From assembly GCA_903906315.1 (NCBI GenBank), contig CAIVJW010000281.1:1-59032 (forward strand): a stretch of 59,032 bases of DNA, in the 5' to 3' direction. Below, in pieces: positions 1-59,032 of this stretch. The notes beneath the pieces were generated by a model. That model made no database searches. It worked only from the letters and a program-made list of their open reading frames with translations, and was not told the origin of the DNA. Source of the DNA: an uncultured delta proteobacterium. GTDB taxonomy: Bacteria > Myxococcota_A > Polyangia > Polyangiales > Polyangiaceae. Numbering within the stretch: position 1 is the first letter of the stretch; each line of letters begins with the position of its first letter. Both the position numbers and the translations under genes were made by a program.

Positions 1-351
1 GCCACCGACGCCACCGACGCCGCCCGTGCCACCGACGCCACCGACGCCGCCCGTGCCACCGACGCCACCGACGCCGCCCGTGCCACCGACGCCACCGACG
101 CCGCCCGTACCCTGGCCGCCCATGCCGCCGTTGCCCCCACCGCCGTGCCCGCCGGCGGCGGTGAGCCCGGCGCCCCCCGTACCCGACCCGCCGGTCGCAG
201 CGCCACCGGCACCCGAGCCGCCGACGCCGGGCCCGCTTGCGCCGGAACCGTTCGGGGACACGCCCGTCCCGTCGGCCGACAGCGAGCAGCCAGCGAGCAG
301 CAAGACCACGACGCCCGCACACGCCCACGACGACGAAGCGCACAACCGCAT
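1..351 (-). CDS. Gly-rich lipoprotein, N-terminal part (cut by window edge)
   Basis: Reading leftwards from an ATG at 349-351, the frame stays open to the first base of the window, so only 117 residues are visible and the C-terminus is missing. The protein begins with a basic N-terminus and a hydrophobic stretch ending in the lipobox LLAGC, so Cys22 should be lipidated and the protein exported to the envelope. The rest is a Ser/Gly/Ala linker that passes into a nine-residue repeat of the type TGGVGGVGG. Such linkers are common in myxobacterial lipoproteins and usually join the lipid anchor to a folded domain, which lies outside this window. It is divergent from the polymerase gene that starts near 590. 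Function unknown; the call as an exported lipoprotein is good, the role is not known. Confidence 0.75.
   Translation of the reverse strand, partial: MRLCASSSWACAGVVVLLLAGCSLSADGTGVSPNGSGASGPGVGGSGAGGAATGGSGTGGAGLTAAGGHGGGGNGGMGGQGTGGVGGVGGTGGVGGVGGTGGVGGVGGTGGVGGVGG
2..109. repeat. 27-bp tandem repeat, four copies
   Basis: Four successive 27-bp units (2-28, 29-55, 56-82, 83-109), each made of two CCACCGACG blocks and one CCGCCCGTG block, the last ending in A. The unit encodes nine residues (Thr-Gly-Gly-Val type) of the minus-strand lipoprotein linker. The array reaches the window edge, so the true copy number is unknown. Confidence 0.9.
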
Positions 352-591
352 GAGACCACCCTACCACGGTGCACCGGGCGACCGGTACGGGTCGCAGCCG
401 ACGCGAACGCATGGGGCCCGAGGTCGCTACCCGCCGCCGCTCGCACTTGATACGGTGGAAACAGACGATGGGAGCCTGGGTGCTGGCCTGAGTCGGCGGG
501 AGCCGCTCGCCCTGAACGAGCGCGCGCTTCCGGTCCTCACTTCGACGGGCTACCGCGCTTCTCGGCCGGCTGAGCCTCGCGCGTGGTTCTG

Positions 592-3258
592 ATGTCGCGT
601 TCCGCTTCGCCCCTCCACGACGCCTCGGCGGCACGCCCTTTGGCGTCGCCCCGGCCACGCCAACAGGAACGCGGCGGCTTCGCTGGTGCCGACGAGAAAG
701 GGCTCCAGAGCGCGCTGACCTCGCGCCTCCTCTCGGCAATCGTCGTCGGGTCCGTGCTGGCCATCGGCACGGTGCACGTGCGCGTCCTGCTCATGGTCGC
801 CACAGTGACGTTCGCGACCCTAGCGCTCGCGTTCTCCCGCAGCAGCGGGTACCGCGCTCGCCTCGCGCTACCGTGGCCCGCCGCGGTATGCTTCGCGCTC
901 GCCGCGTACTGCCTACTGCAGGCAGCGCCGATGCCCATCGCTTGGCTCCGGACGATCGCTCCTGCGAACGCCGACGTCTGGGACCGTTGCCTGCTGCCGT
1001 TCGGGGAGCAAGGCCCGAGCTGGGCCCCCGTCTCCCTGGACCCTGGCGCCTCGTTGGTCGAAGCGCTCAAGTGGGCCACGTATGCCGCCGTATTCACGGT
1101 GTCCGTGCACGTGGCAGCTGCCCGCGGAGCGACCTACGGCGTCGCAACGGTGTTCTTCGCGGCGCTCGCCGCGGCGCTCGTCACCCTCGCGCACGGGCTC
1201 GCCGGCGCGACGGCGGTCTACGGGCTGTACTCACCCACCTTCGCGCTCGCGCCCTGGCACATCGGTCCGCTGCTGAACGGCAACAACCTGGCCGGCTACC
1301 TGAACCTCGGGGCGCTGGCAGGCACGGGCCTCCTCATCGCCCGCCGCCCGACGCTACCCAGATGGGCGCTCGCTCCGGCCATTGCGACCATCATAGGCGT
1401 CGAGATCACCTCCGCCTCGCGTGGCGGCGTGCTCTCGCTCCCCGTCGGGCTCGTCACCGTCGCGCTGCTGGTCCGGCCCAACAGGCGCGCGGAGCCGGCG
1501 ACCGTACGCGCTACGAGCTCGGTCATTCTCCTCACTGCAGCAGGCGGCACTCTCCTCGCCGGGCTGGGTGGGACCTACGGCGTGTGGTCGGAGCTATCCG
1601 AGAGAAGCCTGCTGAAGGTGTCGATGCTCACATGGGCGAAGCCCCTGGTCGGCGACCATCCGTTGCTCGGCATCGGGCGCGGCGCCTTCGAGAGCGTGTT
1701 CCCGCTCTACCGCCAACACCCCGGGAACGTCGTGTTCACCCACGCGGAGAACTTCCCGGCGCAGTGGGCAGCAGAGTGGGGGATCCCCGTCGCGCTCGCC
1801 GCCCTCGGCGCCTTCGCGTGGGCGATGGCGCCGCGTCGAATGGGCATACGGCACAGCGCCATCGCCGCCGGCGCCTGGGTCGGCGTAGTGGTCGTCCTGG
1901 CGCAGAACCTCTTCGACTTGGCGCTCGAGGTCCCCGGCGTGTGCATCGCGCTGGCCGCGACCCTCGGCTCGCTTTGGGGAGAATCCCATCGTTCCCGACA
2001 ATCCGCAACGGTGGAGCAGCGCGTCCTGTCCTCGACGCAATCGAGCGCAGCGGCCGCAGGCGCCATGGCTGCGGGCCTCGGCCTCGTTGGAGGCGCGGCT
2101 CAGCTCGGAATGCACGACGTCGGGTCGGAGCGCACACACTTCCAGGAGGCGCTCGCGGCGCCACCGCAAGCCGTGCGAGCGTCCGCGAGTTCGCTGCGCG
2201 ACGAGCTCCGGCGATCCATGATGCGACACCCCGCGGAATCGTACTTCCCGCTCGTCGGCGCGCTCCTCGCCCACCGCGTCGGCGGTGGGAACCCGATGCT
2301 TTGGCTTCAGCGGAGCCTCGAGCGCGCTCCCGTGAACGGCCGCGCACACCTCCTGCTCGCGGAAGTGCTGGCCGCCCGAGGCGCGCGCCAACAGGCGCTG
2401 GCCGAGCTCCGCCGCTGCGCGCTGGACGACGACGCGCTGGTCACGCGAGCCGCTGCCGCCGCTACCCGCCATGCCCGTACGTTCGAGGACCTGCTGCAGG
2501 CGGTGCCGGACGGTCGAGCCGGCGCGGCCATGCTCGCTGCCGTCGGCGCCACCCTCGCGACCGAGCCCGCCGCCGAGGAGCTGCGCGCTCGCTCCGACCG
2601 CGAGGCGATTTTCCGTGACCCCTCGCTGCTCGACCCCCGAATCCGGGAAGCCGACGCGAAGATCCGGGCCATCGCGAGCCGCACGAGCGCCGGCTGCGCG
2701 GACCGCAAGGTTTGTCGGGCTGAAATCCTCGCCCAGGCGGACGCAATCGCGGCCATCGTCCCAGACCGGTCCGTTGCAACCCAGATCCGCGCCAGGCTCC
2801 TCGCGGCCGACGGCAACGCGACAGAAGCCGTACGATTGCTCGCCGCCACGTGCAACCAGGCGTCCGACCGGGTCCCCTGCCTCGCGGTCCGGGTCCAGGC
2901 GGCCGCGCAGGTCAAGGCACCGGAGCTGCTCGACGCCGCATCGAAGGACTTGCTCTCCGCCGTATGCATGTCCGCTGTCGTCTGCGCCGAGAATGCGTCG
3001 TGGCTTGCGAGCCTCCGCCAGGAGCGCGGTGAGCGCGGCGCAGCCGTCGCGCTGCTCGAGAGAGCCGCGCGAGAAAGCCCGTCGAACGACGCGCGCTGGA
3101 TGGCCCTCGCGACCGCAGCAAGCGCGGCTGGCGCTCACGCGCGTGCGCTCGAGGCGCTCGAAGCGGTGGCGCGGCTCCGCGGCACGGTCGACCCCGACCT
3201 CCGAAAGCGAATCGACGCCGCGCGCGACGCCGCGATGGCTGGCCTACTCACCCCGTGA
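592..3258 (+). CDS. O-antigen polymerase/ligase-like membrane protein with TPR-like tail
   Basis: The first 470 or so residues are strongly hydrophobic with about ten to twelve likely membrane segments. Residues 384-397 carry the pattern HxxNxxxQxxxExG (HAENFPAQWAAEWG), the periplasmic signature of the Wzy_C/WaaL family, which polymerises or transfers lipid-linked polysaccharide. The last 400 residues are soluble, Ala/Leu/Arg-rich helical repeats resembling TPRs, with several paired cysteines. About 888 residues is long for the family (usually 400-450); the tail explains the difference. The start is taken as ATG 592; an in-frame GTG at 583 would add three residues. No strong Shine-Dalgarno is visible. 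The gene lies 147 bp before the Wzc-like gene, so it is probably the polymerase or ligase for this locus. The EpsG-type protein at 24948-26018 is a second candidate polymerase. Confidence 0.85.
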   Translation: MSRSASPLHDASAARPLASPRPRQQERGGFAGADEKGLQSALTSRLLSAIVVGSVLAIGTVHVRVLLMVATVTFATLALAFSRSSGYRARLALPWPAAVCFALAAYCLLQAAPMPIAWLRTIAPANADVWDRCLLPFGEQGPSWAPVSLDPGASLVEALKWATYAAVFTVSVHVAAARGATYGVATVFFAALAAALVTLAHGLAGATAVYGLYSPTFALAPWHIGPLLNGNNLAGYLNLGALAGTGLLIARRPTLPRWALAPAIATIIGVEITSASRGGVLSLPVGLVTVALLVRPNRRAEPATVRATSSVILLTAAGGTLLAGLGGTYGVWSELSERSLLKVSMLTWAKPLVGDHPLLGIGRGAFESVFPLYRQHPGNVVFTHAENFPAQWAAEWGIPVALAALGAFAWAMAPRRMGIRHSAIAAGAWVGVVVVLAQNLFDLALEVPGVCIALAATLGSLWGESHRSRQSATVEQRVLSSTQSSAAAAGAMAAGLGLVGGAAQLGMHDVGSERTHFQEALAAPPQAVRASASSLRDELRRSMMRHPAESYFPLVGALLAHRVGGGNPMLWLQRSLERAPVNGRAHLLLAEVLAARGARQQALAELRRCALDDDALVTRAAAAATRHARTFEDLLQAVPDGRAGAAMLAAVGATLATEPAAEELRARSDREAIFRDPSLLDPRIREADAKIRAIASRTSAGCADRKVCRAEILAQADAIAAIVPDRSVATQIRARLLAADGNATEAVRLLAATCNQASDRVPCLAVRVQAAAQVKAPELLDAASKDLLSAVCMSAVVCAENASWLASLRQERGERGAAVALLERAARESPSNDARWMALATAASAAGAHARALEALEAVARLRGTVDPDLRKRIDAARDAAMAGLLTP

Positions 3259-3263
3259 GACGG

Positions 3264-3288
3264 AGCGCCCCCGATGTTCTCGGGCGCT
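3264..3288 (+). terminator. hairpin after the polymerase/ligase gene
   Basis: AGCGCCC at 3264-3270 pairs with GGGCGCT at 3282-3288 around an 11-nt loop, six bases after the stop codon. No T-run follows, so it could be a Rho-assisted terminator, an mRNA-stabilising stem or a partial attenuator before the Wzc-like gene. Confidence 0.4.
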
Positions 3289-3405
3289 TGACGCGCTCGG
3301 CGCGGCCGCCTACGCGAGCCGCCCCCCCCGGGTGAATAGCCGTAACGTGCCGCGCAACCCACGCCCTGGGGAGCAATTCGACAGCCCGCCCGCCCCGACC
3401 CGATC

Positions 3406-5742
3406 ATGAAGAACGCCGAGCCGACAGCGGTCGCACCGCTCCCCAATCGCGCGCTGACGTCGAAGAGCACGTTCCAGCCGCCTTCCGTGGCGACGATGTG
3501 GCGCGCCCTGCGGAAGCACTGGACGGTCGCGATAGCCACCACCGTCTTCGTCATGCTTGCGGTGGCTTTCTACACGCTCGGACAGACCAAGATCTATCGC
3601 TCCACGGCCACGATCCAGATCGACCCAAGCGCCCCCCAACCCCTGGGCAAGGGTGTGCAGACGGTCGTCGACATGGGCGCCGGCGACTACGTAGCCAACA
3701 GGCAATATTTGGAGACGCAGTACAAGATCATCACGTCCAAGCGCCTAGCGACGGCCGTGGTCGAGCGGCTCGGCCTCCACAACGACGCAGCATTCCTGCG
3801 CAACGTCCCGCCCCGCGCCGACCTGCCGCCGGAGTCCGTCTCCGTCGACCGGGCGACCGAGCGCCTCCGTGAGAGAATCCTCGTCGAGCCCGTCAAGGAC
3901 AGCCGGCTCGCCCTCGTGAAGTTCGAGGACGCGAGCCCCGAGCGTGCCCAGCGCGTTCTTTCGGCCCTCGTGGATACCTACATCTCGCAGAACCTCGACG
4001 ACACGCTCGCCTCGGTCAACTCCGCGGTCGACTGGCTCCGATCCCAGCTCGACAAGCTGCGCGGCGATCTCGAAACGAGCGAGATGGCGCTCCACCAGTT
4101 CAAAGAGCAGCAGAACTTGCTGGCCCTGGAGGTCGACGACCAGTCGAACCTCCTCCGCGAGGAGATCCGCCAGCTTGGCGCAGCCCTCACCGTGATCCGC
4201 ACCAGACGGGAGGAGCTCTCCGCCAAGCGCTCAGAACTACTCAAGATCCCGGCCGACGACCCTCGCAACCTCTCCGCGGTCGAGCTGCTCCACAGCCCGT
4301 TGCTCCCCCAGCTGCGACAACACTACGAGGAAGCCGTCCGTGAGCGCGACCAGCTCCTCGGACTTGACAAGGGCAAGAACCACGTCGACGTCCGCCGCGC
4401 CGAGAACGCTCTTCAGGCGGCGAAAGCGGCCGTGCTCGCCGAGATCAAGAACGTCCAGGGCGCCGCCAACCACGAGCTTCACGCGGTGCAGACCCAGGAA
4501 GGCGGCCTCCTCGGGCTCCTCGCGGTAGCGCAACGCCGCGCGATCGAACTGAACTTGCTCGAGATACAGTACGCACGCCTCAAGCGCGCCCGCGAGAACA
4601 ACGACAAGCTCTACTCGATGGTGCTCGAGCGCACAAAGGAAACCGATCTGCAGCGCTTGTTGCGCGTCAACAATATCCGCATCGTCGACCAGCCGGATCT
4701 GCCGCACGTCCCGGTGAAGCCCAGGGTCGCGCTGATGACCTTGCTGGCGATCATTGCCGGCCTGGTGTCCGGGCTCGGCGTCTCCGTCGGCCTCGTCGCC
4801 CTCGACCGCACGATCAAGACGCCCGAGGACATCGAGCTGGAGTTTGGCGAGACGTGCCTCGGCATTCTACCGATGCTTACGACGTCGAGCGCAAAGACCG
4901 GGTACTACGCCTATGGACGGCGCAAGCGACGAGACGCGCGGGCGCCCCAGTCGGCCAAGATCACGCCCGAGCTCGTCGTGCATGAGGCTCCCGGCAGCAA
5001 CGTCGCGGAGGCCGCACGTGCCATCCGCACCAACCTGATGTTCATGTCGCCCGACAATCCCATTCGGACGCTGCTCGTCACCAGCGCAAATCCGTCCGAG
5101 GGGAAGACCACAGTCGCGTGCTGCATCGCAGTCGCGATCGCGGGCGCCGGACACCGCACGCTCCTGGTCGACTGCGACCTTCGCAAGCCACGAATCCATC
5201 GCGTCTTCGGCAAGTCCGGGGAAAGGGGCCTGACGACTGCGCTCCTCGACGACACTGCGCTCGACCGGGCCATCGTGGAGACCGTCGTCCCGAACCTCTT
5301 TCTCCTGCCTGCAGGCCCGACGCCGCCCAACCCCGCCGACCTGATGCACAGCGAGCGCTTCCGGACCCTCATCGCGGAGCTTCGCAACCGCTTCGATCGC
5401 GTCGTCATCGACAGCTCCCCCATCGCTCCGGTCACGGACGCCACGATCGTGTCGGCCTACGTCGACGCCACGCTGCTCGTCGTCCGTGCCTTCACGACGC
5501 GCAAGGAGAACGCGCGGCACGCGCTGCGCGCGCTCCTCGACATCGGCAGCAAGACGGCGGGCGTCGTCCTCAACGCGGTAGACTTCGCCCGGCACGAATA
5601 CAAGTACGCGACTTACTACGGCCGCTACGGCTACGGCACCCCGTACGGGGCGACGCCCGAAGACGCGGCCAAAGCGGGTGCAGCGGCGTCGGCCGCCAAG
5701 CAAGACGAGCCGCCGACCGACGCCCCCAGCGCCTCGCCCTGA
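3406..5742 (+). CDS. Wzc-like polysaccharide co-polymerase / BY-type tyrosine kinase
   Basis: A 778-residue fusion of a chain-length determinant (Wzz domain) and a cytoplasmic tyrosine autokinase. A membrane segment lies near residues 39-60 and a second near 445-470; the periplasmic part between them has long predicted coiled coils and a GNVR-like end. The kinase shows Walker A with GKT at 566-568, Walker A' LLVDCD at 586-591 and Walker B VVIDSSP at 666-672. Residues 732-747 contain a cluster of seven tyrosines, the usual autophosphorylation site of BY-kinases. Such proteins control chain length and assembly of Wzx/Wzy-dependent capsules and exopolysaccharides. It follows the polymerase/ligase gene on the same strand. 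No cognate phosphatase or outer-membrane export (Wza/OPX) protein is present in the window. Confidence 0.95.
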   Translation: MKNAEPTAVAPLPNRALTSKSTFQPPSVATMWRALRKHWTVAIATTVFVMLAVAFYTLGQTKIYRSTATIQIDPSAPQPLGKGVQTVVDMGAGDYVANRQYLETQYKIITSKRLATAVVERLGLHNDAAFLRNVPPRADLPPESVSVDRATERLRERILVEPVKDSRLALVKFEDASPERAQRVLSALVDTYISQNLDDTLASVNSAVDWLRSQLDKLRGDLETSEMALHQFKEQQNLLALEVDDQSNLLREEIRQLGAALTVIRTRREELSAKRSELLKIPADDPRNLSAVELLHSPLLPQLRQHYEEAVRERDQLLGLDKGKNHVDVRRAENALQAAKAAVLAEIKNVQGAANHELHAVQTQEGGLLGLLAVAQRRAIELNLLEIQYARLKRARENNDKLYSMVLERTKETDLQRLLRVNNIRIVDQPDLPHVPVKPRVALMTLLAIIAGLVSGLGVSVGLVALDRTIKTPEDIELEFGETCLGILPMLTTSSAKTGYYAYGRRKRRDARAPQSAKITPELVVHEAPGSNVAEAARAIRTNLMFMSPDNPIRTLLVTSANPSEGKTTVACCIAVAIAGAGHRTLLVDCDLRKPRIHRVFGKSGERGLTTALLDDTALDRAIVETVVPNLFLLPAGPTPPNPADLMHSERFRTLIAELRNRFDRVVIDSSPIAPVTDATIVSAYVDATLLVVRAFTTRKENARHALRALLDIGSKTAGVVLNAVDFARHEYKYATYYGRYGYGTPYGATPEDAAKAGAAASAAKQDEPPTDAPSASP

Positions 5743-5990
5743 CGGCCGAGCCGCCGAGCCGCCACGGCAGCGCCAGCACGACCGCTGGGACGAGAGCGCA
5801 GCACGCAGGCGCCGAGCCCGATCGTGATCAACGGCGCCCCCTGACCACACGACCGACGCTCAGACACCCAGCGGGCCGATCGGTCCGCGCGTTCGCCTCC
5901 CCGCCGTCCATCCGCCGCCGCCCCCCCGCACGGCGCCGGATCCAACTGATTTCGGCGTGATCAGGTCAGCGCGACCGAGCGTGGAGGCTG

Positions 5991-6779
5991 TCAGCGCGAG
6001 TAGCCCAGAATGTGATAGACGAACCCGCCGGCGAGCTCGCGCAGCGCCCAGGTGCTCTGAGCGAGGAACCCGGCACGGGGCGCCCAGCTCGCGTCGTGCC
6101 GCGCTGGATCATAGGACCGGAAGTCGACTGGAAGCGCGTCCACCTGGAGCCCGACGGCTCGGTAGCACCCGAGCGCGCGTGCCATGTGGAACGCGCTCGT
6201 GACCACGACGAGACGCGACCAGCCGCGCTCACCAGCGATCCGGCTAGTCTCAATCGCATTCTCCCGAGTATTCAGGGCATTCCGGTCGACGACGATCCGA
6301 TCTCGGCCAATGCCCCAAACCACCAGCTGGTCGGCGATAACCGCCGCCTCGACGACCTCCGCCGTCCGATCCGCCGGCCCGCCCGACACCACGACGAACC
6401 GCGCGCGCTGCTCCCGGAGTAGGTCGAACGCGACGATCACGCGTTCGAATGAATCATTGTACGACCGCACCCCTCGATCGCCGGTCGGCCGGTCATCCAC
6501 CACGCCGGCGAGCAGCAACACGGCGTCGTACGTCTCGCCACCACGAAACGTGTGAGCAGCCCGAATCTCGAGCGACCGAATGAGCCCATTGGCGACCGGA
6601 CCGAGGGAGAATAGCGTTACGACGAGCAGAGCCGCGCCCAGCGCGCGCTGAGCAAGCCATGGGCGACGCTTCCAGGCCACGAGCGCAAGGATGAGCAGGG
6701 TCAGCCCCCACGAAAGTGGGCTGAGCGCGAGATCGAGCGTCTTTGACAGCAGAAAGAACACGCCTTCCTGATAGCGCAC
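5991..6779 (-). CDS. DUF218 (YdcF/SanA/ElyC-like) membrane protein
   Basis: A 262-residue protein with two N-terminal membrane segments (about residues 15-35 and 45-65) followed by a soluble DUF218 domain. Family landmarks visible are the first strand VLLLAG, VVVSGGP, the NTRENA motif and VTSAFHMARA. In E. coli the relatives SanA, YdcF and ElyC are envelope proteins linked to cell-wall integrity or lipid-carrier metabolism; the biochemical reaction is unsettled. It is divergent from the glycosyltransferase operon starting at 6915 and convergent with the Wzc-like gene, so it is probably transcribed alone. A role in surface polysaccharide assembly is an inference from position only. Confidence 0.85.
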   Translation of the reverse strand: MRYQEGVFFLLSKTLDLALSPLSWGLTLLILALVAWKRRPWLAQRALGAALLVVTLFSLGPVANGLIRSLEIRAAHTFRGGETYDAVLLLAGVVDDRPTGDRGVRSYNDSFERVIVAFDLLREQRARFVVVSGGPADRTAEVVEAAVIADQLVVWGIGRDRIVVDRNALNTRENAIETSRIAGERGWSRLVVVTSAFHMARALGCYRAVGLQVDALPVDFRSYDPARHDASWAPRAGFLAQSTWALRELAGGFVYHILGYSR

Positions 6780-6834
6780 TTTGGTACCGCCGGCTCGGAG
6801 CCCCTTACCGAGGCCCGCCAGCGCGCTGCGGGGA

Positions 6835-6864
6835 TTGCATCAAGACCACCCTTCGGGGTATCCT
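6835..6864 (+). promoter_or_regulatory. possible sigma-70-type promoter for the glycosyltransferase-flippase operon
   Basis: TTGCAT at 6835-6840 and TATCCT at 6859-6864 are separated by 18 bp, about 50 bp before the ATG at 6915 and in the divergent gap between 6779 and 6915. The match to the consensus is partial, so this is only a candidate. Confidence 0.25.
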
Positions 6865-6914
6865 GTACGCAACATGCTCCGCCCGACGCGCCGGGATCCC
6901 CCGGCCCAGCACCC

Positions 6915-8024
6915 GTGAAGATCCTGTTCCTGGTCAGCTCTCTGGGCGGGGGCGGCGCGGAGCGCGTCGCGACGACGTTGTCGAATGCCTGGGCAGACCG
7001 CGGCGCGGACGTGACACTGGTCACGACGTTCGCCGGCCAGGGAAAGCCATTTTGCGCTCTTCATCCCGCGATTCGTGTCTCCTCCCTCGGCAGTCCGCTG
7101 AAGCGAGACGCAAAGATTGGCGAACGCCGTGTGGTACGCCTTCTTCGGCTGCGAGCAATCGCCACCGAGGTGCGACCAGATGTCGTCATTTCGTTCCTGA
7201 CGAACGTCAACTTGGCCAACCTCGTCGCGACGACCGGAATGGGAGTGCCACGGATCGTCTTCGAGCGAAGCGACCCGGCGGCCCAGGCGCTTCCGCTCGG
7301 CACGCGGACGGCCTGCCGGCTGCTGTATCGTCACGCCGAGTGCGTTGCCGCCCAGACCGACCGAGCGGCGGATTCGATTCGCCGACTCTATCGAGTCCGG
7401 GCGCGCGTCGCCGTGATCCCCAACCCGATCCCGCCTGGAATCGAGGCCTGGACGGCCACCCCCGGCGCGGCCGTCGATCGCAAGTCGCTGCTCTACCTGG
7501 GCCGACTCGACCACGTGAAGCAAGTTGAACGTGCAATCGAAGCCTTCGGCGACATCTCGATTCGGCACACTGACTGGGATCTACAGATCCACGGCGACGG
7601 ACCCGAACGGCAGCGGCTCACCAGTCTCGTGGCGCGGCTTCGGCTGGGTGCTCGCGTCTTCATCCATGGCGCCACGACCGACCCGTGGAGGGTCATGGCG
7701 GGCGCTCACGCATTCGTCTCCACTTCGCGCCGAGAAGGCTTTCCGAACGCCATGCTGGAAGCAATGGCTGTCGGCCTGCCCTGCGTCGTCTCCGACTGCC
7801 CGAGCGGCCCGAGGGAGCTGAGTCGCGACGGCAAAGACGCCGTGCTCGTGCCTGGCGACGACCGAGCTGGGCTCCGAGACGCGCTCTCGGATCTCATGGG
7901 CGACGGCGCTCGGCGAGCGCAGCTCGGGGCATCGGCGCGCGAATCCGTTCTATCTCGATTCGGCCTGGATGCCATTTTGCGGTGCTGGGACGATGCGTTC
8001 GCGTCGCTCGGCGTCTGCGCATGA
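6915..8024 (+). CDS. GT4-family glycosyltransferase
   Basis: A 369-residue GT-B fold enzyme. The N-terminus MKILFLVSSLGGGGAERV is the acceptor-side Rossmann start typical of GT4 enzymes of the PglH/AmsD kind. The C-terminal half has the donor-site E-x7-E pattern at E274 (EGFPNAMLEAM, second Glu at 282). It should transfer a sugar from a nucleotide donor to the lipid-linked repeat unit on the cytoplasmic face of the inner membrane; donor and linkage cannot be read. First gene of a plus-strand operon that continues with the two transketolase subunits 64 bp downstream, the flippase and a GT2 enzyme. Confidence 0.9.
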   Translation: MKILFLVSSLGGGGAERVATTLSNAWADRGADVTLVTTFAGQGKPFCALHPAIRVSSLGSPLKRDAKIGERRVVRLLRLRAIATEVRPDVVISFLTNVNLANLVATTGMGVPRIVFERSDPAAQALPLGTRTACRLLYRHAECVAAQTDRAADSIRRLYRVRARVAVIPNPIPPGIEAWTATPGAAVDRKSLLYLGRLDHVKQVERAIEAFGDISIRHTDWDLQIHGDGPERQRLTSLVARLRLGARVFIHGATTDPWRVMAGAHAFVSTSRREGFPNAMLEAMAVGLPCVVSDCPSGPRELSRDGKDAVLVPGDDRAGLRDALSDLMGDGARRAQLGASARESVLSRFGLDAILRCWDDAFASLGVCA

Positions 8025-8088
8025 GGCCTGACCTCAGCGAGCCGCACGGCAGCCACGCCATTTCTACCCGGACGACCAGCGACACGAC

Positions 8089-8913
8089 ATGAACGACCTA
8101 GCCTCACGGACGCGAGATCTGGCCCACAGGGTTCGGGTCGACGTCCTGCGCATGGTGCACCGGGCGCGCGCCTCCCACGTCGGGAGTTGCCTCTCGTCCG
8201 CGGACATCCTCGCCGTCCTATACGGTGCCGTGATGCGGTTCGATCCGGCGGCTCCGACCACCCCGGACCGCGACCGCTTCATCCTCAGCAAGGGACACGC
8301 AGCTGCGGCAGTCTATTCAGTGCTCGCGCAGATCGGCTGCCTGGCCCACACGGATCTCGATGAGTACGGGAACGATGGCTCGCTCCTCATGACCCACGTC
8401 AGCCACAAGATCCGAGGCGTCGAGTTCTCCACAGGGTCACTCGGCCACGGCCTGCCGTTCGGTGTCGGCAAGGCGCTCGCCGCGAGGCGGCTGCACGCCG
8501 TCTGGCGAACCTTCGTGCTGATGAGCGACGGCGAGATGGACGAGGGCAGCAACTGGGAGGCTCTCATGTTCGCGGGCCATCACCGGCTCGACAACCTCGT
8601 CGCCGTGATCGACTACAACAAGCTGCAGAGCCTCGCATCCGTGAAGGCGACGCTCGACCTCGAACCGCTTTCCGCCAAGCTCGAGAGCTTCGGGTGGTCG
8701 GCGCGCGAGCTCGACGGCCACGACCACGCTGCGCTGCAAGAGGCCCTCAGTACGACCCCGTGGGCGCCGGGAAAGCCCTCGATCGTCATCGCGCATACGG
8801 TCAAGGGCAAAGGAGTGAGCTTCATGGAGAACAGAGTCGAGTGGCATTACAAGAGTCCCAGCGCGACTCAGCTCGACGAGGCGTTGGCAGAGCTCCGGTC
8901 TTCCCATGCGTAG
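8089..8913 (+). CDS. transketolase-like enzyme, N-terminal (TPP-binding) subunit
   Basis: 274 residues covering only the first domain of transketolase. The active-site segment SKGH is at 67-70 and the thiamine-diphosphate/Mg motif reads SDGEMDEGSN at 146-155, with a further Asn in VIDYN. The stop codon overlaps the next gene by 8 bp, so the two halves are translationally coupled and should form a heteromeric enzyme. Split transketolases of this kind occur in bacteria and archaea, sometimes inside surface-sugar loci. Placement between a glycosyltransferase and a flippase suggests a role in making an unusual ketose or a two-carbon-branched sugar rather than central metabolism, but this is inference; pentose-phosphate function cannot be excluded. 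Confidence 0.9.
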   Translation: MNDLASRTRDLAHRVRVDVLRMVHRARASHVGSCLSSADILAVLYGAVMRFDPAAPTTPDRDRFILSKGHAAAAVYSVLAQIGCLAHTDLDEYGNDGSLLMTHVSHKIRGVEFSTGSLGHGLPFGVGKALAARRLHAVWRTFVLMSDGEMDEGSNWEALMFAGHHRLDNLVAVIDYNKLQSLASVKATLDLEPLSAKLESFGWSARELDGHDHAALQEALSTTPWAPGKPSIVIAHTVKGKGVSFMENRVEWHYKSPSATQLDEALAELRSSHA

Positions 8914-9781
8914 CGCCTTCATCGACGAGCTCGCCGCACAGGCGGCCCTCGACTCGCGGATCGCCCTGGTCGTCGGCGACCTCGGGTTCTCCGTCGTCGA
9001 GCCGTTCGCCGATCGCTTCCCCGACCGGTTCGTCAACTCGGGTGTCGCAGAGCAGAACATGATGGGGCTCGCGGCCGGCATGGCTTCGGAGGGCTACCAC
9101 CCGTTCGTCTACTCGATCGCCAATTTTCCCGTGTTCCGCTGCGCGGAACAGATCCGCAACGACGTCGAATACCATGACCTTCCCGTGACGATCGTCGCCG
9201 TGGGCGGCGGCCTCGCCTACGGCAACCTCGGCTACTCGCACCACGCCGTGCAAGACTACGGCTTCATGCGGATGTTGCCCAGCATGCTCATCGCCGCACC
9301 GGGCGACCCGATGGAAGTGCGCGCCTGTGTCCGGTACCTCGCCAGACACCCGCAGCCCTCTTACCTCCGGCTCGGCAAGGCAGGCGAGGCGTGCCTGCAC
9401 GGAGACGTCCCCGAGGTCACCCCCGGTCGGTGGATCAAGATCGTCGGTGGCGACGGAACGAACACGTTCCTGACCACCGGAGCGACGTTGCCCCTCGCGC
9501 GTGAGTGGCTCGACCACCAAGACTACCAGGGCTGGGCCCTGCACTCACTGCCCCTGTGGGGCATGAGGACCAAGGCGCTGCAAGCTGCCCAGGCAGTAGC
9601 GTGGAAGCGGGTCATCTCGGTCGAGGACCACCTTCAGGACGCAGGCTTTGGCTCTTGGCTCCTCGAGTCATGCCTGCCGCTCGCCGGAAGGCCGGCGATC
9701 GAGATCCGGGGATTGTCCAGCGAGATCTTCGGCAAGGTCGGTACGCAGTCCCGCCTGAACGCACTCGGTGGCCTCAAGTGA
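8906..9781 (+). CDS. transketolase-like enzyme, C-terminal (pyrimidine-binding) subunit
   Basis: 291 residues corresponding to the middle and C-terminal domains of transketolase. The motif GVAEQN at 46-51 carries the catalytic Glu49 that activates the thiamine aminopyrimidine, and the following segment (GLAAGMASEGYHPFVYS) is typical of the Pyr domain. The C-terminal domain follows from about residue 170. ATG 8906 lies inside the end of the N-subunit gene, so both are co-translated. It is one half of the predicted TPP-dependent enzyme; see the N-subunit for context. A gap of 78 bp separates it from the flippase gene. Confidence 0.9.
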   Translation: MRSAFIDELAAQAALDSRIALVVGDLGFSVVEPFADRFPDRFVNSGVAEQNMMGLAAGMASEGYHPFVYSIANFPVFRCAEQIRNDVEYHDLPVTIVAVGGGLAYGNLGYSHHAVQDYGFMRMLPSMLIAAPGDPMEVRACVRYLARHPQPSYLRLGKAGEACLHGDVPEVTPGRWIKIVGGDGTNTFLTTGATLPLAREWLDHQDYQGWALHSLPLWGMRTKALQAAQAVAWKRVISVEDHLQDAGFGSWLLESCLPLAGRPAIEIRGLSSEIFGKVGTQSRLNALGGLK

Positions 9782-9859
9782 TGCTCTCGCTCGCCGGCGC
9801 CTGGCACTGCGGCAACGCAAGAGGCCGCACGGCCCGAACGCGAAGGTGAGGGCAGCCGG

Positions 9860-11224
9860 GTGCGGGCACTCTTCTTTCGCTTGGGGGTCGACCGGGCCGT
9901 GCTGCTCACCCTGTTCGCGCGCGGCTGGGGAGTCGGCGCCGGACTGCTCACGATTGGCTTCGTGACGCGATTTCTCTCTCCGGAGCTTCAGGGCTTTTAC
10001 TATACGTTCTACAGCCTAATCGCTCTCCAAGTCTTCGCTGAACTCGGGCTTAACTTCGCGATCGTCCAGTTTAGCAGCCACGAGATGGCACACCTGACCT
10101 GGGCGCCCGACGGTACGGTCACCGGCGACCCCGGCGCCAAACGGCGGCTTCAATCGCTGCTCAGCTTCGCGGTCACGTGGTTCGGAGTAGCCGCGGTACT
10201 GTTGGTCGCGGTCCTCGGCCCCGCCGGCGTCCGCTTCTTCGCTCGCGCCTCCGCCGCCGCCGGCGGCACGAGCGTCGCGGTCCCCTGGCTGCTGCTCGTC
10301 GTGTTCTCCGCGGCGAACCTGCTGGTCAATGCGTTCGCAGCCTTGCTCGAAGGCTGCGGACGGGTCGCCGAGACAGTGTTACTTCGCCTCTTTCAGTCCG
10401 TCGCCGCGACTCTCGGCATCTGGGCGATGCTCGGCGCCGGCGGGCGCCTCTATGCCGTCGCCGCGAGCAGCTCGATGATGACGCTCGTGGGAGCCGCGTG
10501 GCTTCTCCTTCGCCATCGGGCGTTCTATCGAGACCTTCTGGCCCATCCGAGGACGCTCCCGGGGATGAGCTGGCGAAGGGAACTCTGGCCCTTCCAGTGG
10601 CGCATCGCAGTCAGCTTCACAAGCGGCTACATGCTCACCCAGCTTTTCAACCCGCTGCTTCTCAGCCTTCGCGGCCCCGCGGAGGCTGGGCGCATGGGCC
10701 TCAGTCTTCAGGTACTGTCAGCCATGAACGGGGCAGCCATCGCCTGGATCACGACCAAGGCCCCAACCTACGGCCAGCTGATCGCCAAGGGCCAGACGCA
10801 AGCACTGAAGGCACTCTTCGGGCGCGGGGTCGCCCAGTCGTTCGCGTTCTTGGTACTCAGCATGTTTTCCGTCTGGAGCATGCTTCTCTACCTGTCGACC
10901 ACAGGGTCGAAGTACGCGATGCGTGTCCTCCCCCTCCCGCTGTTCTCGCTGCTGTGCCTCGCCGGTCTGGGGAACCACTTCGTCATGGCACAGGCGGCCT
11001 ATCTGCGGGCTCACAAGCAGGAGCCCTTCATGTGGCTGTCCATCGCGAACGGCTTTGCGACGGCGGCGCTCGCGATCCCTCTCGTATCGCTCTGGGGCGC
11101 AGGCGGCGCTGTCATCGCGTACACGTGCACCGCCCTCTTGATCGGATTTGGGGGAGGCACGTTCGTGTTCCTTCGCAAACGTCGACAGTGGGACACCCAG
11201 CGGGCGGAGCCAACTGCATCATGA
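9860..11224 (+). CDS. Wzx-like polysaccharide flippase (MOP superfamily)
   Basis: 454 residues with about twelve hydrophobic segments, starting directly with RFLSPELQGFYYTFYSL, the N-terminal pattern of Wzx/polysaccharide-transport proteins. Such proteins flip undecaprenyl-pyrophosphate-linked repeat units across the inner membrane. The start is GTG 9860, about 9 nt after a purine-rich GGTGAGG; the stop overlaps the next ATG in ATGA at 11221-11224, so the GT2 gene is coupled. It is the only flippase candidate in the window. The residues between about 80 and 100 form a small hydrophilic insertion with the phrase TWAPDGTVTGDPGAKRR, which is not a usual feature. The family is poorly conserved, so the call rests on topology and context. 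Confidence 0.8.
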   Translation: MRALFFRLGVDRAVLLTLFARGWGVGAGLLTIGFVTRFLSPELQGFYYTFYSLIALQVFAELGLNFAIVQFSSHEMAHLTWAPDGTVTGDPGAKRRLQSLLSFAVTWFGVAAVLLVAVLGPAGVRFFARASAAAGGTSVAVPWLLLVVFSAANLLVNAFAALLEGCGRVAETVLLRLFQSVAATLGIWAMLGAGGRLYAVAASSSMMTLVGAAWLLLRHRAFYRDLLAHPRTLPGMSWRRELWPFQWRIAVSFTSGYMLTQLFNPLLLSLRGPAEAGRMGLSLQVLSAMNGAAIAWITTKAPTYGQLIAKGQTQALKALFGRGVAQSFAFLVLSMFSVWSMLLYLSTTGSKYAMRVLPLPLFSLLCLAGLGNHFVMAQAAYLRAHKQEPFMWLSIANGFATAALAIPLVSLWGAGGAVIAYTCTALLIGFGGGTFVFLRKRRQWDTQRAEPTAS

Positions 11225-12306
11225 GCGCGAGCCTGAAAAACGAGGTCAGCCGAGGTCAGCCTGAGCTATCGATTTGCGTCCCGACGTACAATCGGGCGGC
11301 GTGCCTGGAGAAGCTCTTCGGCTGCCTCGCGCAGATCAAAGTGGCACACGGGAACGACGTCGAGATCTGCATCTCGAACAACCACTCTCTTGACGACACG
11401 GCGGCCGTCATTGAGAGATGGCGGGCGCGGCTCGAGCTCGCCACCGTGACCCAGCCTACCAACATCGGCGCGACGCGCAACGTCGCCGAGGTCGCACGGC
11501 TCGCCTCTGGTCGATGGATCATGTTCCTCGGCGACGATGACGCGCTGAACGCCTCCAGCTTCGCGGAGCTTCTCCGCGTGCTCCGAACCGCGCCGGACGA
11601 TGAATGGATCCTCGCCGGAGTCGGGGACGGTGACGGCGGCGAGACCCTCCTCGGCGACCTCAGAGAGGGCCGGCACACGGCGGAAGCCTTCCGATGGCAG
11701 GTCGCCCGCCGCGGGCTCTTCCCGTTCGGGTTCATCGGAATGCACGTCTTCTCGGCGGCGCTTCGCCCCGTCCTACTCGGCCTCTCTCTCGAGGAGACGC
11801 AGCCTTGGCCCCACGTTGCCCTATTCCTACGGCACCTCGCCCGCGGTGCATTTCGCGTCTTCCGGCGCCCCGTCGTCCACCAAGCCGGCGCCGGGCGGGA
11901 GCTCTTCTGGCGCCAAGGAGACTGGGTCAAGATCAGCCTCGCAAAGCTGAACCTCATCGCGGGAGCACGCCGAGATGAGCCCGGCCTCGAGTTCTACTAC
12001 GACGTCCTTGCGGCCCGAGAACTGTACTCCGCGAGGAGCCTCGGCGACCTCGCCCGGTGGCGGTTCTTCGAGCCCGCCGAGTTTCGAGGCGACGCCCTCG
12101 GCGCCCACTGGGCGCGCTACCGGCTGCTGGGCGCTTCGAGCGTCCTTGCCATACCGCACGGCGCACTCCTGATCGCGCTCTACGCCACCCCCACCGGGTC
12201 GCTTCGCCTCGCTGAGCGCCTAACCGGACGCGGCGACAGCGCCGCGCGCTACGTCGCTCGACGCGCGCGCCTCGGGCAATTCGATGGCGTGAAGCGCGGC
12301 CTCTGA
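11221..12306 (+). CDS. GT2-family glycosyltransferase
   Basis: 361 residues. The N-terminus ELSICVPTYNRAACLEKL is the nucleotide-binding start of GT-A GT2 enzymes, and GDDDA around residues 104-108 supplies the metal-binding DxD. The C-terminal 150 residues are variable, as usual for the family. The ATG at 11221 overlaps the flippase stop. A longer open frame extends upstream to 10177, but that part runs over the flippase gene in another frame and is not coding. It ends the plus-strand operon and converges on the C-methyltransferase gene with only 15 bp between the stops; a perfect 12-bp palindrome at 12311-12322 lies in this junction. Sugar specificity unknown. Confidence 0.88.
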   Translation: MSASLKNEVSRGQPELSICVPTYNRAACLEKLFGCLAQIKVAHGNDVEICISNNHSLDDTAAVIERWRARLELATVTQPTNIGATRNVAEVARLASGRWIMFLGDDDALNASSFAELLRVLRTAPDDEWILAGVGDGDGGETLLGDLREGRHTAEAFRWQVARRGLFPFGFIGMHVFSAALRPVLLGLSLEETQPWPHVALFLRHLARGAFRVFRRPVVHQAGAGRELFWRQGDWVKISLAKLNLIAGARRDEPGLEFYYDVLAARELYSARSLGDLARWRFFEPAEFRGDALGAHWARYRLLGASSVLAIPHGALLIALYATPTGSLRLAERLTGRGDSAARYVARRARLGQFDGVKRGL

Positions 12307-12321
12307 GCGGGTCGCCGGCGA

Positions 12322-13479
12322 CTACTTGGCTCCTTCCCCGGGGAGGGCGAGTTGGAGACGGTGCCCGAGCGTCGCTACCACGCCACAGAATCCCAACTCC
12401 TCGCGCAGGGTCCGCTCGACCTCGCGCCGGTATGCCATCGCAGAAATGACGACGGCATCGATGGACGCCCCGACGAGCGCCGACGGCGCCTCGACCCGCA
12501 GGTGAGAGACCGGCGTGAACAGCCCCAGCTTGTTCGGATCGCTGTCAACGAGCAGGTCCAGATCGCGAATCCCCGCCGACGCGAGGATGCTGAGCCCCTT
12601 CCCTCCCGCCCCCCAGACGGCGACCTTCTTGCCCTGAGCGCGGTAGGAATCGATGAACGCCTTCAGCTCCGTGCCGAGCGAGCCGACCGCGCGCTGAATG
12701 CCAGCTAGCTGCGCCGTGTCGGCCCGCCTTACGACAGCGACATCGTACTCGTCGAACATGCTCTGCGTGAGAGAGAGCACGTCGAATCCGTTCATCTCAA
12801 GCGCCATACGCAGCGTCTTCCACGAGAAGTAGTTCACATGGTCCGCGAAAAAGTCATAGAAACGGCCGTCCTCGATGGCCTTCTCGAGACTAGGAACCTC
12901 GACGAGGCCAACCCCACCGGGCGCCAGGTTTTCATGAATGCCCGTAAGGAAGTCGTGGATATCCGGCACGTGCTCGAGCACCTGCCGCGTCACGAATCCG
13001 TCGAACGGCCCCCCCTCGAGGCGCCGTCCGCTCGTGACGTACCCGCCTTCGACCATGTGACCGCGTCGCAAAGCAATTTCGCGCGTGCGGCGTGAGGGCT
13101 CCACGCCCGAGACCGCAGCGCCGGCTGCCTTGAGGTGGTCCAGGTAGCTCCCGTCGCCGCAGCCAATCTCCGCGACCCTCTTCCCGACCAAGCCCAGCCC
13201 CTCAACGAACTCCCGCGCCTGCGTCGCCTGAAACTCCTGCATCTGCACCGAGTGCGTCGCCACCATCATGTAGTCGTCGTAATATTCGTCCTCCAAACTG
13301 GGACGAATCTGCACGAAGCCGCACGCGGCGCACGAACATACTACTAGGTGAACCGCCCGGTCAGCGGCCAGCTCCGTCGCCCGAAGCAACCGCTGGACGT
13401 TCCGAGGTGCGTTGTCGATCGTCATCACCTCGCGCAGCAAGGCCCGACCACAGAGGCGGCAGCAGTTATCCGATTTCAC
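12322..13479 (-). CDS. sugar C-methyltransferase (TylC3-like), copy 1
   Basis: 385 residues in three parts. The N-terminal zinc-binding segment has CxxC at 7/10 and CxxC at 50/53. The conserved DEYYDDY follows at 64-70. The SAM-binding Rossmann domain has EIGCGDG at 104-110. The C-terminal domain starts with the phrase VAVWGAGGKG, typical of the C-methyltransferase tail. A catalytic-type motif DHVNYF occurs at 213-218; the paralogue and TylC3 relatives have Glu-His here. Relatives transfer methyl from SAM to the carbon next to the keto group of nucleotide-activated 4-keto-6-deoxyhexoses. The ATG overlaps the stop of the paralogous gene by 4 bp. Last gene of the CDP-sugar operon, so its substrate is probably a CDP-4-keto-6-deoxyhexose. 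Confidence 0.88.
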   Translation of the reverse strand: MKSDNCCRLCGRALLREVMTIDNAPRNVQRLLRATELAADRAVHLVVCSCAACGFVQIRPSLEDEYYDDYMMVATHSVQMQEFQATQAREFVEGLGLVGKRVAEIGCGDGSYLDHLKAAGAAVSGVEPSRRTREIALRRGHMVEGGYVTSGRRLEGGPFDGFVTRQVLEHVPDIHDFLTGIHENLAPGGVGLVEVPSLEKAIEDGRFYDFFADHVNYFSWKTLRMALEMNGFDVLSLTQSMFDEYDVAVVRRADTAQLAGIQRAVGSLGTELKAFIDSYRAQGKKVAVWGAGGKGLSILASAGIRDLDLLVDSDPNKLGLFTPVSHLRVEAPSALVGASIDAVVISAMAYRREVERTLREELGFCGVVATLGHRLQLALPGEGAK

Positions 13480-14651
13480 GCTCTGACTCCCGCGCTCATG
13501 CGTTCCTGAATCACCCGAAGACCACCGTCCACAAGCGCAATTCGCCCTCGGAAATGGTAGCGCTCCTCCAGCACTTGGCGGATCTCGCGCTGGTAGGCCG
13601 GTGCCGTGATGACGATCGCCTGCACATCTCGCTCGCGCAGGATGTCCGGGTGGGACACCACCAAGTGCGAAACCGGGGTAAAGCGACCAAGCTTGTGCGG
13701 GTCGCTGTCAAGCACGTGGTCCACGCCACGCAGGTCGGCGCAGGCCAGTATGCTCAAGCCTTTGCCACCAGCGCCCCAGACGGCAACTTCGCCGCCGAGT
13801 CGCTTGCTATCGGCGACAAAGGCACTGACCGCCGCAGACAGCTCGGCGACGCCTCGCTCGGCAGCGCCGAAATCGGGCGCCGGCGGCAAGCTCACGAGCG
13901 CGCAGAGGGCCTCACCCTCGATGGCGGGCGCCGTCTCCAGCACTTCAAAGCCGTGAAGCTCGAGCGCGAGTCGCAACGTCGTCGGCGTGAAGTAGTTCAC
14001 GTGCTCGGGGATGAAGTCGAAGTACCGCCCCTCGAGCCGAAGCTTGTCGAAGTTCGGCACCTCGACCAGCCCGACAGCCCCCGCCTTCATTTGTCGCCGG
14101 ACGCCGAGAACGAACGAGGCGATGTCCCCCACATGCTCGAGAACCTGCCTCGTAACGAACGCATCGAAAGGCGCGTCCGCGATGCCTCGATCCGCGGGAA
14201 GCACCCCGGCGTCCACCGTCAGCCCCCGAGTGAGGGCGATTGCCCGCTGGGCCGCCGACGGCTCGATCCCGCGGGCGACCGCACCGGCAAGCGCCAGACA
14301 CTCGAGGTAGGACCCATCCCCGCACCCGACCTCCAGGACCCGCTTGCCCTCGAGGCCAAAGCGCCGAACGAAAGCTGTGGCTTGCTCGAGCTGCGCCGCG
14401 CGCATCTGCGGCGAGAACGACGGGGCGTTCACGTAGTCCTCATAGTACTCGTCGGCCGGGGCCGTCGGCAACATCACGAAGCCGCACTGCCCACACGCGA
14501 ACATCGTCAGGTCAACGCCGCGGTCCGACGCGACTTCGTGCGAGCCCAGAAGTCGGTGGTTCCAACGCGGCATGTTCCCGAGGTGAAACGCCCGCTCCAG
14601 CGCCTCGCAACCACAGAGGCGACAACGCATAAGGTCCTTCTTGCTCGTCAT
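13476..14651 (-). CDS. sugar C-methyltransferase (TylC3-like), copy 2
   Basis: 391 residues, clearly paralogous to the next gene along its whole length. It has CxxC pairs at 10/13 and 53/56, DEYYEDY at 67-73, EVGCGDG at 107-113, the catalytic-type EHVNYF and the C-terminal VAVWGAGGKG segment. The start MTSKKD at 14651 is preferred because homology to the paralogue begins there; the open frame extends 51 codons further upstream, but these overlap the end of the reductase gene and look non-coding. A 76-bp gap separates it from that gene. Predicted to C-methylate a CDP-4-keto-6-deoxy sugar. Two adjacent copies that have drifted apart suggest two positions or two substrates. Confidence 0.88.
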   Translation of the reverse strand: MTSKKDLMRCRLCGCEALERAFHLGNMPRWNHRLLGSHEVASDRGVDLTMFACGQCGFVMLPTAPADEYYEDYVNAPSFSPQMRAAQLEQATAFVRRFGLEGKRVLEVGCGDGSYLECLALAGAVARGIEPSAAQRAIALTRGLTVDAGVLPADRGIADAPFDAFVTRQVLEHVGDIASFVLGVRRQMKAGAVGLVEVPNFDKLRLEGRYFDFIPEHVNYFTPTTLRLALELHGFEVLETAPAIEGEALCALVSLPPAPDFGAAERGVAELSAAVSAFVADSKRLGGEVAVWGAGGKGLSILACADLRGVDHVLDSDPHKLGRFTPVSHLVVSHPDILRERDVQAIVITAPAYQREIRQVLEERYHFRGRIALVDGGLRVIQERMSAGVRA

Positions 14652-14727
14652 AGTTGCTCCGCAGACGTGATGGCCGACCAAGCCTCGAAACGAGGGAGGC
14701 GCATACGCCCCTGGCGACGCGGCCGTC

Positions 14728-15669
14728 TCATGCTCGCCGCGACGGGTCGCCGAGTCCGAGGTCCCCGCGAAGATGATCGACAACACCTCGCACACCATCT
14801 GCAAGCGGCACCGCCGGCACGAACCCCGTCGCCCTCGTCAACGCCGAGATGTCCGCCTCGAGATGCATGACCTGGTCCGCCCGATACTGAACCTCCCCAA
14901 ACCCGAGGGGCAGCGACGGGTCGATGTAGTCTCGGATGAACGTGATGACCTCGCGCAGCGGCCGCGCCTCGCCTGAGCCGAGGTTAAAGACCCCGCTCAC
15001 GTCGCAGTCCAGAGTGGCGATCACCGCCCGGGCAACGTCCTCAACGTGAAGGAAATCCCAGCGCTGGTCCGCGGCGGTCAAGGCAGGGCGCTCACCGAGC
15101 AGAAGACGGCGAACAAGGTAAGGAATCAGCCAGCTCGGATCATCACCCGGCCCGTAGGACGAGAACAGCCGGAGCCACGCGAAGGAGCGACCCGACACGA
15201 CGGCCATGCGCTCGAGAAGCACACACACGGCGAGCTTCGCCGCGCCGTACACGGTCGTCGGCGCAAGGGGTGCATCCTCGCGAATGCGACCGGACTGAGG
15301 ACCATACTCCGCCTGCGAGCCGACGCCGACGAAGCGCGCAGCGCCGAGCGCCTCGGTGAGAAGGTACAGCTCGATGGCGGCGCCGACGTTCTTCGCTTGA
15401 TCCACGTTGTTGCGGTCCGAGCCCCGGACGCCCTCCCATGCGAGGTGAACAACGCCCTCCGGCGCGAACGCCGCGACCGCTTCGCGCACTTCGCCGAGAC
15501 GAAAGATGTCCCCGCGGATCACCTGGACCCGGTCGAGGAGATCGCCGATACGCCGCGTGTCGCTCGCTGGGCGCAGCAATACCGCGACGGGACGGCCTTG
15601 CCGAACCATCTGCCGCACGACAGCCGCCCCGACGAAGCCGGACGCCCCCGTCACCAGCGCTCTCTTCAT
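14728..15669 (-). CDS. SDR-family NDP-sugar reductase/epimerase
   Basis: 313 residues of the extended short-chain dehydrogenase family. TGASGFVG at 7-14 binds NAD(P); Ser118 and YGAAK (Tyr141, Lys145) form the catalytic triad. FSSYGPGDDPSW and WDFLHVEDVARA are typical of NDP-sugar epimerases/reductases. Its ATG overlaps the stop of the CDP-glucose 4,6-dehydratase gene, and two C-methyltransferase genes follow. In the described CDP-3-C-methyl-6-deoxyhexose pathway of Bacillus cereus a ketoreductase acts after dehydratase and C-methyltransferase, so 4-ketoreduction of the methylated sugar is the likely step here. Epimerisation is the alternative. Confidence 0.85.
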   Translation of the reverse strand: MKRALVTGASGFVGAAVVRQMVRQGRPVAVLLRPASDTRRIGDLLDRVQVIRGDIFRLGEVREAVAAFAPEGVVHLAWEGVRGSDRNNVDQAKNVGAAIELYLLTEALGAARFVGVGSQAEYGPQSGRIREDAPLAPTTVYGAAKLAVCVLLERMAVVSGRSFAWLRLFSSYGPGDDPSWLIPYLVRRLLLGERPALTAADQRWDFLHVEDVARAVIATLDCDVSGVFNLGSGEARPLREVITFIRDYIDPSLPLGFGEVQYRADQVMHLEADISALTRATGFVPAVPLADGVRGVVDHLRGDLGLGDPSRRA

Positions 15670-16742
15670 GACTCCTCTCGAATGGCCTGGTGGCTACTGA
15701 TTTGCTCGAGCATCACCTCTCGAAGGGCACCTCGTGCCGCGTAGGTACGGTGCCATTCCGCCACCGCGGCGACTGCACGGCTGAGACGCCAACGCGGTAG
15801 CCAGCCGAGCAACGAACGGGACTTCGAACAGTCGAGCTTAAGACACGTCGCTTCGTGAGGCTGAGGGCTCTCGTCGAGCACCCAACTCACCCCGTCGCCC
15901 CACTCCGCGACCAGACGCTCGACGACCCACTGTACCGGGCGAGCATCGCCGTCTTCCGGGCCGAAATTCCACGCCTCGGCGAACCGGTGCCCATCCGCCT
16001 CATGCAACGCTTCCGCAAGTCGCAGGTAGCCGCTGAGAGGCTCCAGGACGTGCTGCCAAGGACGTATCGATCGCGGATTGCGAACACGGACGGGCTCGCG
16101 ACGCTCGAGCGACCGGATGATATCAGGCACGAGCCGATCGTTCGCCCAATCGCCGCCACCGATGACGTTGCCCGCGCGTGCGGTCGCGACGGAAGTGCCA
16201 GACGATTCGAAGAACGACCTCCGGTAGGCCGAAGTCACGAGCTCGGCGCACCCCTTGCTGCTCGAGTACGGATCAAATCCGCCCATGGGCTCATTTTCTC
16301 GGTAGCCCCAGGGCCATTCCCGGTTCTCGTAGCACTTGTCGGTCGTGACATTGACCACCGCCCGCACACCTGGCGTCCGACGCACCGCCTCAAGTAGATG
16401 CACCGTGCCGAGAACGTTGACCGAGTAGGTCTCCACAGGGCTCGCGTAGGACTGCCGCACGAGCGGCTGGGCGGCGAGGTGAAACACGACCTCTGGACGC
16501 ACCCGCCTCAGGGTCTGCAGCACTAGCTCCTCGTCCCGAACGTCAGCGATCGTGCTGCTCGCCATCCCGGTCACCAGGTCGCACGCGACGAACAGGCTTG
16601 GGTCCGTCGGCGGCTGGAGCGCGTAGCCGTGCACCTCGGCAGCCAAGGACTGCAACCAGAAGGAAAGCCAGCTACCTTTGAACCCGGTGTGGCCCGTGAC
16701 GAGCACGCGCCTTCCCCGCCAGAATTCCGGACGTACGGTCAC
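15666..16742 (-). CDS. rfbG: CDP-glucose 4,6-dehydratase
   Basis: 358 residues, the normal length for RfbG. GHTGFKG at 17-23 is the glycine-rich NAD loop, TTDKCYEN at 133-140 holds the catalytic Asp135-Lys136 pair, and Tyr159/Lys163 (YSSSK) form the YxxxK motif. It converts CDP-glucose to CDP-4-keto-6-deoxyglucose. The open frame runs 49 codons further upstream, but homology begins at FWRGRRVLVTG; GTG 16742 is the likely start because it overlaps the stop of rfbF in GTGA, and the end overlaps the next ATG in the same way. Second step of the CDP-sugar operon. Confidence 0.95.
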   Translation of the reverse strand: MTVRPEFWRGRRVLVTGHTGFKGSWLSFWLQSLAAEVHGYALQPPTDPSLFVACDLVTGMASSTIADVRDEELVLQTLRRVRPEVVFHLAAQPLVRQSYASPVETYSVNVLGTVHLLEAVRRTPGVRAVVNVTTDKCYENREWPWGYRENEPMGGFDPYSSSKGCAELVTSAYRRSFFESSGTSVATARAGNVIGGGDWANDRLVPDIIRSLERREPVRVRNPRSIRPWQHVLEPLSGYLRLAEALHEADGHRFAEAWNFGPEDGDARPVQWVVERLVAEWGDGVSWVLDESPQPHEATCLKLDCSKSRSLLGWLPRWRLSRAVAAVAEWHRTYAARGALREVMLEQISSHQAIREES

Positions 16743-17506
16743 GCCTTCCAAGGTGCCTCGTTTCGCCCCCAGAGGTGCTCCAAGTAGTTCTTGTCTCGTA
16801 GGGTATCCATGGGCATCCAAAAGCCCCGATGCTTGTAGGCTTCGAGCTCGCCGGAGGCGGCGAGCTGGGTGAGCGGCTGTCCTTCCCAAGACATGGAGTC
16901 ATCCTCGACGAGGTCAATGCAGGTCGGCGAGAGCACGAAGAATCCCCCGTTGACCCACCCCTCGCCGCCCTGAGCCTTCTCGACGAACCCGCGCACGGAA
17001 GATCCCGCGAGATCGAGGGCGCCGTAGCGGCCCGCCGGTTGCACGGCGGTGACTGTCGCACGCTTGCCGTGCGTGCGATGGAAGGCGACGAGCGAAGTGA
17101 TGTCGACGTCCGCGACGCCGTCACCGTAGGTCATGCAGAACGCATCATCTCCCTCGACGTAGCGCGCAACGCGTTTGAGCCGCCCCCCGGTCATGGTGTG
17201 CTCACCCGTGTCCACCAGCGTCACGCGCCAAGGCTCGGCGTTGTGCGAGTGTACTTCCATCTGGTTGTTCTGCATGTCGAAGGTGACGTCCGACATGTGG
17301 AGGAAGTAGTTGGCAAAGTACTCCTTGATCACATAGCCCCTGTAGCCACAGCAGATGACGAAGTCACGAATGCCGTGCGCCGAGTACGACCTCATGATGT
17401 GCCAGAGGATTGGCTTTCCGCCAATCTCCACCATCGGTTTGGGCTTCAGATGCGTCTCCTCCGAGATCCGCGTGCCGAGGCCCCCCGCGAGAATCACTGC
17501 CTTCAT
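16739..17506 (-). CDS. rfbF: glucose-1-phosphate cytidylyltransferase
   Basis: 255 residues matching RfbF along the full length. It starts MKAVILAGGLGTRISEETH, followed by LKPKPMVEIGGKPILWHIM, the nucleotide-binding loop and sugar-1-phosphate platform; later landmarks are CCGYRGYVIKEYF, TGGRLKR and TYGDGVADV. It makes CDP-glucose from CTP and glucose-1-phosphate and so feeds rfbG. First gene of the minus-strand CDP-sugar operon (17506 to 12322), in which every junction but one overlaps by 4 bp. The 282-bp gap upstream has two hairpins and probably its own promoter. Confidence 0.95.
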   Translation of the reverse strand: MKAVILAGGLGTRISEETHLKPKPMVEIGGKPILWHIMRSYSAHGIRDFVICCGYRGYVIKEYFANYFLHMSDVTFDMQNNQMEVHSHNAEPWRVTLVDTGEHTMTGGRLKRVARYVEGDDAFCMTYGDGVADVDITSLVAFHRTHGKRATVTAVQPAGRYGALDLAGSSVRGFVEKAQGGEGWVNGGFFVLSPTCIDLVEDDSMSWEGQPLTQLAASGELEAYKHRGFWMPMDTLRDKNYLEHLWGRNEAPWKA

Positions 17507-17584
17507 GTGCGACCTCTATCGCGCCCGTCCGCGGGCCGCAGCCCCAAGAGGCGCGCACTGCCCATACCACATCCGCCCCCCTCC

Positions 17585-17622
17585 GGAGCGCCGCAGCGCT
17601 CCCGCCGGTTGGCGCCGGCGGG
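17585..17622. terminator. two adjacent hairpins between the aminotransferase and CDP-sugar operons
   Basis: GGAGCGC (17585-17591) pairs with GCGCTCC (17596-17602) around a 4-nt loop, and CCCGCCGG (17601-17608) pairs with CCGGCGGG (17615-17622) around six bases. They lie about 170-200 nt downstream of the aminotransferase stop. The stems share two bases, so they are mutually exclusive at the base of each. The gap 17507-17788 otherwise shows no gene; termination of block B is the simplest reading. No T-run is present. Confidence 0.3.
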
Positions 17623-17788
17623 GAGCCCCAATGCGCTCGCAAGCGCTGATTCCGCTCGGGCCTCCATCCGCCGAATCGTGTCGGATGGGAGAGACACTTG
17701 CAAGACGATTTCGCGATCCGACGGGCGTCGCTCTGCAAGAGCGCGACGCGTTCGAGATTCCCGCGATCCGCAAGGCACCTCCGACCGC

Positions 17789-19006
17789 TCAGCCACGCTC
17801 TGCCACCCGAAGGACCTTCCGGACCGCTGCACAGGTATCCGCGATATCCCGGAGCGACAGCGTCGGGTGCACGACGAACATCAGGCTCGTCTCGCCGAGC
17901 TCCCTGGCTACCGGGAGCGCCTCCGACGGGCCGAGTCCGGCGGCCGTGAAAGCCTTCTCCTTGTAGATCTCGCTGCAGCTGCCAGAGAAGCAGGGTATAC
18001 CCTCGGCGCAGATCGCGCTCATGATGCGGTCCCGGTCCCACCCGCGAGCGAGGCGTTCGGGCCGAACGAAGGCGTAGAACTTGTACATCGCATGCTCGAT
18101 GCCCGCAGGAGGCTCCGGCACCCGAAGCGCTCCGATTGATCGCATCGCTGCGGCGAGCAACGCCGCATTTCGGCGGCGCGCGGCCGACCATGCGGGCAGC
18201 TTGCGCAGTTGCACTCGTCCGAGCGCCGCCTGGGGCTCCGTGAGCCGCCAGTTAGTGCCGAAGGACTCGTGAAGCCAGCGAAACCCGGGAGGGTGCGACC
18301 GCGAATACACTGCCTCGTAGCTCTTCCCGTGGTCCTTGAACTCCCATGCGCGCCGCCAGACCGCCTCGTCGTTGGTGGTGAGCATCCCGCCTTCGCCACC
18401 GGTCGTGATGATCTTGTCCTGGCAGAAGGAAAACGCGGCCGCGTCGCCGAGAGCTCCGACCGGCACCCCCCCGTAGACGGCGCCGTTCGCCTGCGCACAA
18501 TCCTCGAGCACCTTCAACCCCCGATCGCGCGCAAGGGCAACGATCGGAGCCATGTCGCAGGGCCAACCTGCGAGGTGCACACAGATTATGGCCTTGGTTC
18601 GACCCGTCAGGCCCCGTGCGATGGTCTCGGCCGTGATGTTCTGGCTGTCCCGGTCCACGTCGACCACGACAGGCGTCGCACCGCGTGCCACGCACGCGCT
18701 CGCGGAAGCGATGAACGTCCGAGCAGTGAGCACGACCTCGTCACCGGCGCAGACGCCGAGTGCGAGAAGCCCCGCCTCGAGCGCCACCGTCCCATTCGCC
18801 AGCGCCACGGCGTGCTTGCACCCCGCGGCGGCTGCGTACTCCCGCTCGAACTCGCGCCCTTCGGTCCCGGTCCAGTAGCTAACCTTGCCGGTCCGGAGTG
18901 GCCCCATGGCCGCGTCGATCTCGTCCTCATCATAGAACGGCCACGCTCCGACAGGCTCCCTCCTGACTGGAGTTCCCCCATCTACTGCCAGGCGATCTTC
19001 TTCCAT
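17789..19006 (-). CDS. DegT/DnrJ/EryC1-type PLP sugar aminotransferase (PglE-like position)
   Basis: 405 residues. The PLP Schiff-base lysine is Lys198 in SFCQDKIITTGGEGG, and Asp169 in VLEDCAQA contacts the pyridine nitrogen. The presence of Lys rather than His makes it an aminotransferase and not a ColD/E1-type 3-dehydratase. Such enzymes move an amino group from glutamate to a 4-keto or 3-keto NDP-sugar. ATG 19006 is chosen because homology starts there. It directly follows the decayed acetyltransferase and the PglC-like gene, the order seen in pglC-pglD-pglE; with the PglF-like dehydratase at 38110-40068 it could make UDP-4-amino-4,6-dideoxy-HexNAc. Action on the CDP-4-keto sugar of the next operon is a possible alternative. 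Confidence 0.88.
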   Translation of the reverse strand: MEEDRLAVDGGTPVRREPVGAWPFYDEDEIDAAMGPLRTGKVSYWTGTEGREFEREYAAAAGCKHAVALANGTVALEAGLLALGVCAGDEVVLTARTFIASASACVARGATPVVVDVDRDSQNITAETIARGLTGRTKAIICVHLAGWPCDMAPIVALARDRGLKVLEDCAQANGAVYGGVPVGALGDAAAFSFCQDKIITTGGEGGMLTTNDEAVWRRAWEFKDHGKSYEAVYSRSHPPGFRWLHESFGTNWRLTEPQAALGRVQLRKLPAWSAARRRNAALLAAAMRSIGALRVPEPPAGIEHAMYKFYAFVRPERLARGWDRDRIMSAICAEGIPCFSGSCSEIYKEKAFTAAGLGPSEALPVARELGETSLMFVVHPTLSLRDIADTCAAVRKVLRVAERG

Positions 19007-19013
19007 GGATACC

Positions 19014-19715
19014 TCACGTCTTGCTGCCGATCCCAACAGGCCCGCGGCCAACGGCGGCCGCGTCGACGCTCGGCGCCGCGACGCCCCGAGCGCCCGTGCC
19101 GACAACCCTCCGGCCACGAAACACGTCGTGACGCACAGTGGCGTGGCGGCCGAGAGGAGCGAGATCGTCGACGATCGCGGCCCGGGCGATTGTTCCCCCT
19201 GCGCGAAGCATCGCGCCGCGCCGCATCTGGAAGGTCCTGCACGCCCTCACGCCCCGAACGACATGCACGCCGCCCACGACGCACTCGCGACCGAAGTTTG
19301 CGCCCATGCTCGTGATGAAGAACTCCCCAATCCGCGCTCCGGGATCGACGAGTGCCCCGCCCGTCACGCCGGTACCGGCGCCGACGATGGCGGGCCGCGC
19401 GACCTGCGCCGGCGGATGGACCACCGACACGCTAGGAATCCCCCGCGCGCCGCGGCCCGGGTCCGACTGCGACACAGCCACTGCTATTCGCATTCGACGC
19501 GATCTCCGAGCTGACGGCTGCCCGCCGTTCCAGCGACTCGTGCCTGGGGCCAAGGACCGTGTACCCGTCCCGCGCGCGGCCCTTCCCTGCGAGGTTAGTG
19601 TCCCCGAGGAACGCGACGGCGTAGGCGCCCAACCGCTAGAACGCGTTGACGGCCGCGCGCATGGCGACTCGCCGTCGATGACGGCGCTCCTAGACGGACC
19701 CACCGAAGACATCAC
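19014..19715 (-). pseudogene. decayed PglD/NeuD-type sugar O/N-acetyltransferase
   Basis: The region lies exactly where an acetyltransferase gene would sit, starting by overlap with the PglC-like stop (GTGATG at 19710-19715). The PglD_N-like half is readable only in one frame (GAYAVAFLGDTNLAGKGRA, then DGYTVLGP and ESLERRAA, about 19632-19530) and has a TAG stop just before this. The left-handed beta-helix half is readable only in another frame (VHPPAQVARPAIVGAGTGV, GGALVDPGARIGEF, GRGARAM-like degenerate hexads, down to VVGTGARG, about 19440-19060). At least one further frame change is needed near 19680 to restore the GxGGxGR start. The catalytic His of the family, normally HECV or HDCV, reads GRECVV. 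Several independent lesions argue against a single sequencing error. Confidence 0.8.
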
Positions 19716-20320
19716 GATGCCGCCCCATGCTCGCGGACAGGGTCGAACTTCTCCATGGTGGCATGACCATTCTGGGCGATGCCCTCGCGCCCGAGCACCT
19801 TCGACAAGGTCATGAATAGAATGCGCAGGTCGAGCAGCAGCGACTGGTTGTCGACGTACCAGACATCCAGCTCGAAGCGGTCCTCCCAGCTCACCGAGTT
19901 GCGCCCGTGCACCTGTGCCCAGCCCGTGATCCCGGGGCGAACCTCGTGACGACGCGCCTGCCTCAACGTGTATCTCGGAAGGTACTCCGTGAGGAGCGGC
20001 CGCGGTCCAACGAGACTCATTTCACCCTTGAGGACGTTGATGAACTCCGGCAGCTCGTCGAGACTGGTGCTGCGCAGCCACTTGCCGAAGCGCGTCAGAC
20101 GCTGCTCGTCAGGAAGCAAATCCCCGCGGGCATCGCGCCGATCGGTCATCGTGCGAAACTTGTACATCAGAAAGGGGACGCCATTGAGCCCAGGCCGCTC
20201 CTGGGTGAAGAGGACTGGCGAACCCAGATTGATGCGCACCGCGAGTGCCGTGGATGCCGCAAGAGGTGCCGCCGCGACGCCACAAATCGCCGTGACGACT
20301 ACGTCAAAAATGCGCTTCAT
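19712..20320 (-). CDS. PglC-like monotopic phosphoglycosyl transferase (initiating enzyme)
   Basis: 202 residues, the size of the minimal PglC-type enzymes and without the extra membrane domain of WbaP/WcaJ. One N-terminal re-entrant hydrophobic helix (about residues 4-28) is followed by LFTQERPG, YKFRTM, the catalytic dyad Asp88-Glu89 in SLDELPEF, and LVGPRP at 103-108. It should transfer a sugar-1-phosphate from UDP-sugar to undecaprenyl phosphate and so start the repeat unit. MKRIFD at 20320 is the start because it overlaps the preceding stop by 4 bp and matches family starts; the longer frame to 20374 is spurious. Its neighbours (PglA-like enzyme, dead PglD, DegT aminotransferase) point to a 4-amino or bacillosamine-type substrate. 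Confidence 0.92.
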   Translation of the reverse strand: MKRIFDVVVTAICGVAAAPLAASTALAVRINLGSPVLFTQERPGLNGVPFLMYKFRTMTDRRDARGDLLPDEQRLTRFGKWLRSTSLDELPEFINVLKGEMSLVGPRPLLTEYLPRYTLRQARRHEVRPGITGWAQVHGRNSVSWEDRFELDVWYVDNQSLLLDLRILFMTLSKVLGREGIAQNGHATMEKFDPVREHGAAS

Positions 20321-21435
20321 CCGAGCCCCATGGTGCTCATCAGCTCCCGATTGATCCGTTGCACGTCGAAACACTCCTCGGCGCGAGCGCGACTCTTCGC
20401 CCCCATCGCCGCCACGACGTCCGGGCGACTGACGAGCCCGCCGAGCGCCTCTGCGAGGGCCACGCCGTTCTTCACCGGTACGAGGAGCCCGTTCTCGCCG
20501 GGCACGACGGTTTCACGACAGCCGCTCGCATCCGTCGTCACTATCGCGCGCCCGGCCGACATAGCTTCGAGCACAGTCCGCGGCATGCCCTCGTGGTACG
20601 AAGGCAGCACGTAGACGTGACACCCGGCCAGGTGCGGGCGAACGTCCTCGCACTGACCGAGGTATTCAACCGCGGAGGCACCAGCCCACGACCGAAGGTC
20701 GTCAATGCGGACGCCGTCGCTCGACGGATCCTCTGGCCCCAGGAGTCGAAACGACGCGGACGGGGTGCGCCGCTTCACGATCGACGCAGCCTCCACGTAT
20801 TCGCGCAATCCCTTGGCGCGAAGCAAGCGCGCGATCATGAGAAACACAGTAGGTCCATCCGGTAGCGGCACGACAGGGAATCTCTGGAGATTGACGCCGG
20901 AGCCGTTCACGATGCGACACCTCCCCGGCTCGACGATGCGGCGCTCGTTGAAGCCTCGTTGGTCGTCCGGGTTCTGGAAGAACACTCGTTCCGCGCGCGT
21001 GAGCGCGGACCGGTAGAGCCGCACGACCACACTCGTCAACGCGCGCCGCGCGACCCCTCCCGCCTGCAAGGCGAGACCGAGTCCCGTGATCATCGGGAAG
21101 TACCGCGCAGCCCCTCGCAGAGAGCGCAACGCGAGCCCGCCCCATATCACGGGCTTGATCGTGTACGCGAATACAACATCGGGACGGACCTCCTGGAGGC
21201 CACGGCGGAGCGACCAGAAGGTGGCGGCGTCGTCCCGCGGGTCCATGCCGCTTCGGCTGATGTGATAGGGGCGGAACGAGATTCCAAGCGCCTCGATTCG
21301 GGCAACGGTGGCGGCGTCGGTCGGTGCTGCCATGCCGATCACTTCATGTCCCCGCCCGCGGAGCGCGGTGATGAAATCGCCGCGAAAATTCACAAGCGAC
21401 GAGGCGAGCCCCCCGATGACGAGAACCCTAGCCAA
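20317..21435 (-). CDS. GT4-family glycosyltransferase (PglA-like)
   Basis: 372 residues of GT-B fold. It starts MARVLVIGGLASSLVNFRGD; the phrases MITGLGLAL, NGSGVNLQRFP, FLMIARLLRAKG and the donor-site E-x7-E in HEGMPRTVLEAM are characteristic of GT4 enzymes close to PglA/WbpU-type transferases that act right after the phosphoglycosyl transferase. It overlaps asnB by 8 bp upstream and the PglC-like gene by 4 bp downstream. Likely role: addition of the second sugar of the lipid-linked repeat unit. Donor specificity cannot be read from sequence. Confidence 0.9.
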   Translation of the reverse strand: MARVLVIGGLASSLVNFRGDFITALRGRGHEVIGMAAPTDAATVARIEALGISFRPYHISRSGMDPRDDAATFWSLRRGLQEVRPDVVFAYTIKPVIWGGLALRSLRGAARYFPMITGLGLALQAGGVARRALTSVVVRLYRSALTRAERVFFQNPDDQRGFNERRIVEPGRCRIVNGSGVNLQRFPVVPLPDGPTVFLMIARLLRAKGLREYVEAASIVKRRTPSASFRLLGPEDPSSDGVRIDDLRSWAGASAVEYLGQCEDVRPHLAGCHVYVLPSYHEGMPRTVLEAMSAGRAIVTTDASGCRETVVPGENGLLVPVKNGVALAEALGGLVSRPDVVAAMGAKSRARAEECFDVQRINRELMSTMGLG

Positions 21436-23392
21436 CGCGGCCCCCCGGCGCCTTCTCGTTCGCCAACCATGCCTGGAACATGAGCACGTCCCACAGGTGG
21501 TACTGCCAGTTCCTCGCGCCGGACTGGTGCTCCACCCACTTCTCCCTAATGAGTTTGCTGTTCAACATGCCCTCGCGTCGCAACCGCTCCTCACTCAGAA
21601 GTTCCTCCGCCCACCCGCGCAGAGGCCCTCGGAGCCACGCATCGATAGGGATGCCGAAGCCCTGCTTGGGACGCTCGATCAGCCGCTGGGGCACGTATTT
21701 GTACAGAACCTTGCGAAGCACCCACTTGCCGACGCCACCGCGAAGTTTGAGGCCCAAAGGAAGTCTCCACGCGAACTCCACGACGCGATGGTCCAGGAAA
21801 GGAACGCGCGTCTCCAGAGATACCCCCATAGCAGCCCGGTCGACCTTGGTGAGGATGTCGTCCGGCAGGTAGGTGAGCTGGTCGAGCGCCATCATTCTTG
21901 AAACGTCGCCGTCGAGGCGCGGATGACGAGAAGGATCCGTGAGCATGGTCAACGGCTCGATGGAGCTAGCAACGACGGCCGAAGGGTCTCGCCAATGCGA
22001 CACCAATCCATGGTATAGCTGCTCGACGGTGCGACTCGCCAGGACGCCGGCGCCCTTATGCAGCTTGTCGCCGAGGAGCGCGACACGCTGGACGCCCGGC
22101 AAGCGCGACAAGATTGGTGCCATCGCGTCGAACGCGTGAGGAGGAATGGATGTGATCAGGTTCGCCATCCTCGTCCGGACGCCGACCGGTACGCGCGAAA
22201 GGCTCCGCCAGGCTTTCTGGGTGATGACGTATCGATTGTAGCCGGCAAATAGCTCGTCTCCCGCGTCCCCAGAGAGACTCACGGTCACATGGCGCCGAGC
22301 CAGGGCCGACAGCAAGAATGTTGGAACCTGCGAAGAGTCGGCAAACGGCTCATCGTAGAGCGTCGGGAGGAGAGGAATTACATCAATCGCCTGCTGTGGG
22401 GTGACGTAGAGCTCGGTGTGATCAGTGCCAAGATGGCGCGCGACGGCCTTGGCGTGTTCGGCCTCGTTGTAGGCCTGCTCCTGAAAGCCGATCGTGAACG
22501 TTCGGATCGGCACGGTGCTCTGAGCCTGCATGAGGGCAACGATTGCCGAGGAGTCGACGCCGCCCGAAAGAAACGCTCCGAGCGGCACGTCCGAAAGCAT
22601 CTGCTGTCGGACGGCTCGTCGGAGCAAGAACTCGAGTTGCTCGATCGCCTCTTCGTCTGAGCCGACGAACGGATCCCGCTGCCCCAGCTCCGCTGCCTCG
22701 TTGACGCTCCAGTAGGCGACGGGCTGCGGGTCCTCGCGCCCGGTCCGAACCTTGAGGTATGTGCCTGGAAAGAGCTTGTGAACGCCGCTGTAGATGCTGT
22801 GGGGCGTCGGAATGTAGTTGTGACGGAACAACAGCGCGAGCGCATTGCGGTCGATCACTCCGCCGAACGACGGATGCGCCCGAAGCGCCTTGAGCTCCGA
22901 ACCGAAGAGGAAAGTACCCCCGCAACGCCCGTAGTAGAGAGGCTTCTCGCCAAGGCGGTCGCGCGCCAGCACGAGCTCCCGATGCTGCCTGTCCCACAGC
23001 GCGAGCGCGAACATTCCGACGAACCGCTTGAGCGAATCTTCCAGCCCGTAGTCCTCGAACGCCGCGAGCATCACCTCGGTGTCGGAATGGCCCCGCCACG
23101 TCCGCGCCCCGGTGCGCTCCAGCTCGGCGCGAATCTCTAGATAGTTGTAGATTTCGCCGTTGAAAACCAGAACGTACCGTCCGGAGGCCGACACCATCGG
23201 CTGCGCACCCTCGGCCGTGAGATCGAGAATCGCCAGGCGCCGATGCCCGAGCGCCACCCCCGCGTCACCATCTACCCAGCTAGCGCCCGCGTCGGGACCG
23301 CGGTGGGTGATCCGGTCCGTCATACGACGAATCAACTCGTCGGGTGAGCCCTCCAAGCGGTGGTCCGTCAAGAAGCCAGCGATCCCACACAT
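21428..23392 (-). CDS. asnB: glutamine-hydrolysing asparagine synthase-type amidotransferase
   Basis: 654 residues. Cys2 (MCGIAGF) is the class II glutaminase nucleophile; HRGPDAG and FNGEIYNY follow in the N-terminal domain. The synthetase domain has the PP-loop SGGVDSS at about 273-279 and later GDAGDELFAGYNRY and RVPFLDHRVVE. Besides asparagine formation, AsnB homologues in surface-sugar loci (for example WbpS in Pseudomonas aeruginosa) amidate uronic acid residues. As this copy sits between two glycosyltransferase genes, 6 bp after one and overlapping the other, amidation of the predicted diacetamido-uronic acid is a reasonable inference. Confidence 0.92.
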   Translation of the reverse strand: MCGIAGFLTDHRLEGSPDELIRRMTDRITHRGPDAGASWVDGDAGVALGHRRLAILDLTAEGAQPMVSASGRYVLVFNGEIYNYLEIRAELERTGARTWRGHSDTEVMLAAFEDYGLEDSLKRFVGMFALALWDRQHRELVLARDRLGEKPLYYGRCGGTFLFGSELKALRAHPSFGGVIDRNALALLFRHNYIPTPHSIYSGVHKLFPGTYLKVRTGREDPQPVAYWSVNEAAELGQRDPFVGSDEEAIEQLEFLLRRAVRQQMLSDVPLGAFLSGGVDSSAIVALMQAQSTVPIRTFTIGFQEQAYNEAEHAKAVARHLGTDHTELYVTPQQAIDVIPLLPTLYDEPFADSSQVPTFLLSALARRHVTVSLSGDAGDELFAGYNRYVITQKAWRSLSRVPVGVRTRMANLITSIPPHAFDAMAPILSRLPGVQRVALLGDKLHKGAGVLASRTVEQLYHGLVSHWRDPSAVVASSIEPLTMLTDPSRHPRLDGDVSRMMALDQLTYLPDDILTKVDRAAMGVSLETRVPFLDHRVVEFAWRLPLGLKLRGGVGKWVLRKVLYKYVPQRLIERPKQGFGIPIDAWLRGPLRGWAEELLSEERLRREGMLNSKLIREKWVEHQSGARNWQYHLWDVLMFQAWLANEKAPGGRVG

Positions 23393-23398
23393 CAGCGA

Positions 23399-24544
23399 CT
23401 ACCCGTGCCCTTGGCTCAACACTTCTTCGTAAAGTGCTTCGTACTTGCTCACCACGGACGCAAGCGAAAACCCCTCGATGACCCGTCGGCGCGCCGCCTC
23501 GCCGAGCGCCCGGCGCCCGTCGGCACCGAGCTCGATCAACTCGGCCCAAGCAGCCGCGAGCGCCTCCGGCGCGCGCGCCGGGACCACTCTCCCCGTTTCG
23601 GCGACGATCCACGCCGAGTCCCCCACGTCCGTCACGACGCACGGAACTCCGCAGCTCATTGCCTCGCCGACGACGTTGGCGAACCCCTCCGCCTTCGAGG
23701 AGGACGTCGCGACGTCCATGGCCGCCGTGAGCCGCGCCACGTCGTCGCGACGGCCCAGCAGCGACACGGCACGACGAAGCCGAAGGTCCGTGAGCTGATC
23801 GACGAGCTCTCGATTGCCTGCGTCGACGCCATCCCCGACCAAGACGAAGCGCACATCGGGGTGCGTCCGCAGCAGATCGGTCGCCGCTCGGAGAAAGCCC
23901 GCATGGTCCTTGACGGGGTGATACCGTCCTACGAGGCCAATCAGCACCGTGTCAGGCGCCACCCCCAGCTCGGAACGCACAGATCGCCGGGCGTCCTCGG
24001 AGGGCGTGAACTCCTCGGTGTCGAAGCCGTTCGGAAGCAGCCGCCACTTCTCCGGGGGAAAGCCGAGACCCGCTTCGTGGGCACGGGCGCTGCTCCGCGA
24101 GTTGTTGACGATGCGCGCCGGCAAGAACGACAACCGTGCGCCAAGCCAGACGACCATCGAGGTCAGCGGCCGGTCGAGCTCGAGCCCGTGGCGGGTCTCG
24201 CGGATGTTCCAGAGGACCGCACGACGCCCCGGAGCGAGGAGACTGCCGAGCTGCCCAGCAAGATTCCCATGATACATCCAGCCCTGAACGATCTCCGGCT
24301 GATACCTGAACATCAGCTGCACGAGACTGGCCAATCCGGCCAAGCTCCCCGTACCACGCCGCATGCCGAGCGCGTGAACCGGAATGCCCTGCGCCTCGAT
24401 CCGCGGCCCAATCTCGCCGCCGCCCGTGAGCGACACCACGATAGCTCTGAAGCGTCGACGGTCCATCCGTGAGACGAGCTTAAGAAGCATCGTCTCCGCT
24501 CCGCCGGTCGCGAGACCCGTAATGATGTGCATGATGCAAATCAT
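23399..24544 (-). CDS. GT4-family glycosyltransferase
   Basis: 381 residues if translation starts at ATG 24544 (MICIMHIITGLATGGAE); an internal ATG four codons later is also possible. The open frame extends to 25024, but those residues are low-complexity Arg/Gly and overlap the EpsG gene, so they are rejected. GT-B features include LLPNGFDTEEF, LIGLVGRYHPVKDH, VLVGDG and the E-x7-E motif in KAEGFANVVGEAM followed by VVTDVGDSA. It is noticeably similar to the glycosyltransferase at 33203-34348, which shares the EGFxNVVxEAMxCGV and VVTDVGDSA segments. First gene of block B; a 403-bp gap lies upstream. Confidence 0.9.
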   Translation of the reverse strand: MICIMHIITGLATGGAETMLLKLVSRMDRRRFRAIVVSLTGGGEIGPRIEAQGIPVHALGMRRGTGSLAGLASLVQLMFRYQPEIVQGWMYHGNLAGQLGSLLAPGRRAVLWNIRETRHGLELDRPLTSMVVWLGARLSFLPARIVNNSRSSARAHEAGLGFPPEKWRLLPNGFDTEEFTPSEDARRSVRSELGVAPDTVLIGLVGRYHPVKDHAGFLRAATDLLRTHPDVRFVLVGDGVDAGNRELVDQLTDLRLRRAVSLLGRRDDVARLTAAMDVATSSSKAEGFANVVGEAMSCGVPCVVTDVGDSAWIVAETGRVVPARAPEALAAAWAELIELGADGRRALGEAARRRVIEGFSLASVVSKYEALYEEVLSQGHG

Positions 24545-24947
24545 GCGAGGGCGCCTCGCGACTGCAGCCAGACACGACACGCGAGCGCCTCTCCGCGACT
24601 CGGTCGCAACCCCGCCACGTGAGCCCCCCCGCGCGCTTCGTGAGGAACGCCACCCCGCGCGCGATCGGAGGAAGCCCGCCTCGCGTCGCTCGCCGGGCGA
24701 AGCCTCGCCCGAACCATCCGGCGGACGGTAAGCCTCGCGCTGCTGCCGCGGAACGCGGCAGCCGACTGCTCCACGGAACCCGATCGGGGCCAAAGAGAGG
24801 TTACCGCGAGGCCTCGGCTCAGATACACTTTTGCCAGTGTACCACGCAGAGACCAACGAGCACAAGGCACTCGTCGACCTGACTCCTTCGGGGAAAAATG
24901 CAACGCGCGCCGACCAGTCGGCGCCGATCCCCGCCGGCGAACTGCGC
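24545..24947. other. 403-bp intergenic gap, leader/promoter region of block B
   Basis: No gene is supported here: frames on both strands are Arg/Gly-rich without motifs. It separates the EpsG stop from the first glycosyltransferase of block B, so it probably holds a promoter read leftwards. It contains a 10-bp palindrome CGAGGCCTCG at 24807-24816 and an inverted repeat at 24824-24841. The stretch around 24820-24900 is visibly less GC-rich than its surroundings. Confidence 0.4.
24824..24841. promoter_or_regulatory. inverted repeat, possible operator
   Basis: TACACT (24824-24829) and AGTGTA (24836-24841) form perfect 6-bp arms around TTTGCC. An AT-richer dyad of this size with a half-turn spacer is what a dimeric regulator would bind. 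It lies about 280 bp upstream of the glycosyltransferase start at 24544. Regulator unknown. Confidence 0.3.
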
Positions 24948-26018
24948 TCAACGCCCAAGGATCGATGTCCACCGCCCAAGCCAGCTATCCTCACTCCAGG
25001 CGATCTTCTCTCCCTCGTTGACAAGCGAGAGCACCAAGAAGCAAAGCCACGCCGCCGCGGCCAATTTTCCGCGCAGCTTCCTGAGACTACGTGACAGCAC
25101 GATGCTCACCATGGCGTTGCACATGCCGAACAGGCGAGCCGCAGCCTCGTGAAAAAATGTGACCACAAACGATGTGATAACCATCGCGATGGCCACGTCA
25201 TGGATCCTGCGCCCGTCTTCGTCCCCCGCGCCCGGACGGCCGAGGTAGAGAGCCAGCCCATACTGCGGCACAGCGAGGACGTAAAACTTGTAGTTCAAGC
25301 TGTTCTGGAACGAGTACGATGAACGACGGCCAAACTCGACCATTCGAAACGTCCCGAGCAGCTCGGGGAATACCACCATGACAGCCAGCGACGCAATGAC
25401 CACCAGGACGATGGCTTCGGCGCGCTTCCGCGTGGATAGAAACCCGACAGTGGCGATCAGGACCAGCAGGAAGGACGTGTGAACCAAGGCCGCCAGACCT
25501 GCGCCCAGCCAGATCGCGGACCGCGGGCGGGCGCGGCCGAGCGCGGAGACGGCGAGGAAGAGCGACAGCGCCACTCCTTGCCGGATCTGGTTGAAATACA
25601 TCTGGGGACCGATGAGGACGTCCAGCACAAACGTGGCCAGCACGAAAGCGGCCACCCCTCCAGAAAGCGTCGCACTGCCATAGAGAAAGCCAGCGACGCT
25701 GATCGCGATTGTGAGACGCAACGCTTGCTCGTCACCAAGCAGGTCACCTGCGAACGGCGCGTACGCCACCCAGAGCGGCTCCTCGACGATGCGAACCCAG
25801 ACGCTCGGCGAACTCTCGATGGCACCGTAGCCACCGAAGTAGTTGAGGTAGGCCCAGTCGTCGGGCGCGACGCCGATCTGGCGCCCGGACATCAGCACGA
25901 CGAGCGCGAGGATGGCCACCCAGCTGAGGATTCCTATTCCGGCAAACCGGGCAGGGATCTGGAGCCAGGTCCAGGACCTCTCGCCGGTCGAATCCGCCTG
26001 CCGAGGAGCTCCGATCAT
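24948..26018 (-). CDS. EpsG-family membrane protein (Wzy-like polymerase)
   Basis: 356 residues with about nine to ten hydrophobic segments. EpsG-type signatures are the early loop DDWAYLNYFGGYGA, then EPLW (here EEPLWVAY), and the conserved NQIRQGVALSLF after the central helices. EpsG proteins are integral membrane proteins of exopolysaccharide loci and are regarded as polymerases of the Wzy type. The ATG overlaps the stop of the large exported protein by 4 bp. As the polymerase/ligase-like protein at 592-3258 also exists, the two may serve polymerisation and transfer, or two different polymers. Confidence 0.85.
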   Translation of the reverse strand: MIGAPRQADSTGERSWTWLQIPARFAGIGILSWVAILALVVLMSGRQIGVAPDDWAYLNYFGGYGAIESSPSVWVRIVEEPLWVAYAPFAGDLLGDEQALRLTIAISVAGFLYGSATLSGGVAAFVLATFVLDVLIGPQMYFNQIRQGVALSLFLAVSALGRARPRSAIWLGAGLAALVHTSFLLVLIATVGFLSTRKRAEAIVLVVIASLAVMVVFPELLGTFRMVEFGRRSSYSFQNSLNYKFYVLAVPQYGLALYLGRPGAGDEDGRRIHDVAIAMVITSFVVTFFHEAAARLFGMCNAMVSIVLSRSLRKLRGKLAAAAWLCFLVLSLVNEGEKIAWSEDSWLGRWTSILGR

Positions 26019-28426
26019 GGCGCCCTCATGATCTCGAGCAGGGCCATGCTGCCCGTCCTCGACGTGTCCAGCTCGACGGCTGCTGCCAGCGACGTCGTCG
26101 TCTTGCCCAGATGGTCCACCAAGACGTCGCGCGCCCGGTCGGCGCCGAGACGGTCCAGGTCCATCCGGAGTGTACCACTCTCTCCTCCCCCACGATCAGA
26201 GTGCGACAGAACCGTCAACAGCACCTTGCGCCCGCCGATGCCGAGTCGATGGACTCGCACCGTAGTGTCGACCTTTGCGGGGAAGGTGCGGCGGCTGGGC
26301 TCGAACGTTGCCCCGTCGCCTGGCTGCCCCAGGACGTAGTAGTCCTCGACGTCGGCGAGGAGCGTCGAGATCTCCGAGAGGCCGACCAGCGTCGTCGCGT
26401 CGGCGAAGGCCGACACTCCGCGATAGTAGCCGATACCCTTCACGACATCCGAGGTGGAGGTCAGGTCGAATGCCCGAAACCGGAGGTTTTGTGGCTGCTC
26501 GAGCGCCCGCCCGGCGGAGAGGTTGAAGAGCGGAATCACGTCGGCATGACCTGATCGCCGACCGTAGATGCCCTCACCGATTCCACGCACGAGCTCGCGA
26601 TGGTTGTGCTTCCCATAATAGCCCGTCGCGTACCACTGCGGCATGGTGTACGTGTACGCTCGAGACCAGGACGCTTGCTCCTTCAGTCCGAGGTCTGCAG
26701 CTCCGCTGGGACCGTACGGCCCAGCCGTGTTCACGACGGCGGCGAGCGGATCGACGCTTCGAATCGCCTCTGCCAGGTTCTCGGCAGCTCGGGTGTACAG
26801 GGCAAGGTTGAAGGACTGCCAGTGTTGACGCAGACTGCCCGATGCCACCAGGGCGGCGCTCGCGACGCTCGGCAGACCCTCCGCGGCCGCGAAGACGCGA
26901 AGGGTCGACTCGTCGTAGCTCGGCCGAACAGCCTCGAGCCCGTCGGTGATGAACCCGGTGTATCGAAACGCGAGGCCCAACGTGCGTGGTCGGTCGAGCG
27001 TGCGCTGGATGGCGCGCAGGGGCCCACCAGTCCAGGCGGCCCCTCGTTGTGCGGCGTAGCGCAGGCTGACCCGCGCAGGGTCGGTGAGCCCATCGGCGTT
27101 CGTCTCGCGCTCCTGCACCGGCGCCGGCGCCTCGAACAGCTGGCTGCTATTCGGCCAGAATCGGGTGACGCCGTGCTCGCGGGCGGCGCGATCTCGCACG
27201 AGGTCGTCTGCCGTCGGGGTGGGCCCCTCGTCGAGCAGCGCCGTGTAGTCGCTCCACACCGTACCGCCGAGCATGGCGAACTGGCGCGGAAGAGCGGCAA
27301 GGCGCTCGGGCCAAGACATCTTCCAGTCCTGCACGTCGTAGACGACGACCTCGAGGCGCCTGGGACGACGGAGGCGCTTCGGCGCCGCGACCGGAACGAG
27401 CCGGATGATCTGCCGTGAAACGACCTCACCTGCGTCGAGCACCTCCGCGAGGACGGAAGACTCGGCTCCGCTCGGCACGGTGACCCAGAACCCACCGAAC
27501 TCGACCGCCGATTCGGGGCCTTTCACGAAGCGCGGCAACGCGATCTCGTGCACCGTCGTGCGCCGGGCTCCGTCGTTCCGCATCTCGGTCGTGTGAACAG
27601 GCCCCTTCCCTGGGAACCGCCACCGATCGAGCAGCTCGTCGTTGAAGCCCGACACGACGACGCCCTCTGGCACCGCGAGCCGAAGCACGGGTCGGCGAAG
27701 CCGCCCCGGGGCCATCGTGCTGAACGCCAGGTCGACGAACTGAGACTCACCAACAAGGTAAGCTTGGACGCCCGCGGAGCGCTCTCGGTTCGTCGGGGTG
27801 AGGTCCACGAACAAGTGCGGAGGATGGGGCTCACCGGCGGCGACTACGGCACAGCGGGCATCGTCGAGAGCGATGCCGCCCGCGCGCGACTCGAGCGCGA
27901 CAACGACCGGGCCGGCGGCTCGCACGTCGAAGTCGGCGAAATACTCCCGATATTCGAGTGACATCACGGGGACGGTGAGGCTCTTCGTGCCCAGAGACAG
28001 CCGCAGTTGCGGCAGCGCAGACGCGCCGTTGATGCGGGCCCAGACGCTCACCCGATAGGTGCCTGGGTCGACCGCCACACGCTGCGAGATGCGCGAAACC
28101 CGCTCGCTTGTGTACACCTCGATCGCTCGAGCGCCGGTCCGGGGGGTGGCATCGCCGTGGCCTCCGCCGTCTGGGGTCACGTCGTAGACGTACGCTGGGT
28201 CTGCGCCGGCGAGGTTCTCGACGCTCCAGCCCACGGCATCGGCGTCCTCGAAGCCCGGGTTGACGAGCCGGTTGGCGGTGCTCGGGGGAGGCCCCGGGGC
28301 GGGCAGGTCGGGGGGAGCGACGGCCAGCCCTCCGGCCGTCGGCACGGCGCAAGCACTCCCGGAAGCCACGAGCGCCGCGAGCACCCTTGCGCGACGGCCG
28401 GCCCTCCGCGGCAACGCGGCGCTCAC
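26015..28426 (-). CDS. large exported glycosidase-like protein of unknown function
   Basis: 803 residues from GTG 28426, which overlaps the methyltransferase stop in GTGA; the longer frame to 28558 overlaps that gene and is rejected. The N-terminus is basic then hydrophobic, ending ASGSAC, compatible with a signal peptide or a non-standard lipobox. Residues about 48-170 look like a CBM4/9-type carbohydrate-binding sandwich (RLVNPGFEDADAVGW). A beta-rich region follows. From about residue 350 a region with alternating strands and helices (VVVYDVQDWKMSWPERLA, FWPNSS, RYTGFITDGLEAVRP) resembles a TIM-barrel glycoside hydrolase, and a beta domain ends the protein. I do not recognise the family. 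Its place between a methyltransferase and EpsG suggests trimming, remodelling or release of the polymer in the periplasm or outside. Confidence 0.7.
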   Translation of the reverse strand: MSAALPRRAGRRARVLAALVASGSACAVPTAGGLAVAPPDLPAPGPPPSTANRLVNPGFEDADAVGWSVENLAGADPAYVYDVTPDGGGHGDATPRTGARAIEVYTSERVSRISQRVAVDPGTYRVSVWARINGASALPQLRLSLGTKSLTVPVMSLEYREYFADFDVRAAGPVVVALESRAGGIALDDARCAVVAAGEPHPPHLFVDLTPTNRERSAGVQAYLVGESQFVDLAFSTMAPGRLRRPVLRLAVPEGVVVSGFNDELLDRWRFPGKGPVHTTEMRNDGARRTTVHEIALPRFVKGPESAVEFGGFWVTVPSGAESSVLAEVLDAGEVVSRQIIRLVPVAAPKRLRRPRRLEVVVYDVQDWKMSWPERLAALPRQFAMLGGTVWSDYTALLDEGPTPTADDLVRDRAAREHGVTRFWPNSSQLFEAPAPVQERETNADGLTDPARVSLRYAAQRGAAWTGGPLRAIQRTLDRPRTLGLAFRYTGFITDGLEAVRPSYDESTLRVFAAAEGLPSVASAALVASGSLRQHWQSFNLALYTRAAENLAEAIRSVDPLAAVVNTAGPYGPSGAADLGLKEQASWSRAYTYTMPQWYATGYYGKHNHRELVRGIGEGIYGRRSGHADVIPLFNLSAGRALEQPQNLRFRAFDLTSTSDVVKGIGYYRGVSAFADATTLVGLSEISTLLADVEDYYVLGQPGDGATFEPSRRTFPAKVDTTVRVHRLGIGGRKVLLTVLSHSDRGGGESGTLRMDLDRLGADRARDVLVDHLGKTTTSLAAAVELDTSRTGSMALLEIMRAP

Positions 28427-29289
28427 TCCCCGCGTGCCCCACGATCGAGCTTGAAGAGCCACTCGTCGCAGCCGCTCGAGGTCGCAATGGAAATGCCTTG
28501 CGTCAGGGCGCGCTCGCGCACGAGCGAGAACCCGAGGCCGCCAAGGAATTCGCGGCACGCGGGCGGCGTGATGGACTCGTAGGGATACCCACCAAGCCAG
28601 TCATCAACGTCTCGAACGTAGTCCATGCCCCGCCCGATGGCGCGCGACCCCTCGGCGACCATCGAGTCAAAGTCGCGCCCCTTGAGCCTGAAGGCAAGTC
28701 GAGTTTTTGCGATCCACGCCGCGCGGAGCCACGACCGGACCCTCTCCGGCGCCGACGAGTAGAAGCGCTTCTCAACTTTCCACACGGGACAGAGAATCGT
28801 CTTCCGGTAGAGCGCGAGGTAAAAGAGGCCTCCCGAGCGCACCTTCGCCGCGGCATTCTCGATGGCGCTGAACATCTGACCCGTGTGATGAAGTACCCCC
28901 CACGAGTACACGATGTCGAACTCCGGCAAGCTGGCCATGAAGTCCCGGTCAAGCACCGAGCCCTGGTGCACGGTCCAGTCCGCGTCGTTCGGGAAGTAGC
29001 GCCGCCGGAGCTCGGCGGTGCACCAGACGGAGCCGGAGTCGAAGTCGAACGACACGACCCGCGCTCCCAGTCGCCGCGCCGCGAGGGAGAACAGGCCGCT
29101 GCCCGACCCAATGTCGAGCCAGGTCACCCCGTCGAGGCGCGGACGACCGAGCCACTCCGAGAGGGAGCGCTCGGCGTCGACGATGCGGCGTTCATCGAGG
29201 AGGGCGAGGTACTGCTTCCAGTTCTCCCCGAAGCCATAGCGGGCCCCTTCGGCCTCGTCGAAGGTCGGGCGGCGGTCGGATACGTTCAT
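28423..29289 (-). CDS. class I SAM-dependent methyltransferase, paralogue 1
   Basis: 288 residues. The SAM-binding motif I is LDIGSGSGLFSLAARRLGA, the post-I acid lies in VSFDFD, and the motif IV/V region reads FDIVYSWGVLHHTG. This is a methyltransferase 11/25-type fold, with a C-terminal helical region ending in a sheet. It is closely similar to the protein at 34408-35292 through the whole catalytic domain. The substrate is unknown; O-methylation of a polymer sugar is likely given the locus. It heads block A, overlapping the exported protein gene by 4 bp. Confidence 0.87.
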   Translation of the reverse strand: MNVSDRRPTFDEAEGARYGFGENWKQYLALLDERRIVDAERSLSEWLGRPRLDGVTWLDIGSGSGLFSLAARRLGARVVSFDFDSGSVWCTAELRRRYFPNDADWTVHQGSVLDRDFMASLPEFDIVYSWGVLHHTGQMFSAIENAAAKVRSGGLFYLALYRKTILCPVWKVEKRFYSSAPERVRSWLRAAWIAKTRLAFRLKGRDFDSMVAEGSRAIGRGMDYVRDVDDWLGGYPYESITPPACREFLGGLGFSLVRERALTQGISIATSSGCDEWLFKLDRGARGE

Positions 29290-29459
29290 CGTAACTCTCC
29301 TGGACTTCCGGCGGGTTGGTTGCGCGTCACCGCCCCACTATTCACCCGGCGGACGACCGGTGCGCAAGCCCGGGCTGCCGCCCCAAGGAGACGAGTGCGT
29401 CGCCCCCGACGACGCTCCCTCGCCGAGTGCACCGGCAGTGCAGGCGCACGCCGGCGGAG

Positions 29460-32400
29460 TCAACCCGTCCGAAACAAGAATCGGCGACGGCGGCGCCGCA
29501 ACGCGGCGAATGCGACCGCGACCAGTCCGCCCACGGATGGGTGACCGAAGGGGAACCCGCCAGGGGTCGAGCAAGCACACCCCTCAGCGACGATGACCGC
29601 CGCCGGACTGGGTGCGCTCGAGCGGGCACCACCCGGTCCAGCGGTCACCGCCGAGGCGCCACCCTCGCCGCCGCCGGCCCCCGTCGGCCCGGAGCCACCG
29701 GCCGCGCCGGTGCCGCCCGCGCCTCCGTGACCGCCCGCGGCAGTGCCGGCTCCGCCCGCTCCGCCCGCCGCTCCGCCACCGGCCCCGCCGTCGGAGCCAT
29801 TCAACAGGTGGACCAGCACACCGTTCGAGGAGGTATCGGCCGACCGCCCAGCGGCAGAAACCGCGCGTACGCCAATATAGTACTTCGACCCGTCGTGAAG
29901 CACCAGGTTCAGAATCGCAGCCGAAGAAACGTTGCCGACGTCGGTCCAAGAGGGCTTCGTCACGAACAACGAGCTCGGCGTCGCCACTGCAACCTCATAG
30001 GACACGGCGCCTGCGACGGGCGCCCACGCCGCCCACAGTGTAGTGTGCGTCGACACGTCGCTGATGTCGGCGTCGCTGATGCCGTGGTCCGGGTCCGTCT
30101 CGTAGACGAACGCTGGAGCGGGAAGAATCTCATCCTTGAGAGCGTAGAGATAGCCATCCGCCACGCTCACCAGGATTTCGTCCTTCCCGTCGCCGTCCGT
30201 GTCCCCGAAGCTCGGTGAGCCGACGGGAGCGCCGAAGGCGTGCGCCCATCGGAAAGCGCCAGTACATGCATCGACCGCGTAGAGGTAGCCGTCCGTCGAG
30301 CCGACGAGCGCGGTCGGCCCGCTACCGGCGCCATCGAGGTTCAGGGAGACGGCAACGTCGGTGAGCCGGCCGATGGCCGCCTTGGCCGCGACCGCGGCAG
30401 CGACATCGAGATAGGCCGCGCCCGAAGCGAGGACGATCGTGGTGAAGGCCCCCGGAGTGGCGCCGCCCGTTTGAGTGAATGCCAGCTGCGAGGGCGTGGA
30501 AAACGACCCTTCCACGAGCATGCCCCCCCCGGCACAGGGTGCAAGTGCGCCATATGGATAGGGGGCCCCCGGGCCCTTGCTGGTCCACTTGGACTTCAAC
30601 GTCTCATCGAGCGCACTGGCAGGGTAGTAGCCGCCCTGAAGGAGCATGTCTGTCTTGCCGTCTGCATCGAGGTCAGCAAGGATAGGCATGAAGTACCCAA
30701 AGACGTCCGTGCCAGTCGCAATCTCGGCCCCATTCTTGCCCGAGTAGACGTGCGCGACATCGAGCACGATGGCAACGTCTTCTGCACCGTCTTGGTTCCA
30801 GTCGCCAACGGCAAGCGGCTGGGTCCCCGCCTGCGGGACGAGCTGCTGCGTCCACACCGAAGCGCCCGTCGAGGCCATGACCGTGATGTCGGCGATTCCG
30901 GTCGCGCCATCGAAGTCGAAGCCGACGAACGAGGTCGAGCCGTCGGCGGCGAGGTCTCCCGGGAGCACGTCCCAGAGCGGCCTCCGCGGGAGCGCCAGGC
31001 TCGCGAGCTCTGCTCCGTCTGGGCTCACGCTGGAAATGACGTACTCGGGAGGGTCCGCGAGCGGGTGGACTCGCCGATAGGCGCCGATGGCGGCGGCCCC
31101 TACCGCCGAGGGCCTGATGGCCGCACCGAACGAGTCGGCCAGGCGCCACTGCGGCTGGGCCGGCGCGACGATCGATGCGCCGATGCCGCTGTAGCGCACG
31201 AGGTCACCACGGCTGTCGACGACCAAGACGGCATCTGCGGGGTCGGCCGCCTTCAGCTTGCCGGCGATGGGGGGGCGCCCGAAGCTATCAAAGGCTCCCG
31301 GACCGGTGTAGTAGCCACCGACGAAGGTGCCGGGGAGCGCCGCCGCGCCGTCGAACGTCGGGTTGAGCGTGGCGAATCCGGCGTCGAGCAGCGCAAGGTA
31401 GCCGTCGTTCCTGGCGAGTGCGAGCACGCCGACACCGCTGAGCGCGCGAGGCGTGACGACGGCCGTCGCGCTGACCCGCGCGTCAAGCGCATAGGCAGCG
31501 ACAGCCGCAGGCGGAGCGCTGGCGAGCGAGTACGCCGTCATGGTCTCCGGCTCGGCGACCGAGGTCAGCACGACGGCCGAAATGCCCCCCGGCAGCGAGA
31601 GCGTCACGAGCGCCGTCCCGAGCGCGCTGCGCTCGGCGAGGGCGTAATCGCGCTGCGTCACGATCTTCTGGCCGGCGAGCTGCCAAGCGAGTGTCAGCGC
31701 GGGCGGACTGCGCGTGAACACATACCCGGCGACGTCCGTCCCGTGGGACACGAGCAGCAAGCGCCCCCCGGGCAGGCCTTCGACGTCACCGGCGGCGACG
31801 CCCGGCACGACGGCGATCTCGGCGCCGGTCGTGGCGTCGAGAACGTGCGCTGCGTACTCGCCATCGGGAGCCAGCCCACTGACGACGGCCTCGATCTGGC
31901 CATCGCCGTCGAGATCGACCGCGAGCCTCGACGGCGAGCGCGCGTCACCACCGGCGAGCGCGCTCGCGCTGAACTGCCACAGCAGCTGCAGCGCGGGAAC
32001 CTCGGCGGGCCGGTAGGCGAGTGCGAATAGACCGCGGATTCCGCCATTGGCGTAAGCGGCGTTGCCGTAGCAGAGGAGCTCCTCTCCGGGAACGCCGTCC
32101 ACGTCGGCAGCGAGGCACTGGGATCGGGTGGGTATTGCTCCGGAGGTGGCCAGAACCTTCCCGTCTGCGTCAAACATCTGGGCGGTCTCGACACCCATGG
32201 AGATCATCTGTAGATGCCCGTCCCCGAGAAAGGCTCCAATCGTGTTCGATTGAGCGCGGCAGTGCGGCCGAAGCGGCGGCGGGCCCAGCTTCGTCGGCGC
32301 TGCGATCCCCGACTTGAAGCTGTAGATGAATCCCGCGGCGCCGCTTTCGACCTCGCAGCATCCGCACGTGTCGAGCCACAAGTCGGAAGCGCCATCTCCG

Positions 32401-32882
32401 TTCACGTCACCGAGGCGGAACGCTCCTGGCGTGCCAAGCTCGCCAGCCGGCTCCTCCCACGCGACGAGCCCCGTCTTCCCCGCCACCACGCTCACACCCC
32501 AACCCGTGGCGACGACGACCTCGAGCTGGCCATCGACGTCGAGATCGACGACGGAGAGGATCTGCTGGTAGCCGCGAGACCCGGTGCGCCACGTCGTCCC
32601 GCCCGTCGCGTCCGTCAGCACGAGGTCGCCCCCGGCGATGTAGAGCACGTCGTCGCCGCCATCCTGGTCGACGTCACCCAGGTAGACCTGGGCTGACCCT
32701 CCGCCGAGGCGAGCCCGCCAGTAGGGCGCGGGCTTCTTGATGTCGCTCCCGGTCGTAGAGACGGCAGTCCGCCGGAGGTCGTGCCGCGCGGATGGCCAGT
32801 CCGCAAGGGCGGGGGTGCTCGTCGCGGTCGTGCCGCCGAGCACGAGGCAGCCGACCCAAGAGCGAAGCGGCGACATACGCAT
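29460..32882 (-). CDS. secreted FG-GAP/VCBS-repeat protein with MYXO-CTERM-type tail
   Basis: 1140 residues. A signal peptide (MRMSPLRSW through TPALA, cut before D) is followed by many FG-GAP-like calcium-binding repeats, for example LGDVDQDGGDDVLYI, LGDVNGDGASDLW, VDLDGDGQIEAVV, VGDWNQDGAEDVAIV, LADLDADGKTDML and GDTDGDGKDEILV, predicting one or two beta-propellers. A fibronectin-III-like domain lies near residue 1000. Then comes a Gly/Ala linker and a tail of the form GCACSTPGG, a hydrophobic stretch and RRRRRR: a MYXO-CTERM-type sorting signal, expected to be processed by a myxosortase and leave the protein on the cell surface. The start at 32882 is set by GGAGG seven bases upstream; the 193 codons of open frame before it are non-coding. 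It may be an adhesin or polysaccharide-binding protein. Confidence 0.85.
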   Translation of the reverse strand: MRMSPLRSWVGCLVLGGTTATSTPALADWPSARHDLRRTAVSTTGSDIKKPAPYWRARLGGGSAQVYLGDVDQDGGDDVLYIAGGDLVLTDATGGTTWRTGSRGYQQILSVVDLDVDGQLEVVVATGWGVSVVAGKTGLVAWEEPAGELGTPGAFRLGDVNGDGASDLWLDTCGCCEVESGAAGFIYSFKSGIAAPTKLGPPPLRPHCRAQSNTIGAFLGDGHLQMISMGVETAQMFDADGKVLATSGAIPTRSQCLAADVDGVPGEELLCYGNAAYANGGIRGLFALAYRPAEVPALQLLWQFSASALAGGDARSPSRLAVDLDGDGQIEAVVSGLAPDGEYAAHVLDATTGAEIAVVPGVAAGDVEGLPGGRLLLVSHGTDVAGYVFTRSPPALTLAWQLAGQKIVTQRDYALAERSALGTALVTLSLPGGISAVVLTSVAEPETMTAYSLASAPPAAVAAYALDARVSATAVVTPRALSGVGVLALARNDGYLALLDAGFATLNPTFDGAAALPGTFVGGYYTGPGAFDSFGRPPIAGKLKAADPADAVLVVDSRGDLVRYSGIGASIVAPAQPQWRLADSFGAAIRPSAVGAAAIGAYRRVHPLADPPEYVISSVSPDGAELASLALPRRPLWDVLPGDLAADGSTSFVGFDFDGATGIADITVMASTGASVWTQQLVPQAGTQPLAVGDWNQDGAEDVAIVLDVAHVYSGKNGAEIATGTDVFGYFMPILADLDADGKTDMLLQGGYYPASALDETLKSKWTSKGPGAPYPYGALAPCAGGGMLVEGSFSTPSQLAFTQTGGATPGAFTTIVLASGAAYLDVAAAVAAKAAIGRLTDVAVSLNLDGAGSGPTALVGSTDGYLYAVDACTGAFRWAHAFGAPVGSPSFGDTDGDGKDEILVSVADGYLYALKDEILPAPAFVYETDPDHGISDADISDVSTHTTLWAAWAPVAGAVSYEVAVATPSSLFVTKPSWTDVGNVSSAAILNLVLHDGSKYYIGVRAVSAAGRSADTSSNGVLVHLLNGSDGGAGGGAAGGAGGAGTAAGGHGGAGGTGAAGGSGPTGAGGGEGGASAVTAGPGGARSSAPSPAAVIVAEGCACSTPGGFPFGHPSVGGLVAVAFAALRRRRRRFLFRTG

Positions 32883-33202
32883 GAACCATCCTCCAGATCC
32901 AGCGCGATGGCGCGCGAGCTGACCGGTGACCGTAGCACGCGCCGCGACGACCCTCACGCCGTCCCGAGCGGGCAGCCGCCCGCGGGCCAACGCGCGCCGG
33001 CACGCGAGGCGGAGGCAATGTCGTGACAGCCGTCTCCCACAGCCCCATCGCGGTGCGATGCGGCAGGCGCTTGCGCCTTCAACCGCGCGGCGGGGGACGC
33101 CGCGTCCGGCGCGCGGCTCGCGCTGTGAGCACTCGGCCGCAGGGTTCCGCCGCTTCGCGCGCCCGTGGCCGGCCGTCGGAGCGGAGATGCGCCGTCGCGG
33201 TG
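32883..33202. other. 320-bp intergenic gap before the FG-GAP gene
   Basis: No coding pattern on either strand. It holds the Shine-Dalgarno of the downstream gene and a hairpin with CGCGGCG (33086-33092) and CGCCGCG (33098-33104) around a 5-nt loop, about 100 nt after the glycosyltransferase stop at 33203. This stem may end block D or act as a leader structure. A promoter for the FG-GAP gene is expected here but no convincing boxes were found. Confidence 0.35.
32890..32894 (-). promoter_or_regulatory. Shine-Dalgarno fixing the start of the FG-GAP protein
   Basis: GGAGG on the minus strand, seven bases before ATG 32882. It decides against the much longer open frame that begins at 33461. Confidence 0.7.
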
Positions 33203-34348
33203 CTAGCGGCGGGACCATGACGCGCGGCGACGGTCGACGACACCTCGAACGAGCTCCTCCGTACGGTCCACGAGACGCTCGACACCGAAGGAGGTCTCGA
33301 TGTGCGCGGCCGGGTCGGGCAGCGAAGCCGCAGCTGGATCGAGCGCGACCAGAAGGGCGTCGCCAAGCGCTGCGGCGTCGCCGCTCGGCACGACCCAGCC
33401 GCACCGCCCGACCACTCGAGCGCTGTCCCCAACGTCCGTCACGACGGGTCGGACCCCACACGCCATCGCCTCGGCGACGACATTTGGAAAGCCCTCCGAG
33501 GTCGACGCCGAGACGATGAGTTGGAGCGCGGAGTACGCCGGCACGAGGTCAGACGAGCTCCGAACCCAGTGGCACTGCGCGCTCACGCCCAGGCTCCGCG
33601 CCAGCGCCTCGAGCTCGCTCCTGCGCGAGCCGGGATCCGCCCCGACGACGACGAAGTGGGCGTCGGCTCGCCGAGCGGCGAGGCGCCTCGCAGCGCGAAG
33701 AAATGCCTCGTGCCCCTTGATCGGGTCCAGGCGGCCAACGATGCCCACCAGGGGGGTGGCCGGCGCCACGCCGATGCTTGCGCGAAACCGCGCCCCCGCT
33801 GCGCTGTCGAAGCGCCACTTCTCGCACTCGAATCCATTCTCGACGACGGCCATGCGGCCAGCCGGGAACCCCGCCCGACGGGCGTGCTCCCGGCCGGCCT
33901 CCGAGTTGACGATGATGAGGTCCGCCATGGTGGCCAAGCCGACCTCAACCCGGTGGGATACGACAGATATCCAGCCGTACTTCGACAGATCCACGTTCGC
34001 CGAGCGAATTCCCCAGATTGTTGCACACCGTCCAAAGGGAGCAACTAGGGCCGCGAGAATGTTCGCGCCGCCCATGTAGCTGAGCAGCGCGTCCGGAGCG
34101 CGCTCGCGCGTCTCCCGGCGCAACGCGCGAGCGGAGTGGAGGACATCCCACCGCCCTCCCTTGTCGAGGGACGTGACCTCGAGCCCACGGGCAACGGCTT
34201 CGCGCTCGAAATGTCCGCCCCGATAAAAGGTCACAATGCGCACACGGTGGCCTCGTCGGGCCATGCCGGAGGCAAGCAGCACGAGCTGCCGCTCCGCGCC
34301 GCCCTGACCGAGGGATCGGATGAGGAAGTCTATCGTGATGGACTGCAT
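33203..34348 (-). CDS. GT4-family glycosyltransferase
   Basis: 381 residues of GT-B fold. It begins with the acceptor-domain start FLIRSLGQGGAERQL; the donor domain has VENGFECEKW, LVGIVGRLDPIKGHEAF, VVVGADPG and the E-x7-E motif in TSEGFPNVVAEAM. It resembles the enzyme at 23399-24544. It is the last gene of block D, 59 bp after a methyltransferase, and its 3' end is followed by a 320-bp gap. It probably adds one sugar of the repeat unit; donor not readable. Confidence 0.9.
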   Translation of the reverse strand: MQSITIDFLIRSLGQGGAERQLVLLASGMARRGHRVRIVTFYRGGHFEREAVARGLEVTSLDKGGRWDVLHSARALRRETRERAPDALLSYMGGANILAALVAPFGRCATIWGIRSANVDLSKYGWISVVSHRVEVGLATMADLIIVNSEAGREHARRAGFPAGRMAVVENGFECEKWRFDSAAGARFRASIGVAPATPLVGIVGRLDPIKGHEAFLRAARRLAARRADAHFVVVGADPGSRRSELEALARSLGVSAQCHWVRSSSDLVPAYSALQLIVSASTSEGFPNVVAEAMACGVRPVVTDVGDSARVVGRCGWVVPSGDAAALGDALLVALDPAAASLPDPAAHIETSFGVERLVDRTEELVRGVVDRRRASWSRR

Positions 34349-34407
34349 CCGCTTGCTCCTCGGGACGCGAGGCCCTTCAGTGCTGGGCCACGGCGACTAC
34401 CGTCGAT

Positions 34408-35292
34408 TCATCGCGCGCCTTCGAGATCATGACGGGCAGTTGGCGTCGCTCGTTCCGCGTCCGAGTGCGCAGCTCGCCGGAAGACGAATTCGTTGCACCC
34501 GAGGCGATTCGTGGTCTTGATCCTGACGAGCTCGAATCCGGCCCTTCGATGGAGCTCGACGACGTCGCCTGGCTTCGCCACCTCGAACGGGAGGCCACCG
34601 AGCCAGTCGACCCAGTCGTGAACGGGTGACATGCCGCGCCGCTTCCAGTAGTCGACGAAGCGCTGGAGCGGGCGTCCGTGCCGCACGAGGCCGACAGCCA
34701 TGCTCTGGAGGGCGAACCAGGGGACGAACGACGAGAGAACAACTGCCCGGGCGACGGGGCCCGAGCAGTAGGTGCGCTTGACGGCCAGCCAGAACCTCGA
34801 GAGTTCCTCCTGGTCATTATACAGCGCGATGAACAGCAGCCCGCCCTCAGCCACCGCGCGCATCGCGTTGCTGAGCCCCTTGGCCAGGTCGCCCGTGTGA
34901 TGGAGCACTCCCCACGAGTAGACCACGTCGAACTTGCCCAGTGAGGCGAGGTAAGCCTCGTCGAGTGCGGAGCCCTCCTCGACGGACCAGGCCGGATCGT
35001 CAGTGAAGTACCGACGGCGAAGCTCCATCGCGCACGCGACGGACTCGGGGTCGAAGTCGAATGAGTGGACGCGAGCACCGAGCCTCCGAGCCGCGAGGCT
35101 GAAGAGCCCGCTGCCCGAGCCGATGTCGAGGAATCGCATGCCTGAGAGGTCGTCTACCCCGAGCATCTGCCGAAGCGATTCCACCGCCTCGCGCACGCGG
35201 TCCTCGTCGAGCGTCCGGAGAAAGCTGCGCCAGTTCGACCCGAACTGGAATCTCTTGCCCTGCTTCACGTCCTGGAGGTGTTCGTTTGACAT
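34408..35292 (-). CDS. class I SAM-dependent methyltransferase, paralogue 2
   Basis: 294 residues. It shares LDIGSGSGLFSLAARRLGA, HSFDFD and FDVVYSWGVLHHTG with the protein at 28423-29289. The open frame reaches 35511, but that part overlaps the aminotransferase gene; MSNEHLQD at 35292 is the likely start and gives the same length as the paralogue. The gap to the aminotransferase gene is 79 bp. Predicted to methylate a sugar or precursor in the polymer. Having one copy in each of two operons suggests duplication inside the locus followed by divergence in the substrate-binding C-terminal third. Confidence 0.87.
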   Translation of the reverse strand: MSNEHLQDVKQGKRFQFGSNWRSFLRTLDEDRVREAVESLRQMLGVDDLSGMRFLDIGSGSGLFSLAARRLGARVHSFDFDPESVACAMELRRRYFTDDPAWSVEEGSALDEAYLASLGKFDVVYSWGVLHHTGDLAKGLSNAMRAVAEGGLLFIALYNDQEELSRFWLAVKRTYCSGPVARAVVLSSFVPWFALQSMAVGLVRHGRPLQRFVDYWKRRGMSPVHDWVDWLGGLPFEVAKPGDVVELHRRAGFELVRIKTTNRLGCNEFVFRRAAHSDAERATPTARHDLEGAR

Positions 35293-35371
35293 GGTGTCTC
35301 GTGGTGTTGTCCCGATGGTCCTGGTGTGGCCATTCGCGCCCGGCGCGCCGGCGCGGCGAGGTGCCCACAGA

Positions 35372-36481
35372 TCACGTCGCGCCCGCCAGTGCCCCGACAA
35401 CTTCGCCGATCTGGGCCTCCCCCAGTTCGGCATACATCGGCAGGGCCAGCGACGTTCCGGCCGCGCGTGCGCTCGACGCGAACACGCGACCGCAGCTGGG
35501 AAGCCCGGCAAAGCACTCCTGCTCGTGCAGCGGGAGCGGGTAGTAAACTTCTGTACCGATGCCGCGGGCTGCGAGCGCCGCTCTGACGTCGTCGCGGCGC
35601 TCGCAGCGCACGACGAACTGGTTGTAGACGTGCCGTCGCCCCGGAGCCTCCTGCGGAAGCTCGATCCGGCAAGCGACGTCGGCGGCCCTCAGTAGCTCGC
35701 AGTACAGTCGAGCGCTGCGCCGGCGCGACTCCGTCCAGCGCTCCAAGTGCCGGAGCTTGACGAGCAAGACGGCCGCTTGAATGGCGTCGAGCCGAAAATT
35801 TCCGCCGACGATGGCGTGCCTGTGCTTCTCCCGAGCGCCGTGTACGCGCAGGAGCCGGAGCCGATCCGCGCGAGCCGAATCGCTCGTAACGACCATCCCG
35901 CCGTCGCCGACGCCGCCGAGGTTCTTCGAGGGGAAGAAGCTGAAGGCACCGTAGTGCCCCATCGACCCCGCGGGGCGCGTGCCGTGGCGCGCCGCGAGGG
36001 CCTGGGCGGCGTCCTCGATGACGACGAGGCCGTACCGGGCGGCAAGGGCGAGGACGGCGTCCATGTCCGCGGTCTGCCCGAAGAGGTGGACAGCAATGAC
36101 CGCTCGGGTACGCGGCGTGATCAGCGCGGCCGCAGCGGTCGGGTCGAGCGTGAAGGTCCGCGGATCGACGTCGACGAACACCGGGGTGGCGCCAACCCGA
36201 GCGACGACGCCGGCCGTCGCGAAGAATGAGTAGTCGGGTACCAAGACCTCGTCGCCAGGACCGATCCCCTCGGCCATCAAGCAGGCGAGCAGTGCGTCCG
36301 TGCCCGAGCTGACACCGACGCCGTACTCGGTGCCGCAAAGCACCGCGATCCGGCGTTCGAGCTCCTCGACGCAGGGGCCGAGAATGAACTGCTGCGAGTC
36401 GAGCACACCGCGCACGGCAGCCTCAATCTCACCGCGAATGGGGCGATGCTGTGCGGCGAGGTCGAGGAACGGGACCGGCAT
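35372..36481 (-). CDS. wbpE: WbpE-type UDP-3-keto-sugar aminotransferase
   Basis: 369 residues of the DegT/DnrJ/EryC1 family. It starts PVPFLDLAAQHRPIRGEIE and has Asp157 in VVIEDAAQA and the PLP lysine Lys186 in SFFPSKNLGGVGDGG, the WbpE/WlbC-type active-site segment. WbpE converts UDP-2-acetamido-3-keto-glucuronic acid to the 3-amino sugar in the UDP-GlcNAc3NAcA pathway. The preceding genes are WbpD- and WbpB-like, so three consecutive steps of that pathway are encoded together. It lies 20 bp after the acetyltransferase gene. A 3-amino sugar without the carboxyl group is the alternative, because no WbpA is present in the window. Confidence 0.9.
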   Translation of the reverse strand: MPVPFLDLAAQHRPIRGEIEAAVRGVLDSQQFILGPCVEELERRIAVLCGTEYGVGVSSGTDALLACLMAEGIGPGDEVLVPDYSFFATAGVVARVGATPVFVDVDPRTFTLDPTAAAALITPRTRAVIAVHLFGQTADMDAVLALAARYGLVVIEDAAQALAARHGTRPAGSMGHYGAFSFFPSKNLGGVGDGGMVVTSDSARADRLRLLRVHGAREKHRHAIVGGNFRLDAIQAAVLLVKLRHLERWTESRRRSARLYCELLRAADVACRIELPQEAPGRRHVYNQFVVRCERRDDVRAALAARGIGTEVYYPLPLHEQECFAGLPSCGRVFASSARAAGTSLALPMYAELGEAQIGEVVGALAGAT

Positions 36482-36501
36482 CGGACTTGTACCCCGACCT
36501 C

Positions 36502-37143
36502 TCAGGCGACGCCCGCCGACGGTGGCTCGATCAGCATCGCCGAAGGGAGGGCGTGATCCTCGGGGACGTCGAGGCAGCAGAGGACGCCGGGCGCGAACTC
36601 GCGATAGGCGAAGCCGCTCGCCGGGCAGACGTGGACCGCATCCACCTCGCGGCGCACCAGGGGTACGCCGTGGCGTCCTACCCAGCCGACGCGGCGCGCG
36701 GGCACCCCCACCACGAGCGCATAGTCGGGCGCGTCACGCGTGACGACGGCCCCCGCACCCACGAGCGCATAGCGGCCGACGGTGACACCGCAGACGATCG
36801 TTGCGTTCGCGCCGACGCTCGCGCCACGCCGGATTCGCGTGCGCTCGTAGCGCTCGCGACGGCTCACCTCGGCGCGTGGGGTCGACACGTTGGTGAGCAC
36901 GCAGGACGGCCCGAGAAAGACGGCGTCCTCGACGATCACCCCGTCGTAGATGGAGACGTTGTTCTGGACCTTGACGTCATCGCCGACGACGGCGTCGCCG
37001 GCGACGTAGCACCCCTGGCCGAAGCTGCAGCGGCGACCGATGCGCGCCCCGCTCTGCACGTGGCAGAAATGCCAGATCCGCGTGCCCTCGCCAATCTCGC
37101 AGGGCTCGTCGACGTACGACGACTCGTGCTTGAAGTAGCTCAC
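36502..37143 (-). CDS. wbpD: WbpD-type UDP-amino-sugar N-acetyltransferase
   Basis: 213 residues from GTG 37143, which overlaps the WbpB stop in GTGA. From the first residues it forms a left-handed beta-helix of hexapeptide repeats (YVDEPCEIGEGTRIWHFCHV, GARIGRRCSFGQG, AVVGDDVKVQNN, VFLGPSCVLTNV), ending TVGRYALVGAGAVVTRD and VVGVPARRVGWV as in WbpD/WlbB. These acetyl-CoA enzymes acetylate the 3-amino group of the UDP-sugar. The last 40 residues (a short Cys-containing tail) are longer than in the roughly 190-residue relatives. Unlike the NeuD-type gene at 19.0-19.7 kb, this acetyltransferase is intact. Confidence 0.9.
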   Translation of the reverse strand: MSYFKHESSYVDEPCEIGEGTRIWHFCHVQSGARIGRRCSFGQGCYVAGDAVVGDDVKVQNNVSIYDGVIVEDAVFLGPSCVLTNVSTPRAEVSRRERYERTRIRRGASVGANATIVCGVTVGRYALVGAGAVVTRDAPDYALVVGVPARRVGWVGRHGVPLVRREVDAVHVCPASGFAYREFAPGVLCCLDVPEDHALPSAMLIEPPSAGVA

Positions 37144-38105
37144 GACCCGCGGCTCGCCTCGACGAGCTGGGGGTGCGCCTCGTTGCCGAACGGGGCCATC
37201 GAGGCGGTCCGAATGCGGTAGGCGAGCTCGATCGATGGCCGCGCGTCGGCGATGCCGACACCCTCGCCGGCGAGGGTGCGCTCGTAGACGCGAGTGTGCA
37301 GGTCCGCGAAGCCATCGGTGAACTCGACCTCGTGACCGTCCACGATGATCGACCGATGGGTCGTGCGACCGCCGGGCACCGCCGGGAAGGGCAGGTCGGC
37401 GCGGTCGACGGAGAGCAGCCAGCGCACGTTCGCGCGCGCGAGCTCGAGGTAGCCGGCGGCGCGGCTCGCTTCCTGAACGTGCACGACCGAGCGCTCCGCG
37501 GGACCAAACAGCCACAGGAGCAGATCGAAGAAGTGAACGCCGATCTTCGTCGCCACGCCGCCAGATCGTTCTTCGGAGCCCTTCCAGGACAGGTGGAACC
37601 AGCCGCCGCGCGCGGTGATGTACGTGAGGGTCACCTCGTGCCTGCGGCCGGCAACATCAACCTGACGGAGGCGACCTCGTAGCGCAAGCAGCGCCGGGTG
37701 GACGCGGAGCTGCAAGACCGTGAAGACGCGGCGTCCCGTCTCCAGCTCGAGGGCCTCGATCGCGTCGAGGTTCCACGGGTTGATGACCAGGGGCTTCTCG
37801 CAGATCGCGTCAGCCCCGTTGCGGAGGGCGAGTCGGATGTGCGCGTCGTGCAGGTAGTTCGGCGAGCAGATGCTGAGGTAGTCGATCCGGTGCTCACGCG
37901 GCCCCCGACGGAGCTTGTCTACGTGACGCTCGAAGCGCTCGATCTCGCGAAAGTACTTCGCGTCGAAGCTGTAGCTGTCGAGGATACCGACGCTGTCGTG
38001 CGGGTCGGCCGCGGCGACGACTTGGTTGCCGGTCTCCTGGATGGCCTTGAGGTGCCGAGGCGCGATGTACCCCGCGACACCCGTGATGCCGAAGTTGAGA
38101 GGCAT
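37140..38105 (-). CDS. wbpB: WbpB/WlbA-type UDP-GlcNAc(A) 3-dehydrogenase
   Basis: 321 residues of the Gfo/Idh/MocA family. FGITGVAGYIAPRHLKAI is the NAD-binding start, DSVGILDSYSFDAKYF and the signature Lys104 in CEKPLV follow, then the Asn-Trp segment NPWNLDAI typical of WbpB/WlbA. It oxidises C3 of UDP-GlcNAcA (or a related sugar), giving the 3-keto compound used by WbpE. MPLNFG at 38105 is the start; the open frame to 38402 lies in the preceding gene. It is 4 bp after the PglF-like gene and overlaps wbpD. WbpA and WbpI homologues are not in the window, so the substrate must come from elsewhere. Confidence 0.93.
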   Translation of the reverse strand: MPLNFGITGVAGYIAPRHLKAIQETGNQVVAAADPHDSVGILDSYSFDAKYFREIERFERHVDKLRRGPREHRIDYLSICSPNYLHDAHIRLALRNGADAICEKPLVINPWNLDAIEALELETGRRVFTVLQLRVHPALLALRGRLRQVDVAGRRHEVTLTYITARGGWFHLSWKGSEERSGGVATKIGVHFFDLLLWLFGPAERSVVHVQEASRAAGYLELARANVRWLLSVDRADLPFPAVPGGRTTHRSIIVDGHEVEFTDGFADLHTRVYERTLAGEGVGIADARPSIELAYRIRTASMAPFGNEAHPQLVEASRGS

Positions 38106-38109
38106 GTGC

Positions 38110-40068
38110 CTACCCGGCGGCGCCGGCCACGTCCGCGGCTCGGGGCCGGACGGCAGCTTCGGCGGCGGGCTCGCGGACGATCGGCCCGATGGGCTCGGCC
38201 CGAACCATCTCCGGCACGACCGCGCGCAGGGCCGCGCGCACCACATCGCTCGTCGGCTCCCGCGTGGCCGCGCGCAGCTGGGAGAGCGCCCGGGAGATTT
38301 CGTCCCAGTCCCGCGCCACCATGGTGCCGTCGAAGATCTTCGAATGCCGCGTCTTGCGCATCTTCTCCGCGTCGAACCCGAGCTCCTCGAACAGCTTCTC
38401 ACCCGGACGAACGCCGGAGAATTGGATGCGAATATCCTCGTCGACCACGAAGCCGCTCAAGCGGATGAGGTCGCAGGCGAGGTCGACGATCTTCACGGGC
38501 TCACCCATGTCGAGCACGTAGATCTCGCCTCCGTGCCCCATCGCCGCGGCCTGGAGCACGAGCTGGCTCGCCTCAGGGATGGTCATGAAGTAGCGCTTCA
38601 TCTCCGGGTGCGTGACCATTACCGGCCCGCCCTTCGCGATCTGCGCTTTGAAAGTCGGGATGACGGACCCGGCCGAGCCGAGCACATTGCCGAAGCGAAC
38701 GGCGACGTACTTCGTCGACGACCTCTGCGACAGGGCCTGCACATACATCTCGGCCACGCGCTTCGTGGCGCCCATCACCGAGCTCGGGTTGACGGCCTTG
38801 TCGGTGCTGATGAGGACGAACGCATCGACCCGGTGCCGATCCGCGGCGTCCGCGACGGCCTTCGTCCCGAAGACGTTGTTCTTCACGGCCTCGCCGGGGT
38901 TCCACTCCATCATCGGCACGTGCTTGTGAGCGGCCGCGTGGATGACGACGTGCGGCGCCTGCTCGGTGAAGACGGCGTCGAGCCGCTCCCCGTCGCAGAC
39001 ATCGCACATCGCCGGCACGATCGGGAGGCTCGGGAACGCCTCGAGCAGCTCCTGGTGAATGAGGAAGAGATGGTACTCGGAGCGCTCCACGAGGACGAGC
39101 CGCTCGGGTGCGAGCAAGGCAACCTGCCGGCAGAGCTCCGAGCCGATCGACCCCCCAGCCCCCGTCACCAGCACGCAGCGGCCGCGCACGAACCGCTCGA
39201 CGAGGTCCGTCTCGAGCTGGACGGCCTCGCGCCCGAGGAGATCCTCGATCGAGACCTCGCGGATGCGGGACAGGTTCACCTTGCCATCGAGGATCTCGTG
39301 CACTCCGGGCACGATCTTGACCGCGATGTCCTGGTCGGCGCAGATCTGCTGGATCCTGCGGATCTGCTTCCCATCGGCGCGGGCGATGGTGATGATCGCT
39401 TGCTTGACGCCGAGCGCGAGGGCGATCCCGCCAATCTTGTCGGTCGTGCCGAGCACCGGCAGCCCCTCGACGACCATGCCCACCTTGAGGGTGTCGTCGT
39501 CGATGAAGCCGACCGGGCTGATGCCGAGCTCGGCATGCTTGGCGATCTCGCGAGCGACCGACACGCCCGCCTGCCCCGCGCCGATGAGGAGCGTCGCCTG
39601 CGCCGCGGGGGCGCGGCTGCGACGTGGGGCCGCTGCCAGCATCGCGCTGCGCTCCGTCTGAACACGGCGCGCGACTCGGATGCCGGCCGTGCCGAGCAAG
39701 GCGAGCATGAAGTCGATGCCAATGACACCAAACGGAATGACGGCATACTCGAAGAAGTAGTGGACGCTCCAGAGCCGCGACGACGCGATGCGAACCCCCG
39801 CGAGCCCGACCGCGGCAATCGTCAGGGCTGAGGCGATGCGGCGTACCTCGCGAAGACCGACGTAGCTCCAGGCGAAGCGCGGCACGCCCCTCGCTGCGAG
39901 CGCCAAATACTGGAACCCCACGACGTAGGGCCACGTGAGCAGCCAGCTCTTGAACATCGAGAACGGCGGCCACCCCTCGAAGCGAAGCAGGAACGCAAAG
40001 AGGTACGCCAGCGACAGGACCGTGAGGTCCGCCAGCACCTGAGACGTTCGTGTGAGGATCCGTCGCAT
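38110..40068 (-). CDS. PglF/WbpM/CapD-type UDP-GlcNAc 4,6-dehydratase, membrane-anchored
   Basis: 652 residues. Four N-terminal membrane segments (about residues 10-130) lead to two Rossmann parts: one with LLIGAGQAGVS (about 158-168) and the catalytic one with LVTGAGGSIGSE (about 298-309). The catalytic segment STDKAVNPSSVMGATKR at about 418-434 has Met in place of the usual Tyr of SDR enzymes, as in PglF/WbpM. FMTIPEAS and GEKLFEEL follow. The enzyme makes UDP-4-keto-6-deoxy-GlcNAc from UDP-GlcNAc at the membrane, the first step to bacillosamine and FucNAc-type sugars. It heads block D; a DegT aminotransferase and the PglC-like enzyme, 19-21 kb away in block B, are the expected partners. 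Confidence 0.95.
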   Translation of the reverse strand: MRRILTRTSQVLADLTVLSLAYLFAFLLRFEGWPPFSMFKSWLLTWPYVVGFQYLALAARGVPRFAWSYVGLREVRRIASALTIAAVGLAGVRIASSRLWSVHYFFEYAVIPFGVIGIDFMLALLGTAGIRVARRVQTERSAMLAAAPRRSRAPAAQATLLIGAGQAGVSVAREIAKHAELGISPVGFIDDDTLKVGMVVEGLPVLGTTDKIGGIALALGVKQAIITIARADGKQIRRIQQICADQDIAVKIVPGVHEILDGKVNLSRIREVSIEDLLGREAVQLETDLVERFVRGRCVLVTGAGGSIGSELCRQVALLAPERLVLVERSEYHLFLIHQELLEAFPSLPIVPAMCDVCDGERLDAVFTEQAPHVVIHAAAHKHVPMMEWNPGEAVKNNVFGTKAVADAADRHRVDAFVLISTDKAVNPSSVMGATKRVAEMYVQALSQRSSTKYVAVRFGNVLGSAGSVIPTFKAQIAKGGPVMVTHPEMKRYFMTIPEASQLVLQAAAMGHGGEIYVLDMGEPVKIVDLACDLIRLSGFVVDEDIRIQFSGVRPGEKLFEELGFDAEKMRKTRHSKIFDGTMVARDWDEISRALSQLRAATREPTSDVVRAALRAVVPEMVRAEPIGPIVREPAAEAAVRPRAADVAGAAG

Positions 40069-40374
40069 CTGCCTGCACCAGATCTGCCGGAAGCGGTCCG
40101 CCGGGTGTTGCCTTTACCGCGCCGCCCGAGACATGCAGAGCCCGTTGCCGGGACTCTGGGCCCGTGTGGATCGACCCCCGTCCGCCGGGGCTCGGACCGC
40201 ATGCGCCTACCAGCGAACCTTCAGTTTCCTCGCCCTCGCCGAACGTTCAACCATTGAGCAGCGGCTCACGCTTGCTAGCATGCGGGACAAGAGTGGGGCA
40301 AGGTGCCCCGGTATGCTTCCTCGGTCCGACCCCGGGGCCGCTTCACCCGTGCCGGCCCGAACGTCGCCCCGCCC
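40069..40374. other. 306-bp intergenic gap between gmd and the PglF-like gene
   Basis: No coding pattern on either strand. It probably contains the promoter of block D, read leftwards. A short stem CCCCG/CGGGG lies at 40176-40190 and nested six-base palindromes GCTAGC and GCATGC around 40275-40285. No boxes clear enough to name. Confidence 0.35.
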
Positions 40375-41373
40375 TCACCCCCGCGCCCGCTTCTCGCGCG
40401 CCGCCAGCTCGACGTCCGAGTCGACCATGCGGTCCACGAGCTCCTGAAATCCGACCTTCGGCGACCAGCCGAGGACGCGCTTTGCCTTGGACGGATCCGC
40501 GAGGAGGAGGTCGACCTCCGCCGGGCGCAAGTAGCGCGGGTCGCTCTTCACGTGCTCGCGCCAGTCGAGGCCGGCGCGCGCGAAGGCGAGCTCGAGGAAC
40601 TCGCGGACGCTGTGGGTCTCGCCGGTGCCGATGACGAAGTCGTCGGGCGTTTCCTGCTGCAGCATCAGCCACATCGCCTCGACGTAGTCGGCGGCGTGGC
40701 CCCAGTCGCGCTTGGCGTCCAGGTTGCCGAGGAAGAGCTCCTTCTGCAGGCCGTGCTTGATGCGGCCGACCGCGCGCGTGATCTTGCGCGTGACGAAGGT
40801 CTCGCCGCGGCGCTCGCTCTCGTGGTTGAAGAGGATGCCGGTGACCGCGAACAGGCCGTACGCCTCGCGGTAGTTCTGCGTCATGTAGAACGCGTAGGCC
40901 TTGGCCGCGGCGTAGGGGCTGCGCGGGTGGAAGGGCGTCGTCTCGCGCTGCGGGGTCTCGACGACCTTGCCGTAGAGCTCGCTCGAGCTGGCCTGGTAGT
41001 AGCGGCAGCGGACGCCGAGCTTGCGGACGGCCTCGAGGAGGCGGGTGCTGCCGAGGCCCGTGACCTCGGCGGTGTACTCGGGGATGTCGAAGGACACGCG
41101 GACGTGGCTCTGCGCGCCGAGGTTGTAGACCTCGTCGGGCTGCACCTCGCCCACGATCGCGTGGAGCGACGAGGCGTCGTTGAGGTCGCCGTAGTGCAGG
41201 AGGAGCTTCACGTCCGACTCGTGCGGGTCGCGGTAGACGTGGTCGATGCGCTCGGTGTTGAACGAGCTCGAGCGGCGCACGACGCCGTGCACCTCGTAGC
41301 CCTTCGAGAGCAGCAGCTCCGCCAGGTAGGAGCCGTCCTGGCCGGTGATCCCGGTGACGAGCGCGCGCTTCAT
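40375..41373 (-). CDS. gmd: GDP-mannose 4,6-dehydratase
   Basis: 332 residues. [13 protein letters not shown] is the GMD NAD loop; [19 protein letters not shown], the catalytic Ser in SSSELYG and YAAAK, and [17 protein letters not shown] are all characteristic. It makes GDP-4-keto-6-deoxymannose, precursor of GDP-fucose, rhamnose or perosamine. ATG 41373 is the start; the open frame that runs on to 42096 covers the next gene. No GDP-fucose synthase, RMD or PerA partner is in the window, so the final GDP-sugar is unknown. It sits 46 bp after the GT39-like gene, at the end of the minus-strand run that begins at gap, and borders the polysaccharide locus. Confidence 0.95.
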
Positions 41374-41419
41374 GGGCGCGCAAAGTCGCACGAGGCGCCG
41401 CCCGAGTCCATCGCTCCGC

Positions 41420-42961
41420 TCAGGGCGAGAGCTCGCGGCGCCACAGGCCCCACGTGCCGCGCGCGATGTCGGGGTCGCGGCCGAGGAGCGGTGCGGCGGT
41501 GGGGGGGACGCGCGCGACGACCGCGTCGGGGTGGACCTCGGCGAGGCGCAGCGCGAGCGCGTCCGTGGAGGCGAAGGTCGAGGGTTCGGTAGGGCGGCGG
41601 GGGTCGATCGAGCGGTCGAGGACGAGGTCCTCGGGCCGACCGGAGGCCGCGACGACCGCGAAGTAGCCGTAATCGACGACCTCGAGGAGCGCCCGGCCCC
41701 CGAGCGGGAGCTCGCGCCCGAGCGCCGAGCCGATCGCGCGCTCGTCGGTGCGCTGCGCGAAGGCCGAGCGATCGGGCGGCCGCAGCAGCGACGCCGTGGC
41801 GACGAGGATCGCGGCCGGCGCGAAGGCCGCGATCGGGGCCCGGCGCGCGAGGGCGACCCGCGCCTCGAGGAGCCGCGCGAGCGCCGTGGCCGCGAACGCG
41901 CCCGCGGTGACGGCGACGAGCAGCAGGGCGAGGAGGGTCGCGCGCTCGGGGTGATGCGTGGGCGCGCCGTCGCGGACCATCGCGACCGCGAGCGCGGCGA
42001 GCTGGACGGCGACCAGCGCGGCGGGCCGGCCGATCGTCGCGAGGGACCGGGCCAGCGCTCCGCGATCGACGATCGCCAACGCGACGATCGACGCACCGAG
42101 GAGGCCGAAGAGCTCCGGCTCGGCGCGGATCATGGCCACCGGGTAAGCGACGAGGCGATCGAGCGGGCGCGCCTCGCCGGCGCCGCCGACGGCGCGGCTG
42201 TACGCGGAGACGCGCGCGAGAAAATGCAGCGCTTCGCCGTGGGCATGGCGGTTCCAGGCCATCCAGCCGAGCGGCGCGGCGAGCGCGATCGGCGCGGCGA
42301 GCGCGACGAGGCCTCGATGCGGCTCGGCGCGGCGCGCGTCGACGAGCGCGGCCAGGGCGAACGCGGCCGCGAGCGGCCAGAGGTCGTAGCGCGAGAGGCA
42401 CGCCGCGCCGATCGCCGCGGCCCCGGCGAGGCGAGCGCGCGCGGAGGTGCCCGCGATCGAGGTCGCGACGCCGAAGAGGCCGAGCGCCGCGGTCGGGAGC
42501 TCGGGCACGGTGGCGACGCCGAGGCGCGCGCTCCACGGGAACACGGCGGCAACCAGGGCCCCGGCGAGCGGCGCGTGCGGGGCGAGCGACCCCCCAGCCC
42601 GCGCGAACAGGCGGCGTGCGGCGGCCAGCACGAGCAGCGCCGAGACCACGCCGAGCAAGACCGAGACGAAGCGCGCCGTCCCGAGCCCGCGCCCGAAGAC
42701 GCGCATCGCCGCGCCCACGACCCAGAACGGCAGCGGCAGCCAGCTCGTGCCGCTCGCGTCGAAGCGCGGCGCCCGAGCCCACTCCTCGGCGATCACGACG
42801 CGGGCGTAGTCGTCGTCGCTGACGGCCTCGAAGCCGGCCGCGAGGACGGAAGCCCCGATGGCAGCCTTGGCGAGGGCGGTCAGCGCGAGATCGCGGACCG
42901 AAAGGGGTGGGGCGGCAGCCGGCGCGACGTCGGCAGGCTCGGCGCCGCCCCGAGCGCGCAT
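41420..42961 (-). CDS. GT39/ArnT-like integral membrane glycosyltransferase
   Basis: 513 residues, Ala-rich, with about ten to eleven membrane segments. The first periplasmic loop has the acidic pattern [17 protein letters not shown], equivalent to the Asp-Glu catalytic loop of the GT39 (PMT/ArnT) and related GT-C families; [18 protein letters not shown] follows. The last 110 residues form a soluble domain. GT-C enzymes use polyprenyl-phosphate sugars as donors on the periplasmic face, and the Dpm1-like enzyme at 50204-50944 could supply such a donor. It lies between secG (13 bp) and gmd (46 bp). Acceptor unknown. Confidence 0.75.
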
Positions 42962-42974
42962 CGGCGCGACGCGC

Positions 42975-43247
42975 TTACTTGTCCTGCTTCGTGTCGGCCG
43001 ACTCGCGCAGCTCGCGATCGCCGGCGGACGACAGGTAGGCGAGCGAGATGCTGGTGGCCATGAAGATGGCCGCGCAGATCGCCGTGAGCCGAGTCATGAA
43101 GTTGCCTGCGCCGCGGCCGCCGAAGACCTGCGCCGTCGCGCCGCCGAGCGACCCCAACCCGCCTCCCCGACCCTGCTGCAGCAGCACGACGAGGATCAGG
43201 AAGAAGCAGACGACGACGTGGAGGATGCTGAGAAGCGTCTGGAGCAT
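42975..43247 (-). CDS. secG: preprotein translocase subunit SecG
   Basis: 90 residues. Two membrane helices (about 2-20 and 53-72) flank the conserved LLQQGRGGGLGSLGG loop and the segment FGGRGAGNFMTRLT typical of SecG. It is a non-essential part of the SecYEG channel in the inner membrane. The order gap-pgk-tpiA-secG is widely conserved in bacteria, which supports the call. The last 20 residues form a charged tail. Confidence 0.95.
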   Translation of the reverse strand: MLQTLLSILHVVVCFFLILVVLLQQGRGGGLGSLGGATAQVFGGRGAGNFMTRLTAICAAIFMATSISLAYLSSAGDRELRESADTKQDK

Positions 43248-43340
43248 GGGTCTACGCGGGGGGGGTTCTTCGACCTGCGGCCACCCGGCCGGTGGTCCGA
43301 CGCGAGGCGGATCGAGCGGGGCGTTTTAGACTGCTTCGGG

Positions 43341-44117
43341 CTAGCGCGCCAGCTCTTGCGCCGCCGCGGCGATCTTCGCGAAGCCGGCCGCGTCGAGCGA
43401 GGCGCCGCCGACGAGGCCGCCGTCGATGTCCGGCTGCGAGAGCAGGCCGGCCGCGTTGTCGCCCTTCATGCTGCCGCCGTAGAGGATGCGCGTCGCGTGG
43501 GCGAGCGTCTCCGACGACTGCCAGAGCAGGCCGCGGATCATCGCGTGGACGGCCTGGGCGTCCTCCGGCTTGGCGACCTTGCCGGTGCCGATCGCCCAGA
43601 CGGGCTCGTACGCGATCACGCCGAAGCCGGGCTCCTTGGCCAGCTCGGGCAGGAAGGCGCGCACCTGGCGCTCCACGACCTCCATCGTCCGGCCGGCCTC
43701 GCGCTCCTCGAGCGTCTCGCCGCAGCAGGCGATCGGGCGCAGGCGCGCGGCGATCGCGGCGGCGACCTTGCGCGTGACGATCTCGTCGGTCTCGGCGTAG
43801 AGCGCGCGCCGCTCGCTGTGGCCGAGGATGACCCACGTCACGCCGGAGTCCTTGAGCATCGAGGCGCTGACCTCGCCCGTGAAGGCGCCGGACGCCTCGG
43901 CGGACATGTTCTGTGCGGCGACCGTCACGGCCGAGCCCGTCGACTCGAGCGCGTGCGCGGCCCCCGCGAGCGCCGTGAAGGGAGGGCCGACGACCACGTC
44001 CACCGCGTCGTAGGCGGCCGAGGCCTTGGCCACGCCGGTCGCCAGGCCGAGGGCGTCTCGCCCGCCGGCGTTCATCTTCCAGTTGCCCGCGATGAGCGGC
44101 CTACGCGACTTGTTCAT
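43341..44117 (-). CDS. tpiA: triosephosphate isomerase
   Basis: 258 residues, the usual length. Lys14 in AGNWKMN, His100 in VILGHSERR and the catalytic Glu171 in AYEPVWAIGTGK are all present, as is the phosphate-gripping loop following it. It interconverts dihydroxyacetone phosphate and glyceraldehyde-3-phosphate. The gene is third in the gap-pgk-tpiA-secG run, 169 bp after pgk; that gap has an imperfect stem near 44219-44247 that might reduce downstream transcription. Confidence 0.97.
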   Translation of the reverse strand: MNKSRRPLIAGNWKMNAGGRDALGLATGVAKASAAYDAVDVVVGPPFTALAGAAHALESTGSAVTVAAQNMSAEASGAFTGEVSASMLKDSGVTWVILGHSERRALYAETDEIVTRKVAAAIAARLRPIACCGETLEEREAGRTMEVVERQVRAFLPELAKEPGFGVIAYEPVWAIGTGKVAKPEDAQAVHAMIRGLLWQSSETLAHATRILYGGSMKGDNAAGLLSQPDIDGGLVGGASLDAAGFAKIAAAAQELAR

Positions 44118-44286
44118 TGGTTCGCAATCCTGCTCCGGGGCGGTGCCCGCCCCTCCTGTGCCCCGACCGACCTCCCGCTCTCCCTCGGGACAGGGGGAGC
44201 CGCGCGACGCGACCTCCGAGCCCCCCCTCCGTTCGAGGAGAGGGGCTCGGGGGCGAGGGCTGCTAGCGCGCCCGATGGCGGCGGAT

Positions 44287-45504
44287 CTAGCCCGCCGTCT
44301 CGGCGCTGACGAGGGCGTCCACGCCGGGGAGGCGCTTGCCCTCGATGAGCTCGAGCGACGCGCCGCCGCCGGTCGAGATGTGCTTGAAGCCGCGCGCGAC
44401 GGCCTCGCCCGCCTGCTTGACGGCCGCGGCGCTGTCGCCGCCGCCGACCACCGTGAAGCCGGGCGCCGCGCTCATGATGCGGGCGAGGTCCATCGTGCCC
44501 TTCGCGAACGCGGGCGTCTCGAACAGGCCCATCGGCCCGTTCCAGAGCACCGTCTTCGCGCGCTCGATGACCTTGCCGAAGAGCTCGACCGTCTTCGGCC
44601 CGATGTCGAGCGCCATGGATCCCACGGGGACCGCATCGACGCTGACGGTGGAGCCGACCATCGAATCGAGGCCGCTGGCCACGACGACGTCGACCGGGAG
44701 CAGGAGCGCGACGCCGCGCGCCTCGGCCTTGGCGAGGATCGTCCGCGCGAGAGCGAGCTTGTCCTCCTCGACGCGCGATTTCTGCATGTTCTTGCCCTGC
44801 GCGGCGAGGAACGTGTTGGCCATCGCGCCGCCGATGGCGAGCGTGTCGCACAGGCCGAGGAGCGTCTCGACGACGTCGATCTTGTCCGAGACCTTCGCGC
44901 CGCCGAGGACGGCGACGAAGGGCTTCTCGGGCTTCGACACGACGCGGCCGAGGGACTTGAGCTCCTTCAGCAGCAGGAAGCCGGCGGCGCGGTCGCGCAT
45001 GAGCCTCGGCAGCGCGTGGACCGAGGCGTGCGCACGGTGCACGCAGCCGAAGGCGTCGTCGACGTACACGTCGCAGAGCTCGGCGAGCTGCCGCGCGAAG
45101 GCCTCGTCGTCCTTCTCCTCCTCCTCGTGGAAGCGGAGGTTCTCGAGCAGACAGACCTGCCCGGCGCGCAGATCCTGGATGACCTTCCTCGGCGCGTCGC
45201 CGACGCAGTCCTCCGGCAGGTGGACCTCGTAGCCGGTGAGCTCCGTCAGGCGGACGCCGCAGACCTCGAGCGAGGGCTCGCGCTTGCCCGCCTTCGGCCG
45301 CCCCATGTGCGACGCGAGGATGACCTTCGCGCCCGAGTCGACCGCGAGCTTGATGGTCGGGAGCGCCTCGCGAATGCGGGCGTCGTCGGTGATGGCGCCG
45401 GTCTTCTTGTCCAGGGGGACGTTGAAGTCGACCCGGATGAAGACCCGCTTGCCAGCGAGGCCGCCGTCCTTGGCGAGGTCCTCGATCGAGCGGATGCCGT
45501 CCAT
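44287..45504 (-). CDS. pgk: phosphoglycerate kinase
   Basis: 405 residues. RVFIRVDFNVPLD is the N-terminal signature, ILASHMGRPK binds the phosphoglycerate, and the C-terminal lobe ends with GGGDSAAAVKQAG and the nucleotide loop HISTGGGASLELIEGK. It transfers phosphate from 1,3-bisphosphoglycerate to ADP. It starts 1 bp after the gap stop codon, so both are surely co-transcribed. Confidence 0.97.
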   Translation of the reverse strand: MDGIRSIEDLAKDGGLAGKRVFIRVDFNVPLDKKTGAITDDARIREALPTIKLAVDSGAKVILASHMGRPKAGKREPSLEVCGVRLTELTGYEVHLPEDCVGDAPRKVIQDLRAGQVCLLENLRFHEEEEKDDEAFARQLAELCDVYVDDAFGCVHRAHASVHALPRLMRDRAAGFLLLKELKSLGRVVSKPEKPFVAVLGGAKVSDKIDVVETLLGLCDTLAIGGAMANTFLAAQGKNMQKSRVEEDKLALARTILAKAEARGVALLLPVDVVVASGLDSMVGSTVSVDAVPVGSMALDIGPKTVELFGKVIERAKTVLWNGPMGLFETPAFAKGTMDLARIMSAAPGFTVVGGGDSAAAVKQAGEAVARGFKHISTGGGASLELIEGKRLPGVDALVSAETAG

Positions 45505-45505
45505 C

Positions 45506-46531
45506 TCAGACGCCCTTGGCCGCGAGCAGCTGCGTGAGGTCGATCATCCGGTTGGAGAAGCCCCACTCGTTGTCGTACCAGGCGAAGACCTTGGCGAAGT
45601 TGCCGCCGATGACCTGCGTCATGGTGGCGTCGAACGTGCTGGAGAACGGGTTGCCGATGTAGTCGTTCGAGACGAGCTCGGTCTCCTCGTACTTGAGGAT
45701 CCCCTTCATCGGGCCCTCGGCCGCCGCCCTCATGGCCGCGTGGATCGACTCCTTCGTCACCTGCTTCTCCGTCTCGAGGGTGAGGTCGACGAGCGAGACG
45801 TCGACCGTCGGGACGCGCACGGCGAGGCCGTCGAACTTGCCCTTGAGGGCCGGGATGACCTCGGCGAGCGCCTTGGCCGCGCCGGTCGTCGACGGGATCA
45901 TGCTGACGGCGGCGGCGCGCGCGCGGCGGAGATCGCCCTTGCGGTGCGGGATGTCGAGGACCGACTGGTCGTTCGTGTACGAGTGGATGGTCGTCATCAG
46001 GCCGCGGACGACGCCGAAGTTCTCGAGCAGCACCTTCGCGACGGGCGCGAGGCAGTTCGTCGTGCACGAGCCGCACGAGATGACCGTGTGCTTGGCCGCG
46101 TCGTACTCGTGGTCGTTCACGCCCATGACCACCGTGAGGTCGTGGTTCTTCGCCGGGGCGCTGATGATGACGCGCTTGGCGCCGGCGGTGATGTGCGCGC
46201 CGGCCTTGGCCTTGTCGGTGAAGAGGCCCGTGGCCTCGAGCACGACGTCGACGCCGAGCGCCTTCCACGGGAGCTCGGCCGGGTCCTTGACTGCGAGGAC
46301 CTGGACCTTGCGGCCGCCGATCTCGAGGTAGTCATCGCCGTGGCCGACCGTGGCCGCCTTGAACTCGCGGTGGATCGAGTCGTAGCGGAGAAGGTGCGCG
46401 AGGGTCTTGGGGTCGGTCAGGTCGTTGACCGCGACGAGCTCGATCTCCTTGTCGAGCCCGCGCTCGTAGAGCGCGCGAACCATGCAGCGCCCAATCCGTC
46501 CGAACCCGTTGATTGCGATCTTGGTCGCCAT
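45506..46531 (-). CDS. gap: glyceraldehyde-3-phosphate dehydrogenase, type I
   Basis: 341 residues. INGFGRIGR binds NAD; the catalytic Cys156 is in SCGSCTTNC (153-160) and the partner His in the following domain; SWYDNE-like AWYDNEWGFSNRM is at the C-terminus. A GGAG Shine-Dalgarno lies about 8 bases before ATG 46531. It is the first gene of the glycolytic operon and divergent from the lipoprotein gene at 46776, with about 240 bp between them that should contain promoters for both. Confidence 0.97.
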   Translation of the reverse strand: MATKIAINGFGRIGRCMVRALYERGLDKEIELVAVNDLTDPKTLAHLLRYDSIHREFKAATVGHGDDYLEIGGRKVQVLAVKDPAELPWKALGVDVVLEATGLFTDKAKAGAHITAGAKRVIISAPAKNHDLTVVMGVNDHEYDAAKHTVISCGSCTTNCLAPVAKVLLENFGVVRGLMTTIHSYTNDQSVLDIPHRKGDLRRARAAAVSMIPSTTGAAKALAEVIPALKGKFDGLAVRVPTVDVSLVDLTLETEKQVTKESIHAAMRAAAEGPMKGILKYEETELVSNDYIGNPFSSTFDATMTQVIGGNFAKVFAWYDNEWGFSNRMIDLTQLLAAKGV

Positions 46532-46775
46532 CGCGATGCTCCGTTTCGTGAGAGGTTGCTTCTAGGCCGGCGATACGTAGTCACCCGGACCCCAGGGGTC
46601 AACGCCCGAGGTCGGTAGCGCCAAAGGCTCGGGGGCGGATCGCCCGACGGCAGCGCGCGGCCATCGCCCGCGTCAACGCCGCGCGCGAGAGCCCGCGATC
46701 CGCGACGCCGCGTGCGCGCGGGGCGAAGCGATCGAGCGGCGTTGACAGGTCGCGGGCCCGCCCGGATCATGCTCG

Positions 46776-47714
46776 ATGATGCGCTCTTCCTTCATCGGTC
46801 GGTCGACGGCGATTGCGGCGGCGAGCGTGCTCGCGCTGGCTTTCGGGTGCTCCTCGGCCGACGACAAGCTCGCGGGCCCGGGCGCGATCCATGGCGGCGG
46901 GACGACCACGACGACGGGCACGACGTCGACGTCGACGAGCACGGGCGCGGGAGGCGGCGACGTCGGCCCGTGCGGCGCGCCGGGCTACGGCGGCGGCGAG
47001 AAGGCGCAGATGGTCGAGACGGCCGACGCGGACGTCGTCGACGGCGAGGGCGCGCCCCTGCTCGACTACTTCGTGACGCTCTGCAGCCTCGACCTCTGCA
47101 TCAACGGAGTCACCGACGGCACCGGGCACGCGCGGATCGAGCACTTCGGCAAGATGAAGAAGCCCGCGTTCAAGCTCGGCGACGGCGCGGTGCACGTGAA
47201 GATGGCCGTCCCCGCGGGGCCGAGCCCGGTCATCGCGCTCGCGGGGCCGATCTGGCTGCCCGCGCTGCCGTCGAAGGGGGCGCCGCTCGCCGCGGGGCAG
47301 ACCGCGACCTCCGGCGACGTCTCCGTGACGCTCGCGAAGGACGCGACCCTCGAGTTCGAGCTCGAGCACTACCCGACGCACGCGATGCAGGAGCTCCGCG
47401 CCGTCGCGCTGCCCGTCGACAAGTCGGCGGCGCTCATCGACGGGGAGGGCCTCGAGATCGTCTACGGCGTCGGCCCGACGAACACGAAGATCTGCCCGCC
47501 CGCCACGGTCAGCGTGCCGAACTCGCTCGGCTGGGACGCCGGACAGGAGGTCGACTTCTTCCTCCACGGCGTGAACGTCGAGCAGGACTTTGCGCCCTAT
47601 GCCGGTTGGGCGCGCATCGCGGGCGGCAAGGTGAGCGCGGACGGCAAGGCGATCGAGACGCTCGCCGGCGAGGGCTTCCCGGTGCTCGGCGTGATCGGAC
47701 TGAAGCGACGCTGA
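46776..47714 (+). CDS. lipoprotein of unknown function
   Basis: 312 residues. The lipobox AFGCSS after a hydrophobic N-terminus predicts a lipid-anchored envelope protein; a second ATG directly after the first is an alternative start. After a Thr/Ser/Gly linker (about residues 38-62) the protein is beta-rich, with segments such as VVDGEGAPLLDYFVTLC and GVTDGTGHARIEHF that resemble a carboxypeptidase-regulatory/Ig-like fold. I do not recognise the family. It faces away from gap and converges with the kinase gene, leaving 37 bp between the stops, so it is probably a single-gene unit. Confidence 0.8.
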   Translation: MMRSSFIGRSTAIAAASVLALAFGCSSADDKLAGPGAIHGGGTTTTTGTTSTSTSTGAGGGDVGPCGAPGYGGGEKAQMVETADADVVDGEGAPLLDYFVTLCSLDLCINGVTDGTGHARIEHFGKMKKPAFKLGDGAVHVKMAVPAGPSPVIALAGPIWLPALPSKGAPLAAGQTATSGDVSVTLAKDATLEFELEHYPTHAMQELRAVALPVDKSAALIDGEGLEIVYGVGPTNTKICPPATVSVPNSLGWDAGQEVDFFLHGVNVEQDFAPYAGWARIAGGKVSADGKAIETLAGEGFPVLGVIGLKRR

Positions 47715-47751
47715 CGGCCGCGCCGCTCGGGCCGGGCGCCGCGCCGCGCGA

Positions 47752-49692
47752 TCACGCGATGCCGGTCCCCTGCACCACCAGGCCGTCCTCGCCGAGCACG
47801 ATCACGCTGCCCTCGCGGCGCCAGACGGCGAGGATCTGCCCCTGCCACGAGCCGTCGATGACGACGCGGCTCCACACGTTGCCGCGCCGCGCGCAGAGGC
47901 GCGCCTGCCCGCCGGCCGCCCACGCCAGGCCCTGACCGTCGACGACGACGCACGCGAGATCGCGCGTCGTCTGCACGGCCTCGAGCGTGGCGGTGGGTGG
48001 CACCGAGAGGCCGGGCAGGACGGTGGGGGGCGAGATGCGCAGCGCGTGCCCGCCGCTGCCGACCGCGTAGGCGCCGCCGTCGGTGGCGGCCGCGACCGCG
48101 TAGAGGTGGCCCGTGCGCGCCCAGGCGATGGCCCGTTGGCCCGCCGAGTCGACCTCGACGAGCGCGCCGTGCGTCCCGCACACCAGGAGCGAGCCGACCG
48201 CGAGCCGCGCGACCGCGTGCAGACGGCTGGTGCCGTCGACCGTGTGCACGCGCGGTCCACCGCGGGTGGGCAGCTCGACGAGGACACCGACGGGGCGAGA
48301 GAGCCGCTCGCCGACGAGCGCGACGCCGTGCTCGTCGGCCCACGCCCCGAGCAGCGTGACGTCGCGGTCGGGCACGGCGAGGCGCTCCGATTGGCCCGAG
48401 GCCGCCTGGACGACGGCGAGGCCCGCGTCGCCGTAGAGCAAGAGGTCGCCCGACGGCATGCGCGCGAGGCCGCGAACGAAGCGCGCGTCGACGCCCGCGG
48501 GCAGGTGCACGCTCGACCAGGCGCCGCCCTGGAACCGGTAGAGACCGTGCGCGCCGACCGCGACGAGGCTCTTCCCGTCCGCGGAGAAGACCGCCGCGCG
48601 CAGCCGCTCGCCGGTCATCGCGCGGCCCGCGACGCGCCACTCGGCGAGGGGCGCAGGCGGCGCGGAGAACGCCGCGACGCCCTCGAAGGAGACCTCGTCG
48701 GGTATCACGACCGGGGTGCGCACCGTCGCGTCGAGCAAGAGCGGCTCGACGCGCTCCCACAGCTCGCGGATCGAGGCGTGCCGGAGCGCGGGATCGGGGC
48801 TCGTCGCGCGCGCGATCTCGACGTCGAGGGCCTGCGCGAGATCGGGCCGCTCGCGCAGCTCGCGCGGCAAGGTCGCGCTGACGCGCGCGAGCGAAGGGCG
48901 CTCGTCGCTCAGCATGCGCGCGACGACGCGGAGCGGGTTGTCGCCGGGTCGGAACGGGTACGCCTCGCTGCCCGAGAGCGCCTCGTAGAGGATGGCCGCG
49001 AACGCGAACACGTCGGTCTGCGGGCAGACGCGCCGATTGCCCATCTCGTACTGCTCGGGTGGCGCGTAGCCGAGGCTCGCGCCGGCGACCGTCGCGGTGC
49101 GCTGGGCGGAGAGCTCGGGCAGCTTGACGAGGCCGAAGTCGGTCACCTTGGCGACCTCCTGCCCCTGCGCCTGGGTGAGCAGGATGTTCGACGGCTTGAG
49201 GTCGCGGTGCACGATGCGGTGCGTGTGGACGGTGTGCAGCGCGCGCGCGACCTGCTTCATGATCCGGCGCACGCGCGCGATCGGCAGCCCGAAGCCGCCG
49301 TGCGCCTCGATCACGCGCGCGAGCGTCTGGCCGTCGACGAACTCGAGGACGGTGAACGGCAGGCGCGCCTCGCCGTGACGAGCGGTCTCGATCACCGCGA
49401 CGCCGTGGTCGTAGAAGCGGACGATGTTCGGGTTCGGCGTCGGCATCGCGCCGAGGAGGCGGAGCACCTCGGCCTCGCGCAGGAAGCGATCGAGGGCGTC
49501 GGTCTGCACGCCCTCGGGTCGCAGCACCTTGACGACGACCCAGAAGCCATCCGGGTCGTCGTAGCGCGCGCGGAAGACCCAGCCCTGCCCTCCCTCGCCG
49601 TAGAGCTCGCGGAGGTGATAGCGCACGCCGGCGCTCCCCTCGACGACGGCGCCCTCGAGGCGCCCCCGCACGTCCAGAGCGAGCGATTGCAC
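47752..49692 (-). CDS. Hanks-type Ser/Thr protein kinase with C-terminal propeller-like region
   Basis: 646 residues. The kinase domain (about 25-320) has a glycine loop GEGGQG at 32-37, the ATP-binding Lys55, HRDLKPSN at 162-169 with the catalytic Asp164, and DFG at 185-187. The activation-segment end reads APPEQ (210-214) instead of APE. The C-terminal half (about 345-646) has repeating short beta patterns of the AVFSADGKSLVAVGAHGLYRF kind, predicting a beta-propeller. No membrane helix is visible, so the kinase is probably cytoplasmic. Myxobacteria have many such kinases, usually in developmental or stress signalling. It is 57 bp after trxA in the same direction. The ligand or partner of the propeller is unknown. 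Confidence 0.93.
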   Translation of the reverse strand: MQSLALDVRGRLEGAVVEGSAGVRYHLRELYGEGGQGWVFRARYDDPDGFWVVVKVLRPEGVQTDALDRFLREAEVLRLLGAMPTPNPNIVRFYDHGVAVIETARHGEARLPFTVLEFVDGQTLARVIEAHGGFGLPIARVRRIMKQVARALHTVHTHRIVHRDLKPSNILLTQAQGQEVAKVTDFGLVKLPELSAQRTATVAGASLGYAPPEQYEMGNRRVCPQTDVFAFAAILYEALSGSEAYPFRPGDNPLRVVARMLSDERPSLARVSATLPRELRERPDLAQALDVEIARATSPDPALRHASIRELWERVEPLLLDATVRTPVVIPDEVSFEGVAAFSAPPAPLAEWRVAGRAMTGERLRAAVFSADGKSLVAVGAHGLYRFQGGAWSSVHLPAGVDARFVRGLARMPSGDLLLYGDAGLAVVQAASGQSERLAVPDRDVTLLGAWADEHGVALVGERLSRPVGVLVELPTRGGPRVHTVDGTSRLHAVARLAVGSLLVCGTHGALVEVDSAGQRAIAWARTGHLYAVAAATDGGAYAVGSGGHALRISPPTVLPGLSVPPTATLEAVQTTRDLACVVVDGQGLAWAAGGQARLCARRGNVWSRVVIDGSWQGQILAVWRREGSVIVLGEDGLVVQGTGIA

Positions 49693-49749
49693 GGACCTGA
49701 AGCTAGCAGAGGAGCGGGCCGGGCGGAGCGGCGGCCGACCCGAGGACGG

Positions 49750-50073
49750 TCACACCCCGAGGAGCTTCATCAGCTGCTCGCGCTTGGCGAGGCCGACGTG
49801 CTTCGCCTTTTCGGCGCCGCCCTGAAAGGCGATGACCGTGGGGACGCCGCGGATGCCATACTTGGCCGTTACACCGGGGTTTTCGTCGATATCGAGCTTG
49901 CCGACCTTGACCTTGCCCTCGAGCTCGTCGGCCAGCTTCTCGACGATGGGCGCGAGCACCTTGCACGGGCCGCACCACGTGGCGGTGAAATCGACGAGGA
50001 CCGGTACGGTCGACTTGAGCACCTCGGCGTCGAAGTTGGCCTCGGTGAAGTGGACGATGTTCTTGCTGGCCAT
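49750..50073 (-). CDS. trxA: thioredoxin
   Basis: 107 residues, the typical size. The redox motif WCGPCK is at 33-38, preceded by VLVDFTATW; the cis-Pro segment is GIRGVPTVI. It reduces disulfides of cytoplasmic proteins. ATG 50073 matches family starts; the open frame to 50247 is spurious. It is divergent from the Dpm1-like gene, with 130 bp between. Confidence 0.96.
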   Translation of the reverse strand: MASKNIVHFTEANFDAEVLKSTVPVLVDFTATWCGPCKVLAPIVEKLADELEGKVKVGKLDIDENPGVTAKYGIRGVPTVIAFQGGAEKAKHVGLAKREQLMKLLGV

Positions 50074-50203
50074 CGCCTCCGTATAACCGTCGCTCGACGG
50101 CTCGGCAAGGCGGCGACCGGAGGGCCGCCCCCTGTGACGGCGAGAGGGCGGAGGGGGAAACGCTCGACTGCCGCGCGGCCCGAGGTCTGGTAGGCATCCG
50201 GCC

Positions 50204-50944
50204 ATGGCCCCGACCCACGATCGCGCCGGGCGCGTGCTCGTCATCACGCCGACCTACAACGAGCGGGAGAACCTCGCCGCGCTGACCGAGGCGCTCTTCG
50301 CCGCCGTGCCGCGCGCGCACCTGCTCGTCGTCGACGATGCCTCGCCGGACGGCACGGGCGCGATCGCGGACGAAATCGCGGCGCGCGACCCGCGGGTGCG
50401 GGTGCTGCACCGCAGCGGCAAGCTCGGGCTCGGCACCGCGTACGTCGCGGGCTTCCAGCGAGCGATCGACGAGGGCTACGACGTCGCCGTCGAGCTCGAC
50501 GCCGACCTTTCGCACGACCCGGGCTACCTGCCCGTGTTCCTCGGCGCGATCCAGGAAGGCGCCGACGTGGTCGTCGGGTCGCGCAACGTGCCCGGCGGCG
50601 GCGTGCGCGGCTGGGGGCCGGGCCGGCACGTGCTGTCGAAGGGCGGGTCGCTCTACTCGCGCGCGATCCTCGGCGTCGAGGTGCGCGACCTGACGACGGG
50701 CTACAAGGCGTACACGCGCGAGGCGCTCGAGCGCCTGGGGCTGCGGACGCTGCGGTCCACGGGCTATGCGTTCCAGATCGAGACGACGTTCCGGGCGATC
50801 CGCGAGGGCTTGCGCGTCGTCGAGGTGCCGATCGTGTTCGTCGATCGGCGGGTGGGGCACTCCAAGATGAGCCGGCGGATCTTCGCCGAGGCGGTCCTCG
50901 AGGTGTGGAGGCTACGGATCGACGCGGCGCGCGGCCGCATCTGA
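50204..50944 (+). CDS. polyprenol-phosphate mannosyltransferase-like GT2 enzyme
   Basis: 246 residues, a single-domain GT-A enzyme without the C-terminal membrane part. VLVITPTYNERENL, VVDDASPDGTGAIAD, the metal-binding DAD in ELDADLSHDP, and the conserved VVGSRNVPGGGVRGWGPGRH and RDLTTGYKAY are diagnostic for the Dpm1/Ppm1 group. It makes polyprenyl-phosphate-mannose or a related lipid-linked sugar on the cytoplasmic side, used by GT-C enzymes such as the GT39-like protein at 41420-42961. Mannose specificity is inferred from the family. Confidence 0.92.
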   Translation: MAPTHDRAGRVLVITPTYNERENLAALTEALFAAVPRAHLLVVDDASPDGTGAIADEIAARDPRVRVLHRSGKLGLGTAYVAGFQRAIDEGYDVAVELDADLSHDPGYLPVFLGAIQEGADVVVGSRNVPGGGVRGWGPGRHVLSKGGSLYSRAILGVEVRDLTTGYKAYTREALERLGLRTLRSTGYAFQIETTFRAIREGLRVVEVPIVFVDRRVGHSKMSRRIFAEAVLEVWRLRIDAARGRI

Positions 50945-51022
50945 TTCCGATCGCGCGCACCGGCGGCGGGATCGGCTGCGCCGCCCGTGTGCCGCCCTGC
51001 GCCGGCCTACTGAAGCGAACAC

Positions 51023-51053
51023 GCGCGATCGGGCCGTTTCAGGGCGATCGCGC
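51023..51053. promoter_or_regulatory. 9-bp inverted repeat upstream of the von Willebrand A lipoprotein
   Basis: GCGCGATCG (51023-51031) and CGATCGCGC (51045-51053) are perfect arms around 13 bases, 79-109 bp after the Dpm1-like stop and 29 bp before ATG 51083. It could be an operator covering the leader of the downstream gene or a terminator stem for the upstream one; no T-run follows. Confidence 0.35.
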
Positions 51054-51082
51054 ACGGCCTGCGGTTTGCTTCGACGCCCGCC

Positions 51083-52840
51083 ATGCTCACCCATCGCTCC
51101 CTCGGGCCGCTGTGCTCGTTCCTGCTCTTCGCCTCCGCGTGCGGCGACGCGGCGACGAGCGCGCCCGCGGCGAAGCGCCCGCTGCAGCTCGGGGAAGCGT
51201 CGGCGGCGCTCTGCGGCGGCGGCGCGAACCGAAAGGGCGACGGCACGGGGCCGAACGGCAACGGCCCGGATCAGCAGGGGTCGGGCGGGTCGTCGGGGAC
51301 GACGACCAGCGGCAGCGGCTGGGGAGGCAACGGTCGGGGCGGGAGCCACGGGCAGGGTGGCGCGGGCGGCGCACCGACGGGCGGCGCGGGAGGGGCGGCG
51401 GGCGCCGCAGGCATGGGCGGCGCGGCCGGGATGGGCGGCGCGGCCGGCGCCGCGGGCATGGGTGGCGCGGCGGCGTGGAAGGGCCCGAAGCGCGCGCCCG
51501 CCACGGCCGCGCCGACGTGCGCCGGGGTCGACCTGACGACGCCGCTCGAGCTCTACATGTCGGCCGACGACTCGAACTCGATGGCGTCGCCGGCGATCGT
51601 GCGTTCGCGCATCCACCGCGGCGTCGCGACGTTCGAGCCGCGCGAGGTGCGCACCTACGAGTTCCTGAACTACTACCGCTTCGCGTTCCCGACGCCCGCC
51701 GCCGGCAGCCTGTCCATCCTGTCGCAGCTCGGCTCGTGCGTGCTCACGGGCGATGTCGCGCTGCAGGTCGCCGTCACCTCGCCGCCGGCGCCGGCCGAGC
51801 GGCCCCTGATCAACCTCACGCTGGTGCTCGACACGTCCGGCTCGATGGACGGCGTCCCGATCGCGCGCGAGCGCGGCGCGATCCGCGCGCTCGCGAGCAC
51901 GCTGCGGGCGGGCGACGTCGTGAGCGCCGTGACGTGGAACGACGACCAGGTGCCCGTGCTCGCGGGCTACGTCGTGCAGGGCCCGGACGACCCCACGCTG
52001 CTCGCGCTCGCGAGCTCGCTCCTGGCGAACGGGTCCACGAACCTCGAGGCCGGCCTGCGCGTCGGCTACGAGCTCGCCAACCAGTACCGCGCTCCGGAGC
52101 GCCTCAACCGGGTCATCCTCATCAGCGACGGGCAGGCGAACGTGGGCATCACCGAGGAGGACCTCATCGGCGCGAACGCCGCGGACGAGGACCAGGAAGG
52201 CATCTACCTCGTCGGCGTCGGCGTCGGCGAAGGCGTCAACGACACCCTGATGGACGTCGTCACGGACGCCGGGCGCGGCGCGTACGTCTACCTCGACTCC
52301 GAGGAGGAGGCGCGCCGCATCTTCGTCGACCGCTTCGCCGAGACGGTGCTCGTCGCCGCGCGCGACGTGCGGATCAAGCTCGTCTTGCCGCCGTACTTCA
52401 AGATCGAGAAGTTCTACGGCGAGGAGTACTCGCCCGACCCGGCCAAGGTGCGGCCGCAAAACCTCGCGCCCGGCGACTCGATGATGCTCTACCAGATCCT
52501 CCGCCCGTGCGACCCGACGCTGCCGAGCGCCGACGACCCCTACGGAGTGGAGGTGACGTGGCGCGACGCGATCGACGGGCAGGTGCGATCGGCGACGCAG
52601 CAGACGACGCTCGGCCAGCTGGGCATCGACGACGGCAACCTCGGCAAGGCCACCGCGATCATCGCGTACGCCGAGGCGCTCAAGCAGCTCGTCGACCTCG
52701 AGCCGAACGACCGCGTCGCGCTGCTCCAGCAGACCAAGGCCGCGGTGGTCGCGGCCGACGCGGCCGGCACGGACGCGGATCTCACCGAGATCGCGGGGCT
52801 GATCGACGAGCTCATCACGACCAACGCGAGCGCGCCGTGA
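51083..52840 (+). CDS. von Willebrand factor A domain lipoprotein (YfbK-like)
   Basis: 585 residues. A signal with the lipobox FASAC near residue 20 predicts lipidation. A Gly/Ser/Ala linker with GGAAGMGGAAG repeats follows (about 60-130). The conserved YfbK-type N-terminal domain comes next (LYMSADDSNSMASPAIVR, REVRTYEFLNYYRFAFP). The vWA domain begins at about 245 with the MIDAS motif DTSGSMDG at 250-257, and a beta C-terminal domain ends the protein. The family is described as Ca-activated chloride channel homologues, but that name is misleading; a metal-dependent protein-binding role at the envelope is more likely. It appears monocistronic. Confidence 0.9.
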   Translation: MLTHRSLGPLCSFLLFASACGDAATSAPAAKRPLQLGEASAALCGGGANRKGDGTGPNGNGPDQQGSGGSSGTTTSGSGWGGNGRGGSHGQGGAGGAPTGGAGGAAGAAGMGGAAGMGGAAGAAGMGGAAAWKGPKRAPATAAPTCAGVDLTTPLELYMSADDSNSMASPAIVRSRIHRGVATFEPREVRTYEFLNYYRFAFPTPAAGSLSILSQLGSCVLTGDVALQVAVTSPPAPAERPLINLTLVLDTSGSMDGVPIARERGAIRALASTLRAGDVVSAVTWNDDQVPVLAGYVVQGPDDPTLLALASSLLANGSTNLEAGLRVGYELANQYRAPERLNRVILISDGQANVGITEEDLIGANAADEDQEGIYLVGVGVGEGVNDTLMDVVTDAGRGAYVYLDSEEEARRIFVDRFAETVLVAARDVRIKLVLPPYFKIEKFYGEEYSPDPAKVRPQNLAPGDSMMLYQILRPCDPTLPSADDPYGVEVTWRDAIDGQVRSATQQTTLGQLGIDDGNLGKATAIIAYAEALKQLVDLEPNDRVALLQQTKAAVVAADAAGTDADLTEIAGLIDELITTNASAP

Positions 52841-52913
52841 GATCGCGCCTCGCCGCACGGGGCCCGTCGCCGGACGCGGCGGGCTCGCGCGGGGCGCGCG
52901 CGGGAGGCGCCGG

Positions 52914-54092
52914 CTACTTCGCGAGGGCGGAGCGGCGCAAGCGCACGAGAGCGCCGTTCTGGGCGAAATTCGTCCAGTAGACGTAGTCGGCGTCGAGCGC
53001 GATGCCGTCCGGGTGGTCCTGGCCCACCGCGACGACCTCGGGGACGCCGGCGCCGAGGGCGAGCACGCGCAGGACGGTGCCGCCGTCGAAGTTGGTCCAG
53101 TAGACGTACCCCTGGTCGACGGCGATCGCCGAGGGGCCGGACTGCCCCGCGGCGATCCACGCCCACTGGGCTGGGTTCTTGAGGTCGATCCGGCCGATGC
53201 GGTTCGTCGATCCCATCGACGTGAAGAAGGCGAAGTCGTCCGTCGCGACGATGCCGTTCGGGCTCTCGATGCCCCCGACGAGGTCGGTGACGACGCCGTC
53301 GGACTTGCGCGCCGCCTTGAGGGTGCTCGAGGGCGCCGCATCGCCCCAGAGGACGCTCGCCCCGTTCAGCGCGAGGAGGGCCGATCCGGCGCCGTCGACG
53401 AGCTTGAAGGGCGCCGCCGCGGGCGTCGCGACGGGGAGCGACCAGAGGCTCCCCTGAGCCGTCCAGTAGAGGGTGGTGTCGTCGAGGGCGATCCCGATCG
53501 CGTTCTGCTGATCGGCGGCGAGGAGCGTCGGCGACGCCGACCCGTCGACCGGCGCGCGGTACACGCCTCCGCTCGCGAGGGTGCTCGTCCAGTAGACCCA
53601 CCCGCCGCCGACCACGAGCTGGTTGGGAATACGCAGGTCCTTCGCGACCACCTGCGGAGCCCCGCCGGCGCCCGGCACGCGCATCACGTAGCCGTCCGTG
53701 GCCGCGCCCCGCGAGGCGCCGCTGACCGTGAAGTAGACCCAGCCACCGCTCGTGGTCACGGCCCAGGGGAGCGCGAGCCCGCCGACGACGACCTCGGGCA
53801 CGCACGCGGCGCCATCGCAGGCGCCTGCGTCCGGCGGCGAGCCGCCCGCGCCGCCGTCGGGGCCCGTCGTCGCCCCTCCCCCGTGCCCGGAGCCGCCGGC
53901 CGCGCTGGTCCCGCCCGCCCCGCCGGTCGCCACCGATCCGCCGTGCCCGCCCGCGCTGCCGGACGGCGCGAGCGCGACGTCGAAGTCGGCGCCGATCAGC
54001 GACGAGCACGCGCCGACCCCCGAGGCGATCGAGGCCGCGATCAGGACGCGCGCGACCCGCGGCGCGGCGATCCGGCGAGGTGTGCGGGCCAT
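52914..54092 (-). CDS. lipoprotein with beta-propeller-like YWT repeats
   Basis: 392 residues. The lipobox GVGAC near residue 29 follows a hydrophobic N-terminus, then a Gly/Ala/Thr linker (about 45-85). The remaining 290 residues contain regularly spaced motifs of the type GGWVYFTVS, GGWVYWTST, DTTLYWTA, DDFAFFTSM, QGYVYWTNF and ADYVYWTNF, about 42-45 residues apart, which predicts a six- or seven-bladed propeller like the YWTD/LDL-receptor or NHL type. It converges with the von Willebrand gene and is divergent from the steroid-reductase-like gene. Such proteins are abundant in myxobacteria; the ligand is unknown. Confidence 0.85.
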   Translation of the reverse strand: MARTPRRIAAPRVARVLIAASIASGVGACSSLIGADFDVALAPSGSAGGHGGSVATGGAGGTSAAGGSGHGGGATTGPDGGAGGSPPDAGACDGAACVPEVVVGGLALPWAVTTSGGWVYFTVSGASRGAATDGYVMRVPGAGGAPQVVAKDLRIPNQLVVGGGWVYWTSTLASGGVYRAPVDGSASPTLLAADQQNAIGIALDDTTLYWTAQGSLWSLPVATPAAAPFKLVDGAGSALLALNGASVLWGDAAPSSTLKAARKSDGVVTDLVGGIESPNGIVATDDFAFFTSMGSTNRIGRIDLKNPAQWAWIAAGQSGPSAIAVDQGYVYWTNFDGGTVLRVLALGAGVPEVVAVGQDHPDGIALDADYVYWTNFAQNGALVRLRRSALAK

Positions 54093-54220
54093 CCGGGGCG
54101 AGCATGCCCGCGCGACGATCCGCTGACCAGCGGCTTCGGTCGCCGGAGGAGGTCGGCCGGCCGGGCGCGCCGGGAGGTGACCGGGAGCATCCGACGCACG
54201 ACTGCTGTAGAGGTCGCGAC

Positions 54221-54997
54221 ATGGGCGCCGCCCCCGACCCCGCGCTCGTCGCGCTCCACCAGCACCTCGTGGAGATCGTCTTCGCCCTCGCGGCGGTGAC
54301 GTTCGTCGCGCTCTTCTTCGTGACGGCGCCGTACGGCCGCCATCGTCGCGAAGGCTTCGGTCCCACGATCCCGAGCCGGGTGGGCTGGATCCTGATGGAG
54401 GCGCCCGCGTCGCTCGCGTTCCTCGCGTTCTACGCGATCGGTCCGCGCCGGGTCGAGGCCGCGCCGCTCGCGCTCCTCGCGCTCTGGCAGATCCACTACG
54501 TGCACCGCGCGTTCGTGTACCCGCTGCGCATGCGCGCCGACGGCAAGCGGATGCCCGTGATGATCGCGGCGCTGGCGATCGCGTGGAACCTGCTCAATAC
54601 CTGGGTGAACGCGCGCTACATCTCCGCCATCGCGGTCTACGATCCCGGCTGGCTCCTCGGCCCGCGCTTCCTCGGCGGCGCGGCGATCTTCGCGGTCGGC
54701 CTCGCGGTGAACCTCGACGCCGACGCGCGCCTGCTCGCGCTGCGAAAGCCGGGCGAGACCGGCTACGCGATCCCGCGGGGCGGCCTCTACCGCTTCGTGT
54801 CGTGCCCGAACTACCTCGGCGAGATCCTCGAGTGGTGCGGCTTCGCGATCGCGGCCTGGTCGCCCGCCGGCCTCGCCTTCGCCGTCTACACGGCGGCGAA
54901 CCTCGTCCCGCGCGCGATCGCCAATCACCGCTTCTACAAGGATCGCTTCCCCGACTATCCGGCGGAGCGGCGGGCGGTCCTGCCCTTCGTGCTGTGA
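54221..54997 (+). CDS. steroid 5-alpha-reductase-like integral membrane protein
   Basis: 258 residues with about six membrane segments. The C-terminal part has the family signature GGLYRFVSCPNYLGEILEWCGF followed by NLVPRAIANHRFYKDRFPDYP, characteristic of 3-oxo-5-alpha-steroid 4-dehydrogenases and the NAD(P)H-dependent reductases/isoprenylcysteine methyltransferase-like clan. Some myxobacteria make sterols, so a steroid or polyprenoid reductase is plausible, but substrate is unknown. MGAAPD at 54221 is preferred; the open frame upstream to 54080 overlaps the 5' end of the propeller lipoprotein gene on the other strand. Confidence 0.85.
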   Translation: MGAAPDPALVALHQHLVEIVFALAAVTFVALFFVTAPYGRHRREGFGPTIPSRVGWILMEAPASLAFLAFYAIGPRRVEAAPLALLALWQIHYVHRAFVYPLRMRADGKRMPVMIAALAIAWNLLNTWVNARYISAIAVYDPGWLLGPRFLGGAAIFAVGLAVNLDADARLLALRKPGETGYAIPRGGLYRFVSCPNYLGEILEWCGFAIAAWSPAGLAFAVYTAANLVPRAIANHRFYKDRFPDYPAERRAVLPFVL

Positions 54998-55097
54998 CGC
55001 CCTGCGCCGCCCGCGCGGGGCAGACGCCTCCGCCGCGATCGGCTACGGTTCCGCAACCCCTTTTCGACGATCGACGTCGAGCGACACCGAGGTACGC

Positions 55098-56240
55098 ATG
55101 AGCGGCTGGGAGTTCACGATCAACACGGGCAACCCGGACCACGACCGCTACACGGTCGATCAATATCGCCGCACGGCCGAAGCGCAGGGCATGACGCTCG
55201 GCGTGCAGCAGCTGCCGACGGGCGGCTATTTCGTGCGCGCGATGGCCGCGAGCGCCCCGCAAGCCGGGCCGCCTGGCTACGGCGCTCCGCAGCAAGGCTG
55301 GGGCGCGCAGCCGCAGCAGCCTCAACAGCCCGGCTACGGCGCGCAGCCGCAGCAGCCCGGCTACGGCGCGCAGCCGCAACAGCCGCAACAGCACGGCTAT
55401 GGCGCCCAGGCCCAGTATGGAGGCCAGCAGGGTGGCGGCGCGTGGGGTCCTCCGCCCGCCGCGGCAGCTCCCGGCGGCGTGCTCGTCGGCGGGGTCGCGG
55501 CCGGCGCCGGGGCGATGTCGACCGACCGGATCGCCTACCTGCGCAAGGTCTACGGTCTGCTCACGGTCTCCGCCGCGGTCGCGATCCTGAGCGGCTTCCT
55601 CGCCATCACGCTCGGGGGCACGGTGAAGTTCACCGCGCACGCGAGCACCGGCAAGAAGGTCATCGTCCTCGTCCCGGCGCTCGTCGCCGCGATGCTGGAG
55701 AACCGCGGGCTGATGTACGGAGCGTTCGGCCTGCTCTTCGTCGCGACGCTCGGCGCGAGCGCCGTGTCGAAGGTCAAGGGCCTGAACTTCGTCGCCCTGA
55801 TGGCGGTGTCGATCCTGCTCGGCGTCGAGCTGGCGCCGATGGTCTTCGTCGCGCAGGTCTTCGCCGGCATGGGCGACACGCTCAGCGCGTCCCCGGTGCG
55901 CGACACCTTCGCGATGGTCGGGTCCATCTTCGTCGGCATCACGGGCTACGCCTTCGTGACGAAGAAGGACTTCTCGTACATGAGGGCCATGCTCAGCATG
56001 GGCTTCTTCGTCGTCTTCACGGCCTGCATCCTCGCGGCCTTCGTGCACAGCGAGGCCTTCTCGCTCGCCGTCGCGAGCGCCGGCGCGGTCCTGTCGGCGG
56101 GCTTCCTCCTCTACAACACGGGCCGGATCCTGCGCACGAGCGCGATGGACGACCCGGTCGGCGACGCGCTCGGGCTCATCGTGCAGCTCCGCAACCTCTT
56201 CATGTTCATCCTGCGGATCATGATGTCGAACCGCCGGTGA
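55098..56240 (+). CDS. Bax inhibitor-1/YccA-like membrane protein with Gln/Pro/Gly-rich N-terminus
   Basis: 380 residues. The first 50 residues form a small soluble segment (MSGWEFTINTGNPDHDRYTV), then a low-complexity stretch with repeats of QQPGYGAQP (about 68-105). From residue 150 seven hydrophobic helices follow, beginning with RIAYLRKVYGLLTVSAAVAI, the BI-1 family start, with a charged segment DPVGDALGLIVQLRNLFMFIL at the end, as in YccA/YbhL. Relatives are calcium-leak channels or modulators of the FtsH protease. The Gln-rich extension is unlike ordinary bacterial BI-1 proteins and could mediate protein interactions. It is followed by a strong hairpin. Confidence 0.9.
   Translation: MSGWEFTINTGNPDHDRYTVDQYRRTAEAQGMTLGVQQLPTGGYFVRAMAASAPQAGPPGYGAPQQGWGAQPQQPQQPGYGAQPQQPGYGAQPQQPQQHGYGAQAQYGGQQGGGAWGPPPAAAAPGGVLVGGVAAGAGAMSTDRIAYLRKVYGLLTVSAAVAILSGFLAITLGGTVKFTAHASTGKKVIVLVPALVAAMLENRGLMYGAFGLLFVATLGASAVSKVKGLNFVALMAVSILLGVELAPMVFVAQVFAGMGDTLSASPVRDTFAMVGSIFVGITGYAFVTKKDFSYMRAMLSMGFFVVFTACILAAFVHSEAFSLAVASAGAVLSAGFLLYNTGRILRTSAMDDPVGDALGLIVQLRNLFMFILRIMMSNRR
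55311..55398 (+). repeat. short repeats encoding QQPGYGAQP in the BI-1-like protein
   Basis: Three imperfect copies of the coding phrase for PQQPGYGAQ, the last with His in place of Pro. Low-complexity, in frame, and prone to length change. Confidence 0.6.
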
Positions 56241-56284
56241 CGGCGCGCGCCCGCGCGGCGCGCAGAGCAGGTAGACCAAGGAAT

Positions 56285-56319
56285 CGAAGGCCACCCGGCA
56301 AACACCGGAGTGGCCTTCG
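56285..56319 (+). terminator. strong hairpin after the BI-1-like gene
   Basis: CGAAGGCCAC at 56285-56294 pairs perfectly with GTGGCCTTCG at 56310-56319; an inner CCGG pair (56295-56298 with 56305-56308) lengthens the stem, leaving a 6-nt loop CAAACA and one bulged base. It lies 45 bp after the stop. Only short T-groups follow. It separates the BI-1-like gene from the CTDC-repeat lipoprotein. Confidence 0.6.
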
Positions 56320-56415
56320 GTGCATTTCATGGGCGAAAGGAGATTGCGGTGCCTCGGGCCCCGGCGACGCAGGTATGGTGGCGTCCTGGGCTTCCCATTT
56401 GGGAGCCTCTTGAAC

Positions 56416-56420
56416 GGAGG
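56416..56420 (+). promoter_or_regulatory. Shine-Dalgarno fixing the start of the CTDC-repeat lipoprotein
   Basis: GGAGG seven bases before GTG 56428. It favours this start, which begins a clear signal peptide, over the in-frame ATG at 56320, which lies in the terminator stem. Confidence 0.7.
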
Positions 56421-56427
56421 GCATCAC

Positions 56428-58941
56428 GTGAGAGGATCGATTCGGACTTTGCAACGAGGAGCTTGGCTCGGCGCCACGCTCGCGCTGCTCGCTACGGGTT
56501 GCGGCGGCAGCTCCGGCACGTCGGACACGACGAACGGCGGCGGCACCGGCACGACCACCACGGGCACCGGGACCGGCACCGGCGGCGGTCAGACCACCGG
56601 CGGCGGCGGCCAGGGCCAGGGCGGACAGGCCCAGGGCGGCCAAGGCCAAGGCGGCCAGGCGACGGGCGGCCAGGGCCAGGGCGGCCAGGCCGTCGAGTGC
56701 GCCAAGGACGCGGAGTGCGACGACCAGAACGCCTGCACGACGGACGCCTGCTCGGGCGGCCTCTGCAAGCACGACCTCGCGCCGGTCGACGACGGCGACG
56801 TCTGCACGACGGACGCCTGCGACCCGAGCACGGGCGCCACCCACACGGCCGTCACCATCGACGACTCGGACGTCTGCACCACCGACGCCTGCGACTCGAA
56901 GACCGGCGTCTCGCACACCCCCGTCGCCCTCGACGACGCGGACGCCTGCACGGCCGACGCATGCGACCCGAAGACCGGCGTCTCGCACACCCCCCTCGCG
57001 ATCGACGACGAGGACGCCTGCACGGCCGACGCGTGCGACCCGATCACGGGCATCAGCCACACGGCCATCGCCATCGACGACGCGAACGCGTGCACGACCG
57101 ACGCGTGCGACCCGAAGACCGGCATCAGCCACACGGCCGTCGCGATCGACGACGCCAACGCCTGCACGGCCGACGCGTGTGACCCGCTCCAGGGCGTGAC
57201 CCACACCGCCGTCGCGATCGACGACGCCAACGTCTGCACGACCGACGCGTGTGACCCGCTCCAGGGCGTGACCCACACCGCCGTCGCGATCGACGACGCC
57301 AACGTCTGCACGACCGACGCGTGCGACGCCATTCAGGGCGTGAGCCACACCGCGATCGCCGTCACCGACAACAACGCGTGCTCCACCGACGCGTGCGACC
57401 CGGTGAGCGGCGTCAGCCACGTCGCGGTCAACACGAACGACAACAACGCCTGCACCACCGACGCGTGCGACCCCGTCAACGGCGTCAGCCACGTTGCGGT
57501 CGTCATCACCGACAACAACGCCTGCACCACCGACGCGTGCAACACGCAGACCGGCGCCATCACGCACGTCGCGGTCGTCATCGACGACGCGAACGCCTGC
57601 ACGACCGACGCCTGCAACGCGCAGACGGGCGCCATCACGCACGTCGCGGTCCCCGTCACCGACAACAACGTGTGCACGACGGATGCGTGCAACACGCAGA
57701 CCGGCGCCATCACCCACACGGCCGTCGTGGTCGACGACGGCAACGCCTGCACGGTCGACGCGTGCGACCCCGTCAACGGCGTCAGCCACAACCCGCTCTG
57801 CGCCGCCAACCAGCAGTGCAACGCCGGCGTGTGCAGCGCGGTCGCGCTCAAGGTCTACCTCGCCAGCTCGAACGGCACGGCCGGCTTCTACGGCTATGAC
57901 GTCGCGAAGAACACCTGGGCGACCCTCACGAGCCCGCCGGTGGTCACCTACTCGCAGCTGACGACGGACGGGACGAGCGTCTACGAGCTCGGCACCGACA
58001 ACAACATCTACAAGTACTCCACCGTGGCGGGCACCTGGACGAAGCTCCAGGCCGGTCCGGGCGCCGAGGCCTCGAGCCCCATCGGCTTCTTCAAGTTCGC
58101 GGGCAACACGTTCTACCACTCGAAGGACGGCTCGGGGACGCTCAAGTACTCCGCCGCCGGTGGCGCGTGGACGTCGCTCGCGGTGGCGCCGGCGTGGTCG
58201 TCGGCCGGCTCGTACGACGCGACGAGCGGCAACTTCTACGTGCGCCAGTACGGCAACCTCGGCCTCTCGATCTTCAACACGGCCACGAAGACCCTGACGA
58301 AGTCGTGGCCGAACGCCACGAGCGTCGGTGAGAACAGCCGCACGGGCTCGTTCTACAAGGGCTTCTTCTACGAGCGCGACTGGGCGCTGCAGTTCGTGAA
58401 GGTCGACGTCGCCACCGGCGTCGCGACCAACACGGGCATCACGCCGACCGAGGGCCACACGGGCACCGACGTGAACTCGGCGAACGGCGACATCTACATC
58501 GCCCCCTACACGCCGACGGGGCTGACCTTCCAGGTCTACCACACGGCGAACAACACGCTGCAGACGCTCGCGTCGCTCCCGGTCGCCGTCACCAACCACT
58601 CGACGATCGTGGTGGTCGGCGCGAAGGCGCTCGCGGGCAACTACCAGGTGAGCGCCGGCCCGGCGTGGGGCACGAACCCGGCGACGTACAACTGCCTCGA
58701 GGCGTGCGCGCTCGTCCTCGGCGGCGTCGCGACGGACTACTCGTGCTCGACGCAGCAGGCGACGATCGACAACAAGGCGTGGGTCGACGGCTGGGGCGAC
58801 ACGAGCCACTGCTCGGGTGGCGCCGCGGTCGCCGAGACCTACAAGCTGAACACCAAGTACGACTGCGGCGTCGGCTCCTGCTCGTACTCGGCGTACGTCA
58901 GCGACCACGGCAACTGCGGCGTCAACTACTGCTTCAAGTGA
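56428..58941 (+). CDS. lipoprotein with 15 Dictyostelium-CTDC-type repeats and a propeller-like domain
   Basis: 837 residues from GTG 56428. The lipobox LLATGC follows a hydrophobic helix. A Gly/Gln/Thr-rich linker (about 25-90) is followed by 15 repeats (about residues 100-455) of 24-25 residues with the pattern NACTTDACDPxTGVSHTAV, each with two Cys. They resemble the Dictyostelium CTDC repeat (PF00526) of the prestalk extracellular-matrix proteins. Residues about 470-760 have Kelch-like beta patterns (YGYDVAKNTWATL, YKYSTVAGTWTKL, LKYSAAGGAWTSL). A Cys-rich C-terminal region with eight or more Cys ends the protein. A disulfide-rich, rod-like surface or matrix protein is the likely nature. 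A 912-codon open frame on the opposite strand is an effect of composition. Confidence 0.85.
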   Translation: MRGSIRTLQRGAWLGATLALLATGCGGSSGTSDTTNGGGTGTTTTGTGTGTGGGQTTGGGGQGQGGQAQGGQGQGGQATGGQGQGGQAVECAKDAECDDQNACTTDACSGGLCKHDLAPVDDGDVCTTDACDPSTGATHTAVTIDDSDVCTTDACDSKTGVSHTPVALDDADACTADACDPKTGVSHTPLAIDDEDACTADACDPITGISHTAIAIDDANACTTDACDPKTGISHTAVAIDDANACTADACDPLQGVTHTAVAIDDANVCTTDACDPLQGVTHTAVAIDDANVCTTDACDAIQGVSHTAIAVTDNNACSTDACDPVSGVSHVAVNTNDNNACTTDACDPVNGVSHVAVVITDNNACTTDACNTQTGAITHVAVVIDDANACTTDACNAQTGAITHVAVPVTDNNVCTTDACNTQTGAITHTAVVVDDGNACTVDACDPVNGVSHNPLCAANQQCNAGVCSAVALKVYLASSNGTAGFYGYDVAKNTWATLTSPPVVTYSQLTTDGTSVYELGTDNNIYKYSTVAGTWTKLQAGPGAEASSPIGFFKFAGNTFYHSKDGSGTLKYSAAGGAWTSLAVAPAWSSAGSYDATSGNFYVRQYGNLGLSIFNTATKTLTKSWPNATSVGENSRTGSFYKGFFYERDWALQFVKVDVATGVATNTGITPTEGHTGTDVNSANGDIYIAPYTPTGLTFQVYHTANNTLQTLASLPVAVTNHSTIVVVGAKALAGNYQVSAGPAWGTNPATYNCLEACALVLGGVATDYSCSTQQATIDNKAWVDGWGDTSHCSGGAAVAETYKLNTKYDCGVGSCSYSAYVSDHGNCGVNYCFK
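56731..57800 (+). repeat. 72-bp tandem repeats encoding CTDC units
   Basis: Fifteen in-frame units, mostly 72 bp (24 residues), some 75 bp. The units at 57181-57252 and 57253-57324 differ by only their last base, a sign of very recent duplication or gene conversion. Confidence 0.85.
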
Positions 58942-59032
58942 TCGCCTAGGCGGCAAGGGCCGCGTCGAGCACGTCGACGCAGCCCGGCCGCCTCCCCCCT
59001 CGAGCCGCGCGGCCGCGATCGCGCCGCGCGGC

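Follow-up and report, generated by a model that had tools for sequence, protein, structure and literature searches.

The gene and its polysaccharide cluster

The gene under study lies at 26015–28426 on the minus strand of the window (the whole stretch of 59,032 nucleotides that was analysed). It is read from 28426 to 26015, as a GTG-initiated open reading frame of 803 codons. It is preceded by a methyltransferase gene (28423–29289, minus strand; Methyltransf_23, E = 1.9e-10) and followed by a gene for an EpsG-type polysaccharide polymerase (24948–26018, minus strand; PF14897, E = 1.5e-17). The gene start and the methyltransferase stop share 4 bp (GTGA, 28423–28426), while the gene stop shares 4 bp with the ATG of EpsG (26015–26018). 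The coupling to both neighbours, which had been proposed in a prior sequence-only reading, is real; since these overlaps occur on both flanks inside a polysaccharide operon, co-expression with the polymerase is implied. The 803-residue protein is confirmed as the product of a real gene because full-length homologues of 40–46% identity are found in another phylum (see below). The G+C content of the gene (0.687) and its GC3 (0.81) were in line with those of neighbouring genes.

The gene content of the window is consistent with a Wzx/Wzy-type polysaccharide cluster, inside which the 803-codon gene lies. Besides EpsG, the cluster included a Wzc-type chain-length regulator/tyrosine kinase (3406–5742, plus strand), a Wzx-like flippase (9860–11224, plus strand; NF041503, E = 4.1e-18, under the curated cut-off), a Wzy_C ligase-type protein (583–3258), glycosyltransferases and a priming sugar transferase, in agreement with the polysaccharide locus that had been proposed.

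Several other features of the window were recorded. The methyltransferase at 28423–29289 and another at 34408–35346 (both minus strand, same cluster) are of the same type and similar in sequence, apparently through duplication. A large protein with FG-GAP/PQQ repeats and an end resembling MYXO-CTERM is encoded at 29460–33461 (minus strand), inside the polysaccharide cluster; the 8.79 Mb genome produced 15 MYXO-CTERM matches, compared with none in 14 control genomes, and is on this basis probably that of a myxobacterium. Consecutive Gfo/Idh oxidoreductase, hexapeptide acyltransferase and DegT genes (35372–38402, minus strand) resemble WlbA-WlbB-WlbC and may direct diacetamido uronic acid synthesis. 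A protein encoded at 56320–58941 (plus strand) contained 14 matches to Dicty_CTDC, a Dictyostelium repeat (PF00526, E = 5.6e-100).

Signal peptide and accessory domains

The most likely domain order was signal peptide, CBM61-like domain, second beta-rich domain, barrel and C-terminal beta-rich domain. The signal peptide (28337–28426, minus strand; approximately residues 1–30) has a charged n-region and then a hydrophobic stretch (VLAALVASGSACAVP), with a possible lipobox-like GSAC. Signal-like N-terminal sequences were also present in three complete homologues, which bears out the earlier view that the protein is exported; its destination would be the periplasm or the cell surface.

A carbohydrate-binding-like domain follows at 27833–28279 (minus strand; approximately residues 50–198). 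Comparison by hhalign matched it to modules of GH53 galactanases over approximately 140 residues (probability 98.9). The top PDB sequence matches of the N-terminus, in a search made without preselection, were the galactanases 2xom and 9fli, both weakly (E = 0.02 and 0.07). Fifteen loci, preselected by the motif NPGFEDAD, matched the N-terminal region only, and all four of those examined carry GH53 galactanases. The 2xom module is a CBM61, and 'CBM61-like' is a fair label for the domain, consistent with the carbohydrate-binding-like N-terminus suggested previously. GH53 itself, which these matches brought forward as a catalytic family, was ruled out (barrel against GH53, probability 0.1); the module that is common to the GH53 endo-1,4-beta-galactanases (2xom, 9fli) is attached here to a different catalytic domain.

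The second beta-rich domain (27383–27829, minus strand; approximately residues 200–348) separates the CBM-like domain from the barrel, with its strands seen in a low-confidence model. The C-terminal beta-rich domain (26018–26275, minus strand; approximately residues 718–803) was conserved among homologues; compared alone with the wider Armatimonadota family described below, it scored below significance (probability 12.5).

Homologues and their genomic context

A peptide scan of 84,980 species recovered two true relatives, both in Armatimonadota, and a profile search identified homologues in four of 291 Armatimonadota genomes, with 40–46% identity to the 803-residue protein. The 376 other Myxococcota genomes searched yielded no homologue. 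Among 182 other genomes of the same order the only match was a weak one of 64 residues (in G069), and among the genomes of relatives only one to the CBM region (in G066); viral contigs and plasmids produced no relatives. These genome searches score few candidates per genome, and a missing homologue is therefore no proof of absence. On one Armatimonadota contig a second, partial homologue was present 1.4 kb downstream, fused to another reading frame (L001:4332–4802).

In two Armatimonadota genomes the neighbouring genes encoded GH95, DUF4838, an M60 peptidase, a methyltransferase and a sugar kinase, along with a putative transaldolase-like protein, and the neighbourhoods examined look catabolic. 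An EpsG gene was undetected in all four homologue-bearing Armatimonadota genomes; the gene is rare among relatives too, occurring in two of 97 genomes with its own genome counted. The prediction that linkage to epsG would be conserved consequently fails, and the coupling is particular to its own genome. Taken together with the catabolic-looking neighbours, the genomes that lack EpsG indicate that the family has no fixed link to polymer synthesis.

Affinity of the barrel region

Family libraries did not place the protein. Pfam returned nothing for it at E-values of up to 1, and NCBIfam likewise gave no match; its homologues matched no Pfam family up to E = 5, except for CBM_4_9 in one (E = 0.25). 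Searches of PDB sequences with the protein and with the profile gave no significant match, the weak ones including that of the N-terminus to 2xom. AlphaFold returned a pLDDT of 36 for the full protein and for the barrel alone (three sequences each), and Foldseek with this barrel model found no meaningful match.

Profile-profile comparison supports a TIM-barrel domain of the GHL10-type superfamily at 26321–27379 (minus strand; approximately residues 350–702). Alignments were made with MAFFT from small sets, and E-values refer to single comparisons. The profile of the barrel alone (five sequences) matched an unannotated Armatimonadota family, the members of which had been collected with the protein's own profile, at a probability of 98.0 (E = 2.6e-13); when the C-terminal domain was included, this rose to 98.9 (E = 2.8e-17, 379 columns), against 0.2 for a reversed control. 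Control alignments of GT4, DegT and GH53 with the barrel profile each gave 0.1. The unannotated family in turn matched GHL10 (PF02638) at a probability of 96–97, while direct comparison of the barrel with GHL10 was modest (42–67). The GHL10 profile finds Cwp19 (PDB 5oq2) at E = 1.3e-109, and Cwp19 is a TIM barrel that cleaves peptidoglycan (PMC5765458, PMC6016235), for which the barrel structure and active-site proposals have been published (PMC5765458).

The unannotated family (L106, L107, L108, L110–L113, L117, L118, L125, L044) has the barrel region in common with the 803-residue protein (probability 98), as well as the segment after strand 4 (YD..TL..F...GL) and the acids there. It differs in having D-x-E where the protein's own family has D-x-x-E, in its length (approximately 800–1200 amino acids) and in its other accessory domains, with identity of approximately 14% in the profile alignment. 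Weak profile matches in larger Armatimonadota proteins nearly always fell on the segment after strand 4; some of these proteins were bona fide GHL10 members, matched on the strand 4–6 segment, and others belonged to no family. Most of the large Armatimonadota barrel family (L106, L107, L108, L110–L115, L117, L118, L125) has no name in Pfam or NCBIfam, and many of its members display a strand-4 motif of the WDWEP type.

Conserved residues

The strand-4 motif of the protein, GFITDGLE (26933–26956, minus strand), takes the form GFITD(G/A)LEG across the family, and D495, E498 and the aromatic pocket residues were invariant in all five homologues. Strand 6 was likewise invariant in 5/5, both for E583 and W587 (D/E-x3-W) and for MPQWY at residues 595–599 (26630–26644, minus strand), which matches the PQ-x-Y of GHL10 (Gln295 and Tyr297 of Cwp19). 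The W..N of strand 3 is retained as well. GHL10 proteins (PF02638, e.g., Cwp19, PDB 5oq2/5oq3) have in common with this protein the terminal W of strand 1, the W..N of strand 3, the strand-4 Asp, the D/E...W and the PQ-x-Y.

There are differences as well. GHL10 has D-D-Y-F-Y-P on strand 4, whereas the protein has the first Asp only, followed by a Glu three residues on. By spacing, D495 probably corresponds to Asp195 of Cwp19 rather than to its catalytic candidate Asp196, which would make E498 the second acid in this protein. At the position aligned by eye, the protein does not conserve Arg132 of Cwp19, and GHL10 is without the extra beta-rich domains that flank the barrel on both sides here. 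Canonical membership of GHL10 (PF02638) was rejected, the protein being under the Pfam gathering cut-off and lacking the D-D-Y-F-Y-P motif.

Paired acids at the barrel strand ends had been anticipated. The pair after strand 4 (D495 and E498) is invariant, but there is no invariant acid at the end of strand 7, although E643 is invariant in the loop that follows; the end of strand 7 in Cwp19 likewise lacks an acid (Gly328). D692, E694 and D695 are considered unlikely catalytic acids, because LLADVEDYY follows strand 8 and is probably in a helix.

The possible TIM barrel of the sequence-only reading thus gains support from homology, as does the putative carbohydrate-binding N-terminus. Its suggestion of a family that could not be placed holds for the family libraries and fails for the superfamily: given the chain of profile matches and the retained GHL10 landmarks, the protein is best described as a new, unnamed family of an existing superfamily, that of the GHL10-type barrels, and not as a categorically new enzyme.

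Interpretation

With moderate confidence, the protein is interpreted as an exported, multi-domain member of an unnamed GHL10-type barrel family that likely trims, releases or clears the polymer of its locus. According to this model, the protein would be exported by Sec, its N-terminal domain would bind the polymer that the EpsG/Wzx/Wzc system produces, and the barrel pocket would cleave glycosidic bonds by means of the strand-4 acids (D495 and/or E498), such that polymer chains would be trimmed, released or cleared. A narrower version is offered tentatively and is open to considerable doubt: the protein would represent a new family of glycoside hydrolases that combines a binding domain of the galactan type with a GHL10-type barrel, has an unusual D-x-x-E arrangement of acids after one strand, and processes the Wzx/Wzy polymer during export.

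The Armatimonadota homologues point in another direction. Clear homologues occur in that phylum only, beside GH95, DUF4838, the M60 peptidase, the sugar kinase and the putative transaldolase-like gene; the distribution is patchy, and a CBM61-like domain is typical of galactanases. The protein might then be a catabolic or scavenging glycosidase for foreign polysaccharides that arrived by gene transfer and does not process the locus polymer. This was judged unlikely, given that the gene shares 4 bp with each neighbour, which implies that it is co-expressed with the polymerase, and that base composition fits the neighbouring genes.

Two further explanations concern the barrel itself. A barrel without catalytic activity, serving to bind the polymer and to aid its export, attachment or chain handling, would agree with the lack of a complete canonical pair of acids between strands 4 and 7, and PgaB demonstrates that a C-terminal domain of this sort can be critical for export (PMC5933820). 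However, every one of the five homologues retains D495, E498 and the aromatic residues of the pocket, and GH153 itself uses a single proposed strand-4 Asp (PMC5933820), so that a pseudoenzyme appears distinctly improbable. Even less credence was given to a barrel acting on peptidoglycan, whether by opening a way for the polymer machinery or by remodelling the wall. DigH, a GHL10 protein too, would be a precedent alongside Cwp19, which is a characterised member. Peptidoglycan is cleaved by Cwp19 (PMC6016235), and DigH is described as a peptidoglycan glycosyl hydrolase (PMC12288456); against this, the active-site details of the 803-residue protein differ from canonical GHL10, its gene sits in a polysaccharide operon, and its N-terminal domain appears galactan-type rather than wall-binding.

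Processing of the locus polymer is retained as the preferred reading. These results place an unannotated family, together with the much larger Armatimonadota family, in a barrel superfamily of barely explored chemistry. Biofilms can usefully be loosened with glycosidases from polysaccharide operons, and for the 803-residue protein both a candidate substrate, its own locus's polymer, and specific residues are defined.

Comparison with known systems

Trimming or release of the polymer of the locus, as for PgaB, appears to be the best-supported role. The C-terminal domain of PgaB (GH153) is a TIM-barrel glycosidase that is exported and whose gene belongs to an exopolysaccharide operon, with a role in polymer processing and, in the Bordetella protein, one proposed key Asp on strand 4 (D474; PMC5933820); PgaB is also the closest DALI match of Cwp19 (PMC5765458). 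No sequence match links the two, in that neither the protein nor its profile retrieved a PgaB PDB chain. PgaB is furthermore fused to a deacetylase and belongs to a synthase-dependent PNAG system, in contrast to the Wzx/Wzy system here. PslG, PelA and BcsZ belong to other families, and no sequence relation between them and the 803-residue protein was found; what they have in common with it is the functional idea of a glycosidase encoded within a biofilm polysaccharide operon.
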